Notes under the pieces: model-generated
Told to the model about the DNA's origin: nothing
The model's database searches: none
What the model saw: the letters and a program-made list of their open reading frames with translations, nothing else
Translations under genes and position numbers: made by a program
Shown here: piece after piece, positions 1 to 64,000 of the stretch
Numbering within the stretch: the stretch's first letter is position 1
How the letters are laid out: each line of letters starts with the position of its first letter
Virus record (IMG/VR): IMGVR_UViG_3300030419_008158
Coordinates: 1 to 64,000 of that record
Strand: one strand, 5' to 3'
DNA length: 64,000 bases
DNA from: a virus

Positions 1-111
1 GTGATCAAGCATCAAATACATCTCATCGAGAGGATTATATTCATATGCTTCTTGTAGCTTAGCTTTCTCTTCTTTAATGATTCGTCTGAGTTGTCTTTTT
101 GATATTTTCAT
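1..111 (-). CDS. Small KRQLRRIIKEE-type protein, C-terminus cut by window edge
   Basis: The reading frame starts at the ATG ending at 111 and runs off the window, giving 37 visible residues. It begins MKISKRQLRRIIKEEKAKLQ and continues EAYEYNPLDE. The first 20 residues are nearly the same as those of the next two upstream genes, while the rest differs. Its ATG overlaps the stop of the upstream gene (ATGA). The basic amphipathic N-terminus followed by L-Q-E-A resembles a T4-type capsid-targeting peptide with a prohead-protease site; that is inference. Function of the remainder is unknown. Confidence 0.7.
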   Translation of the reverse strand, partial: MKISKRQLRRIIKEEKAKLQEAYEYNPLDEMYLMLDH

Positions 112-338
112 CTTGTCGGCCCCCGCAATTCGTCTTTAATGTCTCTGACCATTTTCTCCAAAGCAGCAAGGATATTGCGATTTGTTTCTGGATCTACTTC
201 ACCATAACCCACTTCGTCTTCAATGACATTGCCGAATGCAAGTTCCCACCAACCTGCGCCTGGCGGAAGCCTGGCTTCATGAAGTTTGGCCTTTTCTTCT
301 TTGATGATTCTTCTCAATTGCCTTTTAGTAATCTTCAC
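108..338 (-). CDS. Small protein with KRQLRRIIKEE N-terminus (76 aa)
   Basis: A GTG start at 338 is chosen because GGAGG lies six bases upstream. The protein begins MKITKRQLRRIIKEEKAKLH then EARLPPGAGW, so it shares its first 20 residues with both neighbours but not its body. The body is acidic, with no recognised domain. The L-H-E-A at residues 19-22 fits a T4 gp21-like protease site, so the N-terminus may be removed during head maturation (inference). It overlaps the downstream gene by four bases. Confidence 0.75.
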   Translation of the reverse strand: MKITKRQLRRIIKEEKAKLHEARLPPGAGWWELAFGNVIEDEVGYGEVDPETNRNILAALEKMVRDIKDELRGPTR

Positions 339-340
339 TG

Positions 341-586
341 TTATCCTCCAAGCCGGCTATTCAAAATCTGAACTGCCTGAGCTAGTGTCTTGTTTTCATC
401 ATCTGTAAAGCGACCATAGTTCTGGTCGATAAGCATTTCCAAATCCAGGATAGTATCACCAGCAAATGAATCAAACTTTTTCGCCATGGCTTTTTCTTCA
501 CTAGAGTCCAAATATCTCTCTGAAACAAGCTTGGCCCTTTCTTCTTTGATGATTCTTTTTAGTTGTCGTTTGGTGATTTTCATCAT
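341..586 (-). CDS. Small protein with KRQLKRIIKEE N-terminus (81 aa)
   Basis: This is the third member of the tandem set, starting MMKITKRQLKRIIKEERAKL and then VSERYLDSSE. Its start overlaps the upstream stop by one base (TAATG). The C-terminal 60 residues are predicted helical and acidic and match nothing I know. As in its neighbours, a hydrophobic-x-Glu site (V-S-E) follows the basic helix. A role inside the phage head is plausible but unproven. Confidence 0.72.
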   Translation of the reverse strand: MMKITKRQLKRIIKEERAKLVSERYLDSSEEKAMAKKFDSFAGDTILDLEMLIDQNYGRFTDDENKTLAQAVQILNSRLGG

Positions 587-1155
587 TAGTTTTCCAGTTC
601 TGTTTTTACTCTCTGTTGCAAGAGATAGACATTTTCTTCGTGTGAATTAGCAGTCTGTGCAAGAAAATCATTTAATCCTAAAGACAAAGATCCTGCTGAC
701 TCAAGCTCATAAAACATTGTCTCCACAAGCTCTAGAAAATTCTTTTCCATTTCTAGGCCTACAGAAGCCATAGCTAAAGACGTTATAGCAGGTGGTGATG
801 GGTAATTTCCCATAGCTTGTACAGCAAGATTTGTAATATGCATCGGGCATGCAATTCCTTCATCTCCTGTAACTCCAACTGCTTTTTCAATTGCAGCGTC
901 CATCTCTTCTTGTATTTTTAGATAAATCACTCCGAACAGATTGACATGATCGCCTCCAAACCCAGCTCCCCGAGAAACATTATGAGCACCATGAAACCAA
1001 AGATGCATAGCACGAAGCATGCCCAAATACTGCGAAAGACGCGTCGACAGCAAGCTACTGTCTGCCTCTTCAGACGCAAGATTGTCAAGTGCTTTTGCAA
1101 CAAAGGAAGCTTCTACAGCGTCATCTGCCGGACATTCATTAATTTTACGATCCAT
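586..1155 (-). CDS. Dps/ferritin-like helical protein
   Basis: The 189-residue protein has a stretch resembling Dps, the mini-ferritin that binds DNA and oxidises iron. Histidines at 51, 55 and 58 are followed by GFGGDH (H70) and then D86 and E90 spaced four apart, as in the Dps ferroxidase site. The Asp usually four residues after the second His is missing (a Phe is there), so iron oxidation may be weak or lost. GAGGA precedes the ATG. It sits among small presumed virion proteins. Ferritin-like fold is a moderate-confidence call made by motif memory only. Confidence 0.45.
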   Translation of the reverse strand: MDRKINECPADDAVEASFVAKALDNLASEEADSSLLSTRLSQYLGMLRAMHLWFHGAHNVSRGAGFGGDHVNLFGVIYLKIQEEMDAAIEKAVGVTGDEGIACPMHITNLAVQAMGNYPSPPAITSLAMASVGLEMEKNFLELVETMFYELESAGSLSLGLNDFLAQTANSHEENVYLLQQRVKTELEN

Positions 1156-1738
1156 GAAAATCCTCTTCTCCTAATTGAGCAAAGACTTCTGCTTCACCCG
1201 GAAGATCTTCACCTTGACGCTCAAGCTTATACTCTAGATACTCTCGAACTGAGTTCATCATCATTTTTGCTTGTGCAATTTTATATTCACACCACTGTGG
1301 AAGATCGTCTTCGTCATTGAGAAGCTGGTGTAAACGATAAGAATCTACAGCAATGTTTCTCAAAGCTCCGCGGGCCATTCTTCCCTCACGTGCGTCACTC
1401 ACAACGTTTCCGTGATCTAACATTCTGCCAGCATCATGGGTCTCATTGATCGGATTTGTTCGTGTGTATGGTTTTAGGGGATATAGTCCACCTGTCTCAT
1501 CCGCGGGTGTATATTGATTTTGAGCTCGCAGACGATACTGCTCTTGCTTGGCATGCTGTTTTACTTTTTCTGCCATGTAAAGGTCACAGCCATGATCTCT
1601 CATGAGATCAGCTTCGGATACGACCAAAAGCTCAGACAGCTCTGTCGGCCTGAGCTTGGCATGGCAAAGAGCTTTTACAACTCCAAGCTCGAGGTCCTTT
1701 TTTGCTTCTAAAAGCAGGCTTTTTTTAGTGTTTGGCAT
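1145..1738 (-). CDS. Conserved phage protein with an EGRMARG motif
   Basis: ATG at 1738 is preferred over the GTG four codons earlier because GAGGAAAAAC lies just before it; this gives 197 residues. The C-terminal half contains AREGRMARGALRNIA followed by a helical segment ending in VREYLEYKLE, a pattern I recall from uncharacterised phage structural proteins. The N-terminus reads MPNTKKSLLLEAKK, with an L-L-E-A site like those of its neighbours. It overlaps the Dps-like gene by 11 bases. No biochemical function can be assigned. Confidence 0.7.
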   Translation of the reverse strand: MPNTKKSLLLEAKKDLELGVVKALCHAKLRPTELSELLVVSEADLMRDHGCDLYMAEKVKQHAKQEQYRLRAQNQYTPADETGGLYPLKPYTRTNPINETHDAGRMLDHGNVVSDAREGRMARGALRNIAVDSYRLHQLLNDEDDLPQWCEYKIAQAKMMMNSVREYLEYKLERQGEDLPGEAEVFAQLGEEDFHGS

Positions 1739-1810
1739 GTTTTTCCTCACTTTGTGAATCTAAATATCACGTAAGAGAAGAATGACACACTTTGTATACT
1801 TGAAAAAAGA

Positions 1811-2056
1811 CTAGTCTATATGATCAACAGAAAGAGCTGTCTCGAGAACATCGATCACTTGATCGTACTCGTTTGCTTCGTGCGTCTTAAGCTTCGCCTT
1901 GTTTTTTGCAGCAGAAAGCGCAGCTCTAAAAACTTTTGGCTCTACTCTATCTTTGAATTCAGCAAGAACTTGCTTCTTATCGTCTTGAAGCATCTTAATT
2001 TCATTCTCAATACTCATATAGCGCTCAAAGAGCTCTTTTACATCATTGTTGGTCAT
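1811..2056 (-). CDS. Small coiled-coil protein, weakly GapR/DUF2312-like
   Basis: The start is the ATG at 2056 (MTNNDVKELF), which has AGGAG eight bases upstream; an in-frame ATG nine codons earlier lacks one. The 81 residues are almost all helical and charged, with an N-terminal segment (ENEIKMLQDDKKQVLAEFKD) faintly like the coiled coil of GapR-type nucleoid proteins. The resemblance is weak, so treat it as a hypothetical protein. Confidence 0.65.
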   Translation of the reverse strand: MTNNDVKELFERYMSIENEIKMLQDDKKQVLAEFKDRVEPKVFRAALSAAKNKAKLKTHEANEYDQVIDVLETALSVDHID

Positions 2057-2234
2057 TTTCACTTCTCCTATTTTCATAGCCAATAATCAAAAAAACACCA
2101 CTTAGAAAGTTGAGAGCAACCCACCCATAACTCTCTAATGTAATATTATGAAGCAGCACGATTGTGTTCAGGACAATCATGATTACTAAAAATATGTCAA
2201 AAAAATTATTTCGGCCGCTCACAATTCTTCTCAT
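2043..2234 (-). CDS. Small two-pass membrane protein (63 aa)
   Basis: The protein has two hydrophobic segments, residues 11-30 (FFDIFLVIMIVLNTIVLL) and 36-52 (YGWVALNFLSGVFLIIGY), with charged ends. It overlaps the upstream gene by 29 bases and the downstream one by 14, which is longer than usual here, so the true start may lie a few codons in. Holin is one possibility for so small a membrane protein, but nothing in the context (no lysin nearby) supports it. Confidence 0.5.
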   Translation of the reverse strand: MRRIVSGRNNFFDIFLVIMIVLNTIVLLHNITLESYGWVALNFLSGVFLIIGYENRRSENDQQ

Positions 2235-2427
2235 GTACTAAGACAATTTGATTTTCACCTACAACTACTTTTTTGTAAGCACCAAGATTGTCAATAATAA
2301 GACCGGGTGTTTCGCAATCAAGTCTAATTCTTTTTCCGCCGCCTACTGCATTCATATAAATGCCTTTTTCAATCAAGACAAGCTCTGATGTGTTTTTGCA
2401 AGCGGATTCTGGCCGCTTATTGATCAC
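2206..2427 (-). CDS. Hypothetical small protein, GTG start
   Basis: The frame is open further upstream but that part only shadows the preceding gene. A GTG at 2427, overlapping the upstream stop by 11 bases, gives 73 residues ending KNCERPK. The body (IRLDCETPGLIIDNLGAYKK) looks like a compact beta-rich fold. No family is recognised. The start is the uncertain part. Confidence 0.5.
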   Translation of the reverse strand: MINKRPESACKNTSELVLIEKGIYMNAVGGGKRIRLDCETPGLIIDNLGAYKKVVVGENQIVLVHEKNCERPK

Positions 2428-2734
2428 TGGTCTTTTCTCTAATACCGAAGTCTTTGGCTGTCTTTTTCTTACCCGCTTCAGGATCACTAAGTGCTTCCTG
2501 TGTGGGCTCCTCTTCGAGGACATCTGTTTCAACCTCAGGAACATTCTCATGAGCAGCTGCAGAACTACTTTCATTTTTTGTATTTTTGAATAGATCTTGC
2601 AAGCTGCCATCTTGTGGTGGCTCTACTCGAGAATTTTCAAAAATTCTTAATGCTTCCGGATAATTTTTTGCCCCTTTGACGAAGTTAGATAGACTAACTT
2701 TTCGGCGCTTTGAATAAAATTCCCAGTTAATCAT
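2417..2734 (-). CDS. Hypothetical protein with acidic disordered tail
   Basis: This 105-residue protein begins MINWEFYSKRRKVSLSNFVK, which resembles short phage proteins whose N-terminus binds a partner. From about residue 45 on it is Ser/Glu/Ala-rich and probably disordered. Its start codon overlaps the upstream stop (TAATG), so translation is coupled to the helix-turn-helix gene before it. Function unknown; a transcription accessory role is possible from position only. Confidence 0.65.
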   Translation of the reverse strand: MINWEFYSKRRKVSLSNFVKGAKNYPEALRIFENSRVEPPQDGSLQDLFKNTKNESSSAAAHENVPEVETDVLEEEPTQEALSDPEAGKKKTAKDFGIREKTSDQ

Positions 2735-3015
2735 TATTCTATCTCCTTGATTAGAGCGGCGACACTCATCTGAAATTGTGGGTTTTTTGCAATAGACATG
2801 ATCTCATCATCGGAAGATGCCAGATTGTTTTCCTCACAGATAGGCTTTGCAATCTTTTTCATAGCTGACAGCAGAACATTTCTTGCATTTGACGGACCAA
2901 TCTTGATTCCTCTTTCATTGCATGCTGCAGCAATCTGTTTGTAATTTTTTGCGTTTGGAATTGTTGCAATAGAACAATATCCATTATCAAATTTTTTTCC
3001 CTTGGGCATTGACAT
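2734..3015 (-). CDS. Small helix-turn-helix protein next to truncated sigma factor
   Basis: This 93-residue protein starts eight bases after the sigma-factor stop, with its AAGGAG site overlapping that TAA. Residues 24-60 (NYKQIAAACNERGIKIGPS, then NARNVLLSAMKKIAKPI) have the shape of a helix-turn-helix like sigma region 4, with a conserved-looking A-x-K-K-I end. The preceding sigma factor lacks exactly this part. I infer it could supply DNA binding or a beta-flap contact in trans, as T4 gp33 does for gp55. It could equally be an unrelated regulator. Confidence 0.55.
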   Translation of the reverse strand: MSMPKGKKFDNGYCSIATIPNAKNYKQIAAACNERGIKIGPSNARNVLLSAMKKIAKPICEENNLASSDDEIMSIAKNPQFQMSVAALIKEIE

Positions 3016-3025
3016 ATTTTTCTCC

Positions 3026-3718
3026 TTAGTCTTCGATTCCGAAGCGCATTTTCACAATAAGTTTCTCTCTCTCAGTAAGCGAGGACAAAACTTCATTAAT
3101 TTTTGCTGAAAGTCTTTCTCGATCAATTCTTTCATCAGGGCTCGGCTCTCTGGCCGGAATAACATCGGCAAGAGTTCGATTTCCACCCTCAGAAGGAAAC
3201 ATTGGCTTATCGAGCGCAATAGTTCTAGATGCAGACTGTCGCAAAGATCGAAGTGTATCCGGTGTGGTACCGAATTTTTCTGCAGTCTCCAAATCTGTAG
3301 GTTTTCGACCCATTTGTGACTCAAATGCATTTTCAAACTCAGAAATTTTATAAAGCTTTGAAAATGCATTTGACGGTAAATCAATCGTACCGGAGTTAGC
3401 GGCGATGTAAGCTCTTACAGCTGCTTGTATCCACCAATACGCGTAAGTTGAAAACTTAAAGCCCTTTGACCAATCAAACTCATCTACTGCTCGAGTGAGA
3501 CCCAGAACAGATTCTTGAAAAAGATCATCAATATCTACACCGCGATTGGTGTATTTCTTGACAACACTTAGCGCAAGACGTAAGTTTGCCTGTATCATCT
3601 TTTCTCTTGCAGCATTGTCGCCTTTTTCAATACGCTTGGAAAGTTCGATCTCTTCCTCACGAGTCAACAACTTTGTGTCGCCTACGTGATCAAATAGTGA
3701 ATAAGATGTTGAGTTCAT
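3026..3718 (-). CDS. Sigma-70 family factor ending inside region 4
   Basis: This directs host RNA polymerase to phage promoters. Region 2 is well preserved (NLRLALSVVKKYTNRG, DIDDLFQESVLGLTRAVDEF, FKFSTYAYWWIQAAVRAYIA, residues about 45-110), followed by region 3 and the start of region 4 (LSSLTEREKLIVKMRFGIED). There the protein stops, so the region 4.2 helix-turn-helix that reads the -35 box is absent. At 230 residues it is shorter than RpoD or RpoS. AGGAG lies before the ATG. The next gene encodes a small helix-turn-helix protein. T4 late sigma gp55 likewise lacks region 4. Confidence 0.93.
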   Translation of the reverse strand: MNSTSYSLFDHVGDTKLLTREEEIELSKRIEKGDNAAREKMIQANLRLALSVVKKYTNRGVDIDDLFQESVLGLTRAVDEFDWSKGFKFSTYAYWWIQAAVRAYIAANSGTIDLPSNAFSKLYKISEFENAFESQMGRKPTDLETAEKFGTTPDTLRSLRQSASRTIALDKPMFPSEGGNRTLADVIPAREPSPDERIDRERLSAKINEVLSSLTEREKLIVKMRFGIED

Positions 3719-3758
3719 ATTCTACTCCTGTGTGTGTTTATGTATTGTAACGAGCTCA

Positions 3759-3950
3759 CTAAACCTTGTGGCCTCGTTTTTGAGCCTCAGCTTGCAAATA
3801 ACAAATTTCCTCTTCAGCCCTATGTGTGTTTTGGCCGACCCTCCTCTTCTTGTGAACAATCCTCTTCATCTTTTTAAGTTCGGTAAAAAGCTCATCATCT
3901 GTCATTGCCAGAATCTGCTCATTGCTAAACTTTGGAACCGTGTACGACAT
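3759..3950 (-). CDS. Hypothetical small basic protein (63 aa)
   Basis: The ATG at 3950 (MSYTVPKFSNEQILAMTDDE) has AGGAG eight bases before it; the longer frame would run back into GroEL. The rest is helical and basic, with KKMKRIVHKKRR suggesting nucleic-acid contact. It lies between groEL and the sigma gene. No family recognised. Confidence 0.65.
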   Translation of the reverse strand: MSYTVPKFSNEQILAMTDDELFTELKKMKRIVHKKRRVGQNTHRAEEEICYLQAEAQKRGHKV

Positions 3951-3966
3951 TTTGGTCACTCCTTGA

Positions 3967-5580
3967 TTAGACACTGTCGAAATAAGCAACATTGGAATCG
4001 ACACCGTTGTCGTATTCCTCTGTTATTATACACCCAATAGACAACAAATTACACGCAACTGATAAACTATGTTCGACAGCAGAAACTACGACTGCGTGTG
4101 GATCGAGTATTCCTAAGTCAAACATGTCTCCATACTTATCGTTCTTGCCGTCATATCCGTATGTGTCGGCAGTTCTATTTACTTTTTGAACGACAAGATC
4201 TGCAGATACGTTACAGTTAGCGGCAATTTGTCGGAGCGGGGACTCCAATGCATCTAAAAATGCAACAGCACCTACATCAAAAGAGTCTCTTGCCTTGTAG
4301 CGCTTTCTAACTCTCTTTTTAGCCCTAGTCAATGCCACACCGCCTCCTGGCTGGACACCTTCTTTGAGGGCAGCTCGGCATGCATGAATCGCATCGTCGA
4401 CTCTATCACGCCTTTCTATCATCTCAGCTTCAGTTGCGCCGCCCACTTGAAGCACTGCGATACCATCGCTAAGCCTTTTTAGTCTTCGATCTGCTATTTT
4501 TTTATCATCTAAGCTGGCTGCTGGGTCGTTCATGACTGCCTTTGCCGAACTTTGTTTTTCCTTGACTTGCTCTGTGTGTTGCGTTCCAAAAAGAAGTGTT
4601 GTCTTATTTGTTACAGTCGCTTTTTTAACTCTTCCTAAAACTTCTTCTAGCTCATCTTTTTTTATAGGATGTTTTGCATCAGTAACAATTTTTGCGCCGA
4701 CTAATGCTGCAATATCTTGCAGTGCTGTAACTCTTGCAGAAGCAAACTCGGGTGACTTTATCACACAAACCTTTAGGCCCCCCTTTACTCTGTTCAAAAC
4801 CAAGGCCTGTAATGCTTCTCCTCCCACAGCATTGCAAATTATAAGAAGGCTTCCTCCAGATGCTGCTGTCTTTTCCAGCACCGGAATAATTGTCGAAACA
4901 GATGTAAGCTCGTCACTGATTATCAAAATGTCAGGGGACTCTAGTTCGGAAACTTGCTTTGATGTGTCGGTTACAAAATAAGGTGACTCAAAACCCCTGT
5001 CAATATAGGTGCCCTCAACCATGGTAAGTGTCGTATCATAGCCTTTTGCATCCTGAACTGAAACTGCTCCGTCGGCGCCGACTTTCTCAATCGCACTGCT
5101 TATTATTTCACCCAATTCCTTGTCGCCATTGGCCGAAATAACTGCTACATCACGAAGAGTATCAGGCGTGATGTCAACTTTTGTATTGTTGAGCTCTTCA
5201 ACAACTCTAGCAGCAGCTTCACGCATTCCTGACAGGACTTCGACAACTGAGTGGCCTGCAGAAATTACTTTTTCACCGTTGGCGACAATTTCCTGGGCGA
5301 GAACAGTTGAAGTTGTTGTTCCATCTCCTGCAACAGATGCACTTCTTTGTGCTGCTTCTCTTACAAGAGCAGCGCCTGCATTCTCATATGAATCTTTGAG
5401 CAAAATTGAATTTGCAACAGTTACACCATCTTTAGTAAGATGCGGAACATTGCCAGGTCTGCAAATGGCAACTGTTTTTCCCATGGGGCCTAATGTTATT
5501 CTTACTGCATCCGACAGTTTTTTAACACCAACTAAAAGCTTTTCTCTTGCTTCGGAGTCAAATAAAATTTCAGAATTCAT
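3967..5580 (-). CDS. groEL: GroEL-type chaperonin
   Basis: The 537-residue protein is a full-length group I chaperonin, which folds proteins inside an ATP-driven ring. The nucleotide-binding signatures are present: LGPMGKTV near residue 30, KDGVTVANSI with D51 (E. coli D52), AGDGTTTSTV near 84-93, and RVDDAIHACRAALKEGVQPG with the Asp needed for ATP hydrolysis. The usual GGM-rich tail is missing; the C-terminus ends NVAYFDSV. No GroES gene is in the window, so it may use host GroES or work alone, as some phage chaperonins do. It overlaps its upstream neighbour by a few bases. Confidence 0.97.
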   Translation of the reverse strand: MNSEILFDSEAREKLLVGVKKLSDAVRITLGPMGKTVAICRPGNVPHLTKDGVTVANSILLKDSYENAGAALVREAAQRSASVAGDGTTTSTVLAQEIVANGEKVISAGHSVVEVLSGMREAAARVVEELNNTKVDITPDTLRDVAVISANGDKELGEIISSAIEKVGADGAVSVQDAKGYDTTLTMVEGTYIDRGFESPYFVTDTSKQVSELESPDILIISDELTSVSTIIPVLEKTAASGGSLLIICNAVGGEALQALVLNRVKGGLKVCVIKSPEFASARVTALQDIAALVGAKIVTDAKHPIKKDELEEVLGRVKKATVTNKTTLLFGTQHTEQVKEKQSSAKAVMNDPAASLDDKKIADRRLKRLSDGIAVLQVGGATEAEMIERRDRVDDAIHACRAALKEGVQPGGGVALTRAKKRVRKRYKARDSFDVGAVAFLDALESPLRQIAANCNVSADLVVQKVNRTADTYGYDGKNDKYGDMFDLGILDPHAVVVSAVEHSLSVACNLLSIGCIITEEYDNGVDSNVAYFDSV

Positions 5581-5777
5581 CCCTTTAGAATCCTTTTTCT
5601 ACCTTCAGATAAAACTTCTGCAGCTGTTCCCAAAACTCTCTTTTCAGATGTTTTTATATTTTCAGCGACGAGAAGATCTCCAGCGATATAAGCAAACTCA
5701 TCGCCTGTGATCTTATTTAACTCTCGAAGAACTTTAGTCTGTTGCGGACTTAGTGTCTCTTTGTGATTGAATATCAT
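5577..5777 (-). CDS. Hypothetical small protein before groEL
   Basis: The ATG at 5777 follows GGAGG by five bases, giving 66 residues starting MIFNHKETLSPQQTKVLREL. Its stop overlaps the groEL start (ATGA), so the two are translationally coupled. It does not resemble GroES. Residues 6-25 could be a small helix-turn-helix (SPQQTKVLRELNKITGDEF). Function unknown. Confidence 0.65.
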   Translation of the reverse strand: MIFNHKETLSPQQTKVLRELNKITGDEFAYIAGDLLVAENIKTSEKRVLGTAAEVLSEGRKRILKG

Positions 5778-6570
5778 GTATGCCTCCAGATTTAGCAAAT
5801 TGAGTCACCCATTTGGGCCACGCATTACCAATAATAGACTTACAGTGCCTTTGAGAAAACCCTTCATAGAAACTTTTTTCATTGAAATTGCTCTGTCTGA
5901 CAATTAGTTCATTTTCATTGACATTTTTTAGCTTTATTACATTGTATGCTACGATAAATTGCCGATTTCTTTCTGGGTCTTTTTCCAAGAATTCTTTTAG
6001 TACGCTCATATCTGCTGCCAACACATCTGCCCGCTTGGGGCCTATTCCTGCCACTCCGGGCACGTTATCTGTAACATCTCCTCGAAGTGCCTTCCAGGTC
6101 ACATAGTCACAATGCCACTCATTCACATAAGTCTTTTTCTTGGGATGCCAAAGTTTAGTATTCTTAGTGATCAATTGAATAAAATCACTATCGGTTGACA
6201 CAATTGTCACATTATCATTTTCATGAACATTAGACGCAAGATGCCCTATTACATCATCACACTCATGACGAGGATGCTTGATATAGACCAATCCGGTTTG
6301 CTCTTTTATCGCTTCAAACACTTCATCTTTTTCACGCCAGAACTGTGGATCTTCAAGTTTTACTCTATTACCCTTATAGTCCGGAAGCAACTCTTTTGAC
6401 TGTTCCGGGCGGCCTTCATCAACAATGTATACAATGTCGGGACTATGACGATTCATCTCTCCCTTTAACATTCTAAAAAAATTGAAATAAATTTTGTGAG
6501 GCCCTTCTCCAAATCCAAATCTTGCTCTATGAAGAAGATTGTGTGCATCTATTAAAAGTACATTTTTCAC
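5734..6570 (-). CDS. 5'-3' exonuclease / flap endonuclease (FEN family), copy 1
   Basis: This is a PIN-like 5' nuclease of the T4 RNase H / Pol I N-domain type, which removes RNA primers and flaps. Metal-site acidic clusters are visible: VLLIDAHNLLHRARFG at the N-terminus, ECDDVIGHLAS near 105, STDSDFIQL near 127 and GDVTDNVPGVAGIGPKRA (helix-hairpin-helix) near 165-185. A GTG start at 6570 is used because GAGGAG lies just upstream. A second FEN gene occurs at 41.4-42.3 kb with only motif-level similarity, so this phage has two different 5' nucleases. Confidence 0.9.
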   Translation of the reverse strand: MKNVLLIDAHNLLHRARFGFGEGPHKIYFNFFRMLKGEMNRHSPDIVYIVDEGRPEQSKELLPDYKGNRVKLEDPQFWREKDEVFEAIKEQTGLVYIKHPRHECDDVIGHLASNVHENDNVTIVSTDSDFIQLITKNTKLWHPKKKTYVNEWHCDYVTWKALRGDVTDNVPGVAGIGPKRADVLAADMSVLKEFLEKDPERNRQFIVAYNVIKLKNVNENELIVRQSNFNEKSFYEGFSQRHCKSIIGNAWPKWVTQFAKSGGIHDIQSQRDTKSATD

Positions 6571-6986
6571 AAAATCTCCTCAGGAAGATGCACTCTAGCT
6601 TGAGTTCCATCTTGCAATGTAATGGTCTGTATCTCGTTTGACAATAGTGAGCTATCAGGAGTCGATGGCTGTTCTTGTTTTCCTGCAGAAGACTCAAAAA
6701 GCTGTGCTTTTTCTCGGGCAGCAACTGATAGTTTTCGAACCATGTCAGTTGCCAAAATTAGCAAATGTGACTCTGCTTCGTCTACTGATTCAAAAACGCC
6801 TGCAAGACTTTGATTGTTCACGTGCTCTTCAAGCGCAAATGTCTTGCCTGATGTTCCGGCACACATGTGTTGAACTGTTGTTCCCGTAAGATCCTCAAGC
6901 GTTTGCTTCGAAGTTACTTGTATTGGCTCTATTGTCTTTGTTTTATTAGAGACAATGTAAAGAAGTTGTCCTATCCTGTAAGTCAT
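6567..6986 (-). CDS. Conserved hypothetical phage protein
   Basis: The 139-residue protein opens MTYRIGQLLYIVSNKTKTIE, a pattern that I recall in uncharacterised proteins of T4-like marine phages, where a short beta-barrel-like start is followed by helices. A Ser/Pro-rich linker precedes a C-terminal segment ending RVHLPEEIL. It overlaps the genes on both sides by four bases. No function can be given. Confidence 0.7.
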   Translation of the reverse strand: MTYRIGQLLYIVSNKTKTIEPIQVTSKQTLEDLTGTTVQHMCAGTSGKTFALEEHVNNQSLAGVFESVDEAESHLLILATDMVRKLSVAAREKAQLFESSAGKQEQPSTPDSSLLSNEIQTITLQDGTQARVHLPEEIL

Positions 6987-7642
6987 TCACACGCCTCAAA
7001 TTCGTATTTGAAGTTTGTAGGTGTATTTTTCCAATAATCGATTGAGCGCAGTATATTGGCTTTCTTTTTCACCGCTTTTCTACTGCATCCTTTGAGTTTT
7101 TCACTTAACTTTTGAAGCTCTATCTCATTTTTGCTCTTAACTTCGCCCCACAAAACTCTGCACTTCTTTTCTGCAAAGTGCTTTATCAGCTTAGCTTTAC
7201 CTCTTGATGATTTAGAAGGAGTAGAAAAATCTTCACTAGTCAATCCGACATAGTGAAGAACAACAAACTTTTCAAATGACCTATCTGCAATCACATACAG
7301 GTAGTCTAGACTTCCTTTTTTGACCAGTGTTGCATAGTCAGTCTGCAAATTAATTCCACCTGTAGGAGTAGGTGTAGTAATCTTGCACTCGAGCTCTTTT
7401 CCTAGCTCGCCGATCACAATGTCAGGCTCACCTGTCTTGCCATCGCTTACAACGTCTCTATACCTCTTGGAAAGCTCTTTAGCGAAAAATTCTTCTTGTG
7501 CAGAAGACATAAGAATATTTCTTCGGCCCGTATTTCCTAGAAACGGCATGCCGTGCCTGTTGTGAAGATGTAACAAATCACTGTGGAACATTCGCATGCC
7601 CATAAGGGCATTATGAACATGGGATCTTGTAACATAACTCAT
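6983..7642 (-). CDS. Putative PD-(D/E)XK endonuclease
   Basis: The catalytic core of a restriction-type nuclease fold is visible: an acidic residue in SAQEEFF (E50/E51), GEPDIVIG with D74, then ELECKIT with E85 and K87. These residues bind metal and cut DNA in this superfamily. The C-terminal 60 residues are Lys-rich, suiting DNA contact. AGGAGG precedes the ATG and a good sigma-70-type promoter lies at 7672-7700, so this gene heads an operon that runs on to the FEN and groEL genes. Substrate (host DNA, recombination or packaging intermediate) is unknown. Confidence 0.7.
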   Translation of the reverse strand: MSYVTRSHVHNALMGMRMFHSDLLHLHNRHGMPFLGNTGRRNILMSSAQEEFFAKELSKRYRDVVSDGKTGEPDIVIGELGKELECKITTPTPTGGINLQTDYATLVKKGSLDYLYVIADRSFEKFVVLHYVGLTSEDFSTPSKSSRGKAKLIKHFAEKKCRVLWGEVKSKNEIELQKLSEKLKGCSRKAVKKKANILRSIDYWKNTPTNFKYEFEACE

Positions 7643-7671
7643 ACAGCCTCCTAAGTTTATAAGACATCCTT

Positions 7672-7700
7672 ATTATATCATAGGTGGGTATAATTTACAA
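7672..7700 (-). promoter_or_regulatory. Sigma-70-like promoter upstream of the nuclease operon
   Basis: On the minus strand TTGTAA (7695-7700) is followed after exactly 17 bases by a perfect TATAAT (7672-7677). The start codon of the nuclease gene is 30 bases further, behind AGGAGG. Similar boxes occur at about 24.1, 35.4 and 45.5 kb. Confidence 0.7.
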
Positions 7701-7702
7701 GT

Positions 7703-8047
7703 TTATGACACTGAAGATCGAACTCTTTCTGATATTTTTTTGCCTGCTTCGATCGCCATACTCATAGGTTCAAGACCTAGTACTTCTCTAACTCTATCGT
7801 ATGTTTCAGCATCTAGACCATTTTTTAGGGCCAGCATATCTGCATATTGATGCAAATCTAACTGTGTCACGGGCAAATCTTCACCATCTGGGCCCGGCTC
7901 GAAATCTCCGGTCTCTCTAGACTCAAAGATAAAAAGCATTCTGGGCATTTCTTCTCCGTCTGGGACGGCGACAAACGGAATATGACTAGTCAAACCATTT
8001 TCATCAGCTTCTTCGTAGTATATTTCTGGGATCCATTGATTATTCAT
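7703..8047 (-). CDS. Conserved hypothetical phage protein (114 aa)
   Basis: The protein starts MNNQWIPEIYYEEADENG and includes LFIFESRETGDFEPGPDGED, a phrase I recall from uncharacterised proteins of marine T4-like phages. It is acidic, with a helical C-terminal half. AGAGGA lies before the ATG. It is the last gene of the presumed head-accessory cluster, just before the promoter at 7.7 kb. Function unknown. Confidence 0.72.
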   Translation of the reverse strand: MNNQWIPEIYYEEADENGLTSHIPFVAVPDGEEMPRMLFIFESRETGDFEPGPDGEDLPVTQLDLHQYADMLALKNGLDAETYDRVREVLGLEPMSMAIEAGKKISERVRSSVS

Positions 8048-8055
8048 AAATTCCT

Positions 8056-9396
8056 CTAAAGTCTCGCGCGCTTTTGTAAGTCGGCGAATTCTTTATAAGC
8101 ATCCATGTAAGTGTCGTAAACCTTCAAAAATTCTTCGCTAGAAAACAAATCAGAAGATCTCTGTCTAATCAAATTCATTGTTTCATTGTCGAGTGCTAAG
8201 AGCTTGTGATTCTCTTCTATTACAGATATAAATTTTTTCAAATCTGACGTATAATTTTCATCAAATTTTGCTTTTGATGTTTTGAAAACTGCCTGGATTG
8301 CTGTGTCCAAAAAATCTTCGTCAGATAAGCTCTCCACTGCGACTTGTTTTGCATCTGCTACCTGTTTTTTAAAGTCATCAGTTGCTGCTATTTTTTTTGC
8401 TTGTTGTTCAATTTGCGGGAGCATATCCCCAAAACCCTTTACAGACTCAGGGGGCATATCTGCACTCTTGACAATGTCAGCGACGGTTTTTTTGAATGCT
8501 GCCAAATCTCTAGTTCCAACCAACTTCATAATAGCTGTAGAGGATGTAATCGAATCTATCATTTCAGACATGAGCTCTGTTTTTTGCTCTAATGCTTCAG
8601 CTGCAGCATCTGTAAACTGCTCATCGATGCCTGTCATCTCAAAAAATGATGAAAGCCACTCCTCTGGGTTGGTTATTTTATCATCGCCGGGTGGTTCTTT
8701 CTTTTTTTCTTGTTCATCTTGTTCGTAAAGATCTGTTTCTGATAAGTCACCTCCGGCGACTTTCGCGGCTTGAACGTCGCTCGGGCCGCGGCCCATAAAG
8801 AGGTTGTTTAGCTGCATTAACAAGTTGTTTTGCTGTGCCATTTGATCGTGAATTGCACCAATTCCCATCTCGACGCCGGCTTGTGGGTTTTCTTCTGTTC
8901 CTGTTTGAAACTTGTTAATTTTTGCACGCATTGACTCCCAATCTTCGGCGACGATAATCTCAGTTGCTGTTTTGCCCGCTTTTATTCCAGCCTGCACGCC
9001 TTTAGTTGCCAAAAAGACTTGCGGTGCCAGCGCAACTGTCAAAAAAGGATCAGCATTATTGAGTGCGTCCATGCTGTTCTTTACAATTGGCTCCCATTCT
9101 TTGAGAATTTTATCTCTTTTTCTATTATAATTGTCACCCGCTTCTTTTAGCTTTGCAGGATTGTTTCTATAAAGAAACTTTTCACCCAAAAATCGAAGCT
9201 CGTTAGATATGTCCATCGCAGTTAGCTTCAAACTTTTAAAAATATCGCCCATTGCGTTTCCAATGGCAGCAAAAAGACCAGAGTCAGCGTAATAAGGATC
9301 AGAGACTTCTTGAATGTTCTTTTTATTTCTTAGAATTTCTCTATATTTTCTTCGCGACTCAAGATATCGAATTTGTTCATAAATATTTTTTGACAT
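8056..9396 (-). CDS. Large helical protein, presumed virion or internal protein
   Basis: At 446 residues this is mostly alpha-helical, with a hydrophobic stretch near 115-140 (FLTVALAPQVFLATKGVQAG) and a charged disordered hinge near 225-245 (EQDEQEKKKEPPGDDK). No enzyme motif is visible. AGAGG precedes the ATG. It sits in a run of acidic, low-complexity proteins that look like head-core or internal proteins. That role is inferred from context only. Confidence 0.7.
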   Translation of the reverse strand: MSKNIYEQIRYLESRRKYREILRNKKNIQEVSDPYYADSGLFAAIGNAMGDIFKSLKLTAMDISNELRFLGEKFLYRNNPAKLKEAGDNYNRKRDKILKEWEPIVKNSMDALNNADPFLTVALAPQVFLATKGVQAGIKAGKTATEIIVAEDWESMRAKINKFQTGTEENPQAGVEMGIGAIHDQMAQQNNLLMQLNNLFMGRGPSDVQAAKVAGGDLSETDLYEQDEQEKKKEPPGDDKITNPEEWLSSFFEMTGIDEQFTDAAAEALEQKTELMSEMIDSITSSTAIMKLVGTRDLAAFKKTVADIVKSADMPPESVKGFGDMLPQIEQQAKKIAATDDFKKQVADAKQVAVESLSDEDFLDTAIQAVFKTSKAKFDENYTSDLKKFISVIEENHKLLALDNETMNLIRQRSSDLFSSEEFLKVYDTYMDAYKEFADLQKRARL

Positions 9397-9405
9397 TATG
9401 AACCT

Positions 9406-9753
9406 CTATAAAATCCCAGCCAGTTTCATCATTCTTGAAGACTCTCTAATCGCTCGTCGAGATGATTTATTTTCTGCTTCTTGGATAACAGACGCTTCTT
9501 TTTGCAGATGTTTTTCTACTTCTCTAAGTCTGCGACGAAGAACTCTCAGTATGCCGTTATAGTAGCTTCTCTCATCCGATCTTGTACCTGATGAATCTCT
9601 TGTGTGAACAGCATCTCCAATTCTGTGTCGAAGGTCTTCAGCACACTCGTCACTTAGACATCCCACTAATGTTCCGTCCATTCTCATGTGAAGATTTTCT
9701 TTCTTTTCCTCACACAAAAGCAAAAGATCTAAATTACTAATATCATTATGCAT
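9406..9753 (-). CDS. Hypothetical protein with C-terminal MKLAGIL tag
   Basis: The ATG at 9753 (MHNDISNLDLLLL) is preferred over a GTG three codons earlier. The 115-residue protein ends AIRESSRMMKLAGIL. The same ending style (NENSQLFRWQKLAGIK) closes the 453-residue protein at 15.2-16.6 kb, although the bodies differ. The I-R-E-S within the tail fits a T4-type protease site. I infer a shared sorting or processing tag. Body function unknown. Confidence 0.68.
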   Translation of the reverse strand: MHNDISNLDLLLLCEEKKENLHMRMDGTLVGCLSDECAEDLRHRIGDAVHTRDSSGTRSDERSYYNGILRVLRRRLREVEKHLQKEASVIQEAENKSSRRAIRESSRMMKLAGIL

Positions 9754-9754
9754 T

Positions 9755-10366
9755 TTACTCACCCACGATAATCACGTCAGTTTTTTCATCTTCTATTCCC
9801 ACCGTTTTTTGGGAATTTTTAGCTACATCGGCTTTTTTCTCCGCATGATCAGCGTCGACAGCAGCATCCGAACCAGCTTTGACACCTGCGAGCACTTGAG
9901 CAAGGCTATTAAGATAAACAAGAACTTGCCTTTTTTCATCAACTGACAGCTTCTCTAGATAGTCCTTCAGGCTCTTTCTAACTTCCGGGTCTTTGATGGA
10001 CTTTCCTCCACGCAGCAGATTTATATTGTTTGCTATTGCTTTAAATGTGGGCTTTGATAGCTGCTTTTTTGACGGGTCTTTTAGTTTTTTCGAAGCTGCT
10101 GTTCCTGTTTCTTCAGGTTTTGTCGCTACTTTTTTGTCCTTTGAACCACCTTGTTCTTCTGGGGCTCCTTTTAGCTTTACTTCATCCTCAGCGGCTTCTT
10201 CTTCGTCCTCTTCCTCTTCTCTTACTTCTTTTTGATTTTCATCAGATGCCCGCAAACCAAGCTTATCAACAGTTGCTGCTTGCTTTTTTTGCAATTTTTT
10301 CTCATCACTCATAGACTCTAGCACAGCTTTTGAAATTATGGCGTCTAACTCTTCAAAAAGATTCAT
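9755..10366 (-). CDS. Acidic Lys/Glu-rich low-complexity protein
   Basis: The 203 residues include an EVREEEEDEEEAAEDEVKLK run and a central more ordered helical domain (about 105-160, SKPTFKAIANNINLLRGGKS). The N-terminus MNLFEELDAIISKAVLESMS has L-F-E and V-L-E sites. Such acidic, partly disordered proteins are typical of phage scaffolds and internal head proteins; this is inference. The start overlaps the upstream stop (ATGA). Confidence 0.68.
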   Translation of the reverse strand: MNLFEELDAIISKAVLESMSDEKKLQKKQAATVDKLGLRASDENQKEVREEEEDEEEAAEDEVKLKGAPEEQGGSKDKKVATKPEETGTAASKKLKDPSKKQLSKPTFKAIANNINLLRGGKSIKDPEVRKSLKDYLEKLSVDEKRQVLVYLNSLAQVLAGVKAGSDAAVDADHAEKKADVAKNSQKTVGIEDEKTDVIIVGE

Positions 10367-10533
10367 TTTGTATACCTGATTCTTTGTGCTGTGTGTTCTC
10401 TATATCTCTGGTCCAATTGCATTCTTTTTTCCCACATTTCACGTGCTTTTTCAAGCTGCTCAAGCTGTTGGCGTCTAGCATCTTCTCGGACCTCTAAATC
10501 CTCAACAAATTTATCAAAATAATTCTTTTCCAT
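10363..10533 (-). CDS. Small coiled-coil protein (56 aa)
   Basis: ATG at 10533 (MEKNYFDKFVEDLEVREDAR) is chosen because GAGGAT, inside the end of the upstream gene, sits about ten bases before it. The rest is one long charged helix (RRQQLEQLEKAREMWEKRMQ). It overlaps the downstream gene by four bases. Function unknown. Confidence 0.62.
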   Translation of the reverse strand: MEKNYFDKFVEDLEVREDARRQQLEQLEKAREMWEKRMQLDQRYREHTAQRIRYTK

Positions 10534-10537
10534 ACCG

Positions 10538-10930
10538 CTAAATATCCTCATATAACAAACTAACAACCCATTCTCCATCCTTTTTATCTCCGTGTGTCTC
10601 GGTTATCAAATAGGAAGTATCGTATATGGTAAAAGTTAAATCTTTTCCATGCAAATGAAATTGAGAAAGTTGTTCTGGTGGGACTGCTATCAATAGTGTA
10701 TTCGGGCTCCACCCTACGACATCATATTTTTTAGCAATCTTTTCTTTTTTCGAGTACACAGATATTTCTAGATCGTACCCAGTTCCGATTTCTTCTAAAG
10801 AAGTAATTTCATCGAAAGAATTGTTGTTTGATTCCTCAGAAAGCAAGCTCTCATCAAGTCTCGATCTAAGCTCATCACTTAAGAAAAGTCGTTCTTCATT
10901 CAGATTGTCTGGTGTCTTTGTAGATTTCAT
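10538..10930 (-). CDS. Hypothetical protein (130 aa)
   Basis: ATG at 10930 (MKSTKTPDNLNEERLFLSDE) is used; a TTG seven codons earlier is possible. It overlaps the upstream gene by 35 bases. The N-terminal third is Ser/Glu-rich and the C-terminal two thirds look like a beta-rich domain (VVGWSPNTLLIAVPPEQL). L-N-E near residue 11 matches the shared [LI]-x-E pattern. No family recognised. Confidence 0.65.
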   Translation of the reverse strand: MKSTKTPDNLNEERLFLSDELRSRLDESLLSEESNNNSFDEITSLEEIGTGYDLEISVYSKKEKIAKKYDVVGWSPNTLLIAVPPEQLSQFHLHGKDLTFTIYDTSYLITETHGDKKDGEWVVSLLYEDI

Positions 10931-11249
10931 CAACTTTTTGTGCCCACTCAACGTCCAAGTCTGTTACTCTTTCGAGAGATTTTGTGTTTATCTGAACAAG
11001 CACACTCATGTGATCTATAAGAATTCTTCCATGGTGATTCATTGTGTCTTGTAGCTGTACTAAATCTTCTAAAAAATAAAGCAAACTAATCGTATTCTTG
11101 AACTCGAAAAGCCTCTGTAAAACTTCAGGGTCGTCAAGCATTGTCCACTTATTTTTTGTAGGTGTTACTGGAAGTGTGTCCCGAAATGACTCTCGTATCA
11201 TTTTTTTATCTTCTTTGAAATACGATGTCATCAAGCTTGAGACTTTCAT
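10896..11249 (-). CDS. Pterin-4a-carbinolamine dehydratase-like protein, active site altered
   Basis: Residues 35-110 follow the dehydratase (DCoH/PCD) pattern: FEFKNTISLLYFLEDLVQLQ, then NHHGRILIDHMSVLVQI and VTDLDVEWAQKVDEI. In the enzyme the core reads NHHPE with a third His in a T/S-H-D motif. Here the NHH (71-73) is kept but the third His position reads NTK (88-90) and the Pro-Glu is Gly-Arg. Catalysis of pterin dehydration is therefore doubtful, and the fold may serve a structural role. It has an I-R-E-S site at 18-21 and lies in the presumed virion-protein cluster. Confidence 0.6.
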   Translation of the reverse strand: MKVSSLMTSYFKEDKKMIRESFRDTLPVTPTKNKWTMLDDPEVLQRLFEFKNTISLLYFLEDLVQLQDTMNHHGRILIDHMSVLVQINTKSLERVTDLDVEWAQKVDEIYKDTRQSE

Positions 11250-11255
11250 TTTTTG

Positions 11256-12383
11256 CTATCCCTGTGTGACAAACGGATCTTCGCTTGCTTTTCTAACGAT
11301 ATCAAGAAGCTTTGATCTTGACATTTTTGAATATCTTCTTAGAGCGACATCAACAAAATCATCTCCGGACATCACAATCTTTTTCATTGCATCAAATCCT
11401 GCGCTTATTTTCTTCTTTGCATCATCCGCGCTATCTTGTGTCATATTTCCAGCAGCTACTTCAAGATCGATCTTCTTTGAAATTAGGCTATCGTTTCTAG
11501 GAACTTGTCCTGTAAGCTGGTTCATAAGTGTATTTTTTACCCCATCAGAAATGGCAAGCTTTTTAAGATAAACATCTGCTCTCTTTTTTCCCGCTCTTTC
11601 CATTTCTTTGAGCGCAGGAGACGCTATAGCGTTCCCAATAAAAAACTTGAAAGATGGTAAGTCGGAAACAATAGACTTGTTTGTGCGCATAAGCTCTGCA
11701 TCCTCATCATCTATAAGATCAGCCTGGTGTAAAACATCAACATATTCTCCGGCTGCAAAATCGACCAGAGCGTCAATTTCATCTCTCGGTACGTCTGTAT
11801 ATCTAGACATTCTCGAAAGAAGGCGGTATAAAAAGTTTTTGACACCTGATGGGCCTGAAAATCCCGTTTCAGACGCAATCTTCTCAAGAGAGGACTCATC
11901 AGGCACAGGCGGTGGTTTTTCTAGGTCATCTCCACTTCCAAACTCTTCTTCAAAATCTTGCTGCATTTGTGCAAGATCTTTATCGCTAAATGCCGCTTCT
12001 AGCATTTTTCTTATTTTAGACTCCATTACTTCTTCTCCTGCGACAGAATTATTTTTCATAAGCTCATCATCGACGAGCTCTTCCACTTTATCACGAACTA
12101 ATCGGTAAAAGCTTTGTACATCTTGATCGGGTACAGTTGATGCAATTGTAGAAAGTGCAAGTTCAAGCGAACGCCTGCTTGTTGGGACGTAGTCAGGATC
12201 CTCTACTGGCGGACGATCTGATGACAGCTGTGTAGAGACTTGTTCTTTAGGAATTATCGGCTCAAAATTTGGCAATTCATCATTAGAGCCTTGCATTCCT
12301 GGGCGGTCAAAAATACCGTATGCGACGTCTGTGTGACCGCCGGCGCTTGACTCCGAAACATGTCTTTTGTTTTTCATAGTCAT
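11256..12383 (-). CDS. Hypothetical presumed virion protein (375 aa)
   Basis: The protein opens MTMKNKRHVSESSAGG, with V-S-E-S fitting the protease-site pattern, followed by a disordered region to about residue 70. A helical body includes VPTSRRSLELALSTIAST and a second domain near 180-260 (FLYRLLSRMSRYTDVPRDEI). I recognise no catalytic motif. Position between the membrane-anchored proteins and the pterin-dehydratase-like gene suggests an accessory head or internal protein. Confidence 0.65.
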   Translation of the reverse strand: MTMKNKRHVSESSAGGHTDVAYGIFDRPGMQGSNDELPNFEPIIPKEQVSTQLSSDRPPVEDPDYVPTSRRSLELALSTIASTVPDQDVQSFYRLVRDKVEELVDDELMKNNSVAGEEVMESKIRKMLEAAFSDKDLAQMQQDFEEEFGSGDDLEKPPPVPDESSLEKIASETGFSGPSGVKNFLYRLLSRMSRYTDVPRDEIDALVDFAAGEYVDVLHQADLIDDEDAELMRTNKSIVSDLPSFKFFIGNAIASPALKEMERAGKKRADVYLKKLAISDGVKNTLMNQLTGQVPRNDSLISKKIDLEVAAGNMTQDSADDAKKKISAGFDAMKKIVMSGDDFVDVALRRYSKMSRSKLLDIVRKASEDPFVTQG

Positions 12384-12391
12384 AAATATCG

Positions 12392-12874
12392 CTATTTGAC
12401 TGTTTTGACGATATGTGCAGCGCCTATTGTAAGACCTATTCCCGAGATTATGCCTATTGTGACTAAAAATGCTGGGTGTTCGTACCAGGGTGTTGGTAAA
12501 TACTGCTTTCTAAGAAAATCAATTTGCTCTTGATTAATTTGAACTATCTTAGTGTGTTTTTCTTCTAGCGCAGAATATCGACCGTTCAAAATATCAAGCT
12601 TAAGTTGCAACTTACTCGTCGCAAGAGTAACTGCCATGGCGGACTGTGCTTCTGACATTTTGAGTGTTATCATTGTCTTTCTCTCAGCTTCAAGTCTTGC
12701 AGCAAGTGATTTGCTGAAAAGTATTCCTTCGAAGGGAGCTTTTTGACCCTTACTCAAAGGAGAGATTGCCTCTATCGATTCTACTGGCTTTGTAGACTCT
12801 GCATATGATTTTGCCGGCAAAACTAGAACTAGAAAAAAGAAAATAGTAAAAACAGCAACAATCTTATTCTTCAT
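12392..12874 (-). CDS. Secreted/membrane coiled-coil protein
   Basis: ATG at 12874 is favoured, with GAGGGT eight bases upstream. The 160 residues begin with a signal peptide or anchor (MKNKIVAVFTIFFFLVLVLP, cleavage possible after SYA), then KGQKAPFEGILFSKSLAARL, a long coiled coil, and a C-terminal membrane helix (FLVTIGIISGIGLTIGAAHI). The KGQKAPFEGILFS phrase recurs in uncharacterised phage membrane proteins in my memory. A spanin-like role in lysis is conceivable but no lysin or holin is adjacent. Confidence 0.68.
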   Translation of the reverse strand: MKNKIVAVFTIFFFLVLVLPAKSYAESTKPVESIEAISPLSKGQKAPFEGILFSKSLAARLEAERKTMITLKMSEAQSAMAVTLATSKLQLKLDILNGRYSALEEKHTKIVQINQEQIDFLRKQYLPTPWYEHPAFLVTIGIISGIGLTIGAAHIVKTVK

Positions 12875-13268
12875 TTTTTTCACCCTCAGGAAGAACTATA
12901 TCTACACCAAATGTGTCAGCTACTTTGTGTGCAAGACTCTCATTGGAATCTTCCTTGTTCTCGGACAGTCTTTTGTTGAACTCTTCTTTTAGTTCAGTTG
13001 TGCTTTTATTGTGATTTTCACTTGCTGTAGCAACTCTTTCATCATGATTCTTCACAGCAGCATCTGTGGAAGTGCTTACTTTTTCTACAAATTCTTTTTC
13101 AACACTTCTTATCTTTTTTCCGGTTTCAATTTCATTTTTCAAGACCTTTTTTTGTGCTCTAAGTTGCCACCAGAATTTTAGTGCGGCACCTAAGCCTATG
13201 AACAAACCAAGAAAAATTTGCCAATACTTTTTGACTATTTTCCAAACTTTGATCCAAAATAACTTCAT
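12864..13268 (-). CDS. Membrane-anchored coiled-coil protein
   Basis: ATG at 13268 (MKLFWIKVWKIVKKYWQIFL) follows GGAGAG by four bases. One transmembrane helix (about 14-34, IFLGLFIGLGAALKFWWQL) leads into a long charged coiled coil ending LPEGEKNEE. It overlaps the next membrane protein by 11 bases. The pair might act together at the envelope; nothing shows how. Confidence 0.65.
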   Translation of the reverse strand: MKLFWIKVWKIVKKYWQIFLGLFIGLGAALKFWWQLRAQKKVLKNEIETGKKIRSVEKEFVEKVSTSTDAAVKNHDERVATASENHNKSTTELKEEFNKRLSENKEDSNESLAHKVADTFGVDIVLPEGEKNEE

Positions 13269-13269
13269 T

Positions 13270-13632
13270 TTACTCTCCAAATGGGTTGTCGTCGCCGATA
13301 GCGTCGTAAATATTTTCAGTGTATTTTTCCTCAAGAGCATGAATCAAATTTGCTTTTTTTGCTTCGCAGTATTCGTCAATTATTTTAACTAAAGCAGGAT
13401 GACCCTCAGCAAACTGGCAAGCCAAGTGTTCAAAGACTTCCTGCATCGACAAGTCTCGTGAAACAGTTGCCTGCTTAAAGTCTATGTGTGTCTTAGAAAA
13501 AAGAGAAATATGAACCGATTTTTTTCGGTTTGCGCCGAGGAGAGCCTTTACTCTAGCCTCCGCCCTCACTTCTTGCTCCGACCGCGACTGGCGGGCCCGG
13601 GGGTTCTTCTTTTGTTTCTTTTGCGATGCCAT
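13270..13632 (-). CDS. Ribbon-helix-helix-like DNA-binding protein
   Basis: ATG at 13632 (MASQKKQKKNPRARQSRSEQ) is preceded by GAGGGTGA. After a basic, disordered start, residues 39-80 (SVHISLFSKTHIDFKQATVS, RDLSMQEVFEHLACQFAEG) fit a beta-strand followed by two helices as in CopG/Arc-type repressors, where the strand enters the major groove. Genes of this kind bind operators or partner DNA. The target is unknown. It overlaps the upstream gene by 80 bases in another frame. Confidence 0.6.
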   Translation of the reverse strand: MASQKKQKKNPRARQSRSEQEVRAEARVKALLGANRKKSVHISLFSKTHIDFKQATVSRDLSMQEVFEHLACQFAEGHPALVKIIDEYCEAKKANLIHALEEKYTENIYDAIGDDNPFGE

Positions 13633-14173
13633 ATTCACCCTCAAGGATATCAAACAAAACCTTTGCTGTGTCTTCACCGTAATGATTATTGATAAATGTC
13701 GATGCTTTGTTTAATATAACAGCTTCCCAATCAATCAAATTCTGATAATTTTTTACAAGTCGGGCAATATTAGAGGCAAAGTTTCTAAGATCAATATCAT
13801 CAGCAGATGCTTCAAAAAGTCTTCTGTGGACGATCTCAGCGATACCAATTTCTTCTGTGTTTACTACGGCTGATTTTCGGGCTTCTTCTTCAAAGTCAAC
13901 AAAAAGACTGTCAAGTTCCTGGTCTATGGAGTCACTTAGCTTATATTGTTCAGACGGACTTACATCGACCTCTTCTTCTTCTTCTCCGGCTTCAGTGTCT
14001 TCAGCTTCTTCTGCACCTCCTCCACCCTCGGCGGCGCCGCCTTCATCTTCACCCCCAAAGATTTCTTCTTCAGCTCCTTCATCGCCGCCGGCGTCTTCTG
14101 CGGCCTCTTCGTCCTGTTCAAATAAGCGTCGATAAGCTGTCTCTTTCAGGCTGTGTCTTTTACTTTTTTTCAT
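13553..14173 (-). CDS. Acidic protein with two RRLFE sites, scaffold-like
   Basis: ATG at 14173 (MKKSKRHSLKETAYRRLFEQ) has GAGGG upstream; 206 residues. A Glu/Gly/Ala-rich acidic stretch (residues about 22-70) is followed by an ordered helical domain to residue 190 and a GPP-rich tail. RRLFE-Q occurs near residue 19 and RRLFE-A near 117, both matching the T4 prohead-protease consensus L-x-E. I infer a head-core or internal protein cut in two during maturation. No homolog recognised by name. Confidence 0.65.
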   Translation of the reverse strand: MKKSKRHSLKETAYRRLFEQDEEAAEDAGGDEGAEEEIFGGEDEGGAAEGGGGAEEAEDTEAGEEEEEVDVSPSEQYKLSDSIDQELDSLFVDFEEEARKSAVVNTEEIGIAEIVHRRLFEASADDIDLRNFASNIARLVKNYQNLIDWEAVILNKASTFINNHYGEDTAKVLFDILEGEYGIAKETKEEPPGPPVAVGARSEGGG

Positions 14174-14859
14174 TGAGAAACCCTCGCAATTTTTTCGCAC
14201 TTCTTGAAACGTTTTTCAATAATGTCCCAATTGAACTCTCTCATCATATTCTTGACGTATCCGTCAATATTGTCTAGATAATCACGATAATAGACACCCT
14301 CACTTACATCCAAGACAATTACCGGAATGGCTGAAAAAGGTACACCGGTATCAGCAGTGTCGACTACAAAATTGAGATATCGCTTAAGATACATGCTATA
14401 TGCACAAACAGCATAACCGTCTCGGGAGCTTTTTGCACAGGCAATGAAATCTTTTTGCCAAGCATCAAAAGTACCAAAATCTCTAGTTAGGCGCATATAA
14501 CAAAGCATGTCCATCGTGATTGTGCTGTTTAGATCACTAATGTTGTCTAAAAACTTTCCTTGCAAAAAAGCATCGTTGATAGCAAATGCCTCTGCGACTT
14601 TCTGATTTCTGTATGCACTTCCAACTTTATTTGCATTTTCAGGGTCAGCACCTTCAAGTTCAGCACTAATTTTATTCAAAGTTTCGACTGTGTTTTCAAA
14701 ATGCTTCAATCGAGCTGACTTTACCTTGGGGCTAAGTTTTTCTGTGTTTAGGACGAACTTTTTAGGCTCAACAACATAAGCCTCCGAAAGATTCTGTTTT
14801 CCTGGAAGTACATCATCAATTGCTTTGATTACTTCATTTTTAAGTTTTTTAGAATTCAT
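14170..14859 (-). CDS. Superoxide dismutase-like fold lacking metal ligands
   Basis: The C-terminal half clearly follows Fe/Mn superoxide dismutase: FGTFDAWQKDFIACAKSS, SMYLKRYLNFVV, IPVIVLDVSEGVYYRDYLDN and NWDIIEKRF (128-218). Active enzymes bind metal with three His and one Asp. Here only D184 remains; the His four residues later is G188, the N-terminal His aligns with A49, and the WNH His aligns with D96. It should not dismutate superoxide. Its N-terminus carries N-L-S-E-A (23-27), the shared protease-like site, so it may be a virion component. The start overlaps the upstream stop (ATGA). Confidence 0.72.
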   Translation of the reverse strand: MNSKKLKNEVIKAIDDVLPGKQNLSEAYVVEPKKFVLNTEKLSPKVKSARLKHFENTVETLNKISAELEGADPENANKVGSAYRNQKVAEAFAINDAFLQGKFLDNISDLNSTITMDMLCYMRLTRDFGTFDAWQKDFIACAKSSRDGYAVCAYSMYLKRYLNFVVDTADTGVPFSAIPVIVLDVSEGVYYRDYLDNIDGYVKNMMREFNWDIIEKRFKKCEKIARVSQ

Positions 14860-15203
14860 TTGACTTCGTACTCCTTTTCGAACTCTTTGGAAGACACAGC
14901 TAAAAGATCTTCTTCTTCGGGATCCTCTTCAGATGGAATGTAAAACAAATCTGAAAGATTGCCTATGGGTTCTACTTCGTAAAGAATTTTTTCTTTACGA
15001 TTTTCATCCGATAAAATTCCCTCTTCGCCGGAAGGCTCAAAACGCGGAGCTTCTGGGGGCGATAGCATTATTGTAACTTCTCCGTTGGGCTCTTTTAAAA
15101 CTTGGTCGACTGTGTACTCGAACTGTGAGTCTTTATGCTTTACTTTCAAACCAGGAGAAATCACTATATTTCCGTGACTATCTTTTATGTCTGTTTCATT
15201 CAT
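14856..15203 (-). CDS. Hypothetical protein with small beta-barrel-like start
   Basis: ATG at 15203 (MNETDIKDSHGNIVISPGLK) overlaps the upstream stop by three bases (ATGA) and has AGGA upstream. The first 60 residues look like a short SH3-like barrel (VKHKDSQFEYTVDQVL), followed by an acidic tail. No named family. 115 residues. Confidence 0.65.
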   Translation of the reverse strand: MNETDIKDSHGNIVISPGLKVKHKDSQFEYTVDQVLKEPNGEVTIMLSPPEAPRFEPSGEEGILSDENRKEKILYEVEPIGNLSDLFYIPSEEDPEEEDLLAVSSKEFEKEYEVK

Positions 15204-16561
15204 TTGATTCCTGCTAATTTTTGCCATCTAAAAAGTTGGCTATTTTCATTTAGTGTACTTGACTTAAAGTTTTTATCCATATACGCAAAAACAAACTTTC
15301 TTACCTGCCCTTGTGTGAGATGAAATTGTCCCTCACTAGTCTGTTTGAGCATATGTCCTGCAAGCTTAGGGATTAGTGATTTCAAAGAATCAAAATTCTT
15401 TTTTGAGAATTTTTTACCCTTTATGAGTGTTTCTTGATGTTCATCAACCCATGCTGAAACTGCACTCGCAACATTTGCCTCTATGTTTTCAGCAGAATTT
15501 TCAAGAGATGTCTTAATTCCGTCCTTGAGGCTGTCTAGGCGACCTGCCCCTCTGATCGCGCCTTGAGAACTTTTACTGAGTGAATCAACCCACGAATCAA
15601 GAGCGCCATGTGTACTATCCAAAGGTGAAGACACGTCGTCTGCTTCATCACTTACTGCATTTTCAAGATTCTGTCCTGCCTCTTCAGTGTCAGCAGGCTC
15701 CTGGTCGCCCTCTTCACCCTCTGCGCCTTCTGCGCCTTCTGCGCCTTCTGTTTCAGCAGCGTCAGCTGCATCTTGCATTTCATCTGATAGGCTTGTCACT
15801 ATATCTTCATCGGGTGGTGCGGGTGGAGCTTCACCCAATAAATTAGAAATCTTGGCGCCCATAAGCTCATCTGCTATATCTTTTGCCAAAACATCCATAT
15901 CGACATTAAGCCCGGGAGCTGACATTATTTCTGCTTCTTTCCCTATTCTTGCCTTCTTGAAAAAACTCGAAACCTTTTGAAACATAGTTCCTCCAAGTCC
16001 TTTCTTGAGAATATCGTAAACGCCTGTCGATATTTTTTCTAAATCCAGGTCGGGATCAGCGGCGATAGCATCAGAAAGTGTCGTCTCTTTGTCGACATCT
16101 TTCATTATCGGAAGAAGCTCTTTTCTTATTTTGGTCATTGACTCTAAGAACCCTCTACCAAAATCAACAGCTCGGGTTCCTAGTTTAACAGAAGCACTGG
16201 TAATTTCTGGTAGCGATATTTTTTTACCAAAAAATCCTGATAATTTTCCTGTGTCAAAGCTAACATCTGCCAGCTGCTTTGTTGCTTTATCGAGTGCTTC
16301 TTCTAGCGCATCAATATAATCATACATTAGCTGCAACTCTGTCTTCATTTGCAACTGATCTGCATATGTTCTTAGCTTAGTGAGAGAGTTTCTTGTTTTT
16401 TCTAGAGAGTTTGTAACTTCTTTTACATCCGCAGCATCAAGCTTTTCTGTAAGAAGATATTTTATGCTTTTTTGCTCAAGAAGTGTGTCAGTGCTTTCTA
16501 CAGAAGCAGCACACTTCTTCAGGACATCATAATAAACGGCATCTAGATTTTTCTGCACCAT
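15200..16561 (-). CDS. Large acidic helical protein with C-terminal KLAGIK tag
   Basis: ATG at 16561 (MVQKNLDAVYYDVLKK) has GAGG six bases upstream; 453 residues. An N-terminal helical bundle is followed by an acidic low-complexity hinge with a 9-base repeat encoding EGAEGAEGAEGEEG (about 275-290) and a C-terminal helical part ending TLNENSQLFRWQKLAGIK. That tail (L-N-E then LAGI) resembles the tail of the protein at 9.4-9.75 kb. It looks like a scaffold or internal head protein; this is inference. Confidence 0.68.
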   Translation of the reverse strand: MVQKNLDAVYYDVLKKCAASVESTDTLLEQKSIKYLLTEKLDAADVKEVTNSLEKTRNSLTKLRTYADQLQMKTELQLMYDYIDALEEALDKATKQLADVSFDTGKLSGFFGKKISLPEITSASVKLGTRAVDFGRGFLESMTKIRKELLPIMKDVDKETTLSDAIAADPDLDLEKISTGVYDILKKGLGGTMFQKVSSFFKKARIGKEAEIMSAPGLNVDMDVLAKDIADELMGAKISNLLGEAPPAPPDEDIVTSLSDEMQDAADAAETEGAEGAEGAEGEEGDQEPADTEEAGQNLENAVSDEADDVSSPLDSTHGALDSWVDSLSKSSQGAIRGAGRLDSLKDGIKTSLENSAENIEANVASAVSAWVDEHQETLIKGKKFSKKNFDSLKSLIPKLAGHMLKQTSEGQFHLTQGQVRKFVFAYMDKNFKSSTLNENSQLFRWQKLAGIK

Positions 16562-16618
16562 CTCTAACCTCACGCTACTCTTTGGTAAATATCCTCAAAG
16601 TCGAAAATAGGTGCTTAA

Positions 16619-17047
16619 TCATTTTTTTGGACTAAACTGTCGAACTTTTTTTTGTGATTCCGCTAGTAGATCAAGGCCTGCTGTATCTCTATATGTTTCA
16701 TCAAATACAATCTCATCAATGTTGCCGTTGACGAGTGCTTTGGCACACATTTTGCAGGGTGATAGCGTGACATACATTTTCTTTTTCTTAGGGTTGTTGT
16801 AGTCAAGCTTTATAAGCGCATTAATTTCTGCATGAATACATCCACTTTGTCCAGGCTCTAAAGAATCAACTGTATTTGATCCACCTGATTGATCTCCGTT
16901 ATACCCAACTGAAAGAACTTGAGTATTGTCATCTGAAACTATCACAGCCCCTACTTTATAGCGAGGATCTATACTTCTTTCAGATATTGCATGTGCTACT
17001 TTCATCCATATGTCATCCCACTCAGGTCTATTTTTCTTTTTTGTCAC
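16619..17047 (-). CDS. dCMP deaminase
   Basis: This enzyme turns dCMP into dUMP for thymidylate synthesis. The zinc site is complete: CIHAEINAL and SPCKMCAKAL, with the catalytic Glu in HAE. A GTG start at 17047 (MTKKKNRPEWDDIWMKVAHA) is favoured because GGAGG lies about seven bases upstream, within the end of the DHH gene; the TTG further back lacks this. At 142 residues it is slightly short of T4 Cd. It feeds ThyX encoded at 26.7 kb. Confidence 0.93.
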   Translation of the reverse strand: MTKKKNRPEWDDIWMKVAHAISERSIDPRYKVGAVIVSDDNTQVLSVGYNGDQSGGSNTVDSLEPGQSGCIHAEINALIKLDYNNPKKKKMYVTLSPCKMCAKALVNGNIDEIVFDETYRDTAGLDLLAESQKKVRQFSPKK

Positions 17048-17942
17048 TAGGGCCCTCCGCAACTAAATTAGGAATTATGCTGGCATCGTCTGGTGTCACA
17101 TGCGCATCGTTCTGGAATACATCATCTACGTGAACGGTACTTGGAAGCGAAAATCCTGCTGCTTTTTTGTGTCCTCCTCCTCCAAATTTTTTAGCAATTT
17201 CACTTACATCTACGTCATCATGAAAACTTCTCAAGCTCACTCGATATTCGTGTCTATCATGATCATAATACCAGACTACAGCGTAGTCACAATCGGGTGA
17301 TAGTTTTGCTCCAATTTCACTCATCCAATGTGAGCTATTGACAACATAGACTTTCTTTCTATTGCATGTACGTAAAGTAGCTCTATCAGCTATTTTTTTT
17401 ATAACTGTTTTTGAATAGGCAAGTATGTAAGAACCTCTTTTGCATGCTTCTTGAAAAACACTGTCATCCTCGTATTCTGTAAATGCTTCAAATTCAAAGG
17501 GGACCATTGCAAAAGCTGCAGAAAATTCTTTGCTGTATTCTAATTCCCATTTCCAAAGATCACGATCTTCGATGTAGTCTATGAACTTAGGCGGTTTTTT
17601 GTTTGGATGGAAAAAGTCCCATGATAATCGTGCTCCCGATTTACTCATATCAAAAATTGTGTCTGTTATGTCATGAAGTTCTACAAGCGCAGATTTATGA
17701 TGATCTATCACAATAAGACTTTTTGATTTTTCAATCATTGCTTTTGTAGTAGAGTTGTCATAAGAAAAGTCTAAGATTGCAACATTTTTTCCTGTCACAT
17801 CGGGTGGGGGATCACCGTGTGTTGCTGCGTGATATTCAGCTTTATTTCCTAAAAGCTTCCATGCAGCCCACGCTGCACCAAAGCCATCGCTACAATTGGC
17901 GTGATATATTACAAAATCTATCTTGGCGGGATCATGACTCAT
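17028..17942 (-). CDS. DHH-family phosphoesterase
   Basis: The 304-residue protein has the DHH domain order: N-terminal FVIYHANCSDGFGAAWAA, then AILDFSY and VIDHHKSA (the DHH-type metal motif), and a DHHA1 domain with GGGGHKKAAGFS near 265-277. Relatives degrade short oligonucleotides (nanoRNase) or cyclic dinucleotides. Either would fit, since a phage could recycle nucleotides or clear a signalling nucleotide. GGAGA precedes the ATG. It overlaps the dCMP deaminase gene. Confidence 0.88.
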   Translation of the reverse strand: MSHDPAKIDFVIYHANCSDGFGAAWAAWKLLGNKAEYHAATHGDPPPDVTGKNVAILDFSYDNSTTKAMIEKSKSLIVIDHHKSALVELHDITDTIFDMSKSGARLSWDFFHPNKKPPKFIDYIEDRDLWKWELEYSKEFSAAFAMVPFEFEAFTEYEDDSVFQEACKRGSYILAYSKTVIKKIADRATLRTCNRKKVYVVNSSHWMSEIGAKLSPDCDYAVVWYYDHDRHEYRVSLRSFHDDVDVSEIAKKFGGGGHKKAAGFSLPSTVHVDDVFQNDAHVTPDDASIIPNLVAEGPSDKKEK

Positions 17943-17952
17943 ATTTCTCCGT

Positions 17953-18504
17953 TTATCTCAAAAACCCTGTGTGATCATGACATCTTGGTTCATACTTCTC
18001 AGAGCCTCCGACATCAATTTGACTCAATCCTTCCACTTTTGGAACAGTGTAGAAAGCATCTTTGCCGCATATGGGACAAACAGCAGGGCATACTTCTATT
18101 CTGGTAGCCCATGGAAACATTTTTTGAACTTCTGCAAACGTTTCTCCCCTAGCAGATAACTGAATTGTGGAAACAAAAACTGTCTTGCCTTTTGAGAACA
18201 AATCTATTAGCACATCAGACACACCGTCTATCATAAAAGCTTCATCAACTGCAATAATATCACAATCACGTGATGTGTCTAGTATATCGCTCCCAGAAGA
18301 GACACACTTTGCATCCCACTTATATCCTGCATGTGTGACAATGGAGTCAACTAAATATCTATGGTCCATTTTGGGCTTGTAAGCTGCTATCTTTTTAGAC
18401 TGGTATTTTGCTCTGTCGAGTGCTGCTAACATTCTACTGGTTTTTCCGCCAAACATCGGGCCCGTAAACAAGACAAACTCAGGATCAGTCTTGACGCTAC
18501 TCAT
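17953..18504 (-). CDS. tdk: Thymidine kinase
   Basis: Type II thymidine kinase, phosphorylating thymidine to dTMP. The P-loop GPMFGGKTS, the IIAVDEAFMID Walker B region and two zinc-binding pairs (CPAVCPICG and the C-terminal C-H-D-H) are present. ATG at 18504 (MSSVKTDPEFVLFTGP) is chosen over one seven codons upstream. It overlaps the epimerase stop by eight bases. It belongs to the nucleotide-salvage set with dCMP deaminase and ThyX. Confidence 0.95.
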   Translation of the reverse strand: MSSVKTDPEFVLFTGPMFGGKTSRMLAALDRAKYQSKKIAAYKPKMDHRYLVDSIVTHAGYKWDAKCVSSGSDILDTSRDCDIIAVDEAFMIDGVSDVLIDLFSKGKTVFVSTIQLSARGETFAEVQKMFPWATRIEVCPAVCPICGKDAFYTVPKVEGLSQIDVGGSEKYEPRCHDHTGFLR

Positions 18505-19513
18505 TCGTAAGTTCCCACCATGCAAGAGTTTTGTTCATACCTGACTCGAAGGATTCCTGAGGTGACCATCCCGTGTCAAATCCAATTTTCTGAACTGATG
18601 CGAGTGTGTGCTTTACATCCCCAGGACGCTCTGGGGCATTTTTAACTCCAAACCCTCCTACTTTTTCATCGAGCATTTTTAGAATTTCATTGTTTGAGAC
18701 TGCGCTTTCTGTGCCGACGTTATAATAGCGAAAACCTGAAAGGTTTTTGTGAGAAGCACATGTATACATCGCACTGGCAACATCTGTCACGTAGACCATA
18801 TCTCTAGTTTGCTCGCCATCACCATCTGACCGGAGCATCTCTTTGCTTTTAAGTTTGTCACACCATGCAGCAACAGCAGTTGCATACGGATTATCTCCAG
18901 TGCAACCCGGACCATATACATTAAAAAATCTTAGTGCAACACTATCAACATCATAGAGGTCACTAAACTGCTTCATGAAAAGCTCGCACACAAATTTTTG
19001 AAGCCCGTATGGACTGTTAGGGTTGCATTCAGTATCTTCGTGTGTAGCTGACACTTTTTTACCACCGGAAACATCTCCGTATACAGAAGACGACGATGCA
19101 AATACGAAACGATCAATATTTGCTTTGCGACAAGCGCTTAAAAGCTCAACAGTTTTCATCAAGTTCACTTCAGTTGAAATTGCTGGAAATTCAACACTAA
19201 AGCCCACCCTAGGGTTTGCTGCTAGATGAAAGACATGCGTATATCCGCCACTTACAAAGTGGCTCAAAACTTCAGAATCAACAAAGTCACCGGTAATAAC
19301 AACGGCATCTTTTTTAGATGTTGCCTCGTTCTTGTCAAGCGCTGCCACCAAGCTAGGAATTACTACACGCACCTCCAAACCCTTGTCTGTCAAATTAGAA
19401 ATATCCCCAGAGGATAAATCATCCACAACAGTTACGCTGGCACCCTCATCCACCAATTTTTTTACTAAGTGTGCACCAATAAATCCACACCCGCCTGTCA
19501 CTAACGCCTTCAT
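18497..19513 (-). CDS. NAD-dependent sugar epimerase/dehydratase
   Basis: An extended short-chain dehydrogenase of the UDP-glucose/UDP-glucuronate 4-epimerase type. It has the NAD motif TGGCGFIGAHLV at residues 7-18, the catalytic SSSSVYGD region and SPYGLQKF with Tyr and Lys three apart. Length (338) fits the family. The substrate cannot be told from sequence. A second epimerase lies at 24.1-25.1 kb, so the phage may alter nucleotide sugars for host surface glycans or DNA glycosylation. GAGG precedes the ATG. Confidence 0.9.
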   Translation of the reverse strand: MKALVTGGCGFIGAHLVKKLVDEGASVTVVDDLSSGDISNLTDKGLEVRVVIPSLVAALDKNEATSKKDAVVITGDFVDSEVLSHFVSGGYTHVFHLAANPRVGFSVEFPAISTEVNLMKTVELLSACRKANIDRFVFASSSSVYGDVSGGKKVSATHEDTECNPNSPYGLQKFVCELFMKQFSDLYDVDSVALRFFNVYGPGCTGDNPYATAVAAWCDKLKSKEMLRSDGDGEQTRDMVYVTDVASAMYTCASHKNLSGFRYYNVGTESAVSNNEILKMLDEKVGGFGVKNAPERPGDVKHTLASVQKIGFDTGWSPQESFESGMNKTLAWWELTNE

Positions 19514-20442
19514 TTTACCTCCTCATTGTCGTTCCATGATGGCAAATCATATCTAATGTGTGCACAATTTAGACGAACACTAATGTCTATTGCACTCACA
19601 GGTAATTTATAAACCTTCGCAACTTGCAAAGATAAATGACATAAAAATCTCAAATCAACAGAAGCATTTCTATGTACATCTGTGCTACGGAAGACCCCTA
19701 ACACCTTAAGCAACCCATTCCTTATGAGAAAATGTACAGAAGATATACAGGAGTCACTAGAATAGTAAAATCTACGACTGTCTAAGCCTTGCGGTTTGTT
19801 ATAAGGATTGTCGCCTGAAAATTCTTTTGCAAATATGTCTGTTGTTTTCTGCAAAATTTCGCGATAGTAATCCTTTTCACCCGGATGTTCCATTACTCTA
19901 GAAAAATCATTTTCAATTGACGGACTAAACTCTACGTTGATTGTTGCTTCTCCGTCACAAGCTTCAACTGCGTCAATTGTTGCTTTTCCAATAGAGTCGA
20001 TTCCGCCCTTGTCAAATGAGCACAGCCACTCTATGCATGTGTCTGCTAACTCATCTTGCGAAAGTACATCTTCTATCACTAAAACATTTGGAAAAGCTGC
20101 TATCTTTTTTGTTTCATCTTTGAAAATACTGTGCAATCTACAAAGGCTTTTTTTATCTTGAAATTCATCGCCCCGGACGTTCAGCCGCCTTATAAGCTCA
20201 TCTTTTGGCGGAATTACAATAATGACCCTATTGTTCAGATTTAAAAGTTCTCTTTTGAGACCCTGCCTATGACTTTTTGTATCTCTTCCAAACTGTCTTG
20301 CATAACAGATCATTGATAAAAAAGATCGATCTTGAATATTCCATAAAAAATTAGTCTTTTTATGAATTTTTTGATACAACGTTGTCTTGCCTGAAAGGTC
20401 AGGGCCTTCTATTGTCACTATTTGCGTTGGAAACTTTGTCAT
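19510..20442 (-). CDS. P-loop nucleotide kinase fused to thymidylate synthase/dCMP hydroxymethylase-like domain
   Basis: Residues 1-145 form a thymidylate-kinase-like P-loop domain (TIEGPDLSGKTTLYQKI, then LIRRLNVRGDEF). Residues about 185-310 follow the synthase fold: LDSRRF (phosphate-binding Arg 223-224), catalytic C232 in SCISSVHFLIRNG, R252-S253-x-D255, and D263. The Cys-to-D263 distance is 31 residues, as from C148 to D179 in T4 dCMP hydroxymethylase; dUMP-specific synthases have Asn there. This points to a cytosine nucleotide substrate. The synthase part lacks the usual N-terminal segment, so it may be reduced or inactive. ATG at 20442 overlaps the polymerase stop. Confidence 0.72.
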   Translation of the reverse strand: MTKFPTQIVTIEGPDLSGKTTLYQKIHKKTNFLWNIQDRSFLSMICYARQFGRDTKSHRQGLKRELLNLNNRVIIVIPPKDELIRRLNVRGDEFQDKKSLCRLHSIFKDETKKIAAFPNVLVIEDVLSQDELADTCIEWLCSFDKGGIDSIGKATIDAVEACDGEATINVEFSPSIENDFSRVMEHPGEKDYYREILQKTTDIFAKEFSGDNPYNKPQGLDSRRFYYSSDSCISSVHFLIRNGLLKVLGVFRSTDVHRNASVDLRFLCHLSLQVAKVYKLPVSAIDISVRLNCAHIRYDLPSWNDNEEVK

Positions 20443-23400
20443 TATGCAACTCTTCTTAGTTTGTATGCAGAAGTTGACATTCCCCAATTCGGATCATTAG
20501 AGACATGAGCCATCCAGAGCGTGTATTTGTCAATGTCAGAGTCAAGCTTGCCCCATACTCTCAACCATCCTGTCTTATGATTATTGTCTGTGACTCTGAG
20601 CCTATAAAAATCTTTTCCATTTTTTGTTTTCTTCTTGATCACATCAACAATAACAAACCAGCCGATACCCTTGCCTCCGGCGGGAACATCATGGACTGAG
20701 AGGACATTTTTATCTTTGAGGCGGTTCATCAAGCTTGTCGGAAACAAAAGGTCTCCATCAACTGTGGACGTCAAGTCATAAGAAAGTTCGACTTTTTCAA
20801 CACGACTCCAATCTTCCACATCAAAAAAATCAGATAAAATCTGGTCCAAAAATACTTTTGGTTCTTCGCCTGCCTTTTCGAGCTTTTTTATTTGTGTTTT
20901 AGTTAGGCCGTAAATACCTTTTCTGAGCTTTTCGTAATTTTTTTCATGAGTTAGTGCTTCTAGAAGCTGTCGATGACTCGAAACAGATCCGTTCGTAAAC
21001 TCTTCGAGAGACTGTAAAGCCTCAATTTTGCACAGTGATGAAAGACATGTCTTGTTCATTTTACTATGCTTCCACACGCCATTTTCATCATAAAACATGT
21101 CAACTAAAGACTTATACGGACGCATTTCCAAAATTTCTTTCATCGCGGTAGATCCAATACCTTTGACAGCTGAAAGTGGAGGTACAAATGCATTGATGTC
21201 TTTGGAAAATTCCCATTCTTCTCCCGAATAATTTACATCGATCTGTGCGAAATCAAATCCGTATGACTTTATCTCAGAAATTGCTTTTGACAAATTTGTA
21301 GGGCTATTATTTTCGGATTGAAGGATTGTAGCTAGCCACTCGTGCTCGTAATGGGTGTGCAGCCATGCTGCGTAATACGAATCAATGGCATAAGACACTG
21401 CGTGTGATTTATTGAAACCATACACAGAGAAAGCCTCGATAGTCTTCCAGAGAGCTTCTGTGATACTTCTATCAATGCCATGGAGACTGTAGGCACCTTC
21501 AACAAACTTTTTACGTGCAGCCTCTCGCTCCCCACCTTTTTTGCCCATTGTATCTAGTGACTTCTTAACCAGTGTCTTTCGAAGCTTATCAGACTCACCG
21601 GGCGAGAATCCAGCTAGTTCCACTGCCAGTGTCATAAACTGCTCTTGAAAAACAACAAAGTTAAATGTCGGCCCTAGCACTTTTTCGATCACAGGATGAT
21701 CATACTTGATCTCTGATGCATTCTTTTTAGCTTTTACATATTTCCTATGGACATTGGCTTTTAAGGGTCCTGGGCGGTAAATAGCTGTCAATGCAGCTAA
21801 CTCTGTAATGGTTGTCGGTTTGGCGGCTAGACAGAAACGTCTTGCACCTGTTGCTGTAAACTGAAACACGCCTGTAAATCTACCATCGTGATACACGTGC
21901 TTCCACACCTCAGGATCATCCTGCTGATTATACCGACAATTGAGATGCTCATCAAAGAACTTCTTGATATCAGCAAATGTCGGATTAGGATTTCCTTGCT
22001 TCTTGAGAATGCGACCGATGCAATTTTCAACATCTTTAAGCAGCGTCAATCCAAGAAAGTCAAACTTTAAAAATCCATTGTCTTCAAGATTTCTAAAGTT
22101 CATTCCTTCTGTCCAGGGGGTCTGGAGTTCGCCCCGAACACCGATGATGGGCATTGTAGATGCCAGCTCGTCTGGAGGCGCAATAATTACGCCGCCGGCG
22201 TGTCGACCAATGGATCGATTTTCCATAAATAGTGTTTCAACATGTTTTCCTACCTCTGGATACTTTTCCATAAAGTCGCGGTAGCCCTTAGAGTACTTCA
22301 GACAGTCCTCGTGCTTTAAGACGAAAACAGACTTTTCCTGATTTTCGTCTTTCGCATGTTTCATAACTTCATCTTGTAAAGGTCCTGTCATCTTATTGAC
22401 TTCTGCAAAGTCAATTCCATAAAATTTTGAAATATCTTTAATTAGTGACTTTAGCTTGAGTGTGTTAAAGTTAGATACAGGAATAACTGCGTCGTCGCCA
22501 AATAGTTCACGAGATGCATCAATCAAAGCATCACGATCGCCAGCATCAGTGTCGATATCAGGCCAAGATGTTCTGTGCCTCCCAAGAAATCGAGACCAGA
22601 GCAAACCGTGGGGCAAAGGATCAATTTGTGTAATCCCTAACAAGTAATTGACAAGTGATCCAGCACCTGATCCCCGACCCGGGCCGAAGAGAGTTCGCTT
22701 TTCAGCAAGATGGAAAATCTTGTACATTGCCAAAAAGTACGCTTCGTACCCGAGATACTTGATGTCAGACATCTCCTCCTTCATGCGTGCAACATATTCA
22801 GGTTTCGAAGCAAGACCCTCTCGAATCATAGCTTCTTTGACGAGATCAGCTAGCATTTTAAAAGCAGGCTTTTCAGGTGATCCAAACTTGGGCAGCTTTA
22901 CTGACGTGTCTATCCAAGTGTCTTCGCATTTTTGCCACGTGATGTCGTGAGTACGCTCAATTGCGTCTCGAACATTCTCTTCATGCCCCTTGTAGAAGTC
23001 GTATTCGTCATATCCCGCCTTGAACTCGTCCCACATCTGGTGAGCATTTTTAGGGTACAGCTTGCACTTCAAGTCTTCTTCCTTGGGAAGCATACTTTGA
23101 TCTAGCTTTGCGCCCATCCACCCAAGCTTTTTATAAAGTTCACGAGCCTGCCATTTTTGCGGATCAGGAAAATGAGAATCCGCAGTTGCAATGAGAGGGA
23201 TTCCTGTTTTTTGAGACAGATCCAGCAAGCATCTGTTTGTCAAATGCTGCGCTGGAAGATCGTTAAACTGCATTTCCAAGAAAAAATTGTCTTGTCCAAC
23301 ACAATCAACAAATCTATCTGTCATATTTTCAAGACGATTCATGATAGGATTGTAATCATCTAGATTGTTCATTAGGTCTGGATGAAGCTCATCAAATCTT

Positions 23401-24068
23401 AGACCTCCAAACTGTCGATAGATGAGGCCAGACGCGAGGCCGCCTACACACGCTGTAGAAACAATCAACCCTTCGCCGTGTTCCTTGAGCATTTTGTAGT
23501 CAATCCTAGGAAAACGATAAAAACCGTGCTTGTATGACTTTTTAACTAGTGTGAAAAGATTACCTAGACCTACTTGGTTTTTTGCAACCACGACAAGATG
23601 ATAATATCGCTTCCACTCAGGCTTATTCCCTCTGGAACGCTTTGTTTCCTCTTCGTCCTCAATAACATGGCCGCCTTGCTCGACCTCTTGGTCAGCAATA
23701 ATAACAGTGTTTTCTGTTGCAAGCTTTTCTTTTTGCTTTGAGGATTTGGCATCTTTGACAGCTTGTCGGTGCATGTCATAAGATTCTCGCCAATCTTCTA
23801 GTGACGGGACAAAGTAAAACTCGACGCCATAGATCTGTCGATACTTTCGGCCGGCCTTTTGCATTTTTACTGTGTGTGATCGGGCGTGAGCCAGGCCTGA
23901 GCCGTTACCGTGGTCTGTAAGTGCCCATGAGTCCATTCCTTGAGCTTCTGATAGAACAAAATCGATATGTTCTTTAGGATAACCCAATCCATCAAATGTG
24001 CTAAATGATGAGTGTGCGTGAAGGCCTGTAAAACGATTAGGTCTTCGAAACTTGCTAAATTGTGACAA
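20442..24068 (-). CDS. dnaE: DNA polymerase III alpha subunit (DnaE type)
   Basis: A family C replicative polymerase of 1208 residues. The N-terminal PHP domain keeps its metal motifs (GLHAHSSFS at 15-23, LTDHGNGSG near 50). The palm has FGPGRGSGAGSLVNY and the catalytic PDIDTD near 503-508, followed by the KK-rich fingers and a C-terminal OB domain. A PHP insertion near 105-150 is Lys/Glu-rich. The start is TTG at 24068, seven bases after AGGAG; no better ATG is available. T4-like phages normally use a family B enzyme, so this is an unusual replacement. Clamp and loader genes are outside the window. Confidence 0.96.
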   Translation of the reverse strand: MSQFSKFRRPNRFTGLHAHSSFSTFDGLGYPKEHIDFVLSEAQGMDSWALTDHGNGSGLAHARSHTVKMQKAGRKYRQIYGVEFYFVPSLEDWRESYDMHRQAVKDAKSSKQKEKLATENTVIIADQEVEQGGHVIEDEEETKRSRGNKPEWKRYYHLVVVAKNQVGLGNLFTLVKKSYKHGFYRFPRIDYKMLKEHGEGLIVSTACVGGLASGLIYRQFGGLRFDELHPDLMNNLDDYNPIMNRLENMTDRFVDCVGQDNFFLEMQFNDLPAQHLTNRCLLDLSQKTGIPLIATADSHFPDPQKWQARELYKKLGWMGAKLDQSMLPKEEDLKCKLYPKNAHQMWDEFKAGYDEYDFYKGHEENVRDAIERTHDITWQKCEDTWIDTSVKLPKFGSPEKPAFKMLADLVKEAMIREGLASKPEYVARMKEEMSDIKYLGYEAYFLAMYKIFHLAEKRTLFGPGRGSGAGSLVNYLLGITQIDPLPHGLLWSRFLGRHRTSWPDIDTDAGDRDALIDASRELFGDDAVIPVSNFNTLKLKSLIKDISKFYGIDFAEVNKMTGPLQDEVMKHAKDENQEKSVFVLKHEDCLKYSKGYRDFMEKYPEVGKHVETLFMENRSIGRHAGGVIIAPPDELASTMPIIGVRGELQTPWTEGMNFRNLEDNGFLKFDFLGLTLLKDVENCIGRILKKQGNPNPTFADIKKFFDEHLNCRYNQQDDPEVWKHVYHDGRFTGVFQFTATGARRFCLAAKPTTITELAALTAIYRPGPLKANVHRKYVKAKKNASEIKYDHPVIEKVLGPTFNFVVFQEQFMTLAVELAGFSPGESDKLRKTLVKKSLDTMGKKGGEREAARKKFVEGAYSLHGIDRSITEALWKTIEAFSVYGFNKSHAVSYAIDSYYAAWLHTHYEHEWLATILQSENNSPTNLSKAISEIKSYGFDFAQIDVNYSGEEWEFSKDINAFVPPLSAVKGIGSTAMKEILEMRPYKSLVDMFYDENGVWKHSKMNKTCLSSLCKIEALQSLEEFTNGSVSSHRQLLEALTHEKNYEKLRKGIYGLTKTQIKKLEKAGEEPKVFLDQILSDFFDVEDWSRVEKVELSYDLTSTVDGDLLFPTSLMNRLKDKNVLSVHDVPAGGKGIGWFVIVDVIKKKTKNGKDFYRLRVTDNNHKTGWLRVWGKLDSDIDKYTLWMAHVSNDPNWGMSTSAYKLRRVA

Positions 24069-24086
24069 TGTTCTCTCCTACAAAAA

Positions 24087-24115
24087 TGCCCGCTTTTATT
24101 ATATCAAAGCGGGCA
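24087..24115 (-). terminator. Rho-independent terminator with embedded -10 box
   Basis: A perfect 10-bp inverted repeat TGCCCGCTTT / AAAGCGGGCA with a 9-base loop; on the minus strand it is followed by TTTTTG. It lies 29 bases after the stop of the epimerase at 24.1-25.1 kb. The loop sequence GATATAATA contains a perfect TATAAT. Confidence 0.75.
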
Positions 24116-24126
24116 CAATCTTTACA
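24098..24126 (-). promoter_or_regulatory. Candidate promoter for the dnaE operon, inside terminator hairpin
   Basis: TATAAT at 24098-24103 sits in the loop of the terminator; TGTAAA at 24121-24126 lies 17 bases upstream. The -35 box matches consensus only partly but resembles the TTGTAA boxes at 7.7 and 45.5 kb. The dnaE TTG start follows 30 bases later. Confidence 0.5.
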
Positions 24127-24143
24127 CGTATTGAGTGACAGAA

Positions 24144-25106
24144 CTAATAAAATTCAGTCAAGTCGATATTGTTTTCTTTTGCCTGCTCAAGATATTTGAG
24201 TGGATTATAAGAACTGCATCCTTCGCGAATCGACTTCCATGCATCTTGAATTCCTTCGCTCAAGGTAAAATTTGGTTTCCAGCCATACTCCGTTCGAAAC
24301 TTTTCACTTGAAAGCCTGTGATTCCCTAGATAGTCTGTGTTAGGATACCAGTTGACACATCCAGCAAGATCAAATTCTGCCACGTCAGACATCAATTCTA
24401 TGATCGCACCTGTCTCCAGAGGAGTTTCGGCTGAAATATTAAAATCATCATTCCAGACGCTTCCGTGACACGCTACAGCAACTGCATCGCAAAAATCTTC
24501 GACATGCATATAATCTTTGTACTTCGCAGGATCCAAAAACATGTCAATTTTTTCATGTTTGTTTTTGAGATATGAATAAAAAGTCTTAGCGATCAAAGAG
24601 TTCATATCACCCACACCTCCGTAAGCAAATAGTGGGCGCACTATCAACCACTTGTCACAGTGTGTGGTTACGATATTTTCTGCTGCTAGCTTTTGTATCC
24701 CGTATAGTGTTCTTGGGTACTTTGTTGATTCTTCTGTGATCCAATCGTCCTGGTAATTTGGTGTATCATATATTACAGTAGTCCCAATATAACAAACAGG
24801 AATTTTGAGTCTTTTTGCTGCACGACAAATTGTATGTGTCCCTGTCACATTTGAAAGAGTCGATTCACCTGGATTTAATGCAACGACATCAGTCCCAACA
24901 ACAGCAGCATTGTGTATAATAAGGTCAACGCCATGTTTACGCAAGGCGTTGACCCACTCCTCAACTGTATTATTGTAGACGCATACTTCTGTGCCTCGCA
25001 TATTCATATCGTTGTTCAGCGTAACAGCTTCGCTGCCGAGCTTTAACAAAGACTTGGGCAAATTTTGTGCAATAAAGCCTTCTTCGCCTGTGATGAAAAT
25101 ACGCAT
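24144..25106 (-). CDS. NAD-dependent nucleotide-sugar epimerase/reductase
   Basis: A second extended short-chain dehydrogenase, 320 residues. The NAD site reads TGEEGFIAQNLP (GxxGxxA-like) and the catalytic segment is IGTTVIYD followed by TLYGIQKLAAEN with Tyr and Lys three apart. Overall it resembles GDP-fucose synthase/dTDP-rhamnose-type enzymes more than the epimerase at 18.5 kb. It ends at a terminator and lies just after a deoxyribosyltransferase gene. Substrate unknown. Confidence 0.88.
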   Translation of the reverse strand: MRIFITGEEGFIAQNLPKSLLKLGSEAVTLNNDMNMRGTEVCVYNNTVEEWVNALRKHGVDLIIHNAAVVGTDVVALNPGESTLSNVTGTHTICRAAKRLKIPVCYIGTTVIYDTPNYQDDWITEESTKYPRTLYGIQKLAAENIVTTHCDKWLIVRPLFAYGGVGDMNSLIAKTFYSYLKNKHEKIDMFLDPAKYKDYMHVEDFCDAVAVACHGSVWNDDFNISAETPLETGAIIELMSDVAEFDLAGCVNWYPNTDYLGNHRLSSEKFRTEYGWKPNFTLSEGIQDAWKSIREGCSSYNPLKYLEQAKENNIDLTEFY

Positions 25107-25108
25107 TT

Positions 25109-25612
25109 TTACTCGATCGCGTCAGAATAGGGCTCAACAAGAAGCTGCTTTGCTTCGAAGCATCTGTTCAAATAGTCTTCGAGCTCCTCAATGCTGGTAC
25201 AAACCTTTACACCGCTTCTTGCAAGCATCAAGTTGAACTTAGCCCCCTCAGGCAACCCACCACAGTAATACACAATTGGCTTTTGATGTGCAAAGGCGAA
25301 GCCGGCTTCCCAAATAGTTCCAATATCCTTGTCTCTTGTATTGACAATAAGAAAGTTAGCTGCAGTAATTTCTCTGAGATTTCCTAAAAAGGTTTCATCT
25401 TGTGTTTCTTTGGGTGCATCAGGTGGACAGACAAAAATTCTTCTTGGACTTGCAAGATCGATCCAGTCTCTGTCATCACAAACTTTTTCTAGCTGGTCTA
25501 GTTCTTCAGCTTGTGTTGGATTGAACCATCCGGCTGCCAAATATACTTTTTGGGCAACAACTGGATTCTCTGTATTCTCTGTATTCTCTGTATTCTCTGT
25601 ATTCTCAGACAT
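25109..25612 (-). CDS. Nucleoside 2-deoxyribosyltransferase-like protein
   Basis: The fold swaps bases on deoxyribose or cleaves nucleotides. Family features are VYLAAGWFNP (start of a Rossmann-like domain), ANFLIVNTRDKDIGTIWEAG with the nucleophile-region Glu, and AFAHQKPIVYYCGG. ATG at 25612 has GGAGG eight bases upstream. The first 20 residues are a repeat of Glu-Asn-Thr encoded by a 9-base tandem repeat, which is unusual and may vary in length. It could salvage nucleosides or handle a modified base. Confidence 0.8.
   Translation of the reverse strand: MSENTENTENTENTENPVVAQKVYLAAGWFNPTQAEELDQLEKVCDDRDWIDLASPRRIFVCPPDAPKETQDETFLGNLREITAANFLIVNTRDKDIGTIWEAGFAFAHQKPIVYYCGGLPEGAKFNLMLARSGVKVCTSIEELEDYLNRCFEAKQLLVEPYSDAIE
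25562..25606. repeat. 9-bp tandem repeat (five units) in the deoxyribosyltransferase gene
   Basis: Unit TGTATTCTC occurs four times perfectly (25571-25606), preceded by one unit with a single change (25562-25570). It encodes repeated Glu-Asn-Thr at the protein N-terminus and keeps the frame whatever the copy number. Confidence 0.9.
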
Positions 25613-25664
25613 TTCGCTTTCCTCCAAAATCTGTTATTTCGTTTTGCTTGTTGTTAGTAGTCAT
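25605..25664 (-). CDS. Micro-ORF (19 aa) with strong ribosome site
   Basis: An ATG at 25664 has a perfect AGGAG five bases before it. The frame MTTNNKQNEITDFGGKRNV ends eight bases into the next gene, and its last codons contain the GGAGG used by that gene. It could be a real micropeptide or a leader that couples translation from the methyltransferase to the deoxyribosyltransferase gene. Confidence 0.4.
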   Translation of the reverse strand: MTTNNKQNEITDFGGKRNV

Positions 25665-25672
25665 TTTTTCTC

Positions 25673-25729
25673 CTAAAGCTTATCCTTATAGCCTGGACTT
25701 GCTTGAATTTCATAATTTTCTTTAGACAT
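25673..25729 (-). CDS. Micro-ORF (18 aa) overlapping methyltransferase end
   Basis: ATG at 25729 overlaps the methyltransferase stop by eight bases; the peptide is MSKENYEIQASPGYKDKL. Only a Gly/Ala-rich purine stretch (GGAAAAAAGAAG) lies upstream. It and the next micro-ORF fill the only gap in this operon. Weak evidence. Confidence 0.25.
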   Translation of the reverse strand: MSKENYEIQASPGYKDKL

Positions 25730-26696
25730 TTTCTTCTTTTTTCCAAAAAATATTAGGAAGAGATGCATAAAAATCATGACGACGATCATGCTCCCACCCC
25801 CTTTTACAAACCGCTTTGTGAAAATTTCTTCCCCAACTCCCGGGTTTTTCAACAGGCCCTTCACCAAAGTCATACAGATTAAAGTGTCCGACCGATGTAT
25901 CATATTTTGTCCAGTAAGTACTATACACAAAATTATCACTAATTCTGTTTAGATAGCTGTCGAGCCACGGAAAAGGTGTGCCTGTCTCTTTACTGTCTTC
26001 AGCCTGTATGTGTTCGACAACTTCATAAAAAGTCCCCGCGTCATAAGCGTCTAGCTGGTCACCTATATGAAGATTCTTTAGGCCCATCTCTTTCTTGACT
26101 CTTTCAATTAGCCTTACACTCAGCCCGCTGACTTCACTAACGTATACGTCTGTTTCAGGTAAGTGATAGGCAAACCAAATAGAAGAAATTCCAATCCCTG
26201 CCCCCACATCCAATATTGTCTTGGGCACATAACCTAAGTGATCCCACCACATTAAAGTGTGAAATATCGGAGACGTATTTCTCATTTTGGCTTTGTCAAT
26301 CATCCCAGTCACATTTAAGCCGCACGATACAGTTTCAAACACATAATAGGGATCATCATAAATTGACACATCAAAATTTTGGCGCCAGCGCTGGAGCATG
26401 TCATTGATAATCTTGCTATCGCGATCACCCAGCTGGTCTAACTCTTCCTTGGAAAACTCTGACTTTAATTCATCTTTATAAATTTCTAGAAGTCGCTCAT
26501 AACTTAGGCCTGGGATTGATGGATCGTAGCCTCTTGTTTGTAAAAACTTTCCACCGTAATGATGCTCTTTATTGCCCCACTGGACATACTCGAATTTTTT
26601 AGTTCGCCTTCTTCCAGTGGGTGGCGTGTGCTGATAGTCGAAGTACTTTTTCTCTTTTCCTTCGACTTCCCAGGTTTTTAGAGCATTATCATCCAT
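25722..26696 (-). CDS. SAM-dependent methyltransferase-like protein
   Basis: The 324-residue protein has the S-adenosylmethionine motif TILDVGAGIGISSIWFAYHL (near 160-180), followed by an acidic residue in VYVSEVSG that would bind the ribose and FYEVVEHI in the usual motif IV place. The N-terminal 130 residues are helical and unfamiliar. Target is unknown: small molecule, glycan or nucleotide are all possible, given sugar-nucleotide and nucleoside genes on either side. The start overlaps the thyX stop by eight bases. Confidence 0.75.
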   Translation of the reverse strand: MDDNALKTWEVEGKEKKYFDYQHTPPTGRRRTKKFEYVQWGNKEHHYGGKFLQTRGYDPSIPGLSYERLLEIYKDELKSEFSKEELDQLGDRDSKIINDMLQRWRQNFDVSIYDDPYYVFETVSCGLNVTGMIDKAKMRNTSPIFHTLMWWDHLGYVPKTILDVGAGIGISSIWFAYHLPETDVYVSEVSGLSVRLIERVKKEMGLKNLHIGDQLDAYDAGTFYEVVEHIQAEDSKETGTPFPWLDSYLNRISDNFVYSTYWTKYDTSVGHFNLYDFGEGPVEKPGSWGRNFHKAVCKRGWEHDRRHDFYASLPNIFWKKEENV

Positions 26697-27657
26697 TCTC
26701 GTAAGCTGCCTTCAATGCCTGGAACTCTTCCATTAAGTCACGCCACATAGTTGTAAAAACTTTCTCTCCAGTTCCATGTGTCCCGTTGAGCTCTTCACGT
26801 CGACAGGGATAAATTGTGTCGGCCTCATGATACTCAAACGTATCATTCTTTGGTTCAGGCTGGTACAAGTTTGTACCTCGGCTAATCCACTTATCACCTT
26901 CCTTTACGCGGAACGTATTGATATAATGGAAATCCGGTTTATCAAAATTGAACACTTGAGTCAGCTCAGGAATTGCCTTGCATGCGGCGATGGCCATCTC
27001 AGCAGCTAAAATATTGTCAGCTGCAGGCTGAATCTGCACGTCTTGTCTCTGACGGACGAATCCGATCAAATCTTTAAGATTAAGTCGCATATAGTAAAAA
27101 GAAGTCATGCATTTCGGCAAAATCATTCTTGCGTCCATCATAGAAATAACTTTAGAATCAGTCATATCTGCATACAGCTGCTTAGACTGTCTAACAATCT
27201 CCTTGTAGCGCTCCAGGTACTCGGGCGAGTTTTCGACAGACTCCGGAACAACGGCAGGATCATCTCTAAGATCGCGGTCGCCGGTACATTGGGCTGCAAA
27301 AGATCCTGCTCGATGTCGAATAATATGAGTTACTTCCTGAAAAGATAGGCCAGACAATCTAAACGTGAACCCCAGACATTCCATGGGAGTTGGAAGCGCA
27401 CGAAACTGCAAAACATCTAGAAGATTTTTACTCTTGATGCTATCCGGTACCTCGTCAGGCCTGATTTCACTAGGGTCGTCGGCCCAAGTAGCCTTTACGT
27501 AATGCCACGCGACATCTCGTGCTTGATTTGTTGTGGGGGCGTCAACCAATTCAACATTAAGAGCTTCTAAATTATTACAAAACTCTGTATCAAACGGTCT
27601 ACCAAATTTTAGATCCATCGGAAGTTCGATAGGCTCTAGATCATTATTTAACGGCAT
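26689..27657 (-). CDS. thyX: Flavin-dependent thymidylate synthase
   Basis: ThyX makes dTMP from dUMP using FAD. The signature R-H-R-x-x-S is present in HIIRHRAGSFAAQC, and LRFSGLSF-like and NLKDLIGFVRQRQDVQIQPA segments match the substrate-binding region; helical framework as expected. At 322 residues it is longer than typical (about 220-250), with an extra C-terminal 60 residues rich in charged groups. GGAGC precedes the ATG. The thymidylate supply here is ThyX plus dCMP deaminase, thymidine kinase and dUTPase. Confidence 0.9.
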   Translation of the reverse strand: MPLNNDLEPIELPMDLKFGRPFDTEFCNNLEALNVELVDAPTTNQARDVAWHYVKATWADDPSEIRPDEVPDSIKSKNLLDVLQFRALPTPMECLGFTFRLSGLSFQEVTHIIRHRAGSFAAQCTGDRDLRDDPAVVPESVENSPEYLERYKEIVRQSKQLYADMTDSKVISMMDARMILPKCMTSFYYMRLNLKDLIGFVRQRQDVQIQPAADNILAAEMAIAACKAIPELTQVFNFDKPDFHYINTFRVKEGDKWISRGTNLYQPEPKNDTFEYHEADTIYPCRREELNGTHGTGEKVFTTMWRDLMEEFQALKAAYENG

Positions 27658-27872
27658 TATTCTGCTCCTTTGTTGTTGGGCCGATTTGGATAGTATTCTT
27701 TTTTGGTCAAAAAATCAATCAAAATATCAGTTGCATTACGAAGACCACTTCTGTTGAATTCCGTATCTCCTACGCGAAGCCACGTCTCCTCTAAAAACTC
27801 ATCAAGCTCTTGACCGCACATCTTCAAGACAGGATCACTTAGAGCAGACAGATCATATTCTGGATTTTCCAT
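27657..27872 (-). CDS. Hypothetical small acidic protein
   Basis: ATG at 27872 (MENPEYDLSALSDPVLKM) lies four bases after the upstream stop; a longer frame would overlap by 77 bases. The 71 residues are helical (GQELDEFLEETWLRVGDTEF) with no named family. Its stop overlaps the thyX start by one base. Confidence 0.62.
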   Translation of the reverse strand: MENPEYDLSALSDPVLKMCGQELDEFLEETWLRVGDTEFNRSGLRNATDILIDFLTKKEYYPNRPNNKGAE

Positions 27873-27876
27873 CAAC

Positions 27877-28818
27877 TCAAGAACGTAATGCGATACTCTC
27901 GACGAGTGATGCAACGTCGCCTTCTTCCCAATCGAATGCATAGATTCCATCATGATTCATAACTCCCATGTTGTAATTTCTTTTCGGCACAAGACACGGC
28001 ACACCGTGCATAACATACTCAGAGGCATGTTTAGGTGAGTCATCAATTGCACACACAACTTTTCCCTGCTTGTATGCTTCGAGCGAAGATACTGCAATAT
28101 ACTTTTCTGAACTTAGCTGCACAGAGTCAAATTCTTTTACATACTTGTCAAGCCATTCATATGTCTCGTGCATACACTTTAGCTCGGTTTCTGGGCGTGC
28201 TGTCAAAATATGAATCCAATACCCTTTTTTTCTGAGGGTTTTTAGACTTTTGATCACGTTATCACAAGTATCTATTTTTCTTAGACTTCCAGAATCAATA
28301 AACTCAATAAGCAGCTGGTCGCCTGACTTTCCTTCTACTGGTTTGCTTAGAAAATATTCATTTGATCTATGATCGACATTGCATCCCGGGTATGTTTCAT
28401 TTACCCAATCATAGAAATTTTGTCTAAATCTGGCAATTACGTCATCAACATCAACAACGACAACTTTTTGTCCGCTCCACTTTGATAGATTTTTTTCTGT
28501 TCGGACTCTTAGATTAGCATCTCTAGACTCAAACGCACTAATTGCATCATTTTCGTCATAGTCCCATAAATTTAGTATAGACAAGCAGTATCGATAAACA
28601 TCCATCGTTTCAAATAGAATATTCTGCATATGTGTAGGAGTGATGTTCGGCCTGTGCTCTCGATAGTGGACTGAATCTGCCAGCTGCGTGAGCTCGCTTT
28701 GCATCGCAAGACAAAGTGTCTTGTGCTTCTCAATTTTCTCCTGCTCAGACATTTTGTCTGAATTGTAGAAATTTCTAGAAAAATTCTTTTGCTTGTCAAG
28801 CATTTTCTTTAAGTCCAC
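27877..28818 (-). CDS. MazG/dUTPase-like helical domain fused to HAD-type 5'-nucleotidase
   Basis: Residues about 20-105 are an all-alpha pyrophosphatase-like domain (CLAMQSELTQLADSVHYREH, then ILFETMDVYRYCLSILNLWD with the second Glu/Asp pair). Residues 118-300 are a HAD phosphatase of the 5'(3')-deoxyribonucleotidase kind: VVVDVDDVIARFRQNFYDW (nucleophile Asp), HILTARPETELK (motif II) and AIDDSPKHA (motif IV). The first domain would make a dNMP and the second could dephosphorylate it. Start is GTG at 28818, after GAGGAG. The fusion is unusual. Confidence 0.78.
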   Translation of the reverse strand: MDLKKMLDKQKNFSRNFYNSDKMSEQEKIEKHKTLCLAMQSELTQLADSVHYREHRPNITPTHMQNILFETMDVYRYCLSILNLWDYDENDAISAFESRDANLRVRTEKNLSKWSGQKVVVVDVDDVIARFRQNFYDWVNETYPGCNVDHRSNEYFLSKPVEGKSGDQLLIEFIDSGSLRKIDTCDNVIKSLKTLRKKGYWIHILTARPETELKCMHETYEWLDKYVKEFDSVQLSSEKYIAVSSLEAYKQGKVVCAIDDSPKHASEYVMHGVPCLVPKRNYNMGVMNHDGIYAFDWEEGDVASLVESIALRS

Positions 28819-28830
28819 AGGTTTTCTCCT

Positions 28831-29058
28831 CTAAAAAGGATTGTTGACAAGATAAGCGACGTACTCTATAATCTCTTGTTCGTCGCTATCTTCGCAATCC
28901 TTGTAAGATTTACCCATCTTTGTCTTGATACAGCGCCAAATATGAGCGTATGGGTTTCTTGCAGAATGATTTGGACTATCAGGAAGATTTCCTTCTAATG
29001 CTTTTCCGCCAAGCGCAACTGCTTGTCGTATTCTTTCAGCAACTTCAGGAGACATCAT
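28831..29058 (-). CDS. Conserved small phage protein
   Basis: The second ATG (29058) is taken as start, overlapping the dUTPase stop (TGATG). The protein reads MMSPEVAERIRQAVALGGKA and contains NPYAHIWRCIKTKMGKSYKD, a phrase I have seen only in uncharacterised phage proteins next to dUTPase genes. 75 residues, helical. Function unknown. Confidence 0.65.
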   Translation of the reverse strand: MMSPEVAERIRQAVALGGKALEGNLPDSPNHSARNPYAHIWRCIKTKMGKSYKDCEDSDEQEIIEYVAYLVNNPF

Positions 29059-29423
29059 CAATAGCCGCCATTAATTCTATCTAAATTTATTTGGCCTTTT
29101 TTCATGTACATTTTATACATTTCTTCATAAGAAATTCCTGAGTACAGGAGAATGCCTATTAGATAATGCAAAACATCGCTTAGCTCCTCTGTGTAAGCGT
29201 CTCGATCAAAATCACTTATTTCAGTGCTTCTATGACTTTTGGCGTTCTTAAGAAGCATATTAGATTCAAATAGCTCATGCATACATTCGTGTGCAAGAGA
29301 TTTTAGAAATTGTTGACTCTTTTTTTCAGAAAGATCGAGTGGAAAATCAGGAAAGTCTCTTTTGTCACGAAGCAGCTCAAGAAACTCTTTTTGCTGCTCA
29401 AACATAATTTCAAACTTTCCCAT
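29058..29423 (-). CDS. Dimeric-type dUTPase (all-alpha dUTP/dCTP pyrophosphatase)
   Basis: This enzyme removes dUTP, and in the T4 relative gp56 also dCTP. Family pattern is clear: FEQQKEFLELL start, HECMHELFESNML (first Glu pair), AYTEELSDVLHYLIGILLYS (E-x-x-x-D) and YMKKGQINLDRINGGY at the end. The start at 29423 (MGKFEIMFEQQ) lines up with family members; ATGs at 29432 and 29444 are alternatives. At 121 residues it is short but complete. It keeps uracil out of DNA and supplies dUMP to ThyX. Confidence 0.85.
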   Translation of the reverse strand: MGKFEIMFEQQKEFLELLRDKRDFPDFPLDLSEKKSQQFLKSLAHECMHELFESNMLLKNAKSHRSTEISDFDRDAYTEELSDVLHYLIGILLYSGISYEEMYKMYMKKGQINLDRINGGY

Positions 29424-29424
29424 A

Positions 29425-29640
29425 TCACTCATCAGAAGACTCATTCAATTTATTAGCTTCTTCTCGCAACTTCTCAAGATTATTTTCAAAGTTCTCAGAA
29501 TACTCAGGATCGGGATCCAGAATACCATCTTCGTCAACAAACCTCATTGTGCGAAGATTGTCAGTAATGTCTGTACCCGTAAGAAGGGCAAGCTGCAAAA
29601 CTCGTACGAGCTGTGAAATGCTGTTGTCAGAAAGACGCAT
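29425..29640 (-). CDS. Conserved hypothetical protein (71 aa)
   Basis: GGAGG lies six bases before the ATG. The N-terminal half MRLSDNSISQLVRVLQLALL and TGTDITDNLRTMRFVDEDG match a pattern that I recall from small T4-like phage proteins of unknown function. The rest is an acidic helix. It leads directly into the dUTPase gene. Confidence 0.7.
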   Translation of the reverse strand: MRLSDNSISQLVRVLQLALLTGTDITDNLRTMRFVDEDGILDPDPEYSENFENNLEKLREEANKLNESSDE

Positions 29641-29690
29641 GTTATACCTCCATATTGAATAATTCTAGTAAATTTCTTTTCGTTTTTCAA

Positions 29691-30512
29691 TCATTTTTGA
29701 ACATCTGGCACCCAGTGCGTAGTTCGTCCGTCGTCTGTCTTTTCTTTAATAACTTTATGACCGAACGGGTCTTTTTTCAAACCATACACCATAAATTCCA
29801 GTGACGCACTTCCCTCGAGCCCATCTGTGTCTTTGTAATCTTTCAAAGAAGCACCTCTAGAATTGTATGCTTGACGCAAAACATCTCTTACAGCAGTGTG
29901 CAAGTCAGATATTTCTTTCGTCGACAAAGAACCTACTAGCCTGTGAGGAGAAATTTTTGCACGATAAAGCGACTCTGCTTTTACGTAATTTCCCACCCCA
30001 GAAACAACAGACTGTGTCATTAAAGATTTAGCAACAGACCAGTGGGGCTTTTTGTCTAAAGATGATGAAAACTTTTCAAACGAGACAGAATCATTCAACA
30101 TATCAGGGCCCAAGCTTTGAAGCTTTTCCAAAAATTTTCTCTTGCCTTTTATGATCTTGATAGTTCCAAAGTTTCTCGTGTCAACAAAAAAAATAGGTTC
30201 GCCTTCATTGAAATCAAATCTAACTCTTGCATGTTTATGATTTCTATCTTTAGACCATGTTCCTGTCATTCCAAGCGTATTCAAGAGAAACATTTCGTTC
30301 GAAAGCATCCAAAAAATAAGCTTTCCTTTTACACCAATACCCGTTACTTTTACAGCGCCGTCTGATTGAATTTTTTCCCTGATCATTTCTAAGCCCGGAA
30401 TTTGACTTTTGGTGTATCTTCCGGAAATTGGCACAATATTCACAATTTTTCTTAGGCCTACTTTTTGTGAAAGACCCTCACTGATAATTCTAACTTCAGC
30501 ACCCTCTGGCAT
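29691..30512 (-). CDS. Fpg/Nei-type DNA glycosylase with zincless finger
   Basis: This bifunctional glycosylase/AP lyase removes oxidised bases. ATG at 30512 gives the required N-terminus MPEGAEVRII, where Pro2 is the nucleophile and Glu3 the catalytic acid. H2TH motif SGVGNYVKAESLYRAKISPH is present. At the C-terminus the zinc finger outline remains (FMVYGLKKDPFGHKVI, GRTTHWVPDVQK) but all four Cys are replaced, as in plant Fpg, NEIL1 and giant-virus Nei enzymes; the GRTTH Arg is kept. GAGGTG lies before the start. It follows ligase, so it probably belongs to repair. Confidence 0.9.
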   Translation of the reverse strand: MPEGAEVRIISEGLSQKVGLRKIVNIVPISGRYTKSQIPGLEMIREKIQSDGAVKVTGIGVKGKLIFWMLSNEMFLLNTLGMTGTWSKDRNHKHARVRFDFNEGEPIFFVDTRNFGTIKIIKGKRKFLEKLQSLGPDMLNDSVSFEKFSSSLDKKPHWSVAKSLMTQSVVSGVGNYVKAESLYRAKISPHRLVGSLSTKEISDLHTAVRDVLRQAYNSRGASLKDYKDTDGLEGSASLEFMVYGLKKDPFGHKVIKEKTDDGRTTHWVPDVQK

Positions 30513-30528
30513 ATAACACCTCTGTTGT

Positions 30529-31758
30529 TTAGTCTCTATCGTTTCTAAAACAAACAAATGTAGGAAATCTAAGTGAGCCATCAGGAGTTTCTTCCTGGTA
30601 TCTTACTTCAATAGTTCTTCCTAAAAATGCTTCGGGTGTGTTCCAGATTTTTTCTCTAAGAATGTCAGAAAATCCGGATCCTACCTGAACTTTTACACCT
30701 TTGAAGTTGACAACTACAGACCCTAATTTGCCTGCATGTTTTCCAGTTCCCTCAAGAAGATTTTCAATCTCTAGGTCCACATCATGAAATGCTTTGAGTT
30801 TCATAACTTCAGGACCTCTTCCAAATTTGTAAGGTGCATCCAAATCCTTGACCATCGCACCTTCGTATCCTTGCCCTACATACTCATCATGCAAAACTTT
30901 GATCGCAGAATAGTTGGCATCAACAATAACACGAGGAACTATTTTCAAGTAATTTGCTGTCTTTTTTTGAACCTCAATTTTCAAAATATCGTATCTTTCT
31001 TTGCATGAAAGCTTAGAATTTCTTGACTTCCACTCACTCAAAGGAACATAGTCAAAAATTGAAAGATATGTCCCGTCAGTGACAACATTTTCTTTTCGAT
31101 ATGCTTGGCGCATCAAAGCAATAAAGTCTTCTCCCATAATTTCCCCATCATAGCAACCACTAGGTAACTGTGACAGCTCTGCGCCAATAGTAGTATCGAA
31201 ATTAGTAATCAGCTTGCCTGACCTCGCATACAAAAGGGCTTCTCCATTTTCCACAATTGCGAAACACCTAATTCCGTCAAGCTTGGGTTCAACAGCAACT
31301 TTTGCTTTTCCCAAAAGTCTTTTTTCTTCAAATTTCTGTGCAAGAGCTACATCAAAAGTAGGAACTAATCCTGGAAAAACCTTGTTGACTGTCTTGATTG
31401 ATGCTCCAATGGCCAAATGTTTTTTAAGCACTTTTCTCATCCATTTTTCATCTTCTTTTTGAACGCTGGAAAAGCATGTATAGACACGTTCAATTGCAGC
31501 ATTTCCTGTGACTTTTCTTGAAGCGCACTCGTCCAAGACAGTAAAAAATTCACTCCAGGCACGGTCTTCAGAAAGAGGAAATTGAAGCCTAGATTTTACT
31601 TTAGGAATCTTAACAACATTGAAAGGAGTGAATGGGTCTAAACCATATTTTAGAGCTTTTCTTAGCAAAATACTCTCTTTGTTTTCCTCTAAGATGTCTT
31701 TTTTGTCATTTGTGCCTGAAGTTTCTTTTATTTTCTGCAATATTTCCGTTATTGACAT
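30529..31758 (-). CDS. ATP-dependent DNA ligase
   Basis: Joins nicks using an AMP-lysine intermediate. The nucleotidyltransferase motif AVEPKLDGIRCFAI (catalytic Lys), GCYDGEIMG (motif III), YEGAMVKDLDAPY (motif IV) and MKLKAFHDVDLEI (motif V) are in order. The C-terminal OB domain ends RFPTFVCFRNDRD. ATG at 31758 (MSITEILQKIKETSG) is preferred to the GTG two codons earlier. At 409 residues it resembles T4/T7 ligases in size class. Confidence 0.93.
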   Translation of the reverse strand: MSITEILQKIKETSGTNDKKDILEENKESILLRKALKYGLDPFTPFNVVKIPKVKSRLQFPLSEDRAWSEFFTVLDECASRKVTGNAAIERVYTCFSSVQKEDEKWMRKVLKKHLAIGASIKTVNKVFPGLVPTFDVALAQKFEEKRLLGKAKVAVEPKLDGIRCFAIVENGEALLYARSGKLITNFDTTIGAELSQLPSGCYDGEIMGEDFIALMRQAYRKENVVTDGTYLSIFDYVPLSEWKSRNSKLSCKERYDILKIEVQKKTANYLKIVPRVIVDANYSAIKVLHDEYVGQGYEGAMVKDLDAPYKFGRGPEVMKLKAFHDVDLEIENLLEGTGKHAGKLGSVVVNFKGVKVQVGSGFSDILREKIWNTPEAFLGRTIEVRYQEETPDGSLRFPTFVCFRNDRD

Positions 31759-31774
31759 TTTCACCCTTACAAAA

Positions 31775-33124
31775 TCAGTTAATTTTTTTCAAAAGTTGGC
31801 GCAAGTCTTTTTCATACATAGCATGTGAATCTGTATCTCGTGTCTTAGTCAGCTCTTGTAATTTTAGTTCATAGAGATTTTTCAAACCCAAGGCTTTTTC
31901 TTTAGTCAAGGAATGAATTGGCATGCCCAAAAGATAGTCATACGATCCACTGACTTTTTTATATTCTTTTTTTACCAGTGTATTTTCAATTGATTTCTTT
32001 TCTTGATTGTTGATGACAATCGTTCCTGCCAAAATTTCTTCGATGAACTTCTTTCTAAAGTTAGCAACTATAAGCTCTTTTTCTATTTGCTGAATCATTC
32101 TCTTTTTGCGAATGCTATAATACTTTAGGCGAAACTTAACAAAGTACTCTACGATCTGCTCTGGACTGTCAAAAATTCTAAGACTTCCTGATTCGTCGAG
32201 TGTCGTATAGTTTTCTCCTACGCGTTCTTGCATTTTCAGAAGCTTTGAAAGCCTTTTTCTTTTTATAAGCTGAGAAAGCGTCGCCCTTCTAAATTTTAGA
32301 ATATAGTGGGCAGTTTCAGCTGAATGGTCGTCATAGCTTACCAACGTCCCTTTTTGAATTAATCCCTCTAGGTAAGATTCGTATTTTTCATAAGTAAAGC
32401 TCGGCGGAATTTCTGTTATCTCCACAGTCGATGTATTTTTTACATTGAACTTTCCGTGGATAGTCCAAGACTTGGGTGCATCAGGGACTCTTAAAAATTC
32501 ACCTGAGAATCCGTGAATCCATGGCTTAATTTCAGGACACTTCTTTCCTTTGAGAACTGCCAAGCATGCTTTGATAAGGTCTGTTGGGTGTCGATTGAGA
32601 ATGTTAGTCGCAAACCCTACAGCAATTCCGCTACCACCGTTTAGAAGGACAGTTGGAATAATAGGCAAGAAAAACTTTGGTTCAATTTTTTCTCCTTCCT
32701 CCTCCTGCTCTTTTACTAAATCAAAATCTTTGTAAAGAAGTCTAAAGTTTTCATTAAACTTGACGCCTACATAACGAGGTGCACCAGCTTCTGGTGATCT
32801 AAGTGAACCGAACTGACCTACACCTTGAAAGATCGGCATAGAATTCTTAAAATCCTGGGTCATGCCGATGATAGTACCATCCAAAGACCCGTGATGAAAC
32901 ATTGTCATAGAAGCTGCTAGTCCGCCCAACTGAAAGACTTTCATGGGTTTTTCTTTACCCGTCTTCCACACTTGATTTGCTGTGTGTGCGATCTTTCTTT
33001 GCGAAGGCTTAAATCCGTCTATTAGGGATGGGATCGCTCTATTTTCAATGGTGTAAATTGCATAATTTCTTAGTTCGTTGTCAAAAAAATTCTCAACAGA
33101 TCTTTCTTCATTTTTTAGTGTCAT
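31775..33124 (-). CDS. Type II topoisomerase, cleavage subunit (T4 gp52-like)
   Basis: This subunit cuts and reseals DNA. GFKPSQRKIAHTANQ and FQGVGQFGSLRSPEAGAPRY (the Tyr at the end is the expected nucleophile position, followed by VGVK) are typical of the GyrA/ParC-type winged-helix domain; a coiled-coil region and a hydrophobic loop follow. At 449 residues it matches T4 gp52 rather than the much longer GyrA. It overlaps the ATPase gene (ATGA). Confidence 0.93.
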   Translation of the reverse strand: MTLKNEERSVENFFDNELRNYAIYTIENRAIPSLIDGFKPSQRKIAHTANQVWKTGKEKPMKVFQLGGLAASMTMFHHGSLDGTIIGMTQDFKNSMPIFQGVGQFGSLRSPEAGAPRYVGVKFNENFRLLYKDFDLVKEQEEEGEKIEPKFFLPIIPTVLLNGGSGIAVGFATNILNRHPTDLIKACLAVLKGKKCPEIKPWIHGFSGEFLRVPDAPKSWTIHGKFNVKNTSTVEITEIPPSFTYEKYESYLEGLIQKGTLVSYDDHSAETAHYILKFRRATLSQLIKRKRLSKLLKMQERVGENYTTLDESGSLRIFDSPEQIVEYFVKFRLKYYSIRKKRMIQQIEKELIVANFRKKFIEEILAGTIVINNQEKKSIENTLVKKEYKKVSGSYDYLLGMPIHSLTKEKALGLKNLYELKLQELTKTRDTDSHAMYEKDLRQLLKKIN

Positions 33125-34962
33125 TCTCCACCCTCACCTAGAATTTTTTGCTTTCTAATCGAAGAATCATCTCCAAACCAATCATCGAGTGCTTGTCTTA
33201 GGTTTTCTCCGGGAGTCAGTGCAAACATCTTGGGGTTTCTAATGATGTCACGATACTCAGGGTCTTCAAGGGCTGCTAATCCCTTCTTGTAGGAGATGTT
33301 CCAACCAGATGACTTTTCTGCCTTCTTCCACAATTCAAACTCGTCATTCGTATAAAACATTATTCGATCATTTTTCTTTTCAGCTACTACGAGAGGCGTC
33401 ATGACCCTGTAAAGCATTCTTTTTTCTAAAAGTTCAGGCCAGTATCTACCAAAAAAGTTTGTCAATAGCCCAGCAATTGAGTCACCATCAGGATCAGCAT
33501 CTGAATATATCAAAATTTTGCCATAGCGAAGCTTTTCAGGCTCTTCACCCAGCCTCAATCCAATTGCATTCAAAAGAGCTTGAACTTCTTTGTTTTGGAT
33601 CACCTTTGAGGGTGGCATGCCAGCTACATTAAGAAACTTTCCTCGCAAAGGAAACGCCCCTTGAGTCATTGGATCTCGATATTTTCGAAAAGCACTTGAC
33701 GCAGAGTCACCCTCAAAAAGTGAAAGTGTGCATTTCTCTCTTTTTCGCCCCTTAGCATCGATGAGCTTAAGAACTTTTTCTTTGTCCAGCTTTTTATTGA
33801 GCTGTCGCAGTGCCTTTCTTTCATCAGCCTTCTTTTTCTGTTGTGCCCAGTCCAAAATCCTCTGTATCATCTCAGAAGAGCAAACAGATTTCAAAAACTT
33901 TTCACTTAGATCATGTTTCGATCCAAAATCTCGAGCATCAGTAATTAGTTTTTCTTTAGTCTGGGATGAGAAAGAAGAATTAACAATGTCTGTACTAACA
34001 AACACGAACATATGATTTTTAATTTCTGATGGCTTGAGGACTACTTTATGTCGCTTTCGAAGCCTCTCTCTGACTGCTGCTACTATTTGATTTGCAACAA
34101 AATCAACGTGTGTGCCTCCATCAGATGTCGCTACGCCGTTTACAAATGATACTTGTTGCATACTTCCAGACGAAGGGCCTACAGCAATTCTCCACCTTTC
34201 TGAGCCTTCATAGATCACATCATCTACATAGAGTCTGCAATATGATGAAAAAGACGGATAGCTAAATCTCTCTTTGTTGAAATACACTTTGAGCAAAGGA
34301 TTACATGCTGCCAAATCAGCACACCTCTTTCTCATTAGCTGAATGTGATCTTTACCTACTCCGTCTAAGCCAAACTGCGAGTAGTCGGGCAAGTAAGAAA
34401 TTTCTGTAAATCCCTTTCCTCTTTTTGATTTGACTTTAGGTTCTTGGCGGTCTCTCATGTTGTTGCGAAAGACTTGTAAAAATTCTTTTTTTCCATCACA
34501 CGTGTTTACTTGAAACTCTAGAGAAAAAATATTGGTTAGAGTAGCTCCGACACCGTTTGTTCCTGCGACTAATCGATCTTCGCTATCGTCAAAATTAGAA
34601 CCTGCCTTGAGATTACTAAAAATCATCTCTGGAACCCACTCGTCGTGAATAGCATGTTTGACGACTGGAATTCCTCCATTATCACGAATTGTAATTCTAC
34701 CAGAAACAGAGTCGACTGTGATATCAATTCGATTAAGCTTGGAGTTTCGTCGGTGCTCGTCTGCTGAGTTGGATATAATTTCGTCAAAAACTTTGAGAAA
34801 TCCAGGGTTTTGATTGACAGTTTGTACAGTAAACTTTTTGTCTTTATCTAAAATATAGCACTGATCTTCTCTTGTCTTTGTAGACCCAATATACATTCCC
34901 GGCCTGAGCAGGCAATGCTCAATATCATCAAGTTTTCTATATTTTTGCTCAATGGGTTTCAT
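33121..34962 (-). CDS. Type II topoisomerase, ATPase/TOPRIM subunit (T4 gp39/gp60-like)
   Basis: 613 residues containing a GHKL ATPase (EIISNSADEHRR, IRDNGGIPV, AGTNGVGATLTN), a transducer domain and a TOPRIM domain (LFEGDSASSA, IYSDADPDGDSIAGL). In T4 the TOPRIM part is split off as gp60; here it is one protein. GAGGAA lies before the ATG, within the end of the glycosylase gene. With the cleavage subunit it relaxes or untangles replicating DNA. Confidence 0.94.
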   Translation of the reverse strand: MKPIEQKYRKLDDIEHCLLRPGMYIGSTKTREDQCYILDKDKKFTVQTVNQNPGFLKVFDEIISNSADEHRRNSKLNRIDITVDSVSGRITIRDNGGIPVVKHAIHDEWVPEMIFSNLKAGSNFDDSEDRLVAGTNGVGATLTNIFSLEFQVNTCDGKKEFLQVFRNNMRDRQEPKVKSKRGKGFTEISYLPDYSQFGLDGVGKDHIQLMRKRCADLAACNPLLKVYFNKERFSYPSFSSYCRLYVDDVIYEGSERWRIAVGPSSGSMQQVSFVNGVATSDGGTHVDFVANQIVAAVRERLRKRHKVVLKPSEIKNHMFVFVSTDIVNSSFSSQTKEKLITDARDFGSKHDLSEKFLKSVCSSEMIQRILDWAQQKKKADERKALRQLNKKLDKEKVLKLIDAKGRKREKCTLSLFEGDSASSAFRKYRDPMTQGAFPLRGKFLNVAGMPPSKVIQNKEVQALLNAIGLRLGEEPEKLRYGKILIYSDADPDGDSIAGLLTNFFGRYWPELLEKRMLYRVMTPLVVAEKKNDRIMFYTNDEFELWKKAEKSSGWNISYKKGLAALEDPEYRDIIRNPKMFALTPGENLRQALDDWFGDDSSIRKQKILGEGGE

Positions 34963-35374
34963 TTAGTTCCTCGAGCCACGTGTGATATTTATTAAGCGCA
35001 TGATCTTGAGGTTCTACTAACCTCCAGTCACCTATGCAAAATATTTTCCATGCATCGTTTCCATACTTTCCAATGCCGTGCAGTTCAATGGGTTCTTTCC
35101 AGTCATTGCCAACATATTCTTTAGTAAATCTACGCATGGTTCTAGGCCGCTTATTGTAGAATCCAAGCGGTCGTAAAAGATCAGACACTTCAGAAAATTT
35201 TGATCCCAAGAACACATCAGGAGTGGGCCACTTGTCAAAAAACTGCCATATTACTTTGTCAACTTGCTTTCTCGTAGTTTGATTTAGCATCAGACAAGAC
35301 ATTAAAATTTTCCACTCGTCAGGCCAAAGATCTTCCTGAATGAGTCCATGAGGAGACTTCGGGGGTTTCCACAT
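34949..35374 (-). CDS. MBD4-like thymine/uracil DNA glycosylase
   Basis: A 141-residue HhH-GPD glycosylase strikingly like the catalytic domain of animal MBD4, which removes T, U or 5-hydroxymethyluracil mispaired with G. Shared phrases recalled from MBD4 include LIQEDLWPDEWKILM, LRPLGFYNKRPRTM, PIELHGIGKYGNDAWKIFC and DHALNKYH, with D124 as the likely catalytic Asp and K103 in the hairpin. It has no methyl-CpG domain and no Fe-S cluster. A promoter lies at 35393-35421 and AGGAGG precedes the ATG, so it heads the topoisomerase operon. Confidence 0.85.
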   Translation of the reverse strand: MWKPPKSPHGLIQEDLWPDEWKILMSCLMLNQTTRKQVDKVIWQFFDKWPTPDVFLGSKFSEVSDLLRPLGFYNKRPRTMRRFTKEYVGNDWKEPIELHGIGKYGNDAWKIFCIGDWRLVEPQDHALNKYHTWLEELNETH

Positions 35375-35384
35375 ATTTACCTCC

Positions 35385-35402
35385 TGTGATAATATTTTAT
35401 CA
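35385..35402. promoter_or_regulatory. Palindrome overlapping the glycosylase promoter -10
   Basis: GTGATAATATTTTATCAC is an inverted repeat with seven-base arms (GTGATAA / TTATCAC) around a four-base centre. It covers the predicted -10 TAAAAT at 35393-35398, so it may be an operator. On the minus strand it lies just upstream of the AGGAGG. Confidence 0.45.
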
Positions 35403-35421
35403 CGCTTTTTAGAAGGTTACA
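35393..35421 (-). promoter_or_regulatory. Candidate promoter of the glycosylase-topoisomerase operon
   Basis: GTGTAA (35416-35421) and TAAAAT (35393-35398) are separated by 17 bases. The boxes are weaker than consensus but match the TTGTAA-type family seen elsewhere, and the gap of 53 bases here is one of the longer in this stretch. Confidence 0.45.
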
Positions 35422-35427
35422 CGAATT

Positions 35428-36495
35428 TTACGCTGTCTGGATCATCATATTTTTTAGCTCAGGAATAAACTTCTTTCCATGCAATGCTTTGTTGCCGTGA
35501 ACACCGTACAAGCATGCTGCCACTGATGTCATCAAAGAGTTGCCATCCTGAGGTGTAAAAGCAACCCCGGTAATTTTAGTATTTCCGGAACTTGTCTTTA
35601 CAATCAAAGAGGGTTCGCATACGACAACTTGAGAATAAATTCTACCGTAAAAACCATGGTCTCGGCCAAAGGAAAAAATTGAGTTTGCTGACATTCTATC
35701 AGTCATGCAAACAAATTCATCTGTGGAGAATCTGTCGAGGACTTCGTCATGTGTCAAAGCCTCTGGAAGTTCGATTGAGAATCTAATACTGTGCATATAT
35801 TGTGTGTTAGTCTTGAGCGCGCTAGAAAACACTGGCAAGGGAATGGCTAGATCAAATAAATCACTTACATCTCTTGCATGATGTGTTCCAAAAACTGGAT
35901 CTGTATGCTTACCCGCCGTTGTAGATGGAGAGAATCCTTTATCCTGACTTACATCGTTTGCCCTTCTGATGCATGTAAAGTCACCATCAATAATACTTTG
36001 AGGTTTTCCTTGAGAGACTGCCTCTATGATTCTTGCAATTGCGTGCGTGTTACAGCTCACTACTTGAACATAGCCTTTTTCTTCTTCAATAACTTTCTTA
36101 TCTGTCAACCCCAGCGCGTAAGGAACTCCAAACCCTTTTTCGCTTCCCTGTGCTATAAAAAGCTTTCCCTTGTGTTTGCTGTACCACTTTTCCTTATTTT
36201 CATTTCCGGCGGGTGTACAGTCAATCACAACCTTTGACTTTTTGAGGGCTTGTGCCCATGTATATTTTGGATTGTGACCCAGAGCTTTGAAATCTTCTAC
36301 TTTGTCTTTGTCGACTGCAAGATTCGCTCCCATAGAAACAAGACTGTTTACTTTTGCTTTTTCATATTCCAATGGTGTTCTCTTATGAAAGATTACTTCG
36401 CCAACATCAAACTTGTCTTTTAATCTACAGAGAAGAGCAATTAGAGGCTCACCAATTGTACCGGTACCTACAACAAGAACGCTTTTTTGAATCAA
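35428..36495 (-). CDS. Type II (archaeal-like) glyceraldehyde-3-phosphate dehydrogenase
   Basis: The 355-residue protein follows the archaeal GAPDH pattern rather than the usual bacterial one. It has VVGTGTIGEPLIALLC (NAD(P) site), KKSKVVIDCTPAGNENKEKW, FIAQGSEKGFG, then VVSCNTHAI with catalytic C148, IRRANDVSQDKGFSP and FGTHHARDVSDL with the second His. Type II enzymes oxidise glyceraldehyde 3-phosphate using NAD(P). TTG at 36495 is the start, with AGGAG six bases upstream. A phage could use it to push host glycolysis or NAD(P)H supply. Presence here is unusual. Confidence 0.82.
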   Translation of the reverse strand: MIQKSVLVVGTGTIGEPLIALLCRLKDKFDVGEVIFHKRTPLEYEKAKVNSLVSMGANLAVDKDKVEDFKALGHNPKYTWAQALKKSKVVIDCTPAGNENKEKWYSKHKGKLFIAQGSEKGFGVPYALGLTDKKVIEEEKGYVQVVSCNTHAIARIIEAVSQGKPQSIIDGDFTCIRRANDVSQDKGFSPSTTAGKHTDPVFGTHHARDVSDLFDLAIPLPVFSSALKTNTQYMHSIRFSIELPEALTHDEVLDRFSTDEFVCMTDRMSANSIFSFGRDHGFYGRIYSQVVVCEPSLIVKTSSGNTKITGVAFTPQDGNSLMTSVAACLYGVHGNKALHGKKFIPELKNMMIQTA

Positions 36496-36504
36496 TGTTA
36501 TCTC

Positions 36505-37107
36505 CTATTCGAATTCAATGTCTACATTTACGTCGATGCGCATCTTTGGAACTCTAAGATGATTTACAAGATTGTGCTTTTTAGCCTGTTTTGAGTCTAA
36601 AAACCAGTCTGCATGTTTTTTCTTATCAACAATTTTGAGAAAGTAATCATCTGCTTTGCCACAGTTTTGTGCCATCATTGTGTAGATCTTATCATTCAGA
36701 CGATCTGCCTCTTTAGCGCCAGCCTTTAATTCCTCAACTTTACCCCAATCCATCGAGCTTACGTCGTGTATCATTATGGTCGCTTCAGGGTCTGCAAAGC
36801 GTCGACCCTCATCACCAAATGTGGTCAAAACTGCACCGCAAGACATTGCTTTTCCTGTCACAATTGTTGCAATCGGAAGCTCAGCATTTTTGATGGCAGC
36901 AATCATAGCCATAAGAGAATAGACTTGCCCTCCGTAAGAATCAATGACTATTGGCACTACAGGCTGGCCTGTGTTGTGTGCTTGGCTCATCAACTTTGTA
37001 AATTTTTCTGCACTTTCTTCATCAAACTTATTTACCCGTATCACAACTGGATTCTTTCTAAGCTCGACCTCTTTTATGAGCGGACTCACGCCTATTTTAG
37101 TCAACAT
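36505..37107 (-). CDS. ClpP-type serine protease
   Basis: The 200-residue protein has the ClpP barrel with catalytic triad S89 (GKAMSCGAVL), H114 (MIHDVSS) and Asp in HADWFLDS near 165. SYGGQVYSLMAMIAAIKN is the conserved ring-contact segment. GAGGAG precedes the ATG. It starts directly as a mature-like form, without a long propeptide. In phages it may process virion proteins or degrade host factors; there is no Clp ATPase in the window. Confidence 0.9.
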   Translation of the reverse strand: MLTKIGVSPLIKEVELRKNPVVIRVNKFDEESAEKFTKLMSQAHNTGQPVVPIVIDSYGGQVYSLMAMIAAIKNAELPIATIVTGKAMSCGAVLTTFGDEGRRFADPEATIMIHDVSSMDWGKVEELKAGAKEADRLNDKIYTMMAQNCGKADDYFLKIVDKKKHADWFLDSKQAKKHNLVNHLRVPKMRIDVNVDIEFE

Positions 37108-37378
37108 AAACTTTCTCCTCTAACCATGTTTCAAATTCATTTACAGTTCTAAAGCCGTGTAGTGTTTCATAAAACCAATGAGATCCAAAAATTTCACAGA
37201 CCTCTTCTTCCTGGGGCATGCAGCTTCTAACATACCACATTTGTGTATTTTTATTTTCTGGGCTTCTGCGGAGCTGCAGCACTTCTTTAACAATAGGCCA
37301 TCTGTAGACTGAGAGAATGTCATCTTCTCTTCTATCTTCTTTTTTATGCCACAATAATTTCACTCTTATGTTCTTCAT
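37097..37378 (-). CDS. Hypothetical protein (93 aa)
   Basis: ATG at 37378 (MKNIRVKLLWHKKEDRREDD) overlaps the nrdJ stop by one base. The frame extends upstream only as a shadow of nrdJ. Contains VRSCMPQEEEVCEIFGSH, and ends FETWLEEKVYVD. Possibly a small partner of ribonucleotide reductase, but there is no sequence evidence. Confidence 0.65.
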   Translation of the reverse strand: MKNIRVKLLWHKKEDRREDDILSVYRWPIVKEVLQLRRSPENKNTQMWYVRSCMPQEEEVCEIFGSHWFYETLHGFRTVNEFETWLEEKVYVD

Positions 37379-39867
37379 TAGCTGCACTTGCTGGATCCGC
37401 ACGCTGTGCATGTGACACAACCTTCTTGATACATTAGTGTGTCTTCCGCTCCGCAATTTTCACAAACCGTCTTTCCAGGAACTGTTCCATCTTTAATGTA
37501 GTTTTTCAAAACTCTTGCAATCACCTTAGAGAATGAAAACATATCCATTTCTCGATCTTTTTGCAATTGCTCTACAACATAATTTATAGCAGCACCGTGT
37601 CTAAGAGCCAAAGAAATTGTTCTAGTAAAACCGGCATGATTAGGGTTGTCAAATACGTCAACCAAATCCTTTATTACGAGAGTATCACCATTTTTCCCAA
37701 TTACAAGGTCATATCTAGAGTTTTTGGTTTTATAATGATGCTTAATGATGCATCCTTTTTTATATTTCTTAGGAATTTCTATGTACTTCTGCAAGCCTCC
37801 CATGACTTCATATGGTCGGCCATCCAAGAGACCTACAAGAATTGTCCAAGCTTCACCCTTGATTGTTGCGTGATGTATGTGACACTTTAACTGCTCAGGT
37901 CTTGGAGGTGCTGTGTGCATTTTGAATTTTACTTCACTGTCTTTGTCTTTCGAAACTAAAACACCCGCTCTAGATCCGTCCCTGTAAACAGTCACACCCT
38001 TGCAGCCTAACTCCCATCCTTTCATATAGACATCTTTAACCGTCTCAACATCAATGTCAGCTGGAAGATTTGTCGTGTTTGAAATTGCATGACAAACCCA
38101 TTTTTGTGCTGCTGCTTGCATTTTAACTTTTTGCACCCAGTCAATCTCATTAGATGTGGCACCGTTATACGGACTCATCTCAACAAGCTTTTCATTGCTC
38201 ATCGTTTCGCCCTCATCGATTTCCAGGGTGTCCATCCACTGCTTAAATCCGTGGTGATACACGCTATACTCCTGCCATCGGTCACCACTATCGTCGACAA
38301 AATCAACGCGGCCTTCTGCGTCATTTTCTGTCAATTTTTTTCGTCGTGTATAGTGCAACATAAATGCCGGCTCGATACCAGACGTTGTTTGTGTCAGCAC
38401 AGAAACTGAGCCTGCCGGGGCAGTGGTCGTCAATGCTATATTTCTACGACCATACTTTTTGCTCATTTCATAAACATCAGGAGCAGCTTCCCAAATTCTT
38501 TCTAAAAATGGATGATTTCTTTCTTTGTCATGATCGTGCACTTCAAAAGAGCCTCTTTCTTTCGCCATAACACAAGATGATCTATACGCATTGACTGCAA
38601 GTGTCTTGTAAAAGCTTTCAACTAGATCAATTGACGGGTCTGATCCGTACGTTTCGCCCATGGCTGCTAGTGTGTCACCCACTGCTGTAACACCCAGACC
38701 GGTTCTACGTCCGAGCATTGCTCGTTCTCGTATACTTTCCCACAAGTCTCGCTCAATTTTCTTTACACAATCAGGCTCAGGATCACTTTGAATTTTTTCA
38801 AGTATTTTATCAACCTGCTCAATTTCAAGATCAATCATATTGTCCATAAGCCTCTGTGCTTTTTGGGTAACACTGGCAAATAAATCATAATCAAAAGAAG
38901 CCTCAGGTGTATATGGATTTTCAACAAATGAAGAAAGATTAATCAGAATAAGACGACAGCTATCATATGGGCTCAAAATAATCTCACCACACGGATTAGT
39001 AGATGAAGACCCAAACCCATCATCACTGTAAATGTCTGACGGGGTCATCTTTTTTGCTGTGTCCCAAAATAGTAAACCAGGTTCAGCTGATGCGTGTGCA
39101 CTTTCAATAATTTCTGCCCAAAGATCATTTGCATCTATTTCTTGAACTACTTTATGATCAGCTTCTTTTTCGACAGGAAATCTTAGTTGAAATTTTTCTT
39201 TTTCTCTGACGGCATTAAGAAACTCATCTGATAGGCGCACCGATATGTTTGCCCCTGTCACTCTAGTAAGATCTCTTTTTATCTTGATAAAGTCTCGAAC
39301 TTGTGGGTGATGCACAGAAATAGTAAGCATCAGTGCACCTCGGCGGCCGCCTTGTGCAACTTCGCGACATGAATTGGAAAATCGGTCCATGAAGACTTCA
39401 ATACCATCAGTAGTCCTTGCACAATTCCCAGTTGACAGTCCTTTGGGTCGTATCGTACTTAGGTCAAAACCAACACCGCCGCGGCGCTTAGCTATCTGAA
39501 CTAGTTCCTGATCAGACTTTAAAATTCCGCCGTAGGAATCATATGGTGACTCTATAACAAAACAATTTGAGAGAGACTGTATTTGATATGGATTGCCAAT
39601 TCCCGACATCGGTGATCCTTGCGGAACGATATATTGGAAATTTTCTAACAATCCAAAAATCTCTTCTTCAGACATGGGATTTGGATATTTTGACTCAATT
39701 CTAGCAAACTCTTTTGCCATGCGCGTGTGCATGTGAGCAGGTGTAAGTTCGTGCACCTCACCAGCTTTGTCAGTCAAAGCGTATTTTGTTACAAAAACAT
39801 TTGCGGCTAGCTCGTCCCCATCGAAATATTCTAAACTTTCTTCAAAAGCTTCTTTGTAAGATGCCAT
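37378..39867 (-). CDS. nrdJ: Class II (B12-dependent) ribonucleotide reductase
   Basis: Reduces ribonucleotides to deoxyribonucleotides using adenosylcobalamin, so it works with or without oxygen. Ten-stranded barrel landmarks include LSNCFVIESPYDS, RRGGVGFDLSTIRP, STNPCGEIIL, and the NrdJ-type TTTAPAGSVS and GCKGVTVYRDGSR. A C-terminal TSCPD-like domain (about 680-770) and a Cys4 zinc ribbon (CENC, CVTCTACG) follow; 829 residues. GAGG precedes the ATG. No small subunit (NrdB) gene is nearby, as expected for this class. Confidence 0.95.
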   Translation of the reverse strand: MASYKEAFEESLEYFDGDELAANVFVTKYALTDKAGEVHELTPAHMHTRMAKEFARIESKYPNPMSEEEIFGLLENFQYIVPQGSPMSGIGNPYQIQSLSNCFVIESPYDSYGGILKSDQELVQIAKRRGGVGFDLSTIRPKGLSTGNCARTTDGIEVFMDRFSNSCREVAQGGRRGALMLTISVHHPQVRDFIKIKRDLTRVTGANISVRLSDEFLNAVREKEKFQLRFPVEKEADHKVVQEIDANDLWAEIIESAHASAEPGLLFWDTAKKMTPSDIYSDDGFGSSSTNPCGEIILSPYDSCRLILINLSSFVENPYTPEASFDYDLFASVTQKAQRLMDNMIDLEIEQVDKILEKIQSDPEPDCVKKIERDLWESIRERAMLGRRTGLGVTAVGDTLAAMGETYGSDPSIDLVESFYKTLAVNAYRSSCVMAKERGSFEVHDHDKERNHPFLERIWEAAPDVYEMSKKYGRRNIALTTTAPAGSVSVLTQTTSGIEPAFMLHYTRRKKLTENDAEGRVDFVDDSGDRWQEYSVYHHGFKQWMDTLEIDEGETMSNEKLVEMSPYNGATSNEIDWVQKVKMQAAAQKWVCHAISNTTNLPADIDVETVKDVYMKGWELGCKGVTVYRDGSRAGVLVSKDKDSEVKFKMHTAPPRPEQLKCHIHHATIKGEAWTILVGLLDGRPYEVMGGLQKYIEIPKKYKKGCIIKHHYKTKNSRYDLVIGKNGDTLVIKDLVDVFDNPNHAGFTRTISLALRHGAAINYVVEQLQKDREMDMFSFSKVIARVLKNYIKDGTVPGKTVCENCGAEDTLMYQEGCVTCTACGSSKCS

Positions 39868-39964
39868 CTACTACCTCAATATGCGTATCTAGTTTTCTAT
39901 TTTTGATTCTAGTCAACACAAAGCAAATCGTATTCATAATAACGATCATTTCTTTGTGAATTTT
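39868..39964. other. Intergenic gap, possible nrdJ promoter
   Basis: Between helicase stop and nrdJ start. A TTGACT box (minus strand, near 39917-39922) is visible but no convincing -10 at the right spacing; the sequence is AT-rich and has a weak inverted repeat (ATCGT / ACGAT). I see no other feature in it. Confidence 0.2.
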
Positions 39965-41392
39965 TTACAGCTCGTCTTCCTCACTACCTTTTACTTCTCG
40001 CCACTTTTTCAAAAGTGCTGCTTTAGCTTCGCTATTAGAAGCTGCAACAGCTTCATTTAGAGACATTGAATTTTCGTCAAGTATGCTAAATAAAGACATC
40101 GACGTATCAACTGTTATCGGGAATACGATTCCATCTCGACCCGCTCTATTTTTTGCGATAAAAAGCCTCCCTACACCAGAAGACTTTTCTGCTGCTTTTC
40201 TAGAAAGGCTAATAACCACATCTGCGACCATTGCTTTGCCATATGCTTCTGACATGTTTTCTAAGCCGACAATGTCAGATTGAGCACTGTCTCTATTTGC
40301 CTGTGATGCAGTCCAAACAGGAATATCTAACTCCATTGCTAAGTTGCGAAGCTCTTCATATATTAATTTAAGTTCGTGTCGCAAACTATCATATGCTCTT
40401 GTTGATTTCATAATATCGGCGTAGTCGACAATGATTACATTTGGTTTGAACCCTTTTAGAGTTAGTTTTTCGATATGATTTCGAATTGTAACGACTGAAG
40501 CGCTTCCTGTAGGGTATTCTTTAATTATTAGGCGCCCCAAATCTTTGTCTTTGTAGACATTTTGCACTATCTCTTTGTTGTCCTGAACATCATTACTCGG
40601 AATGCCGCAGAGATTGCTGTCATATCGAATTCCTACAGCTGTCTCAGTTAGCTCAAAAGTATAGTGTAAAACATTTTTTCCGGCGCGCATTGCATTTGCA
40701 CCAATTGCAACAAGCCAGTGTGATTTTCCAACGCCAGTATTAGCTGTAACTACACCGATTTCGCCACGGCCTAGACCCCCTTTGAAAATATCTTTCTTGT
40801 CAAGTCGATCAAACCCTGTGGGAACGGCGTGTCTATTGATTTTTACAAATCTTGCTTCGATGTCTTCAAAAAAATCATGACCGCTTGAATTTTTCATACC
40901 AATAGAAACAGCATTTTTCATGAGATCAATAACTTCTTCGAAATTTTCTCCCTGAATGAGATCTACAGACTTTTCAAGGGCACCTTTGAAAGCTTGTCGT
41001 TTAGAAAAGTCAAGGGTTTTATCTTTGACGTATCCAATATCACCAGGATTGGGATTTGCTTTTACGCGAAGTAAAAATTCAATAATCTGGTCTCTCAGCA
41101 CATCGTCAGCCCCGTCAGAAAGCTCTTCTTTGATGACTTGAACAAGTAGCCCTAAGGTCGGAAAACATCGATACTTCTCGTAATAAGCAAAATATTTCTC
41201 AGTTAGAAATCGAAGATAGTCTACGTCAAAAAAATTAGGACGCATAACTTCAACCATCTGACTGGCCCATTGATTGTCTGTTACCAGACCTTGAAATATT
41301 TTTTCCTGAAAATTCTTTCCGTACTGAGAAAAATGATGTACTTCACTTGCATTCTCAATGATCTCACGCATAAAATCGTTCTTAATGGTCAC
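39965..41392 (-). CDS. Replicative DNA helicase (DnaB/T4 gp41-like)
   Basis: 475 residues. After an N-terminal helical domain, the RecA-like motor has Walker A TANTGVGKSHWL, H1a HYTFELTETAVGIRYD, Walker B PNVIIVDYADIMK and H3 VWTASQANRDSAQ, all in DnaB order; a catalytic Glu (FE) follows the second motif. It unwinds the fork ahead of DnaE. GTG at 41392 after GAGG is the start, overlapping the FEN gene by 11 bases. The tail is acidic (KGSEEDEL). Confidence 0.93.
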   Translation of the reverse strand: MTIKNDFMREIIENASEVHHFSQYGKNFQEKIFQGLVTDNQWASQMVEVMRPNFFDVDYLRFLTEKYFAYYEKYRCFPTLGLLVQVIKEELSDGADDVLRDQIIEFLLRVKANPNPGDIGYVKDKTLDFSKRQAFKGALEKSVDLIQGENFEEVIDLMKNAVSIGMKNSSGHDFFEDIEARFVKINRHAVPTGFDRLDKKDIFKGGLGRGEIGVVTANTGVGKSHWLVAIGANAMRAGKNVLHYTFELTETAVGIRYDSNLCGIPSNDVQDNKEIVQNVYKDKDLGRLIIKEYPTGSASVVTIRNHIEKLTLKGFKPNVIIVDYADIMKSTRAYDSLRHELKLIYEELRNLAMELDIPVWTASQANRDSAQSDIVGLENMSEAYGKAMVADVVISLSRKAAEKSSGVGRLFIAKNRAGRDGIVFPITVDTSMSLFSILDENSMSLNEAVAASNSEAKAALLKKWREVKGSEEDEL

Positions 41393-42338
41393 GATACCTC
41401 ACAGAATTTATTGCGACAAAGTGTCGGTTGATGTCAAAGTTTTGCATTCCATTGTGCGTCATAAGACGAAGCAATGACATTTTATTCGATTTTCCCTGGT
41501 TTTCAATTTGTCCGACAATTTTTTGAATTTGGTCTGCAGCGAGGCGTGATGTGTCTAAATTCATCAGATTCCAATTTCTATGTGCAACCTCCAAAGATTC
41601 AGAAATAAGGCGAATTGTCTTTCCCTTCTTTTTTTTCAAAATTTCATGTGCTTCATCAACAATTTCAGTGTGTGACACAAACTTGTCTTCTCTAAGAACG
41701 GGAAACCACTTTGACAACGTCTTGAAACCCGCACCTTTGATGCCGTCTATGTTATCACTCGGATCACCGACAAAACACCTTGCTGTAACAAAATTTGTAG
41801 ATGAAATTCCAAATTTTTCTAGTACAGCTTTTTTATCAATAACTTTTTTCTGTCCCGGAGACCACTGTATGACCCTGTCATCAATTAACTGGTGGAGATC
41901 TTTGTCTGATGAAGCTATTACGACATCAGCTTTCTTGAAGGAGTATTTTACCAGATAACCTATTACATCATCTGCTTCGCATCCCCTTACATATATTTGT
42001 GTTACAGGTAGATCACTAAATGCCTTTACTAGGAGTGAAACTTGATCCATGTGATTTGATGACGTGGCGGGTAAATCATCGTCATAATATCTATTCAAAG
42101 ATGCAGGTCTTCGACCCGACTTGTATGTACTCAGTGTTGCTCTTTTTCTCAAGCTGCCGCCGGATTCCCACACGACAACTACTTTTGATGGTGAAAATTT
42201 TTCGCACAGTGCGCCTACGCCGCCTAAAAAACCGACAAATCCACCTACATGGTCTCCATTCGTAGAGAGCGACGGATTTGCACAAAAATGTCGCATAAAT
42301 ACGTTAAGGCCGTCAACAATGAGAATCGGATTTTTCAT
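41382..42338 (-). CDS. 5'-3' exonuclease / flap endonuclease (FEN family), copy 2
   Basis: A second 5' nuclease, 318 residues. Metal-binding acidic residues appear in ILIVDGLNVFMRHF, GCEADDVIGYLV, ASSDKDLHQLI and GDPSDNIDGIKGAGFKTLSK with the helix-hairpin-helix. An arch-like insertion (KSGRRPASLNRYYDDD) lies near 70. It sits between RecA and helicase in the core replication operon, unlike copy 1 at 5.7-6.6 kb, and overlaps both neighbours. Division of labour is unknown; this one is the likelier primer-removal enzyme. Confidence 0.9.
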   Translation of the reverse strand: MKNPILIVDGLNVFMRHFCANPSLSTNGDHVGGFVGFLGGVGALCEKFSPSKVVVVWESGGSLRKRATLSTYKSGRRPASLNRYYDDDLPATSSNHMDQVSLLVKAFSDLPVTQIYVRGCEADDVIGYLVKYSFKKADVVIASSDKDLHQLIDDRVIQWSPGQKKVIDKKAVLEKFGISSTNFVTARCFVGDPSDNIDGIKGAGFKTLSKWFPVLREDKFVSHTEIVDEAHEILKKKKGKTIRLISESLEVAHRNWNLMNLDTSRLAADQIQKIVGQIENQGKSNKMSLLRLMTHNGMQNFDINRHFVAINSVRYRDH

Positions 42339-43534
42339 TATTGTTGCTCGAGATCAGCAAGTGATTCCTCTAAGTCTAAAGAGATTGCACGAACTTCTTC
42401 ATAAGACTCTTCGTCAACATCTATGTCATCAGCACTAGACATCTTTTTAACAAATGCCGCCTCTATCAAGTCTTCAAGATAAGTGCGATACAGCTCATCC
42501 TTCAATAAATCACCAAAGTCAGACTTATAAAACTTCTTTTCATGAATCACTTCGCCCGTACTTGAATCAGAAACTGTAAGATGTTTCCACGCACCTGTAC
42601 CCGAAACGCATATGTCTTTTCCTGCGACTGATGCTTGTCCGTGTTTTCTGAGAACGTCAAACAGTTGCTCGTGTTCTACAATGCCTTTCCCGAAATGAAT
42701 TTCAAAATTACAAGTTCTGAAAGGTGCAGACACCTTATTTTTGATGGTTTTGGCAGAAACATTAATACCGATGATATTCTTGTCCTTATCTTGAATTGGT
42801 TGGCCCGCTCCAAGCTTAATTCTTACAGAAGAATGAAATGGAATTGCCTTTCCTCCGGGTGTTGTTGTTGGATCTCCGTACATTACACCAATTTTTGTCC
42901 TGATCTGATTAAGACAAATCAAAAGAACACTTTGATTCGCAATGACGCCTGTAATTTTTCTCATTCCTTTTGAAATTGCTCTTGCTTGTAGCCCGATGGA
43001 TTCCTTGTCATAATCTCCAATAAGCTCTGCTTTTGGAGAAGTCGCAGCAACTGAGTCCCATATAATGGTTATTGGGACATCTTTGTCCATCGCTTTTGCC
43101 TTCATTATCGTTGATTCAGCGATAGACAAAACTTCTTCTGTACAATGTGTGTCGACGTAGACAAACCTCTTGCTGATGTCGACACCTAATAGCGCTAAGT
43201 TTTCAACTGAAGTTGCATTTTCTGTATCAATATAGACAATGATTCCTCCCATCTGCTGGGTGGATCTTGCAATTTGAATTGCGATATGTGACTTGCCAAT
43301 CGAAGGCGGACCAAAAATTTCAACAATTCGACCTTCTGGAAGTCCGCCATTACGTCTATTAGCACAAATATAATCAAGCTGCCTAGATCCCGTACTTATC
43401 CATCTTTTGACATGAGTGGGTGACTCATCATGATCCAGATTGTATGCAATCTTAGAGCCGTGATCTTTATTGATGGAGCTAATAAGGTCAGCAGTAAATT
43501 CATCCATTGGGTTGTCTGTTTTCTTTTTTGCCAT
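42338..43534 (-). CDS. RecA-type recombinase
   Basis: Strand-exchange ATPase with Walker A GPPSIGKS (75-82), catalytic Glu region VYIDTENATS, Walker B ITIIWDSVAATSP, the L2-like loop VMYGDPTTTPGGKAIPF and LICLNQIRTK. The C-terminus is acidic (LDLEESLADLEQQ), as in RecA. It looks nearer bacterial RecA than T4 UvsX, at 398 residues. GGAGG lies before the ATG, and a TTGTTT-N17-TATAAT promoter plus a strong terminator lie upstream. Confidence 0.93.
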   Translation of the reverse strand: MAKKKTDNPMDEFTADLISSINKDHGSKIAYNLDHDESPTHVKRWISTGSRQLDYICANRRNGGLPEGRIVEIFGPPSIGKSHIAIQIARSTQQMGGIIVYIDTENATSVENLALLGVDISKRFVYVDTHCTEEVLSIAESTIMKAKAMDKDVPITIIWDSVAATSPKAELIGDYDKESIGLQARAISKGMRKITGVIANQSVLLICLNQIRTKIGVMYGDPTTTPGGKAIPFHSSVRIKLGAGQPIQDKDKNIIGINVSAKTIKNKVSAPFRTCNFEIHFGKGIVEHEQLFDVLRKHGQASVAGKDICVSGTGAWKHLTVSDSSTGEVIHEKKFYKSDFGDLLKDELYRTYLEDLIEAAFVKKMSSADDIDVDEESYEEVRAISLDLEESLADLEQQ

Positions 43535-43553
43535 TCTAGCCTCCGTGTATTGA

Positions 43554-43582
43554 ATTATAGGATTTTACCTCTCATTAAACAA
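43554..43582 (-). promoter_or_regulatory. Sigma-70-like promoter for the recA operon
   Basis: TTGTTT (43577-43582) and TATAAT (43554-43559) are separated by 17 bases, placed between the terminator and the recA start. Confidence 0.6.
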
Positions 43583-43584
43583 AC

Positions 43585-43624
43585 AAAAACGGGGCAGTGA
43601 CATAAAGATCACTGCCCCGTTTTT
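43585..43624 (-). terminator. Strong rho-independent terminator after the gp32-like gene
   Basis: A 16-bp perfect inverted repeat: AAAAACGGGGCAGTGA and its complement TCACTGCCCCGTTTTT with an 8-base loop. Read on the minus strand it follows the gp32-like stop by 19 bases and ends in a T tract. Because of the A/T flanks it could also work from the other side, though no plus-strand genes are seen. Confidence 0.92.
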
Positions 43625-43643
43625 CATTCTTCTAAGACAACTT

Positions 43644-44435
43644 CTAGAGATTCTCCAGGTCAGCAAATGCTTCGTCTAAATCTTTCATAGTGTTTGATCC
43701 AGAAGAGCTATTTGATGAAGCCTCAGAGGAACTTGATGAAGACGATTCTCCTGATGATCTATAGGATCCATCCGAATCATTGGGGCCCTCGAGCCAGCCA
43801 TTGATAATCTTTTCAAGCTCTTCGTATGTTTTGCACGCATACATTTCATCGAGATCGGGAATTGAGTTGTTCCACTCCTTGATCTGTCCTTTGTCATCTG
43901 AAAGAGATGTTGCTTTGGGCCTGGGTCGAACAGATGTTTCTGCCCACATTCTTCCAGGTTGCTTAGTACAGCTGACTTTGATATCAAACCCCTCTTTGAT
44001 ATCAGTAATATCGCCGTAGTCTGAGTCTAGCATGATCTTTAGCAGATCCTGGTAAACCATCTTGCCAAAAGACCAAAGCCGAACACCTTTATCTTCTTCT
44101 CCTCGAACAATTACTGCTGCATAAGAGCGCATCTTCGGATAAAGCTTCTTAGCCAGCTCATACGACTCCTTAGTGTCATCACTTCGAAGCTTAGTAATTA
44201 GTTCTTGAAATGGGTCAGGCTTGCCAAATTGATATGGTGCCAACAAACCGGGATTGTTCCCAATATTATAGTAAAAATACCGCTCCTTGAACGGTTGCCC
44301 ATCGTTATCAGGAAAGGCGATGATTCGGATTGTGGTTTCTTCTCCCTCTGGGGGACGCCACATTGTGTTCTTGCGAGAATTTTGCCCGCTCAGTTGATTC
44401 AGCTTCTTTTGAAGCGCTTCAAGATTGACTGCCAT
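43644..44435 (-). CDS. Single-stranded DNA-binding protein (gp32-like)
   Basis: The 263-residue protein has gp32-type order: basic N-terminal arm (LEALQKKLNQLSGQNSRKNT), a single OB-like core (TIRIIAFPDNDGQPFKERYF to SVRPRPKATSLS), a long Ser-rich linker and an acidic C-terminal tail (MKDLDEAFADLENL) that in T4 recruits partner proteins. The gp32 zinc Cys-His motif is not apparent. A dedicated terminator follows, which fits a protein needed in large amounts. GGAGG precedes the ATG. Confidence 0.85.
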   Translation of the reverse strand: MAVNLEALQKKLNQLSGQNSRKNTMWRPPEGEETTIRIIAFPDNDGQPFKERYFYYNIGNNPGLLAPYQFGKPDPFQELITKLRSDDTKESYELAKKLYPKMRSYAAVIVRGEEDKGVRLWSFGKMVYQDLLKIMLDSDYGDITDIKEGFDIKVSCTKQPGRMWAETSVRPRPKATSLSDDKGQIKEWNNSIPDLDEMYACKTYEELEKIINGWLEGPNDSDGSYRSSGESSSSSSSEASSNSSSGSNTMKDLDEAFADLENL

Positions 44436-44474
44436 TTTCTAACCTCCATAATTGTCTAAATTGGCAATGTGCAA

Positions 44475-44504
44475 ATTTTACAAATTGTTTTTTGTTTTTG
44501 CTAA
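44475..44504 (-). promoter_or_regulatory. Candidate promoter for the gp32-like gene
   Basis: TTAGCA (44499-44504) and TAAAAT (44475-44480) with an 18-base spacer. A TTGTAA box at 44478-44483 with TTTAGA 17 bases on (44455-44460) is an alternative. The gap 44436-44542 is very AT-rich with TTAGT-like repeats that could act as an UP element. Confidence 0.35.
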
Positions 44505-44542
44505 CAGACTAATACTAATAAACTAATAATCAATAATCAATT

Positions 44543-44857
44543 TTACTTCGATTTTTTAAGTGGTCGAGCCCCACCGAAAGAATCACCTGCTGCTTGAGCC
44601 GGAGATTTTCTCTTGCTAACTTTCTTAGATTTGTTTGGATACTCAGGACCGGCCCCTAAAGGAGTAGTCACCCCTCGAATTGCCCCGGTGCTTTGCAAAG
44701 AAGCTCCACCCGTACTAATTGCACTCACTTCTTCTTGCTCCTCTTCTTCTTCATCAGGAAGGTCAGGTTCAGTCAAAAGATCATCAGGTTCAGGGGTGTC
44801 AGCCGCTTCGTTCAGCATCCAATTAACATATTTCCAAAGTTGTTTTTGCATGTTCAT
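44543..44857 (-). CDS. Small acidic protein with MLNE-AAD site
   Basis: 104 residues beginning MNMQKQLWKYVNWMLNEAAD, followed by a Pro/Glu-rich disordered stretch and a basic tail (KSKKVSKRKSPAQAAGDSFG). L-N-E-A near residue 15 fits the shared [LI]-x-E pattern. No strong ribosome site is visible, so the start (ATG at 44857 or 44851) is uncertain. Probably a minor virion protein or a DNA-binding factor. Confidence 0.6.
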   Translation of the reverse strand: MNMQKQLWKYVNWMLNEAADTPEPDDLLTEPDLPDEEEEEQEEVSAISTGGASLQSTGAIRGVTTPLGAGPEYPNKSKKVSKRKSPAQAAGDSFGGARPLKKSK

Positions 44858-44870
44858 AAGTATCTAGCAT

Positions 44871-45443
44871 TTACTTTAACATGTCAGACAATGCAAATGT
44901 TCTTGCTGTGTGAAGTGCTTGTGCCAAAGGCAAAATTTCATTTGCATAAAATCTATTTTCATCATATTGAAACCCAGCAGATGTTGCAATTGCAATCCAC
45001 TCGTCCCTAGTTACATTGAACCCATACTTTGCAACATAATACAAAGTTCTGTGCGCTACAGACATTTTTGGACAGTCTTCATTGTACTTGTAATGCCTGC
45101 CAAGCTTTTCTCGATGCCAATCAGACGTCTCTGGTAGATAAAGATCCATACCTTCGGGCGGATCCCCTAGTCGTCCGAGCTCATGAATAAGTGCAACTCT
45201 TGCCAAAGATTTAGGATTGACATTTTTGCTAAATGCCTTACAGTGCATTGCTGTAGAAATTGCAAAAGAAACCAATCCGCCAGGCGTTCCACCTTTTTCT
45301 GGGTGTGTATCTCTCGGAGCCAAAAAAATTCGATCCCCTAAGTCTTTTTCTAGGGCATCTACTGCTGTATCATTAAAGAACTTTCTAAGTAGAGAGACAT
45401 ACTTTTCATATGATGCTTTTATTTCTTCAAAATTTGTTTCCAT
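44871..45443 (-). CDS. HD-domain-like protein with altered HD motif
   Basis: The protein resembles HD phosphohydrolases (metal-dependent nucleotidases): GGTPGGLVSFAISTAMHCKA and RVALIHELGRLGDPPEGMDL. The hallmark His-Asp is His-Glu (87-88), and the later helix (NEDCPKMSVAHRTLYYVAKY, DEWIAIATSAG) lacks the usual Asp. Activity may be changed. The -10 of its predicted promoter ends six bases before the ATG and no ribosome site is seen, so its mRNA may be leaderless. Confidence 0.68.
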   Translation of the reverse strand: METNFEEIKASYEKYVSLLRKFFNDTAVDALEKDLGDRIFLAPRDTHPEKGGTPGGLVSFAISTAMHCKAFSKNVNPKSLARVALIHELGRLGDPPEGMDLYLPETSDWHREKLGRHYKYNEDCPKMSVAHRTLYYVAKYGFNVTRDEWIAIATSAGFQYDENRFYANEILPLAQALHTARTFALSDMLK

Positions 45444-45449
45444 ATAGAT

Positions 45450-45478
45450 AATATAGAAAATTTTATTAGAATTTACAA
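45450..45478 (-). promoter_or_regulatory. Sigma-70-like promoter abutting the HD-like gene
   Basis: TTGTAA (45473-45478, overlapping the upstream stop) and TATATT (45450-45455) are exactly 17 bases apart. The expected start of transcription is at or within two bases of the ATG at 45443. Confidence 0.6.
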
Positions 45479-46042
45479 ACCGACAATTGTAGGTGTGCTG
45501 ACTGAGTTTCTAGAAAGAAACTTTATTCCCTCTTTTAGCTTTAGAGACCCAGCATTTTCAGCTGCAGCTAGCGTCAAATAGATATATTTTGTAGCATCTC
45601 GAATGCTTAGATCATTAGATGCTCTGATGAACTGAACAGCTTCTTCACCTTTTACTTTTGCGGATTTTGGCTCTTTGAAGGCTCTTGCAAGAATTTCATT
45701 AGAATCTACAGCTTGTGAAACAATGCTCTCAGCTTTTTCTATATCTGTCGCACCGGAAGCATTTTTTACTCCTAAGTCTCTTAAAAGACCTTTTGGGTCC
45801 TTGAAGGCACGAGTTTCAGTTGCACTAAACATTTCCTTGAATCTTCCGCCACCGAAAGCGCCCTTTGTTATGATCTTTGATCTACCTTCAGATTCTGGTT
45901 TTTCCTTTTTAGGCTCAGGAGGTTTTTCAGGGCTCTCATCTGTTTCCGGTTTATTGTCCTTGGGGGAATTTTGGGATCCTGCTTGTTCAAGAACTAAACT
46001 GATAATTGCATCGTGAATTTGTTTGTCAAGTGATGATTTCAT
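45473..46042 (-). CDS. Hypothetical protein with SLVLE-QA site
   Basis: 189 residues, beginning MKSSLDKQIHDAIISLVLEQ then AGSQ, with a V-L-E site. A Pro/Glu/Lys-rich disordered stretch (about 22-55) precedes an ordered helical domain. AGGAGG lies four bases before the ATG. It sits between the small polymerase and the HD-like gene. No family recognised. Confidence 0.65.
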   Translation of the reverse strand: MKSSLDKQIHDAIISLVLEQAGSQNSPKDNKPETDESPEKPPEPKKEKPESEGRSKIITKGAFGGGRFKEMFSATETRAFKDPKGLLRDLGVKNASGATDIEKAESIVSQAVDSNEILARAFKEPKSAKVKGEEAVQFIRASNDLSIRDATKYIYLTLAAAENAGSLKLKEGIKFLSRNSVSTPTIVGL

Positions 46043-46057
46043 TTTGCCTCCTACGCT

Positions 46058-47176
46058 TTAATTATTCATCTTTTCACTTTTTGTCGGAAACCAAACACTG
46101 TCGTAGTAAATTGATTCACAGTCGCTAAAAAAATCTTTTTCATTCGCTGGAGGAACTTCTACGATCAAAGCATCGTGTATAACTAAAAGAGGCTTTACAG
46201 CTGGATTTTTCTTGCAAAGACGTGAAAAAAGCAAATTCGCCAAATCTGCAGCAGTTGATTGAATAAAGTGATTGACTCTAACTCTTGGTTGCTTCGTAGC
46301 TTCGTAAAGAGGACGGCCGAACATGTTGGTAATTGTTCCAGCAGCTGCCTGATTTTCGAGCATTTTTTCAAGATTCGAAACTTCAAAAAAATTTGATACG
46401 CGCTCTATGAGCCCTTTAGCTTGTGTTCGATTACCAACTGTAGCTGCAAGCCTATTGACGCTAGCGCCATACAAAGCAGATAAAGTTGCCTGTTTTGCAA
46501 CTTCTCTTTTGTCAATGTCACACATCTTCATAACAGTACTATATATGTCTTCACCAAATTCGTTTGCAGAAGACACCCAGAGGGCTACTCTGGGTTCCAA
46601 AGAAGTGAAATCGATAGAATATATGGACGAGCCCTTTTGAGTAGCACAGAGAGCATTTCTGGATTCTCTAGGAAGCACTAAAAAGTTGGGCCCACGTGTA
46701 ACTGTTAGACGACCAGTTGATGATCCTGCTGTCGAATAAGATATTTTGGAATTTGGATCTTTACAAACAGCAGAAACTGCTCTTGCATTAGAGGGACAGG
46801 ACTTAGAAAACTTGGCAGGATCTATCTTTACATGTCCTAAATTATGTAAGAACTGTCTAATTTCTTTCCACACATAAAAATAGTCAAAAAACTTTTTGTC
46901 CAGAAGTGTCAACTCATCTATTTTTTGTCTGACAGTTTCTTCTCTGTCTGTTGAACTTAATAGCAGCGGCCATAGACTTTCATCAACACCCAAAGCGTCA
47001 CACATAGAAAGTACAGCATCCGAAACAGAAGAAACATTTTCTCCTTTGCATATTGTCAAAAATTCGCAGAGATCTTTCCACGATATTTGGGCTTTTGAAA
47101 AGTCTGCTGTGGACGTATCAATGTCAATCTCTTTCAATCTAACATTCTTCTCGAGTACACGCTCATAGATTATCAT
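46058..47176 (-). CDS. Small family A DNA polymerase
   Basis: A compact (372 aa) Pol I-like polymerase domain with no exonuclease domain. Motif A reads YSIDFTSLEPRVALWVS with catalytic Asp and Glu, motif B is REVAKQATLSALYGAS with Arg, Lys and Tyr-Gly, and motif C is LLVIHDALIVEVP with catalytic Asp but Ala in place of the next Glu. Replicating DNA probably falls to DnaE, so this may do repair, primer replacement or lesion bypass. No ribosome site is visible before the ATG. Confidence 0.9.
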   Translation of the reverse strand: MIIYERVLEKNVRLKEIDIDTSTADFSKAQISWKDLCEFLTICKGENVSSVSDAVLSMCDALGVDESLWPLLLSSTDREETVRQKIDELTLLDKKFFDYFYVWKEIRQFLHNLGHVKIDPAKFSKSCPSNARAVSAVCKDPNSKISYSTAGSSTGRLTVTRGPNFLVLPRESRNALCATQKGSSIYSIDFTSLEPRVALWVSSANEFGEDIYSTVMKMCDIDKREVAKQATLSALYGASVNRLAATVGNRTQAKGLIERVSNFFEVSNLEKMLENQAAAGTITNMFGRPLYEATKQPRVRVNHFIQSTAADLANLLFSRLCKKNPAVKPLLVIHDALIVEVPPANEKDFFSDCESIYYDSVWFPTKSEKMNN

Positions 47177-47182
47177 TTTTAT

Positions 47183-47212
47183 ATTTTAGCTCATAGATAA
47201 ATCAATTTTCAA
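47183..47212 (-). promoter_or_regulatory. Candidate promoter upstream of the small polymerase
   Basis: TTGAAA (47207-47212) and TAAAAT (47183-47188) with an 18-base spacer; the -10 ends seven bases from the ATG at 47176. Weak but repeats the arrangement of the HD-like gene. Confidence 0.35.
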
Positions 47213-47228
47213 GCATAATATCTTCAGT

Positions 47229-50200
47229 CTATTCTGTGACTTTCTTTTGAGCCGCGGCTTTTCTTGCTGCAGCTGCTTTTGCGTTTATCTCTGCAATCTT
47301 TTCATCAGAACAAATTCCTGTTGTTGCTACACCGCTTTTAGCACTTACGCCGATCAGAGCTGCAATTGTAGATGCTAAAAGATCAAGTGCACTAGATTTG
47401 ATGTTCGCAAAGCGTCCGTAGACATCATATGGTCTCAGGTTCAGCTCTGTGCTAAAATTTCCTGGTCCTAAAGTGTGCTGAACAGATGTGACAACATAAT
47501 AGTTATCAAGAGTTGTGTTTGTGCCGAAATCAACAAAGTATTTCTGAAATAGACGAAGGTTCGGACAACCAAGTGTCTTAGCTGACAGGGTTGCGGGGTG
47601 AACCATCAAGGGGGTGTCGACAGTAGCATCTTTGTTCCCCTTTTTTCCTCCGGCTTTTGCAAAACGTTTTGAAATTGCAATTGAGCTCAAAGCATCGTTT
47701 GTCTCAGACGCCAGAGTTGCCTCAACCACACCAGAACCCTCTATTCCGTGTGCGATATAGGGAGTATTATCAAAAAAGAATCTTCTTATTTGGCTCCCTG
47801 TGGTCTTAGAATGGTCAAGAATGTACACGCCTTTGAAGAAATCTTCAATTATTTTTGCGTAGTTTTTGCTTGCCTTCTTTCCAGCATTTTCCACCTGTTT
47901 CCGAGCCTCGGCGAGGACTTTGGTTTGCTCATCATCCGTTAATTTACGAATCATGCCTTTACCGTCAGGCCCTAAATCTTTTAGAACCTTTGTGTAAACA
48001 GCGTTATGATCGGGGCTTCGATTTTTTGATGCCGTAGAGTAATCGTTTTCAACAAAATAGCTTTTTTTCACCATGCTCATAAGAGCGTCAGCTGCTGTCC
48101 CAAATCTTCCTGATGTCATGTCTGAAAAGTGAACTCTGACGATGTCCGCCTTGGTCTGGAAGACTCCGCCCGGTCGCTTTTTTGTTTTGGACTTTTTTGT
48201 AGTTACGCGAACATTGACACGGGGTTTCTGAAATCTGGGATTTGTTCGCTTCTTGGCGCCATAAATCTTGTCGAGCATAGCAGTTGTCTTTTCTTGTAGA
48301 TGAATTGCTGAACCTGCGTCTTTTGATGATTTTTTAATGAGCTTTCTTGTGGCATCATCCTTTCCTTGAGCTCCTCCGCCCTTGGCTCGCTCGTTTTGAC
48401 CCAATATGTCTCCCAGACCGTATGCTCTTGCGCCGTCCCAGGTCAAAAACTTGTCATTTACGAACTTAATAAATTGCGTTGAAGACATAGTTGTCTGCTT
48501 TAAAAGCTGCGCTTCGAGCTCGCTTTGAAAATCTTCCAGCCAAATTGGAAATTGTGAAATATTGTGATCAAAAACATTTGCAGCATCTTGATTGAAAGAC
48601 CCGAAAACAAACTGGACTTCATTTTGGTCAGTGGAAAGAGCGGGCGCCAGCGCAGCCATCATAATCTTTCCATATGACGCATATGCCTGTACACGACGGC
48701 CCTTAGGCTCATCGTCACGCTTTTTGAGCTTTTCGCTGCCCAGGCTTGCCTTTCCCACACCAACATTTGCTGTGGAGGACATCCTCAAAAAAGGATCGGG
48801 CGTATTTTTCAGACTGTCAACAAATCTAGTAGCTGCACTAGTTCTTGCATTTCGAAGTTTTTCTCGCTTAGAGGGCGTTTTTCCCTGTGCCAGAAGAATT
48901 CCTGCAATTGAATAAGCTGCATCTCTAACTGCTGCCGACTTCTTTGTTTTCTTGACAATGTCCAAAAACTCTTTTAGCTTTTTCCACTCTTTGTCATTCA
49001 TCGAAATCAAGCTGTCAACACTAGGTGCCTGTATAAATTGAGGTACTGTCAAGCCCGTAGCGGTTCCCCCCAAGACTTCTCGAAATGTTCTTCTAATTTG
49101 GTCGAGATCCTGCAACAAACTTGTAACTTTCACACCTGCAACTTTGTCAGTCGGCAAAAGGCTAAAGGCGTCAAGCTGTGTATTGTCCAGCTCAGAAGAA
49201 CCCACCATGGTCAGAGATAACTGAATGTCAACTGTACCGTCGGCCTGAACTGTATAATTGCTATTGTAAACTGAGTATAGCTCAGACACACGCATAGAGT
49301 CTATAAGTTCACCGTATCTGGGTGAAAGCTGTGCATCGGAAGGCCTGGAAATATTTTTTCCTTCTGGGTGTGACCACCCATAGATGATTTCAAGCCTTAG
49401 GCTGGGATCACGCCTAGGTGCTACAAATTCAGCAACTTCGTTTAGCCTACCCTTATCAAATAATTTGAGATTCAAAGTGGCAGTTTTGTAGGATATTGTG
49501 CCGGCGCCGGAGGGTGTATCTGTCACTGTAAGGTCTTGAATTCCCATGAACGGTCTAAAGGCATCAATTCTATCGTAACCTTGAAATCGGTCATACGCGG
49601 GGTGGCGGGCATCGACCAAAGTCTGAGGAGTGGTAAAAACTTCCATGCCGGCGACCATTCCAGTGGTCGGCTTATTTGGTTGATCTGCGTCTGGTTCAAA
49701 ATCATTTGCTGGGCTGTCAAACTGTGCTGTCAGCGTGATGGGATGCTCCCCATCATCCGACCTTAAGAATTTCCCCAGGGACATGTCAGGGACTCCGATA
49801 TTCCCATCCTCGTAGTCAACTGATTTTATAATTCTCACTTCTAGGTACGGGACGGCTCGGGTGATGTCCAGTGTTCTAGTGGCATTTAAAAATAGGCTGG
49901 CAATGTCGGCATCACCGACATCAAGGCCCATCTTTACTGGGAAAATTTGAAATGCGCACACGTTGCTTTGATCGTTTCCACCGGGAAGAATTTTTGTGAT
50001 ATCGAATTTTCCCTTCTTTGTGCCCCAACCCTGATCGTCTTCTTTGGCACGATCATATTCGAGACCAGATAGCTTTGAATAGTGGGCCGAATGGGCTGGA
50101 TTGCCTAAGAAACACACGCTCTTTCGGTCATCTTCAGTAAACTGATCTTTTCCTAAAAGATCCATACCAGCATATTCTTTTCCATCGCTATAAAGCTCAT

Positions 50201-50357
50201 CAAGAAGATTGGCCAGCGCTGTTTTATCTCCCTGGGAATTGGCATTACTATCTGTCGAAATTGTTGATTTAGCCAGCGGGTTTAAAAATGCATCTCTGGC
50301 GCGCAAACCAAAGTACTTCGCAAGTGCGTTGTATGCTTGACGACTATCAGCTGCCAT
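47229..50357 (-). CDS. Large baseplate/tail structural protein
   Basis: 1042 residues. The first third contains IRAF-like jelly-roll-type strands and LRLEIIYGWSHPEGKN, NSNYTVQADGTVDIQLSLTM, which I recall from baseplate proteins of T4-like marine phages. The C-terminal 150 residues (YYVVTSVQHTLGPGNFSTEL) look like a hub-type beta domain. A disordered Lys-rich middle is also present. It ends the tail operon. No enzyme motif is visible. The name baseplate rests on order and phrases, not on a named family. Confidence 0.65.
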   Translation of the reverse strand: MAADSRQAYNALAKYFGLRARDAFLNPLAKSTISTDSNANSQGDKTALANLLDELYSDGKEYAGMDLLGKDQFTEDDRKSVCFLGNPAHSAHYSKLSGLEYDRAKEDDQGWGTKKGKFDITKILPGGNDQSNVCAFQIFPVKMGLDVGDADIASLFLNATRTLDITRAVPYLEVRIIKSVDYEDGNIGVPDMSLGKFLRSDDGEHPITLTAQFDSPANDFEPDADQPNKPTTGMVAGMEVFTTPQTLVDARHPAYDRFQGYDRIDAFRPFMGIQDLTVTDTPSGAGTISYKTATLNLKLFDKGRLNEVAEFVAPRRDPSLRLEIIYGWSHPEGKNISRPSDAQLSPRYGELIDSMRVSELYSVYNSNYTVQADGTVDIQLSLTMVGSSELDNTQLDAFSLLPTDKVAGVKVTSLLQDLDQIRRTFREVLGGTATGLTVPQFIQAPSVDSLISMNDKEWKKLKEFLDIVKKTKKSAAVRDAAYSIAGILLAQGKTPSKREKLRNARTSAATRFVDSLKNTPDPFLRMSSTANVGVGKASLGSEKLKKRDDEPKGRRVQAYASYGKIMMAALAPALSTDQNEVQFVFGSFNQDAANVFDHNISQFPIWLEDFQSELEAQLLKQTTMSSTQFIKFVNDKFLTWDGARAYGLGDILGQNERAKGGGAQGKDDATRKLIKKSSKDAGSAIHLQEKTTAMLDKIYGAKKRTNPRFQKPRVNVRVTTKKSKTKKRPGGVFQTKADIVRVHFSDMTSGRFGTAADALMSMVKKSYFVENDYSTASKNRSPDHNAVYTKVLKDLGPDGKGMIRKLTDDEQTKVLAEARKQVENAGKKASKNYAKIIEDFFKGVYILDHSKTTGSQIRRFFFDNTPYIAHGIEGSGVVEATLASETNDALSSIAISKRFAKAGGKKGNKDATVDTPLMVHPATLSAKTLGCPNLRLFQKYFVDFGTNTTLDNYYVVTSVQHTLGPGNFSTELNLRPYDVYGRFANIKSSALDLLASTIAALIGVSAKSGVATTGICSDEKIAEINAKAAAARKAAAQKKVTE

Positions 50358-50659
50358 TAGATGAAATTCTCCACATCAGAAAAGTTAACAGGTATCAAGA
50401 GGCTTGTTCCCGCCGGTGCCTGCAACCACCAGCCAATTCCGCTTGCAGCTGCGATTACCCACCAAAGTCTTCCATCTCCGTACTGTTGATGTGCAAGTAT
50501 GTCTAGACGAGTAGTTGCTGTCAAAACTTTTGTTTGAGTGGGAATAAGCCCAGACACAACACCCTCCCTAACTCTGACTATTGCATTGTTTGTTCCGAGA
50601 ATAGTGTATCCTCTCTGGTTTTGCAGTGTAGAGTCATTTGCATATCTGCTAATAGCCAT
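50357..50659 (-). CDS. LysM-like baseplate protein (T4 gp53-like)
   Basis: The 100-residue protein has a LysM-type core: RLDILAHQQYGDGRLWWVIA followed by SGIGWWLQAPAGTSLLIPVN. T4 gp53 and related tail proteins use such a domain as a structural wedge element. AGGAG precedes the ATG. It overlaps the next gene by one base. Confident for the domain, moderate for the baseplate role. Confidence 0.8.
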   Translation of the reverse strand: MAISRYANDSTLQNQRGYTILGTNNAIVRVREGVVSGLIPTQTKVLTATTRLDILAHQQYGDGRLWWVIAAASGIGWWLQAPAGTSLLIPVNFSDVENFI

Positions 50660-50675
50660 TAATCATTCTCCTATG

Positions 50676-53600
50676 CTAAAATCCGGGAATTCCCGGGCCT
50701 TCCTTGGGTCCGGCGCCTCTTCGAGATGCTTGCTCGACGACCTTGATAGCCTCACTGTAGGCTTCCTCGTTAGCAGTGACTTCTAATTCTTTTTCATCAT
50801 AAACACCGCCGAACGAGGTCTGGTGCGGATCATTTCTATCAGACACCAATTTTCCGGTTGGGTGTGATAGTGCTCTAGTTCTTCCCATGTAATCTAAACC
50901 AACTGGCAGGTCGTAAATTGGAGCAAATCCCATTGTAATAGAGACAGACTTGGGCGCTTTTCCAAGCTTAGAATCCACCTCCCATGTGCTTTCTGAGTAG
51001 TCCAGTGCCATGTTTGTTATGACACCCGCCAGACCTTTTCCTCTGGTCGAGTTAAACGACCTCACTATTGCGTTATTATTCTCATTAAAGAACTTCTGGG
51101 CATCTGTTACCCACGTTTCGGTATCAGTGTCCGCATCGAAACCGGATTTTTCTTCTGCAGCTTTTTGCACAGCAGTTTTTTTGTCACCTTCGAACTGTAT
51201 ACCATCTCTCAGCAGCAACCTATCGTGGACATTATTGAATCTAAGCACTGTGATATCTTTAAGTTTAACTTTGATGGCCTTGCTTTGTCGGGCGTTGTAG
51301 AGTTTGAATGTACCCTTTATCTTCCAGCTCAGCTTGCCCGTGTTGCCGAAGGCGTCGCCGAGTTTGCCAAACAAACCACCTTCCCTGTCTTCACCCGAAT
51401 CATACACTAAGTAAGAGTCGGATTTTAGCGTAACAGCACCGCTCTCGACGTAGTCGGTACCGGAAAAATTACCATATTTATTTGCTGTGTCTAAATCTTC
51501 TTGATATGCACCGTCGAGGTTGACTGTGACTGGACCGTTTGCATCAAAGCGATACTTTCCGGCTTTGACTTCATCGTAAAATTTTCCAAATGTCTTCGCG
51601 TCCGGATACCCTACTGAGGCGTCTAGTGCCAAATTCCTGAGTCTGTTAATTTCTTTGTTCAGCTCTTCTTTGTACGCCTTCAGGCCCCCCAACGCTTTTT
51701 TTGAATCCATTCCGTCGTACTTGAAAGTTCCAGCTTCCTCTGTATATCCAAAAAGAGACCGAAGTGCAGTAGTGCTGTAGTTAGATTTTAGCACATCGCC
51801 CAATCTAATTCTGATCACTGGAGAAGCTGCAGGAACTTGAGAAAAAGGTTGTATAAAGCTTACTTCTTTGTCGCCCTTGAGTGTTCTCTGTACGCCTTTT
51901 GAGTATTGTGGGTAAAGCATTGTCACGAGTTTATTCACTGTGTACCAGAGAGACGTGTAGTCCTCGGGGCCAAATGCTATCAGCTTGAAAGTCAAGTTTA
52001 TAGTTCTGTCTGTATTAGAGTGAATTCTCACGGGATCTTGACGACCGTAAGAATTGATCGAATTATAATTGACAGCGTACTGCTCGTCAAAAGATGTTAC
52101 AAATGCCGGCATTGAAATTATTTCGTATGTTCGAAGATCGTGAAAGTAGAAGGGCATATACTCAGCATCGAGTGCCATCTCCATTTTTCTCACATTGTCT
52201 TTTGTCGCCTCTAGCTTTCTTATGGGACTTAATCCTGTAAGCCTGGAGTCAGCAACAGAAGAGGCGGGAAAAGTGCTCAAAGACAGCGGGTTTTTTGCAT
52301 TTCCTCCAAAACGAGACACATTTTGTCTCATTCGGGCCACAGAAACCATGTTGGACACAGCTTTGCTGTCGCCACTAAGATCTTGTGCCCTTGGAATAAG
52401 AGGGACATTTAGTCCCTTGAGATCATACAGACCATCGTCTATTGAGACTCCTGGTGGCCCAAATAGCGATTTTATATTCGCGTCCCCTACCATTGCAGAA
52501 ATCATAATAAACTGATAAAGCTGAGAATTTACTAGCTCGTCTACAGCTGGAAAAAATGATTCTAGGGCACCTACACCTGTGGGTGCACCGCCTAAAACAG
52601 CAAATGCGCTGACCACTCGCTGGCCGCTCATTATTATCTGCCTCATAAAGTTAGCATAGTAAGCGGGTGACTTAAATAAATTGAAAGCAAAGTCTATAAG
52701 ACCCACACCTGTGGCCATTGATGCTTCAACATCATCACGAACAAAATTTCCAGGAAAACCGATCATTAGCAACATTCCTGAGCCCACACAGTCTCCAAAG
52801 TCATTGTCAGTGTTGGGTATTCTAAACATTGCGTACATTTCGTCAATAAACGTTTGGAGCGGTCCCGGTGCTTCAAATCCGCCGCCGCTTTCTTCGTCGC
52901 GCGGGAGCATTTGATATCGACCATATCTCATTTCCGCAGGGTTTCGACCGTCCTTAGGATACTTCTTTTCATTTTGAACATTAGAAGCAATCTCTTGTAT
53001 GACTAATCCTGCTATCATCATTGCCGCAATAGAGAGCACACCAATGTAAAGCATTCCAACTGAATCTAATAGAAGTCCGTTACCAAAAGGCTCCAAGTAA
53101 TTATTAAGTTGTGAGTGACTCACTCCGTTGTACGGTGAGTCATCGAGCCCAGAACCTCTTACTGCAAGCCGCGTACTAGTACTAGAATCGTCACCAAGCT
53201 GAAGTGACATAAAAGTATCGTTTCCTGTTGCACCTCTTAGTTTAGCCGCCATCGGGCCTGAGGCTCCATCACCGGTTGCCATAGACTTAAACCGAAGCGC
53301 AGCTAAATCAACACCGGCGAGACCCATCTGTTCGAGGGGGTTCGCCAAAACTGCCCCTGCCGAGGACAAATCTTCAAGAAGACCTAGTGAGCCCCCATAA
53401 TCTCCGGTCGCGCGGACTAGCGCAGCATTTGCCATGTGTGACATGTCGTCCGCGGTCACACGAGTTCCACTTATGTCACCTCCGCTCGCAATGGAGGGAT
53501 CGGGAGCTGTCAAAAATTTTCCTAGAACTCGTTGGAGCGTGAAGAGGCCCTGTGTCGCTGTACCCTCATCTTTAGACATTGAATCTCTGATAAAGGGAGA

Positions 53601-56600
53601 TTTCTCCGACGGAGAGTATAAATTTTCATTCTTGAGCATGTCAAGAACAGCTTGCATGACACCGGTGGGATCATCGTCCTCTTTGTAGGTGTCCAAATAA
53701 CTTGTAGGAACTCCTTTTCCCGGTGCAGGAACACCCGCGGGCAGATTTTTTGGATTCCCTAGTTCAACTAGTGATGAGCCTAAACGCCCGTCCTCTTCAG
53801 AATCGCTATTGTGCGTTCTAAGCTTGTCTTTGTTGATAAGCGCCGCGGCGCCGGCGAGACCTGTGCCGACAGAGCCGTCAATTGACCTGCCTTGGTCGTT
53901 TACAAAGAACCTGTCTTCATCTCCTGGAGTTATTGGTATTTCGGATCTTCTTTCTAGAGGCGTCTCAACAAGTGGCCCTGTTTCTATGCTAAGAGACGGT
54001 CCGTACTCGTTGGACTTGGCGCCGGCGAATGAATAAATTTCGGTATATGCCTCTATCCATTCATCGCCGTCATCAAGAAATTTTGCTTTTGACTTCTCAA
54101 ATTTACCTAGATCCTGTTGAGCTGTAAACACCGCTGCTAATTTTTCCGGCCCTGCAGCATTCTCATCTGTTGCTGCTGGAAAATCAAACGTTGCGACAGA
54201 CCCCACTGCGTCGCCTGTCAAGTAAGCATCGCCCGGGACATATGGATTTTGACTGTTATCTAAGCCGAGTTGAACTTTTTCGGCAAACGCAGAAGGATCA
54301 AAAGAGTCACTTGTGAGCGGTTTTGCCATCGGGACTTTAATGACAGCATCGTCCTCAGAAGACATAACCTTATCGATCTCATAGTCTCCATCGGTAAAAA
54401 AGTTAGGTCCGACGCCAGGAGAGGGAACCATCTCTGTATCTTGTGCAAAAGAAAGATCACTCTTGTCTGTAAATGAAGGTCCAGCTGACTTTGGAAGTGT
54501 TGGAGCATCATTCATCGAAGATTCTATTTCGGGTCTATGAGTGTTTAGAGATAGCTTGGCAGATCCTTCATCGCCCAACTGCAGTGTGGATATGCTGTCG
54601 GCGGAAAAAGAATGCCCTCCTTGATCATCATAGACACCTAGTCCACCCAAATCACCCGGAGGTAGTGTGACTTCTTGTTCGAGGCCAAAACTAGTCTTGC
54701 TAACGTCGTGAGGTACAAAATCTAAATTAGTAGTGTGTTTACTGGCAGGAGTGAATTTATTGCTTTGTCCGAGCTGAACTTGAACCTGTTCAGAAATCGA
54801 CTCTGCACTTTCTGGAAGCTTACTTCCTAATTTTTCAGGTGTACCTCCCGTCTTATCAATAAATTCTGTTACTTGATCTTGTGTAAAGAACGTCCCTAAT
54901 GTTTGCCCGTTATCGAAATCACTGCCCGGAGCGCTGTCAATGCTCGGCAGCCCTAGGCCGGACTCTTCTATGTTCGAAGTGTCTGCAGCAAAAAACGCGT
55001 CGCCTTCACCTGAAATTATTTTTGTGTCTGCAGACTTTTCCAGCTGTGCTTTCTTTACGTCCGGATCCAGCGCCGCGCCGTCCTGAAGCTCTTGTGGGTG
55101 GTATGGGTGGTGACCCAAATAGCCGGTCGTTGGTTTTCCTGCTATTTGTGTCTGTTGCAAATAAGCATTATGGACAGGAGATCGACCCGGAGATTCCTCA
55201 AAGACACCTGGTGTTGGCTGTCTTCCCGGATAGTTCACATCATTTGTATTGCTGGAAACAACAGATTTTGGCCAAATGAAGTCTCCTGCGACTGTTGCAC
55301 TTGGAACGTGCTCTTCACCTCCGGGTGTGTTTGGATTCGATGAGTCTGTGAGCTGGAGCGCTGTATGAAGGTTGTGTTCAATCACTCTAGTCTGACTGAA
55401 TATATCATGACCCTTTAACGCAGGAGATCCTCCAGTCTTGTCGAGAACGAGATTTAATTGAGCCTGGGTGAAGAACGTCCCTAGAATTTGTCCAGAATCT
55501 GATCCCGGAGGATTGGCTCCTGGTGTACCGGTAGACTTAGGAACCCCAAGCCCAGAACTCTGTAGCCCTTCCGGAGCTGTCTCCGCAGTTAATTCATCAT
55601 TGTCTGCGTCCACAGAAGACGCAAATACTTTTCCAAGGCCACTTGCAGTAGGTGCGATAGAGTCACCCACTTTATTTGAGTCAAAGTATGTATCTGCTGG
55701 GTCTGGATGGTATGTGTTGGAATGTGTAGCTTCTCGATTGTCCCCCAAGTAGTCGTCTGTAGGGCCGTCTGAGCTTGCATCATTTAACAGTTTTTGGACA
55801 GTTGCAGCATTAGATGTGTTAGTGACAGGATCAGTGCTGGCTTCTGCTTCAAATTTTCCAAGCGTGCTTTGATCTTTAACGTAAAGCTGGTCTGTGCTGT
55901 CTTTGTCAGCACCCGTATTCTTAGATGAGTATGGACTAGCTGCTTCTGATGGGTCGTAGGGATTGTTATCAGCAAGTTGTGTCTGTGTGTATTCTGTCAG
56001 CAGACCTTCAGCCTCACCTACTTTTTCTGCCTTAGACATAAGATCATTGGGTGCAGCAGTTATTTGCAGATCTGCTATTTGATCAACTGTATAAAAGCTG
56101 TTGCCCACACCGGGTGTCGATTCTCCGTCCCTATAAGCTCCACCTGTAAAAGTGAAGTCTGACACTTTTTTGAAAAAATTATCTAATTCGCCGGCTTGAA
56201 CGTGAGTATTTGGGTCTGTAAAATTCGGAGCATCGCCATGGTTTACCGGGTAATTTGTGTTTGTTCCCAGCCCAGGTGCACCCGAAGACCGATCATATGC
56301 CTCTTTAGCCAATTCTTCCGGCGTTCTTTTGTCGACTACATTGCTGTGTGCACCTCGAACATTTTGCTCTCCAGGAATTCCTATATCTTCCGCTGTAGAT
56401 TTGATTGTGTTACCTACAGCGTCTACAGACAATACGGACTCGTACTCACCTATGGTGTTGCCGACATCGGGCTTATAAATGTTGCCTACACCTAGCTGTG
56501 TCTGTACTGATGTTGCAGCTTTTCCCACTTTTATTGGAGCAAATAGATCGCTTCCCTTCTTATTAGAAACCCCTCCTGTTTTATCTAAAACTTCGTCTAT

Positions 56601-57584
56601 TTGATCTTGTTCGAAAAAAGTGCCTAATTTCTGCCCATTTTGTGAATAAGTTCCGGGAGTCGATGCAACATCAGGAACACCTAGGCCGGTCTCCTTTAGA
56701 GTTTCGGGCAAAACCTCAGGTGTCTCGGGATCATCGTCGTGATCGACAGTGGAGGCAAACACATTTCCAGTTCCGTTGGAAACTGGAGATATAGAATCAC
56801 CCACTTTGTGAGCATCAACTATTGTCCCTTCTGAAGCTGTGGGTTTGTATGTGTTTGTCGACCAACTATTATCCAACCCAGATGCTTTTGATATAATATT
56901 AGAGAGATGACCTGTAGCAGGTCCTCCGGGGTGACCTCCCTTGTAAAGCTCATCTGCAAGAGCGTCTGACGGCACTGTGGATTTGGGATTGAGCTCCTCA
57001 TACTGCCCGGGAGAAGCAGGACCAGAACCGTCCGGACTATAATCATTTCGATCAGAAAGTTGGGTAGAAGTTGCTGCTTTAAGTTTATCTTTTTTGCTCG
57101 AAAGATCACTTCCAAGTTTTCCCGAATCGGATCCTGTCTTATCGATAAGGTCAGATAACTTTTGACCATCAGCATCAGATGTAAAGAAATTAGGTGTTAC
57201 GCCGACCGCTGTATTTGTCTCCTGATACGTTCCCCCAGTAAAAGACAACTCCGGAGCTTCTTTGTAAATATTTCCATCGGCGCCTCCCGTAGGGACAGGC
57301 AAAGCATTACCCACAACTGAAGAGACTGGTGTAAAGTTGGCTGGATTTGGATAAAAATCGTTTCCAGTATTGCCTCCGCGGCGGCCTGTCTGCATCATAT
57401 CATCAGCAAAGTCAGACATCTGATTTTTTACAACAGGGCTTACATCATTGCGCCCGTCAGGCGCAGGCTCGGTAATGTCTACACCTTCGAAAGTCGGTGT
57501 GGCTTTGTTCGCTCCGTCCCACAGTGCGCCAGGATTTGCAAGCCCTAGCGAAAGCGATTTCTCTTCAAGAGTTTTCTCAGCCAT
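50676..57584 (-). CDS. Giant repeat-containing tail/baseplate protein (2302 aa)
   Basis: The start is the ATG at 57584 (MAEKTLEEKSLSLGLANPGA). Residues about 95-1350 hold at least seven degenerate repeats of 80-130 residues, each with a TPG element, a LGTFF or NFF motif, LDKTGG or KLGSDL and a QLG-x-x-N-x-Y-x-P end; LGTFFxQxQ recurs near 56.62, 55.47 and 54.89 kb. A hydrophobic pair lies near residue 1500. The C-terminal 700 residues are a folded domain with RTINLTFKLIAFGPEDYTSL and look like a conserved baseplate module. Probably a fibre-like or length-setting virion protein. Confidence 0.7.
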   Translation of the reverse strand: MAEKTLEEKSLSLGLANPGALWDGANKATPTFEGVDITEPAPDGRNDVSPVVKNQMSDFADDMMQTGRRGGNTGNDFYPNPANFTPVSSVVGNALPVPTGGADGNIYKEAPELSFTGGTYQETNTAVGVTPNFFTSDADGQKLSDLIDKTGSDSGKLGSDLSSKKDKLKAATSTQLSDRNDYSPDGSGPASPGQYEELNPKSTVPSDALADELYKGGHPGGPATGHLSNIISKASGLDNSWSTNTYKPTASEGTIVDAHKVGDSISPVSNGTGNVFASTVDHDDDPETPEVLPETLKETGLGVPDVASTPGTYSQNGQKLGTFFEQDQIDEVLDKTGGVSNKKGSDLFAPIKVGKAATSVQTQLGVGNIYKPDVGNTIGEYESVLSVDAVGNTIKSTAEDIGIPGEQNVRGAHSNVVDKRTPEELAKEAYDRSSGAPGLGTNTNYPVNHGDAPNFTDPNTHVQAGELDNFFKKVSDFTFTGGAYRDGESTPGVGNSFYTVDQIADLQITAAPNDLMSKAEKVGEAEGLLTEYTQTQLADNNPYDPSEAASPYSSKNTGADKDSTDQLYVKDQSTLGKFEAEASTDPVTNTSNAATVQKLLNDASSDGPTDDYLGDNREATHSNTYHPDPADTYFDSNKVGDSIAPTASGLGKVFASSVDADNDELTAETAPEGLQSSGLGVPKSTGTPGANPPGSDSGQILGTFFTQAQLNLVLDKTGGSPALKGHDIFSQTRVIEHNLHTALQLTDSSNPNTPGGEEHVPSATVAGDFIWPKSVVSSNTNDVNYPGRQPTPGVFEESPGRSPVHNAYLQQTQIAGKPTTGYLGHHPYHPQELQDGAALDPDVKKAQLEKSADTKIISGEGDAFFAADTSNIEESGLGLPSIDSAPGSDFDNGQTLGTFFTQDQVTEFIDKTGGTPEKLGSKLPESAESISEQVQVQLGQSNKFTPASKHTTNLDFVPHDVSKTSFGLEQEVTLPPGDLGGLGVYDDQGGHSFSADSISTLQLGDEGSAKLSLNTHRPEIESSMNDAPTLPKSAGPSFTDKSDLSFAQDTEMVPSPGVGPNFFTDGDYEIDKVMSSEDDAVIKVPMAKPLTSDSFDPSAFAEKVQLGLDNSQNPYVPGDAYLTGDAVGSVATFDFPAATDENAAGPEKLAAVFTAQQDLGKFEKSKAKFLDDGDEWIEAYTEIYSFAGAKSNEYGPSLSIETGPLVETPLERRSEIPITPGDEDRFFVNDQGRSIDGSVGTGLAGAAALINKDKLRTHNSDSEEDGRLGSSLVELGNPKNLPAGVPAPGKGVPTSYLDTYKEDDDPTGVMQAVLDMLKNENLYSPSEKSPFIRDSMSKDEGTATQGLFTLQRVLGKFLTAPDPSIASGGDISGTRVTADDMSHMANAALVRATGDYGGSLGLLEDLSSAGAVLANPLEQMGLAGVDLAALRFKSMATGDGASGPMAAKLRGATGNDTFMSLQLGDDSSTSTRLAVRGSGLDDSPYNGVSHSQLNNYLEPFGNGLLLDSVGMLYIGVLSIAAMMIAGLVIQEIASNVQNEKKYPKDGRNPAEMRYGRYQMLPRDEESGGGFEAPGPLQTFIDEMYAMFRIPNTDNDFGDCVGSGMLLMIGFPGNFVRDDVEASMATGVGLIDFAFNLFKSPAYYANFMRQIIMSGQRVVSAFAVLGGAPTGVGALESFFPAVDELVNSQLYQFIMISAMVGDANIKSLFGPPGVSIDDGLYDLKGLNVPLIPRAQDLSGDSKAVSNMVSVARMRQNVSRFGGNAKNPLSLSTFPASSVADSRLTGLSPIRKLEATKDNVRKMEMALDAEYMPFYFHDLRTYEIISMPAFVTSFDEQYAVNYNSINSYGRQDPVRIHSNTDRTINLTFKLIAFGPEDYTSLWYTVNKLVTMLYPQYSKGVQRTLKGDKEVSFIQPFSQVPAASPVIRIRLGDVLKSNYSTTALRSLFGYTEEAGTFKYDGMDSKKALGGLKAYKEELNKEINRLRNLALDASVGYPDAKTFGKFYDEVKAGKYRFDANGPVTVNLDGAYQEDLDTANKYGNFSGTDYVESGAVTLKSDSYLVYDSGEDREGGLFGKLGDAFGNTGKLSWKIKGTFKLYNARQSKAIKVKLKDITVLRFNNVHDRLLLRDGIQFEGDKKTAVQKAAEEKSGFDADTDTETWVTDAQKFFNENNNAIVRSFNSTRGKGLAGVITNMALDYSESTWEVDSKLGKAPKSVSITMGFAPIYDLPVGLDYMGRTRALSHPTGKLVSDRNDPHQTSFGGVYDEKELEVTANEEAYSEAIKVVEQASRRGAGPKEGPGIPGF
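53500..57300 (-). repeat. Degenerate protein repeats within the 2302-aa gene
   Basis: At least seven related copies of an 80-130 residue unit, recognised by LGTFF, DKTGG and QLG-x-x-N-x-Y-x-P motifs. Copies differ at the DNA level, so the boundaries given are approximate. Confidence 0.65.
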
Positions 57585-57804
57585 TTCTTTCTCTTCTACT
57601 GACGACTTCTTTGGCAAACTCGGGATTTTTCATATTTTCTTTGAACATATCTAAAAAATTAAAATGATGCGAAAGGTCTGCCAAAAGCTTTTCTTTTACT
57701 GTAGGAGTCATATTTGTCATGAGTGCCTCAATGTACCCAGCAAGAGGATTTCCCTCTTCTTTCAACTGCTTTAACCGATTTTCGACGTTCTCTTTCTTAC
57801 TCAT
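57577..57804 (-). CDS. Small helical protein (75 aa) between tape measure and giant protein
   Basis: AAGGAG lies six bases before the ATG at 57804, overlapping the zone after the tape-measure stop. The protein (MSKKENVENRLKQLKEEGNP) is helical and charged with a MTPTVKEKLLADLSHHFNFL segment. A tail chaperone-like role is plausible from position only. Confidence 0.65.
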   Translation of the reverse strand: MSKKENVENRLKQLKEEGNPLAGYIEALMTNMTPTVKEKLLADLSHHFNFLDMFKENMKNPEFAKEVVSRRERNG

Positions 57805-57817
57805 ATTCTTCTCCTTA

Positions 57818-60800
57818 TTACGGTGCTTTTTCTTCCTTCTTGATTCCAGCCTCAGCGCCGACTTCCATGTACTTCGCATCCTTACCAGCTGTGAGAGGAA
57901 CTTTGCCGATTGCATTTCCGAGCTTGCCAGCGTCGATGGTGACGTAGACCTTCATGTTAATTCCGTCCATGTAATGTTTAATGTTCACAGTTCCGCCATT
58001 TTTGGCGGCGGATATTGATTCGACGACAGCCGTTCCCTTTCCAGATAGTCTTCGACCTGCCGATGCTATTTGGTTAATAGCTTTCGCGTAATCTGATGCT
58101 GTTGATTTGAACTTTTTAATGTCTGCTTGAGAAACTTTTGCTTCTCTTATTGTCGATTTAGCTGTCTTGAAGAATTTTTTGACCTTTTCCATATTTTTTA
58201 TTGCGCCGTCGAGCTTTTTACCCGTAGCTTCGGTATCTATTTTCTTTTCATTGAATATCGCGACCATTTTTGTCAAGAGAGTACTACCACCATCAGCAAA
58301 AGACTTAATTTGGGACAGCTTCTTTTTGCCTATAATAGTAAGCTTCATGCCATTGATATCTTTTATCTCTGACTGTAAAAGTGAAAGATGTGTAGTTATT
58401 TTTCCAACTGCATGTGTTATGTTCGACAGATTGTCCATTGCCTTGTCGATCCAGGCGATTGCTTCCGACATCTTCATGGGAGGCAGCTTCTGTGCCTCAT
58501 CTTGCGTGGGAACTGTGGTGTTCATCTCAGCTGCAGCAGCAGCTTCTGCTTCAGTTGTGAGAGGCATAACGCCCTTTGCTAGTGCAGCCGGAATTTTGGC
58601 TATCTTTGACGTCATGTCGTAGAGGTCACACATCAAACATGCCAGATCAAGCCTTCGAAAAAATTTCAGATTCTTATCAATAACTGATTTTAGTTTTCTA
58701 ACACTGGAGGCAATGTTCTCCAGCGCGTTGGCCGCCGGTGTAATCACATTGTTTACGGCTTGAACACCTTTTAGACCGGCGCCCTCATCTAGTTTTTTAG
58801 TGGCAAATTCGCCAATTTCGGATGCGTCTATGGCTTTGCCGATTGCTTCCCCAATGCCCAGTGCTTTTTTGAAGAGCTCTGTTGCTTGCTTTTCTACAAT
58901 TGCAGGTTTCATTCTGCTAAGAGCCTTCTGGGCGCGCTTTAGCTGATTCGGAATGTCGGAAAGCTGTTCAATTCTAAGGACTGTCTGTCTCTGCTGCTCC
59001 AGCTTTGTAAGTTTTGCCTTTTGAGCCTGCTCCGGCGTAACTTTATCCTGCTCACCCAGCAGTTCTTTGTATTCTTTGATTCGGCCCTGCACCCACAAAT
59101 TCTTCAGCCTACCCTTTACTGACGGGGGAATGTCAGATTCCAATGAAATCATCCACATTCCAAGGGCGGAGTCCATGTCCTCGACGCCATAGAGGCGCTT
59201 TGTTTCCTTTTCAACAGCTTTTTTTGCATTTGTAGTCACTTCTGTGGTGATTCTGTTTCTTTCAGTTTCGATGCTCTTTGTGAGTGTGCCGGCAAATTCT
59301 TTGTACTTTGCGAGCTGATATTGTACTCTTTTCCGCATCTTGACATTTGTTTTTAGGTTGAAGCGTTGGCCTCTGCGCAGTCCTAACGCATCTTTCCCCG
59401 TCCCAACGTATTCTCCCGTCGATAGCGCATCGGTTAGGTGCTTAATGACGTCCTTCGATTTCTTCAGCATCTCGCCGGCTTTGCCCTCCCACCGAGCCCC
59501 ACCGCGCCCTTCGGCGACGAAGGTTGCTTCTTCCGCATTTTGCACAACTTGATCGATAATATGCTGTTGCGATTTGACTTTTGCCTTCACTTTTTTCGCG
59601 ATCTCCGATTCGAAAAGCTTCGAGAACTTCATGAAATCGGGATCGCCGGGCGTTTGAATTCCCGCATATTTCAACCAGAAATCAACATCTCGCTGTGTTG
59701 TACCGTAGGCTTTTATCTCTTCTGGGGTGGGAGCTGACGCAGCAAACCGAATCATTTCGTACATCTTTTGCGGCAAACCAGCAAGTGTATAGCTTTTTAT
59801 TGTATCTTCCAGTCGCTTCTCCATGGCACTTACGTTAACACCAGTCTTTTTGCCGGTGATAATAGCCTCTGCCAGCTGCTCTACAGTCCAACCGTCCTTC
59901 AACGCTTGATTGTGTGCATCTTTAGCGTTGTGCTCCATTTCTTTCTTGAGAGACTCTACACCATTTTCGCTTAAAATAGCGTCAGCAATAATTTTATAGA
60001 TCTTGTGGAACTTTTTGCCCGGGCCCATCTCCTCAACCACGGCCTCGGGTATGGTGATGATGTCCCCGATGAACTGGACACCTGCTCTCTGAAGTGTTCT
60101 AATTTGGGTTAGTCCCAAATAATCTTTAATCTTTTTGGCGCCAAAACCGGCGACCTGGTCGGTGTCCCACTCACCAAGTTCTCTATCTATATCCTCTTTT
60201 AGCTTAAAAAGGAAGCCTGATGCTTCTGTGGCGAGCTTGATGCGATCGTCCTGATTCTTTTTGAGCGATCTGACAGTGGAATCAGCCACATCAGCGCTAG
60301 CTGACATCATCCCAAAGATTTTTTTCTGTTGTTCTGTCATATTGTCGCCGAGGATGGCAGATACTTGTGCGATACCAGTCGCCAATTCATTTGACTCTGC
60401 AATCAACCCTCTATACACGTTGTTGTGATTACGAGCTAGGCCAGCAAAGTGTTTATACATCCGATTTTGATACTTTTCAATGCTCCCGTGAGTGTCTCTT
60501 GCCAGTTTCTCAACAACCTTGTTTGTGCTAAAGAATGCATCCTGAACTTCGTCTGTTGACCACGCGCCGAACGTCAAAGAGCTCACAACACCCGACAAGA
60601 AACGCTGACCGCCCTCTCCTTTTTTGGCATTATAGGCTTCATAGAGGCCGTAGCCAATATCAAACAAAAACGGTATGCCTTTGGAAAGGGCACCCTTGAG
60701 AATTTTGCTCCCAACTGACAGAGTTCTGGTGACCATTCCTGTGGCTGTTCTAGTTGCTTGGCCCGTCACTGATTTCGTCAGCTTTTTTGCTGATTCTGTC

Positions 60801-63349
60801 GCGACTTTTTGTGCTGTCTGATTTATTTGCTTGTCTACTTTTTTATAGACATCCTGATACACCCTGTTTGCAGCTTTTTGCATCTGCTTGGTTGTCATGG
60901 TCCCATCTTTGACCATTCTCTGCATCGCCATCGTGCGCGCGCTCTTAGCAGCTTCGACTGCTGTTTTTCCGGCATATGGGTTTTTAGGGCCCATAATTCT
61001 ACTCATTGTTCCGGCCCAGGCCATCTGCGCGCCTCGATAGAGGGTGGGTGTTCCCTTAGTAAAAGCCCATGCCGTTGCCTTGAAAGCGCCCTTTGCAATG
61101 TGCTTGCCTAAAAATAACATTGATCTAGGCGCCAGCAGTGTCAGTCCCAGGGCACCCCATCCTAGCTTCTCCCAAAAGCTCGTGTCGTTCCAGACTTTTG
61201 TAATCCCCTCCCATATACCACAACCTATAACTACACCTAAGTTGTATGCGTCTTCACCCAACATTCCAAAAAGCTTCTTTGTGGGATCAGACATTGCTTC
61301 AATCATTTGCATGAAAGAACCATCAGGTCCAAAAACACTTGTTATTGGTTCAAGAATGCTTAGAAATCTTTTGCCTGCTCCGGAAGCATCAATATTTTTA
61401 AAGAGAGCTTTAAAGAGAGCTCCAACATTTGTTTTAGCTTCGCCAGTTTTGAGGTATCCTTCAGCTTCGAGAATCAGACTATTCATAAAAGGAGCAACTT
61501 TGTCTTTGATCGTATCAAAGACGTACTCAAGAACGCCTCCTATGAATTTTGCAACTGCTGTCGCGAAATCACCAAAACCTTTAACAATCTTACCAACACC
61601 AGTTCCCCCGAGACCGAATTGATCATCTAGGCTACCTGTAATGGTGTTCATTAACTGCTTGAATGTCATTTCGCCCTTGAAGAATGCCTCAAAAATAGGC
61701 TTTACAGCTCTTTCAAATTGCCGAAATTTTTGGGGCTCAAAAAATTCTGCTATTCCGTCAAGCATCGTCTTGATGCCTGGGAAGAATTTCACGAACATTC
61801 GGCCAACTTTTTCTCCAAATCTGAACATCATCTGGAGACCTCGTCGAATCGATCGAAGAACCTTTCTAAACTCCTGTGAGCGCATAATTCCTCGCTCAAA
61901 CCCCTTTACAAACGCATCAAAGAAACCTTTGACCTTGGGCATGTCCAGAACTTCAATCAACCGCTTGATTCCCTTTTGAAGCTCCTTGAGAACTTCTTTT
62001 TGGGACATTTGCTTCTTTTCAGCATCTTCAGCTTCAGCAGCTATTTGTGAGTAGCTAATTCCTTGTTTATCCAGCGCAAAGGCAGCATCGAGACTTTTTG
62101 CCGGCATTCTTGTAATCTGAGCCAAGTACATTCTCTGCTGGTAGTTAAAGTCTTTCAAGTTGTGTCCAGCTCTAAAGAATGATTTTCTAATAATGTCTAT
62201 TTTTTCAGCCGGATTTTGGGCTGACATTAGCTCGACAGCATCAACATTCATTTGGAATTGCTGAGCCATCTGAGAGGCTGCCTCTACTGTGTCTGAGAAA
62301 CCCGCAAAAGACTGCATGATGTTTGCCATGTCTTTTATCTCGAGTCCCAATTTCCTTGCATAAGCTGTAATAGGCGCAAATGCTTTTGGTCCCAAATGAC
62401 CGAAGTTCTCAACGTCTTGCGTGAGCTCTTTCATTCCTTTGGCCATGTCCTTGACACCCATGCCAAATCGCTTAGCGGTTCTTACTGCAGTCTTGCTAAA
62501 GCGAGTTAGAAATTTCTCAGGATCTTCGCCACGGGCCTCAGCAATTCCCATAAGTTCAGAAAATTCTTCTTTAGAAACCCCCAAACCTCTCTGAAAAATG
62601 ATAGCCTTATCACCCATTGTCTCGAAATGTTTTTGCAGTCGATAAAAATTGTCTCCTGCAGCTGCTGCAAGCTCTGTGAGATCTTTAAGAAGAGCAGCAA
62701 TACCATCACGACCATACCCATAAACATTTCTAATTGTAAGTCCGGTACCGGCTAAACTTTTACCGCTATGTCTTATTTTGTTAAAGGTGTCACGAACGGA
62801 CTTTCCTGGTCCTGATGCTAAATCGCCCATAACATCTCTAAGCTCTTCCATCGCTTCAGCTATGGGACGTCCAGCAGAGCCCTCTTGAGACATTTCAACT
62901 AGACTGCCAAAAAGTTTAAAAGGAAACGTAAAGAGAGCAAATGCTGTTTTAGCCAAAGAAGCCGCGATGCTCAAAACCGCACTAGCAACATTTTTAATGA
63001 TGCTGATTCCACCACTAAAAATACTCCCCAAAGAGCCGAATACTTCTCCCAGTACACTAAATCCGCTGCTAGCTTCTTCTGCAGCATCAGCTGCTTCGTT
63101 GAGAGAATCTTCCAGCTCTTTGGCAGCATCGTTGCTGTCTTTTAGCGCATCTGAGCTGTTTCGAAGTGCACTCGTCATGCTGCGAACATTTCTTGTGGAT
63201 CTACTCGAGCCAAGACTAGACGCTAAATTAGATGCTAAGTTACTTTGCGTGGAAAGAGTCTTATTTTGCTCTGCTAATAGCTTGTTTCGTTCAACTAAAG
63301 CAGCATTGATATCTCTTTCAAGCTGTAGCTGTTGTGTTAGATCCGCCAT
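57818..63349 (-). CDS. Tape measure protein
   Basis: 1843 residues. The N-terminus is an extended coiled coil (MADLTQQLQLERDINAALVE). Hydrophobic helical stretches (SLGSIFSGGISIIKNVASAV, AALLKDLTELAAAAGDNF; FVKFFPGIKTMLDGIAEFF) are typical of phage tape measures, which set tail length and enter the host membrane. A second hydrophobic zone lies near 780-960 (WAFTKGTPTLYRGAQMAW). ATG at 63349 is taken, with a GTG two codons earlier. It is the longest ordered tail gene here and fits a contractile tail. Confidence 0.85.
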   Translation of the reverse strand: MADLTQQLQLERDINAALVERNKLLAEQNKTLSTQSNLASNLASSLGSSRSTRNVRSMTSALRNSSDALKDSNDAAKELEDSLNEAADAAEEASSGFSVLGEVFGSLGSIFSGGISIIKNVASAVLSIAASLAKTAFALFTFPFKLFGSLVEMSQEGSAGRPIAEAMEELRDVMGDLASGPGKSVRDTFNKIRHSGKSLAGTGLTIRNVYGYGRDGIAALLKDLTELAAAAGDNFYRLQKHFETMGDKAIIFQRGLGVSKEEFSELMGIAEARGEDPEKFLTRFSKTAVRTAKRFGMGVKDMAKGMKELTQDVENFGHLGPKAFAPITAYARKLGLEIKDMANIMQSFAGFSDTVEAASQMAQQFQMNVDAVELMSAQNPAEKIDIIRKSFFRAGHNLKDFNYQQRMYLAQITRMPAKSLDAAFALDKQGISYSQIAAEAEDAEKKQMSQKEVLKELQKGIKRLIEVLDMPKVKGFFDAFVKGFERGIMRSQEFRKVLRSIRRGLQMMFRFGEKVGRMFVKFFPGIKTMLDGIAEFFEPQKFRQFERAVKPIFEAFFKGEMTFKQLMNTITGSLDDQFGLGGTGVGKIVKGFGDFATAVAKFIGGVLEYVFDTIKDKVAPFMNSLILEAEGYLKTGEAKTNVGALFKALFKNIDASGAGKRFLSILEPITSVFGPDGSFMQMIEAMSDPTKKLFGMLGEDAYNLGVVIGCGIWEGITKVWNDTSFWEKLGWGALGLTLLAPRSMLFLGKHIAKGAFKATAWAFTKGTPTLYRGAQMAWAGTMSRIMGPKNPYAGKTAVEAAKSARTMAMQRMVKDGTMTTKQMQKAANRVYQDVYKKVDKQINQTAQKVATESAKKLTKSVTGQATRTATGMVTRTLSVGSKILKGALSKGIPFLFDIGYGLYEAYNAKKGEGGQRFLSGVVSSLTFGAWSTDEVQDAFFSTNKVVEKLARDTHGSIEKYQNRMYKHFAGLARNHNNVYRGLIAESNELATGIAQVSAILGDNMTEQQKKIFGMMSASADVADSTVRSLKKNQDDRIKLATEASGFLFKLKEDIDRELGEWDTDQVAGFGAKKIKDYLGLTQIRTLQRAGVQFIGDIITIPEAVVEEMGPGKKFHKIYKIIADAILSENGVESLKKEMEHNAKDAHNQALKDGWTVEQLAEAIITGKKTGVNVSAMEKRLEDTIKSYTLAGLPQKMYEMIRFAASAPTPEEIKAYGTTQRDVDFWLKYAGIQTPGDPDFMKFSKLFESEIAKKVKAKVKSQQHIIDQVVQNAEEATFVAEGRGGARWEGKAGEMLKKSKDVIKHLTDALSTGEYVGTGKDALGLRRGQRFNLKTNVKMRKRVQYQLAKYKEFAGTLTKSIETERNRITTEVTTNAKKAVEKETKRLYGVEDMDSALGMWMISLESDIPPSVKGRLKNLWVQGRIKEYKELLGEQDKVTPEQAQKAKLTKLEQQRQTVLRIEQLSDIPNQLKRAQKALSRMKPAIVEKQATELFKKALGIGEAIGKAIDASEIGEFATKKLDEGAGLKGVQAVNNVITPAANALENIASSVRKLKSVIDKNLKFFRRLDLACLMCDLYDMTSKIAKIPAALAKGVMPLTTEAEAAAAAEMNTTVPTQDEAQKLPPMKMSEAIAWIDKAMDNLSNITHAVGKITTHLSLLQSEIKDINGMKLTIIGKKKLSQIKSFADGGSTLLTKMVAIFNEKKIDTEATGKKLDGAIKNMEKVKKFFKTAKSTIREAKVSQADIKKFKSTASDYAKAINQIASAGRRLSGKGTAVVESISAAKNGGTVNIKHYMDGINMKVYVTIDAGKLGNAIGKVPLTAGKDAKYMEVGAEAGIKKEEKAP

Positions 63350-63374
63350 GTTCACTAAATATCTTAAAGTGAAA

Positions 63375-63644
63375 CTAGGTGAAACGTCTTAGTTTGGCAG
63401 GTACCTGGTCTCTTTGGAACCCGGACATGGCTCTTGAAGCTGAATCGTTGGAGTGGGCTGCTCTAGACTGTCCCCTAGCTGAGTCCATTTCTTTTACGAG
63501 GCGCTCTATAAACCACTCTCTTTGCCAGACTGGTAAATTCATGCACTCTGAGTATGTAAAGCCCATATAGTACATGAGTGTAAAAGTGGGCTCAAGAATA
63601 AATTGTTTGTCGTTAGGCGTCAGGCCAAAAAAAGCTAGCGCCAA
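63375..63644 (-). CDS. Conserved T4-like protein after gp26-like gene (89 aa)
   Basis: The core FTLMYYMGFTYSECMNLPVW then REWFIERLVKEMD matches a short pattern (mPv-x-x-R-x-F) I recall for a small protein after the gp26 gene in T4-like cyanophages. The first 20 residues overlap the end of gp26 and the open start is a TTG at 63644 about 12 bases after GGAGG. The true start may be inside. A tail assembly role is inferred from order. Confidence 0.68.
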   Translation of the reverse strand: MALAFFGLTPNDKQFILEPTFTLMYYMGFTYSECMNLPVWQREWFIERLVKEMDSARGQSRAAHSNDSASRAMSGFQRDQVPAKLRRFT

Positions 63645-64000
63645 TAGGCAAACTCACCTCCGATTGCTCGTAACAGTGATCACATGTCATCCATGCCTTC
63701 ATTTCAATGCCTGGCTCGTTATCATCCATAAACTTTCTAAGAGAACGGCTATCTTTAGCAGGCATATTTCTAACAAACAAAGAAATTTTATTTTTATCTT
63801 CGATTCCATCGATTGAAATGATTGAATGCAAGAGACGACTAGTAACAATATTGTCCACATCTCCACCGAGCTTCTTTTTCTTTCGTCGGTCTGACTCAGT
63901 GCTCATATTGGTCTCGTCTTTGCCTGTTAAGAATCTAAAAACAACTTTCTTTTTTGAAATTGGAAGTTCATACTCGAAAGCATTTTCTCCCGGACTTATT
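63613..64000 (-). CDS. T4 gp26-like baseplate hub protein, N-terminus beyond window
   Basis: The frame stays open to the window edge, so the ATG at 63906 is internal. The visible part includes ENAFEYELPISKKKVVFRFL, then TGKDE, and later RSLRKFMDDNEPGIEMK and SLPIGASFFWPDA. That ending, with a Cys-x-x-Cys (CDHC), is typical of the T4 baseplate hub assembly protein family (gp26, PF12322 by memory). About 128 residues are present. It opens the tail module before the tape measure. Confidence 0.82.
   Translation of the reverse strand, partial: ISPGENAFEYELPISKKKVVFRFLTGKDETNMSTESDRRKKKKLGGDVDNIVTSRLLHSIISIDGIEDKNKISLFVRNMPAKDSRSLRKFMDDNEPGIEMKAWMTCDHCYEQSEVSLPIGASFFWPDA

Follow-up and report, generated by a model that had tools for sequence, protein, structure and literature searches.

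A shared N-terminal leader on many small genes of a large marine T4-like phage resembles prohead-core proteins and probably works like a capsid-targeting propeptide

The window analysed here covers positions 1 to 64,000 of a virus record of 284,429 bases (IMGVR_UViG_3300030419_008158; G000 below). Three tandem genes, A, B and C, lie at its edge (Table 1), and their N-termini share the consensus MKI[ST]KRQL[RK]RIIKEE[KR]AKL, forming a leader of about 21 residues. A degenerate DNA pattern of the shared core matched three times in the window as compared with 0.01 expected matches, and three matches were reached in none of 100 shuffles of the window. By blastp, the bodies behind the leader show no relation to one another, and both complete genes match only themselves or homologues elsewhere. 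These data bear out the first-pass annotation, which had described near-identical N-termini on three tandem genes with unrelated bodies. It had further proposed that each leader is followed by a site for the T4 gp21 protease, which cuts after L/I-X-E (PMC9026906); this holds for genes C (LQE) and B (LHE) but not for gene A, which reads V-S-E at this position and carries I12-K-E14 as do genes B and C. The AF2 model of the gene A protein (344-583) was poor (mean pLDDT 59), with residues 5-22 predicted at low confidence as a helix, and homologues of its body occur with variant leaders in the related contigs L061 and L039. Elsewhere in the window, a sigma-factor-like 230-aa ORF (3026-3718) and a GroEL-like 537-aa ORF (3967-5580) were recognised by eye from their translations.

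Table 1. Positions of the leader-bearing genes, the head genes and the C-terminal motif sites; positions are those of the window unless preceded by G000 or a contig name.
Feature	Position	Strand	Remarks
Tagged gene C	1..111	-	MKISKRQLRRIIKEEKAKLQEA; 3' part cut by window/contig edge
Gene C leader	49..111	-	up to L19-Q-E21 (then A)
Tagged gene B	108..338	-	KITKRQLRRIIKEEKAKLHEA; 76 aa, GTG start
Gene B leader	276..338	-	up to L19-H-E21 (then A)
Tagged gene A	341..586	-	MMKITKRQLKRIIKEERAKLVSER; 80-81 aa
Gene A leader	518..583	-	up to V20-S-E22; I12-K-E14 inside
118-aa ORF	9406..9762	-	ends MMKLAGIL, weaker copy of C-terminal motif
457-aa protein	15200..16573	-	ends FRWQKLAGIK, the scaffold's C-terminal motif
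gp23-type capsid protein	G000 76,443-78,323		PF07068 9.3e-76
gp21-type protease	G000 82,430-83,035		PF03420 5.7e-27; phrog_207 9.8e-51
T4-type terminase	G000 85,818-87,416
Further RWxxLAG-motif sites	G000 78371-80002, 177771-180376; L073:917

The leader is not confined to a set of three genes, as had been assumed initially. A position-specific score built from the leaders located 40 leader places in G000, all on the minus strand and 38 of them with a start codon directly in front, and an HMM search gave 41 matches; the position-specific scan, run on reversed sequence, gave four matches above its low 8-bit floor. The leaders cluster near 184-189 kb, 271-277 kb, 280-284 kb and at 1-586, with a single one at 226.9 kb, and three of the 40 places fall within the reading frame of a different tagged gene. 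Among 37 own leaders the mean pS was 0.72 and the mean pN 0.15, where pN is bounded by the gathering of the leaders by protein score. Synonymous sites are near-saturated, and the leaders are therefore not fresh DNA copies. The T4-type late-promoter sequence TATAAATA was rarer than in shuffled sequence (5 vs 28), so that T4-type late promoters are of no use for timing.

The record ends in ~420 bases that are a repeat of its first ~390 bases. Window positions 281-392 are 96% identical to the contig end and positions 1-114 are 91% identical, whereas the stretch between them differs: gene B is missing there and is replaced, between conserved flanks, by another tagged body (G000 284,375). The gene C homologue at this end (G000 284,119) encodes 91 aa. 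We interpret these repeats as two alleles present in the population, at the position where a circular map closes; alternatively, they may be an old duplication.

A leader-pattern search of viral contigs gave 88 stretches, sorted into 58 contigs. Together with the own genome, these yielded 405 distinct leader proteins of at least 40 aa, 37 of them own. Their bodies (residue 25 on) fell into 221 blastp clusters, 151 of them singletons, with the 37 own bodies in 29 clusters and 41 members in the largest (single-linkage) cluster. The same short N-terminus thus stands on otherwise unrelated proteins of one phage. When a 22-aa leader was compared by tblastn with 50,697 phage records, the exact leader was found in no isolate and the one match was weak (LR756508, E 7). 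This 484-kb phage has a leader family of its own, with the consensus M[RK]L[ST]ERKLRRIVKEEI.RVL.E by eye; ten of its ORFs score above zero on the leader score, and gp21 pieces are present. A literature search found no paper on the letters of the leader, the papers on 'capsid targeting sequence', judged by title, included none on this leader family, and a jumbo-phage overview (PMC7824862), in the part consulted, contains none of the leader terms sought.

Long leader arrays were also seen in a 306-kb contig (NHDW01000006; L172 and L175) binned as a Methylococcaceae MAG, which is probably phage sequence that ended up in a bacterial bin; gp21 lies on contig C5 of that MAG genome. Separately, 29 second leaders were noted that share an open frame with a first one (L015, L019, L088 and others), 14 of them without a start codon in front; these are tandem fusions, with up to four leaders in a frame in L088. 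An [LI]xE motif lies within ten residues upstream in 10 of these 29 as compared with 1-3 of 29 elsewhere. We dismissed this motif as a sign of a polyprotein, as a translated relic of a Shine-Dalgarno sequence (GGAGA, giving G-E) can make the same signal.

Conservation ends at residues 19-22 (L, L, x, E). Residues 2-14 are conserved as well, but there the search itself had imposed some selection, which it had not at residues 19-22. An [LI]xE motif ends at residues 19-24 in 204 of the 405 proteins, as compared with 19 of 405 at the next six residues (25-30) and 19-39 of 325-405 in later stretches of residues; with one protein per cluster, the numbers were 120/221 and 8/221. In the subclass with EE[KR] at residues 14-16, [LIVMF]xE occupies the distal site in 148 of 158 proteins. 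An [LI]xE also ends at residue 14 in 384 of 405 proteins, forming a proximal I-x-E14. Cleavage would be distal (L-x-E, residues 19-24), or proximal when position 15 is A, S, G or T. Either candidate site is found in 330 of 405 proteins and 189 of 221 cluster representatives, so that the leader ends in a gp21-type L/I-x-E site, though not in every member. Among cluster representatives, the distal [LI]xE is present in 105 of 142 leaders with E15 and in 18 of 62 with A, S, G or T at this position (Fisher 3e-9); the contrast was less strong in a control at residues 40-47 (22/139 vs 5/61). Such a trade-off between the two sites is the pattern expected of a protease substrate; subfamily inheritance could contribute to it. 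At the distal site, P1' is not limited to small residues (Q 46, A 27, S 17, G 16).

A second class of leader, MKLLREYIRxLLxE, was found on six G000 genes at 221-230 kb in the form M[KN][LI]LR[ED]YI..LL.E or near to it, and class-2 proteins across loci carry [LIVMF]xE at the leader end in 30 of 31 cases. Bodies are exchanged between leaders. The body GDVILTG...GHPTINGKSILKFK follows a class-1 leader in the own phage and several others and a class-2 leader in L172; the NQWTLL body is found behind class 1 in L026 and behind three other leaders in L086, L057 and L030. The cultured Flavobacterium phage immuto, analysed minus its last 10.4 kb, has four unrelated genes starting MENFDLKKFLVENKLTxNSKLL.E and three, gp080, gp094 and gp095, starting MKKSQLRxIIKE, or near forms of these. 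Scored with the MKKSQ leader, gp072, which lies in the head module, was the best of the other 220 ORFs; no head gene ranked with the MEN-type leader. The start of the immuto head gene gp069 (MENNFDIHKW) is alike by eye, but it did not rank among the best 12 of 223 ORFs and was dropped. Both immuto and LR756508 gave gp21 matches. The exchange of leaders bears on the idea that we are dealing with an old paralogous family with diverged bodies, in which the N-terminus has simply changed most slowly or serves as a module for recombination or translation start. The tandem arrays, the grouping of some bodies into families (up to the 41-member cluster) and the DNA similarity between neighbouring leaders agree with this idea, but one body occurs with different leaders, synonymous sites are near saturation while the protein is conserved, and the boundary at L-x-E is sharp. 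We regard common descent of this kind as highly improbable.

G000 encodes a gp21-type protease, a gp23-type capsid protein and a T4-type terminase (Table 1). The capsid protein has a candidate propeptide site, ENQASQVLKE60 followed by ASSV, with processing suggested by the motif position; its predicted propeptide (to E60) is near in length to that of T4 gp23, given as 65 residues in the part of PMC5694885 consulted. The leader phage therefore has both a gp21-type protease and a capsid protein that would be processed. Of 42 leader-bearing records of at least 30 kb tested, 14 contained gp21 and the same 14 contained gp23; both were present in 13 of 13 records of at least 140 kb. Three of these 13 are identical and represent one virus, leaving 11 distinct viruses, and the gp21/gp23-bearing leader records are mutually related and therefore not independent.

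We read 15 head modules, those of 14 relatives and the own one. A gene of 135-153 aa, core1, lies between gp21 and the scaffold, directly after gp21 or one gene later, and starts MAK[IVM][ST][RK]..LK.[LI][VI]KECL[VF]EIL.E or in a near form. Core1 was positive on the leader score in 15/15 modules and core2, the next gene, which is coiled-coil-like, in only 9/15; the remaining head-module genes were negative except one at 1.4. In an alignment of 13 distinct core1 proteins the N-terminus is best kept, and most end NWA.LAF. By a 21-residue ungapped score, 13 of 13 core1 proteins beat shuffles (0-4 of 2000 reaching them), as did 12 of 13 core2 proteins (0-2 of 2000), core2 of L155 being no better than shuffles (96/2000). 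Among 358 own ORFs, core1 ranks 20th and core2 18th, both inside the range of the tagged genes; outside the tagged genes, these two prohead-core-like genes beside gp21 have the best-scoring N-termini in G000. These scores and ranks lead us to conclude that the leader resembles the beginning of the core proteins that the phage itself encodes. Leader and core1 consensus have 8 of 21 residues in common, in a gap-free register ending at the same L-x-E. Core1 (153 aa) gave no tblastn match among known phages.

The analogy with T4 capsid targeting, drawn at first from the three genes, is strengthened by these results, as the predicted gp21 protease, the gp23 L-x-E propeptide site, the L-x-E boundary and the core link were all found. 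We consider it probable, from sequence and analogy, that the shared leader works like a T4-type capsid-targeting propeptide, imitating core proteins. The leader would be a basic amphipathic helix resembling the N-terminus of the phage's own prohead-core proteins; by this resemblance, a tagged protein would join the core, be enclosed in the prohead and lose its leader to the gp21-type protease, which would cut after [LI]-x-E. The bodies set free may then be small internal proteins, dozens in number, that are injected together with the DNA. Leaders that are short and basic (median +4) might also be amphipathic targeting helices for the membrane, the nucleoid or a phage factory, their likeness to core proteins and L-x-E sites arising by convergence, as can happen with short charged helices. 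The gap-free 21-residue register with a core protein and its common L-x-E end, the site trade-off expected of protease substrates and the recurrence of a similar pattern for one immuto leader argue against such another target, which seems to us quite unlikely.

A C-terminal motif, RWxxLAG, is common to scaffolds, core1 (as NWA.LAF) and several other proteins (Table 1). It occurs in 32 of 4788 distinct proteins as compared with 4 in reversed sequences, once with a class-1 leader, and is perhaps a second, C-terminal entry signal into the prohead.

The bodies are mostly acidic (343 of 405), and most are small and uncharacterised. Among 100 tagged representatives, Pfam gave 14 families with one member each and PHROGs 37 families; a separate test of ten long foreign bodies yielded a single weak match. 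A tagged SLT transglycosylase was found in L078 (3.5e-8) and a tagged pentapeptide-repeat protein in L068. For the class-2 body L094:4477, an AF2 model (pLDDT 73) matched mostly ADP-ribosyltransferase (ART) folds in the VIA-align list, weakly (Z at most 6.7). R34, S75, E128 and E130, forming an R..S..ExE pattern, are kept in a three-sequence alignment of this family. The own homologue of L094:4477 had no Pfam match, and a sequence search of solved structures with the family found nothing. By model and analogy, the transglycosylase and the predicted ART-like fold fit ejected cargo. As a side observation, a K[KE]xPQIF-like start is common to L019:2824, L064:7175, L098:9837 and L101:9195; T4 Alt reads KKKIPQIF...DDAIEQ near its N-terminus and L064 reads KKIPQIF...DAIEQ. 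Docking on the prohead core could also serve assembly helpers that are degraded or expelled, like gp67/gp68 fragments, rather than injected. The similarity of the leader to core proteins and the mostly acidic bodies, like gp67, agree with such a role. Some 40 unrelated bodies per genome and body replacement at one locus suit variable cargo better, and some bodies look enzymatic; we hold the helper role to be unlikely.

As in the capsid-targeting sequences (CTS) of T4 IPI, IPII and IPIII, a short N-terminal propeptide with an [LI]-x-E end precedes unrelated bodies here, in a genome with gp21. According to the relevant part of PMC9026906, the first 10 residues of IPIII are enough for targeting, T4 internal proteins are basic, and T2 and T6 have other basic proteins with CTS-like starts. 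In contrast to the three genes of T4, about 40 are found here, with a leader of ~21 aa, two or more classes of leader within one genome and mostly acidic bodies. The ipII/ipIII leader in the T4 record is MKTYQEFIAE; class 1 was no more similar to the T4 leader than shuffles were, and class 2 was marginal (ipIII 13/2000, ipII 109/2000 shuffles). T4 gp67, RTIDLIKEEKIAIARNFLIE, is leader-like by eye, but 178 of 2000 shuffles equalled it and it was dropped. As the letters of the leader are not those of T4, we take it as an expanded multi-class leader system resembling core proteins. T4 Alt, noted in its record as a packaged ADP-ribosyltransferase, finds a likeness in a class-2 protein whose body has a predicted ART-like fold and an R..S..ExE pattern; this protein, however, has 177 aa as compared with 682, and its fold match is weak. 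In the jumbo phages phiKZ and SPN3US, many head proteins have N-termini trimmed by a gp21 relative, but the propeptides of ejection proteins are mostly longer than 100 residues, and the part of PMC5694885 covering them describes no common short leader. In P1, the N-terminal 30 residues of DarB suffice to package a reporter; the corresponding part of PMC9024508 reports no consensus for Dar N-termini, whereas one consensus spans hundreds of proteins here.

Taken together, the system is known in kind and new in scale, sequence and exchangeable leader classes. Going further, we tentatively propose that T4-like giant phages have an open cargo-loading code, made up of interchangeable leaders (class 1, class 2, immuto MEN and MKKSQ) and the C-terminal RWxxLAG, at least some of them copies of sequences in the phage's own prohead core. 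A small gene of any kind, once captured behind a leader, would become virion cargo, and tens of different effectors would enter the host together and be exchanged between strains as cassettes; this broader proposal we rate as plausible, a little short of probable. The match to the core N-terminus suggests that a capsid-targeting signal acts by imitating a core subunit. If this is true, the first 21 residues alone would be enough to predict hundreds of uncharacterised small phage proteins as injected head cargo, the injected proteins of giant phages would be searchable in metagenomes, and the family would supply candidates for host takeover and anti-defence in ranked order.

Follow-up and report, generated by a model that had tools for sequence, protein, structure and literature searches.

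A compact thymidylate synthase-superfamily domain fused to a nucleotide kinase in a large phage: a candidate cytosine-modifying enzyme linked to a divergent ThyX

The window analyzed here is a 64,000-nucleotide stretch of viral DNA (positions 1 to 64,000 of the 284,429-bp IMG/VR record IMGVR_UViG_3300030419_008158). At positions 19510-20442 of the minus strand lies an ORF with an ATG start, confirmed as a real ORF, which encodes a 310-residue protein with a kinase domain joined to a compact thymidylate synthase (TS)-like domain. The protein domains, the surrounding genes, and a second ThyX gene of the same phage are as follows.

16619..17062, minus strand: dCMP deaminase (Pfam E 2e-21; PHROG 174 E 3.4e-42)
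17953..18525, minus strand: thymidine kinase (Pfam TK E 2.9e-32; 62 loci)
18497..19513, minus strand: NAD-dependent sugar epimerase (Pfam Epimerase E 3e-51; 57 loci)
19513..20010, minus strand: compact TS-superfamily domain, C-terminal part of the fused protein (about residues 145-310)
20014..20442, minus strand: P-loop nucleoside-monophosphate kinase domain, N-terminal part of the fused protein (residues 1-143)
20442..24068, minus strand: DnaE-type DNA polymerase, a conserved neighbor
24144..25106, minus strand: second NAD-dependent sugar epimerase of the same gene run (Pfam Epimerase E 6.6e-26; 59 loci)
25109..25627, minus strand: nucleoside 2-deoxyribosyltransferase-like (NDT-like) protein (PF05014 E 5.1e-13; 89 loci)
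26689..27657, minus strand: divergent second ThyX-like protein, the constant genetic partner (Pfam Thy1 E 1.2e-18)
27877..28818, minus strand: all-alpha NTP pyrophosphatase fused to a HAD deoxyribonucleotidase (dUTPase_2 E 2.9e-5, NT5C E 1.2e-5; 74 loci)
29058..29444, minus strand: MazG/dUTPase_2-like pyrophosphohydrolase (PHROG 12184 E 3.1e-12; Pfam dUTPase_2 E 7.2e-6)
261015-261635 of the 284,429-bp record, minus strand: canonical ThyX of the same phage (E 4.7e-52)

The start of the fused gene overlaps the stop of the upstream DnaE gene by one base (TAATG), and its stop overlaps the start of the downstream epimerase gene (ATGA), as in a compact operon. The kinase domain harbors an intact Walker A motif, G13-PDLS-G18-K19-T20 (G13-x4-G18-K19-T20), as well as D38-R39, R53, R86, and R90-G91-D92; its fold, Walker A, and LID/DR motifs place it among the P-loop nucleoside-monophosphate kinases of the thymidylate kinase-like type. 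The C-terminal domain contains R223, R224, C232, R252, S253, T254, D255, D263, and H295, with a distance of 31 between C232 and D263, and is assigned to the TS superfamily on the basis of its fold, cysteine nucleophile, phosphate-binding Arg/Ser pair, and active-site histidine. When the protein itself is scanned against Pfam, the kinase is matched weakly and the TS domain not at all; single-sequence Pfam is insufficient here, and family profiles and structure prediction are needed to recognize the TS-like domain.

Several GT1/GT2 glycosyltransferase genes are found elsewhere in the phage genome (125574-149026). Together with the epimerases, thymidine kinase, dCMP deaminase, and pyrophosphatases, they would be compatible with a modified, possibly glycosylated base. 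The NDT-like protein may be an N-glycosidase acting on canonical nucleotides, and the pyrophosphatase-HAD fusion may perform dNTP/dNMP clean-up. Elsewhere in the window, translations inspected by eye point to a GroEL-like chaperonin (3967-5580, minus strand) and, close to it, a sigma-factor-like gene (3026-3718).

Queried with only the fused protein, IMG/VR returned a single relative, the best segment of which (residues 1-300) is 44% identical; the ThyX-like neighbor and the TS-like domain as queries returned 80 and 51 loci, respectively. HMMER searches of the DNA of the collected loci yielded 71 distinct TS-like sequences, the window's included, of which 66 carry the kinase domain. The family extends over dozens of contigs from large phages, a single contig of an archaeal MAG, and a cultured Geobacillus phage in which the genes are separate. 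PHROG 761 (“thymidylate kinase”) matches 32 of 35 relatives and PHROG 160 (“thymidylate synthase”) six of 35 members; PF00303, the Pfam TS family, matches none of the 35.

R223 and C232 are present in 71 of 71 sequences with a constant spacing of 9, and R252, S253, D263, and H295 are present in 69 of 69. The C232-D263 spacing among the 69 is 31 in 58 sequences, 30 in six, and 32 in five. Because six active-site residues are fully conserved at near-constant spacings across 69-71 relatives, the residue pattern is not due to chance. Walker A is kept in all 66 fused relatives, and the other kinase motif residues are conserved in 64-66 of them. A first-pass annotation of the DNA had singled out C232, the arginine pair R223-R224, D263, and the Cys-to-Asp distance of 31, all of which are as it described. 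Its R-S-x-D motif does occur in the window protein, but the terminal aspartate is not a family feature, the D255 position being occupied by Asp in 26, Asn in 37, and Glu in six of the 69 sequences.

AlphaFold2 models the whole fused protein with a pLDDT of 93.1 and a pTM of 0.88, and the C-terminal domain alone with a pLDDT of 94.1 and a pTM of 0.88. In Foldseek searches against the PDB, AfhB with bound dCMP ranks first with both models (E 1.8e-5 for the whole protein and 6.1e-7, entry 9iqu, for the domain); T4 dCMP hydroxymethylase (gp42; 1b5d, E 1.1e-5 with the domain), MilA, and thymidylate synthases follow. Phage dCMP hydroxylases, or 5-hydroxy-dCMP synthases, comprise AfhB of phage HY126 (9iqu), 9iqc, and the Mosigvirus-type enzyme. 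The domain has 227 PDB matches at E ≤ 0.001, and the 50 listed are all TS, gp42, AfhB, or MilA. It covers only part of the TS fold (TMq 0.55), such moderate TM-scores being expected of a half-size member. The kinase half matches YorR (3kb2/2axp, TMt 0.63-0.66). The fusion of a kinase with a synthase fold, proposed earlier from the letters of the DNA, is thus borne out, the TS fold being recovered with the whole protein and with the domain alone.

A search of all PDB sequences with the family profile recovers T4 dCMP hydroxymethylase (E 2.4e-5), more weakly the D179N mutant of this enzyme (4.2e-4), and AfhB (0.03), whereas ordinary thymidylate synthases are missing at E values up to 10. Among the six-frame ORFs of about 2.4 Mb, T4 gp42 (E 2.5e-6) is the sole non-family match below 0.3. 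In hhalign, the family aligns to a profile of gp42 and hydroxycytosine-type enzymes (96.8%, E 2.2e-10, columns 122-222), and R223, C232, R252, S253, D263, and H295 correspond to R123, C148, R168, S169, D179, and H216 of T4 gp42. On the basis of the profile search and the profile-profile alignment, and within the TS fold, D263 therefore occupies the D179 position, in agreement with the first-pass annotation. D179 of gp42 goes with cytosine specificity, and the aspartate that replaces Asn177 of TS is found in all 69 sequences of the family. A dCMP-type pocket in the TS-like domain is thus well supported.

An aspartate here is not in itself proof of dCMP specificity, and an NDT-like enzyme belongs to the module, so a different pyrimidine nucleotide could be the substrate, either dUMP or a modified nucleotide from the ThyX-like or NDT-like protein. 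This is very improbable in our estimate: every characterized enzyme that the sequence searches detect acts on cytosine nucleotides (gp42, AfhB, and, as a weak match, MilA), the family profile does not detect the Asn-type dUMP enzymes, and D263 is invariant.

The catalytic glutamate of T4-type dCMP hydroxymethylase is E60, and residues 1-121 of gp42, which include it, have no sequence counterpart in the TS-like domain, the hhalign alignment being confined to the columns given above. A structural substitute for E60 or for the N-terminal half of gp42 is conceivable, and E189 may be a stand-in for the glutamate, although its position is immediately ahead of the helix leading to the SRR motif. In TS, folate is contacted by D169, the counterpart of which is D171 in gp42 and, in the window protein, D255, at the position that varies in the family. 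The sugar-contacting tyrosine of the H-x-Y motif (Y218 in gp42) is not conserved either. A Mosigvirus enzyme included in the alignment shows the same losses: E60 is replaced by Phe, and the motifs read RSQN and SAHVF. Common to this hydroxycytosine-type enzyme and the family are the missing E60, Asn at the folate Asp position (frequent in the family), and SAH followed by I or V without the tyrosine. Mosigvirus is reported to make 5-hydroxy-dCMP via a TS-superfamily enzyme (PMC13390438).

Because the E60-containing half has no sequence counterpart and the folate aspartate and the tyrosine are not conserved across the family, the case for a folate hydroxymethylase is weakened, and the reaction may instead be flavin-linked. 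The domain is not classified as a T4-type hydroxymethylase, since both E60 with its N-terminal half and the H-x-Y tyrosine are lacking. The hydroxymethyl- or methyl-dCMP product anticipated by the first-pass annotation is unsupported for the same reasons, the best structural match being AfhB, a dCMP hydroxylase solved with flavin. A classical T4-style reaction would convert methylene-THF and dCMP to 5-hydroxymethyl-dCMP for subsequent phosphorylation by the fused kinase. It draws on gp42 as the closest sequence-profile match, on the presence of D255 in the window protein, and on T4 itself, which has the same two activities in separate genes. We nevertheless find it unlikely, given the losses described above (N or E at the folate position in 43 of 69 sequences), a best fold match that is a hydroxylase, a 284,429-bp phage genome in which DHFR was not detected, and a constant partner that is a paralogue of a flavin enzyme.

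This partner, the divergent ThyX-like protein, about which the first-pass annotation was silent, retains the RHR motif, but its NExSxRY loop is replaced by AQCTGDR, a pattern conserved in 65-66 of 66 relatives. No PF00303 thymidylate synthase was found in the 284,429-bp genome, where canonical ThyX already supplies thymidylate, leaving the TS-like domain free for another product. The canonical and divergent ThyX genes lie within a few kilobases of each other in several relatives. A methyltransferase-like gene (25722-26696, minus strand) overlaps the divergent ThyX-like gene of the window and occurs in only one other locus; in the relative L001, an unassigned 193-residue protein takes its place.

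The TS-like domain and the divergent ThyX co-occur almost strictly. For 43 contigs, the stretch fetched first contained the ThyX-like gene but not the TS-like domain; 20 of them carry that domain at another place. Among those of at least 55 kb there is a single exception, and its ThyX gene sits close to the end of the contig. Conversely, a ThyX-type match is present in 16 of the 23 contigs that have the TS-like domain, a few of these matches being weak; most of the other contigs are short. The distant kinase-TS fusions of L146-L150 adjoin a ThyX paralogue without the RHR motif (e.g., L148, 6328-7179), a point against the reading favored below. Phages of Xanthomonas, Alicyclobacillus, the SPbeta-like group, and Bacillus also gave ThyX-like matches but were rejected as carriers of the module: the substrate loops of their ThyX proteins differ, and a TS-like/kinase module was not found in the regions inspected.

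Fusion is only one form of a broader module, since Geobacillus phage GR1 (L003) has the parts as separate genes: kinase, nitroreductase, ThyX-like, and TS-like (3458-8330). The first-pass annotation had contrasted a fused gene here with separate genes in T4, which is correct, although separate genes are also found within the family itself. The TS-like protein of GR1 (UDY80710) is annotated as hypothetical; PHROG 35203, listed as of unknown function, has the same domain. Three further loci (L072, L078, and L151) are arranged like GR1, with a TS-like protein of about 151 residues encoded directly after the ThyX-like gene, the end of which the TS-like gene overlaps in GR1-type phages; another (L075) has the ThyX-like/TS-like pair in the GR1 style near a contig end. 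Upstream in GR1, a 459-residue protein without a Pfam match is annotated as a glycosyltransferase. The NDT-like protein accompanies the module throughout and, like DnaE, is conserved in the fused and GR1 types and in L153, a contig binned as Euryarchaeota. A further locus (L080) encodes NDT-like, HD-domain, kinase, and ThyX-like proteins, the HD-domain protein being homologous to the YfbR-like protein of GR1; the TS-like gene was not detected on this 43.5-kb contig.

With only half of a TS fold and no detectable counterpart of the gp42 N-terminal half, the TS-like domain may depend on a partner or lack activity by itself. It could then be a non-catalytic nucleotide-binding subunit of a complex in which the divergent ThyX-like protein carries FAD and transfers the group, as its half size, the overlapping genes of the GR1 type, and the near-strict co-occurrence would allow. 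We judge this improbable. The cysteine nucleophile, unneeded for mere binding, is conserved in 71 of 71 sequences; in the jumbo phages, the fused gene and the ThyX-like gene are about 5-10 kb or more apart; and L080 has the ThyX-like and kinase genes without a detected TS-like gene.

On balance, and with somewhat better than even confidence, we favor the fused protein as a dCMP C5-modifying enzyme joined to a nucleotide kinase, comparable in function to T4 gp42 plus gp1, within a pathway of cytosine modification linked to ThyX. The TS-like domain would be a minimal member of the dCMP-acting branch of the TS superfamily, which has Asp in place of TS Asn177. R252, S253, and R223/R224 would bind the phosphate of dCMP, D263 would contact N3/N4 of cytosine, and H295 would also participate in dCMP binding. 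Addition of C232 to C6 would activate C5 for installation of the new group. Delivery of this group is probably flavin-aided, either yielding a hydroxyl, the group that phage dCMP hydroxylases install, or employing the divergent ThyX as the donor; stand-alone hydroxymethyl transfer from methylene-folate would be the less likely route. Use of flavin by the TS-like domain is suggested solely by its relatives and its partner. The N-terminal kinase would then convert the modified dNMP to the diphosphate, en route to polymerization by the adjoining DnaE.

As for the product, 5-hydroxy-dCMP and a 5-methyl or other derivative are tentative assignments of equal standing, and 5-hydroxymethyl-dCMP is slightly more doubtful than either; the better sequence score of gp42 relative to AfhB leans toward hydroxymethylation over hydroxylation. 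More speculative, and rather unlikely, is a joint machine in which the half-size TS-like domain, activating dCMP through its cysteine, and the divergent FAD-dependent ThyX act together on C5 before phosphorylation by the fused kinase. Such a machine would merge two unrelated thymidylate synthase chemistries to place a new group on C5.

Modified cytosines allow phages to escape restriction enzymes and CRISPR. In open-access literature on dCMP hydroxylase/AfhB and on kinase-hydroxymethylase fusions, no description of the kinase/TS-like/ThyX module was found. TS-superfamily chemistry is itself known; what is new is the compact TS-fold core, much smaller than the known dCMP enzymes, together with its fusion to the kinase that would act downstream of it and its ThyX partner. 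The module raises the chemical question of how a modified cytosine could arise from an altered flavin enzyme and only half of a thymidylate synthase. PHROG 35203 gains a testable role, and because GR1 is cultured, its DNA is open to direct checking.

Among characterized systems, AfhB and the Mosigvirus type share with the family the cysteine, the R-S pair, the Asp corresponding to TS N177, and the S-A-H motif, and the Mosigvirus enzyme in particular also lacks E60 and carries RSQN. AfhB, however, is a stand-alone, full-length enzyme of about 235 residues with weak sequence similarity (E 0.03), whereas the family has a half-size core that is kinase-fused and ThyX-linked. T4 gp42 has all six active-site equivalents and is paired in T4 with the dNMP kinase gp1, but it is a folate enzyme of 246 residues encoded by a separate gene, with an E60-containing N-terminal half and with a folate Asp and Y218 that the fused-protein family does not conserve. 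MilA, a CMP hydroxymethylase, has the TS fold and a cytosine-nucleotide substrate; its direct sequence match is weak (E 1.1), and it differs in its size (about 320 residues), its ribonucleotide substrate, and its role in antibiotic biosynthesis. The thymidylate kinase-like YorR resembles the other half of the protein in its fold and its Walker A, DR, and RGD motifs but is stand-alone. PHROG 35203 and UDY80710 of GR1 have the same TS-like domain as an unfused ORF of about 151 residues downstream of a ThyX-like gene.
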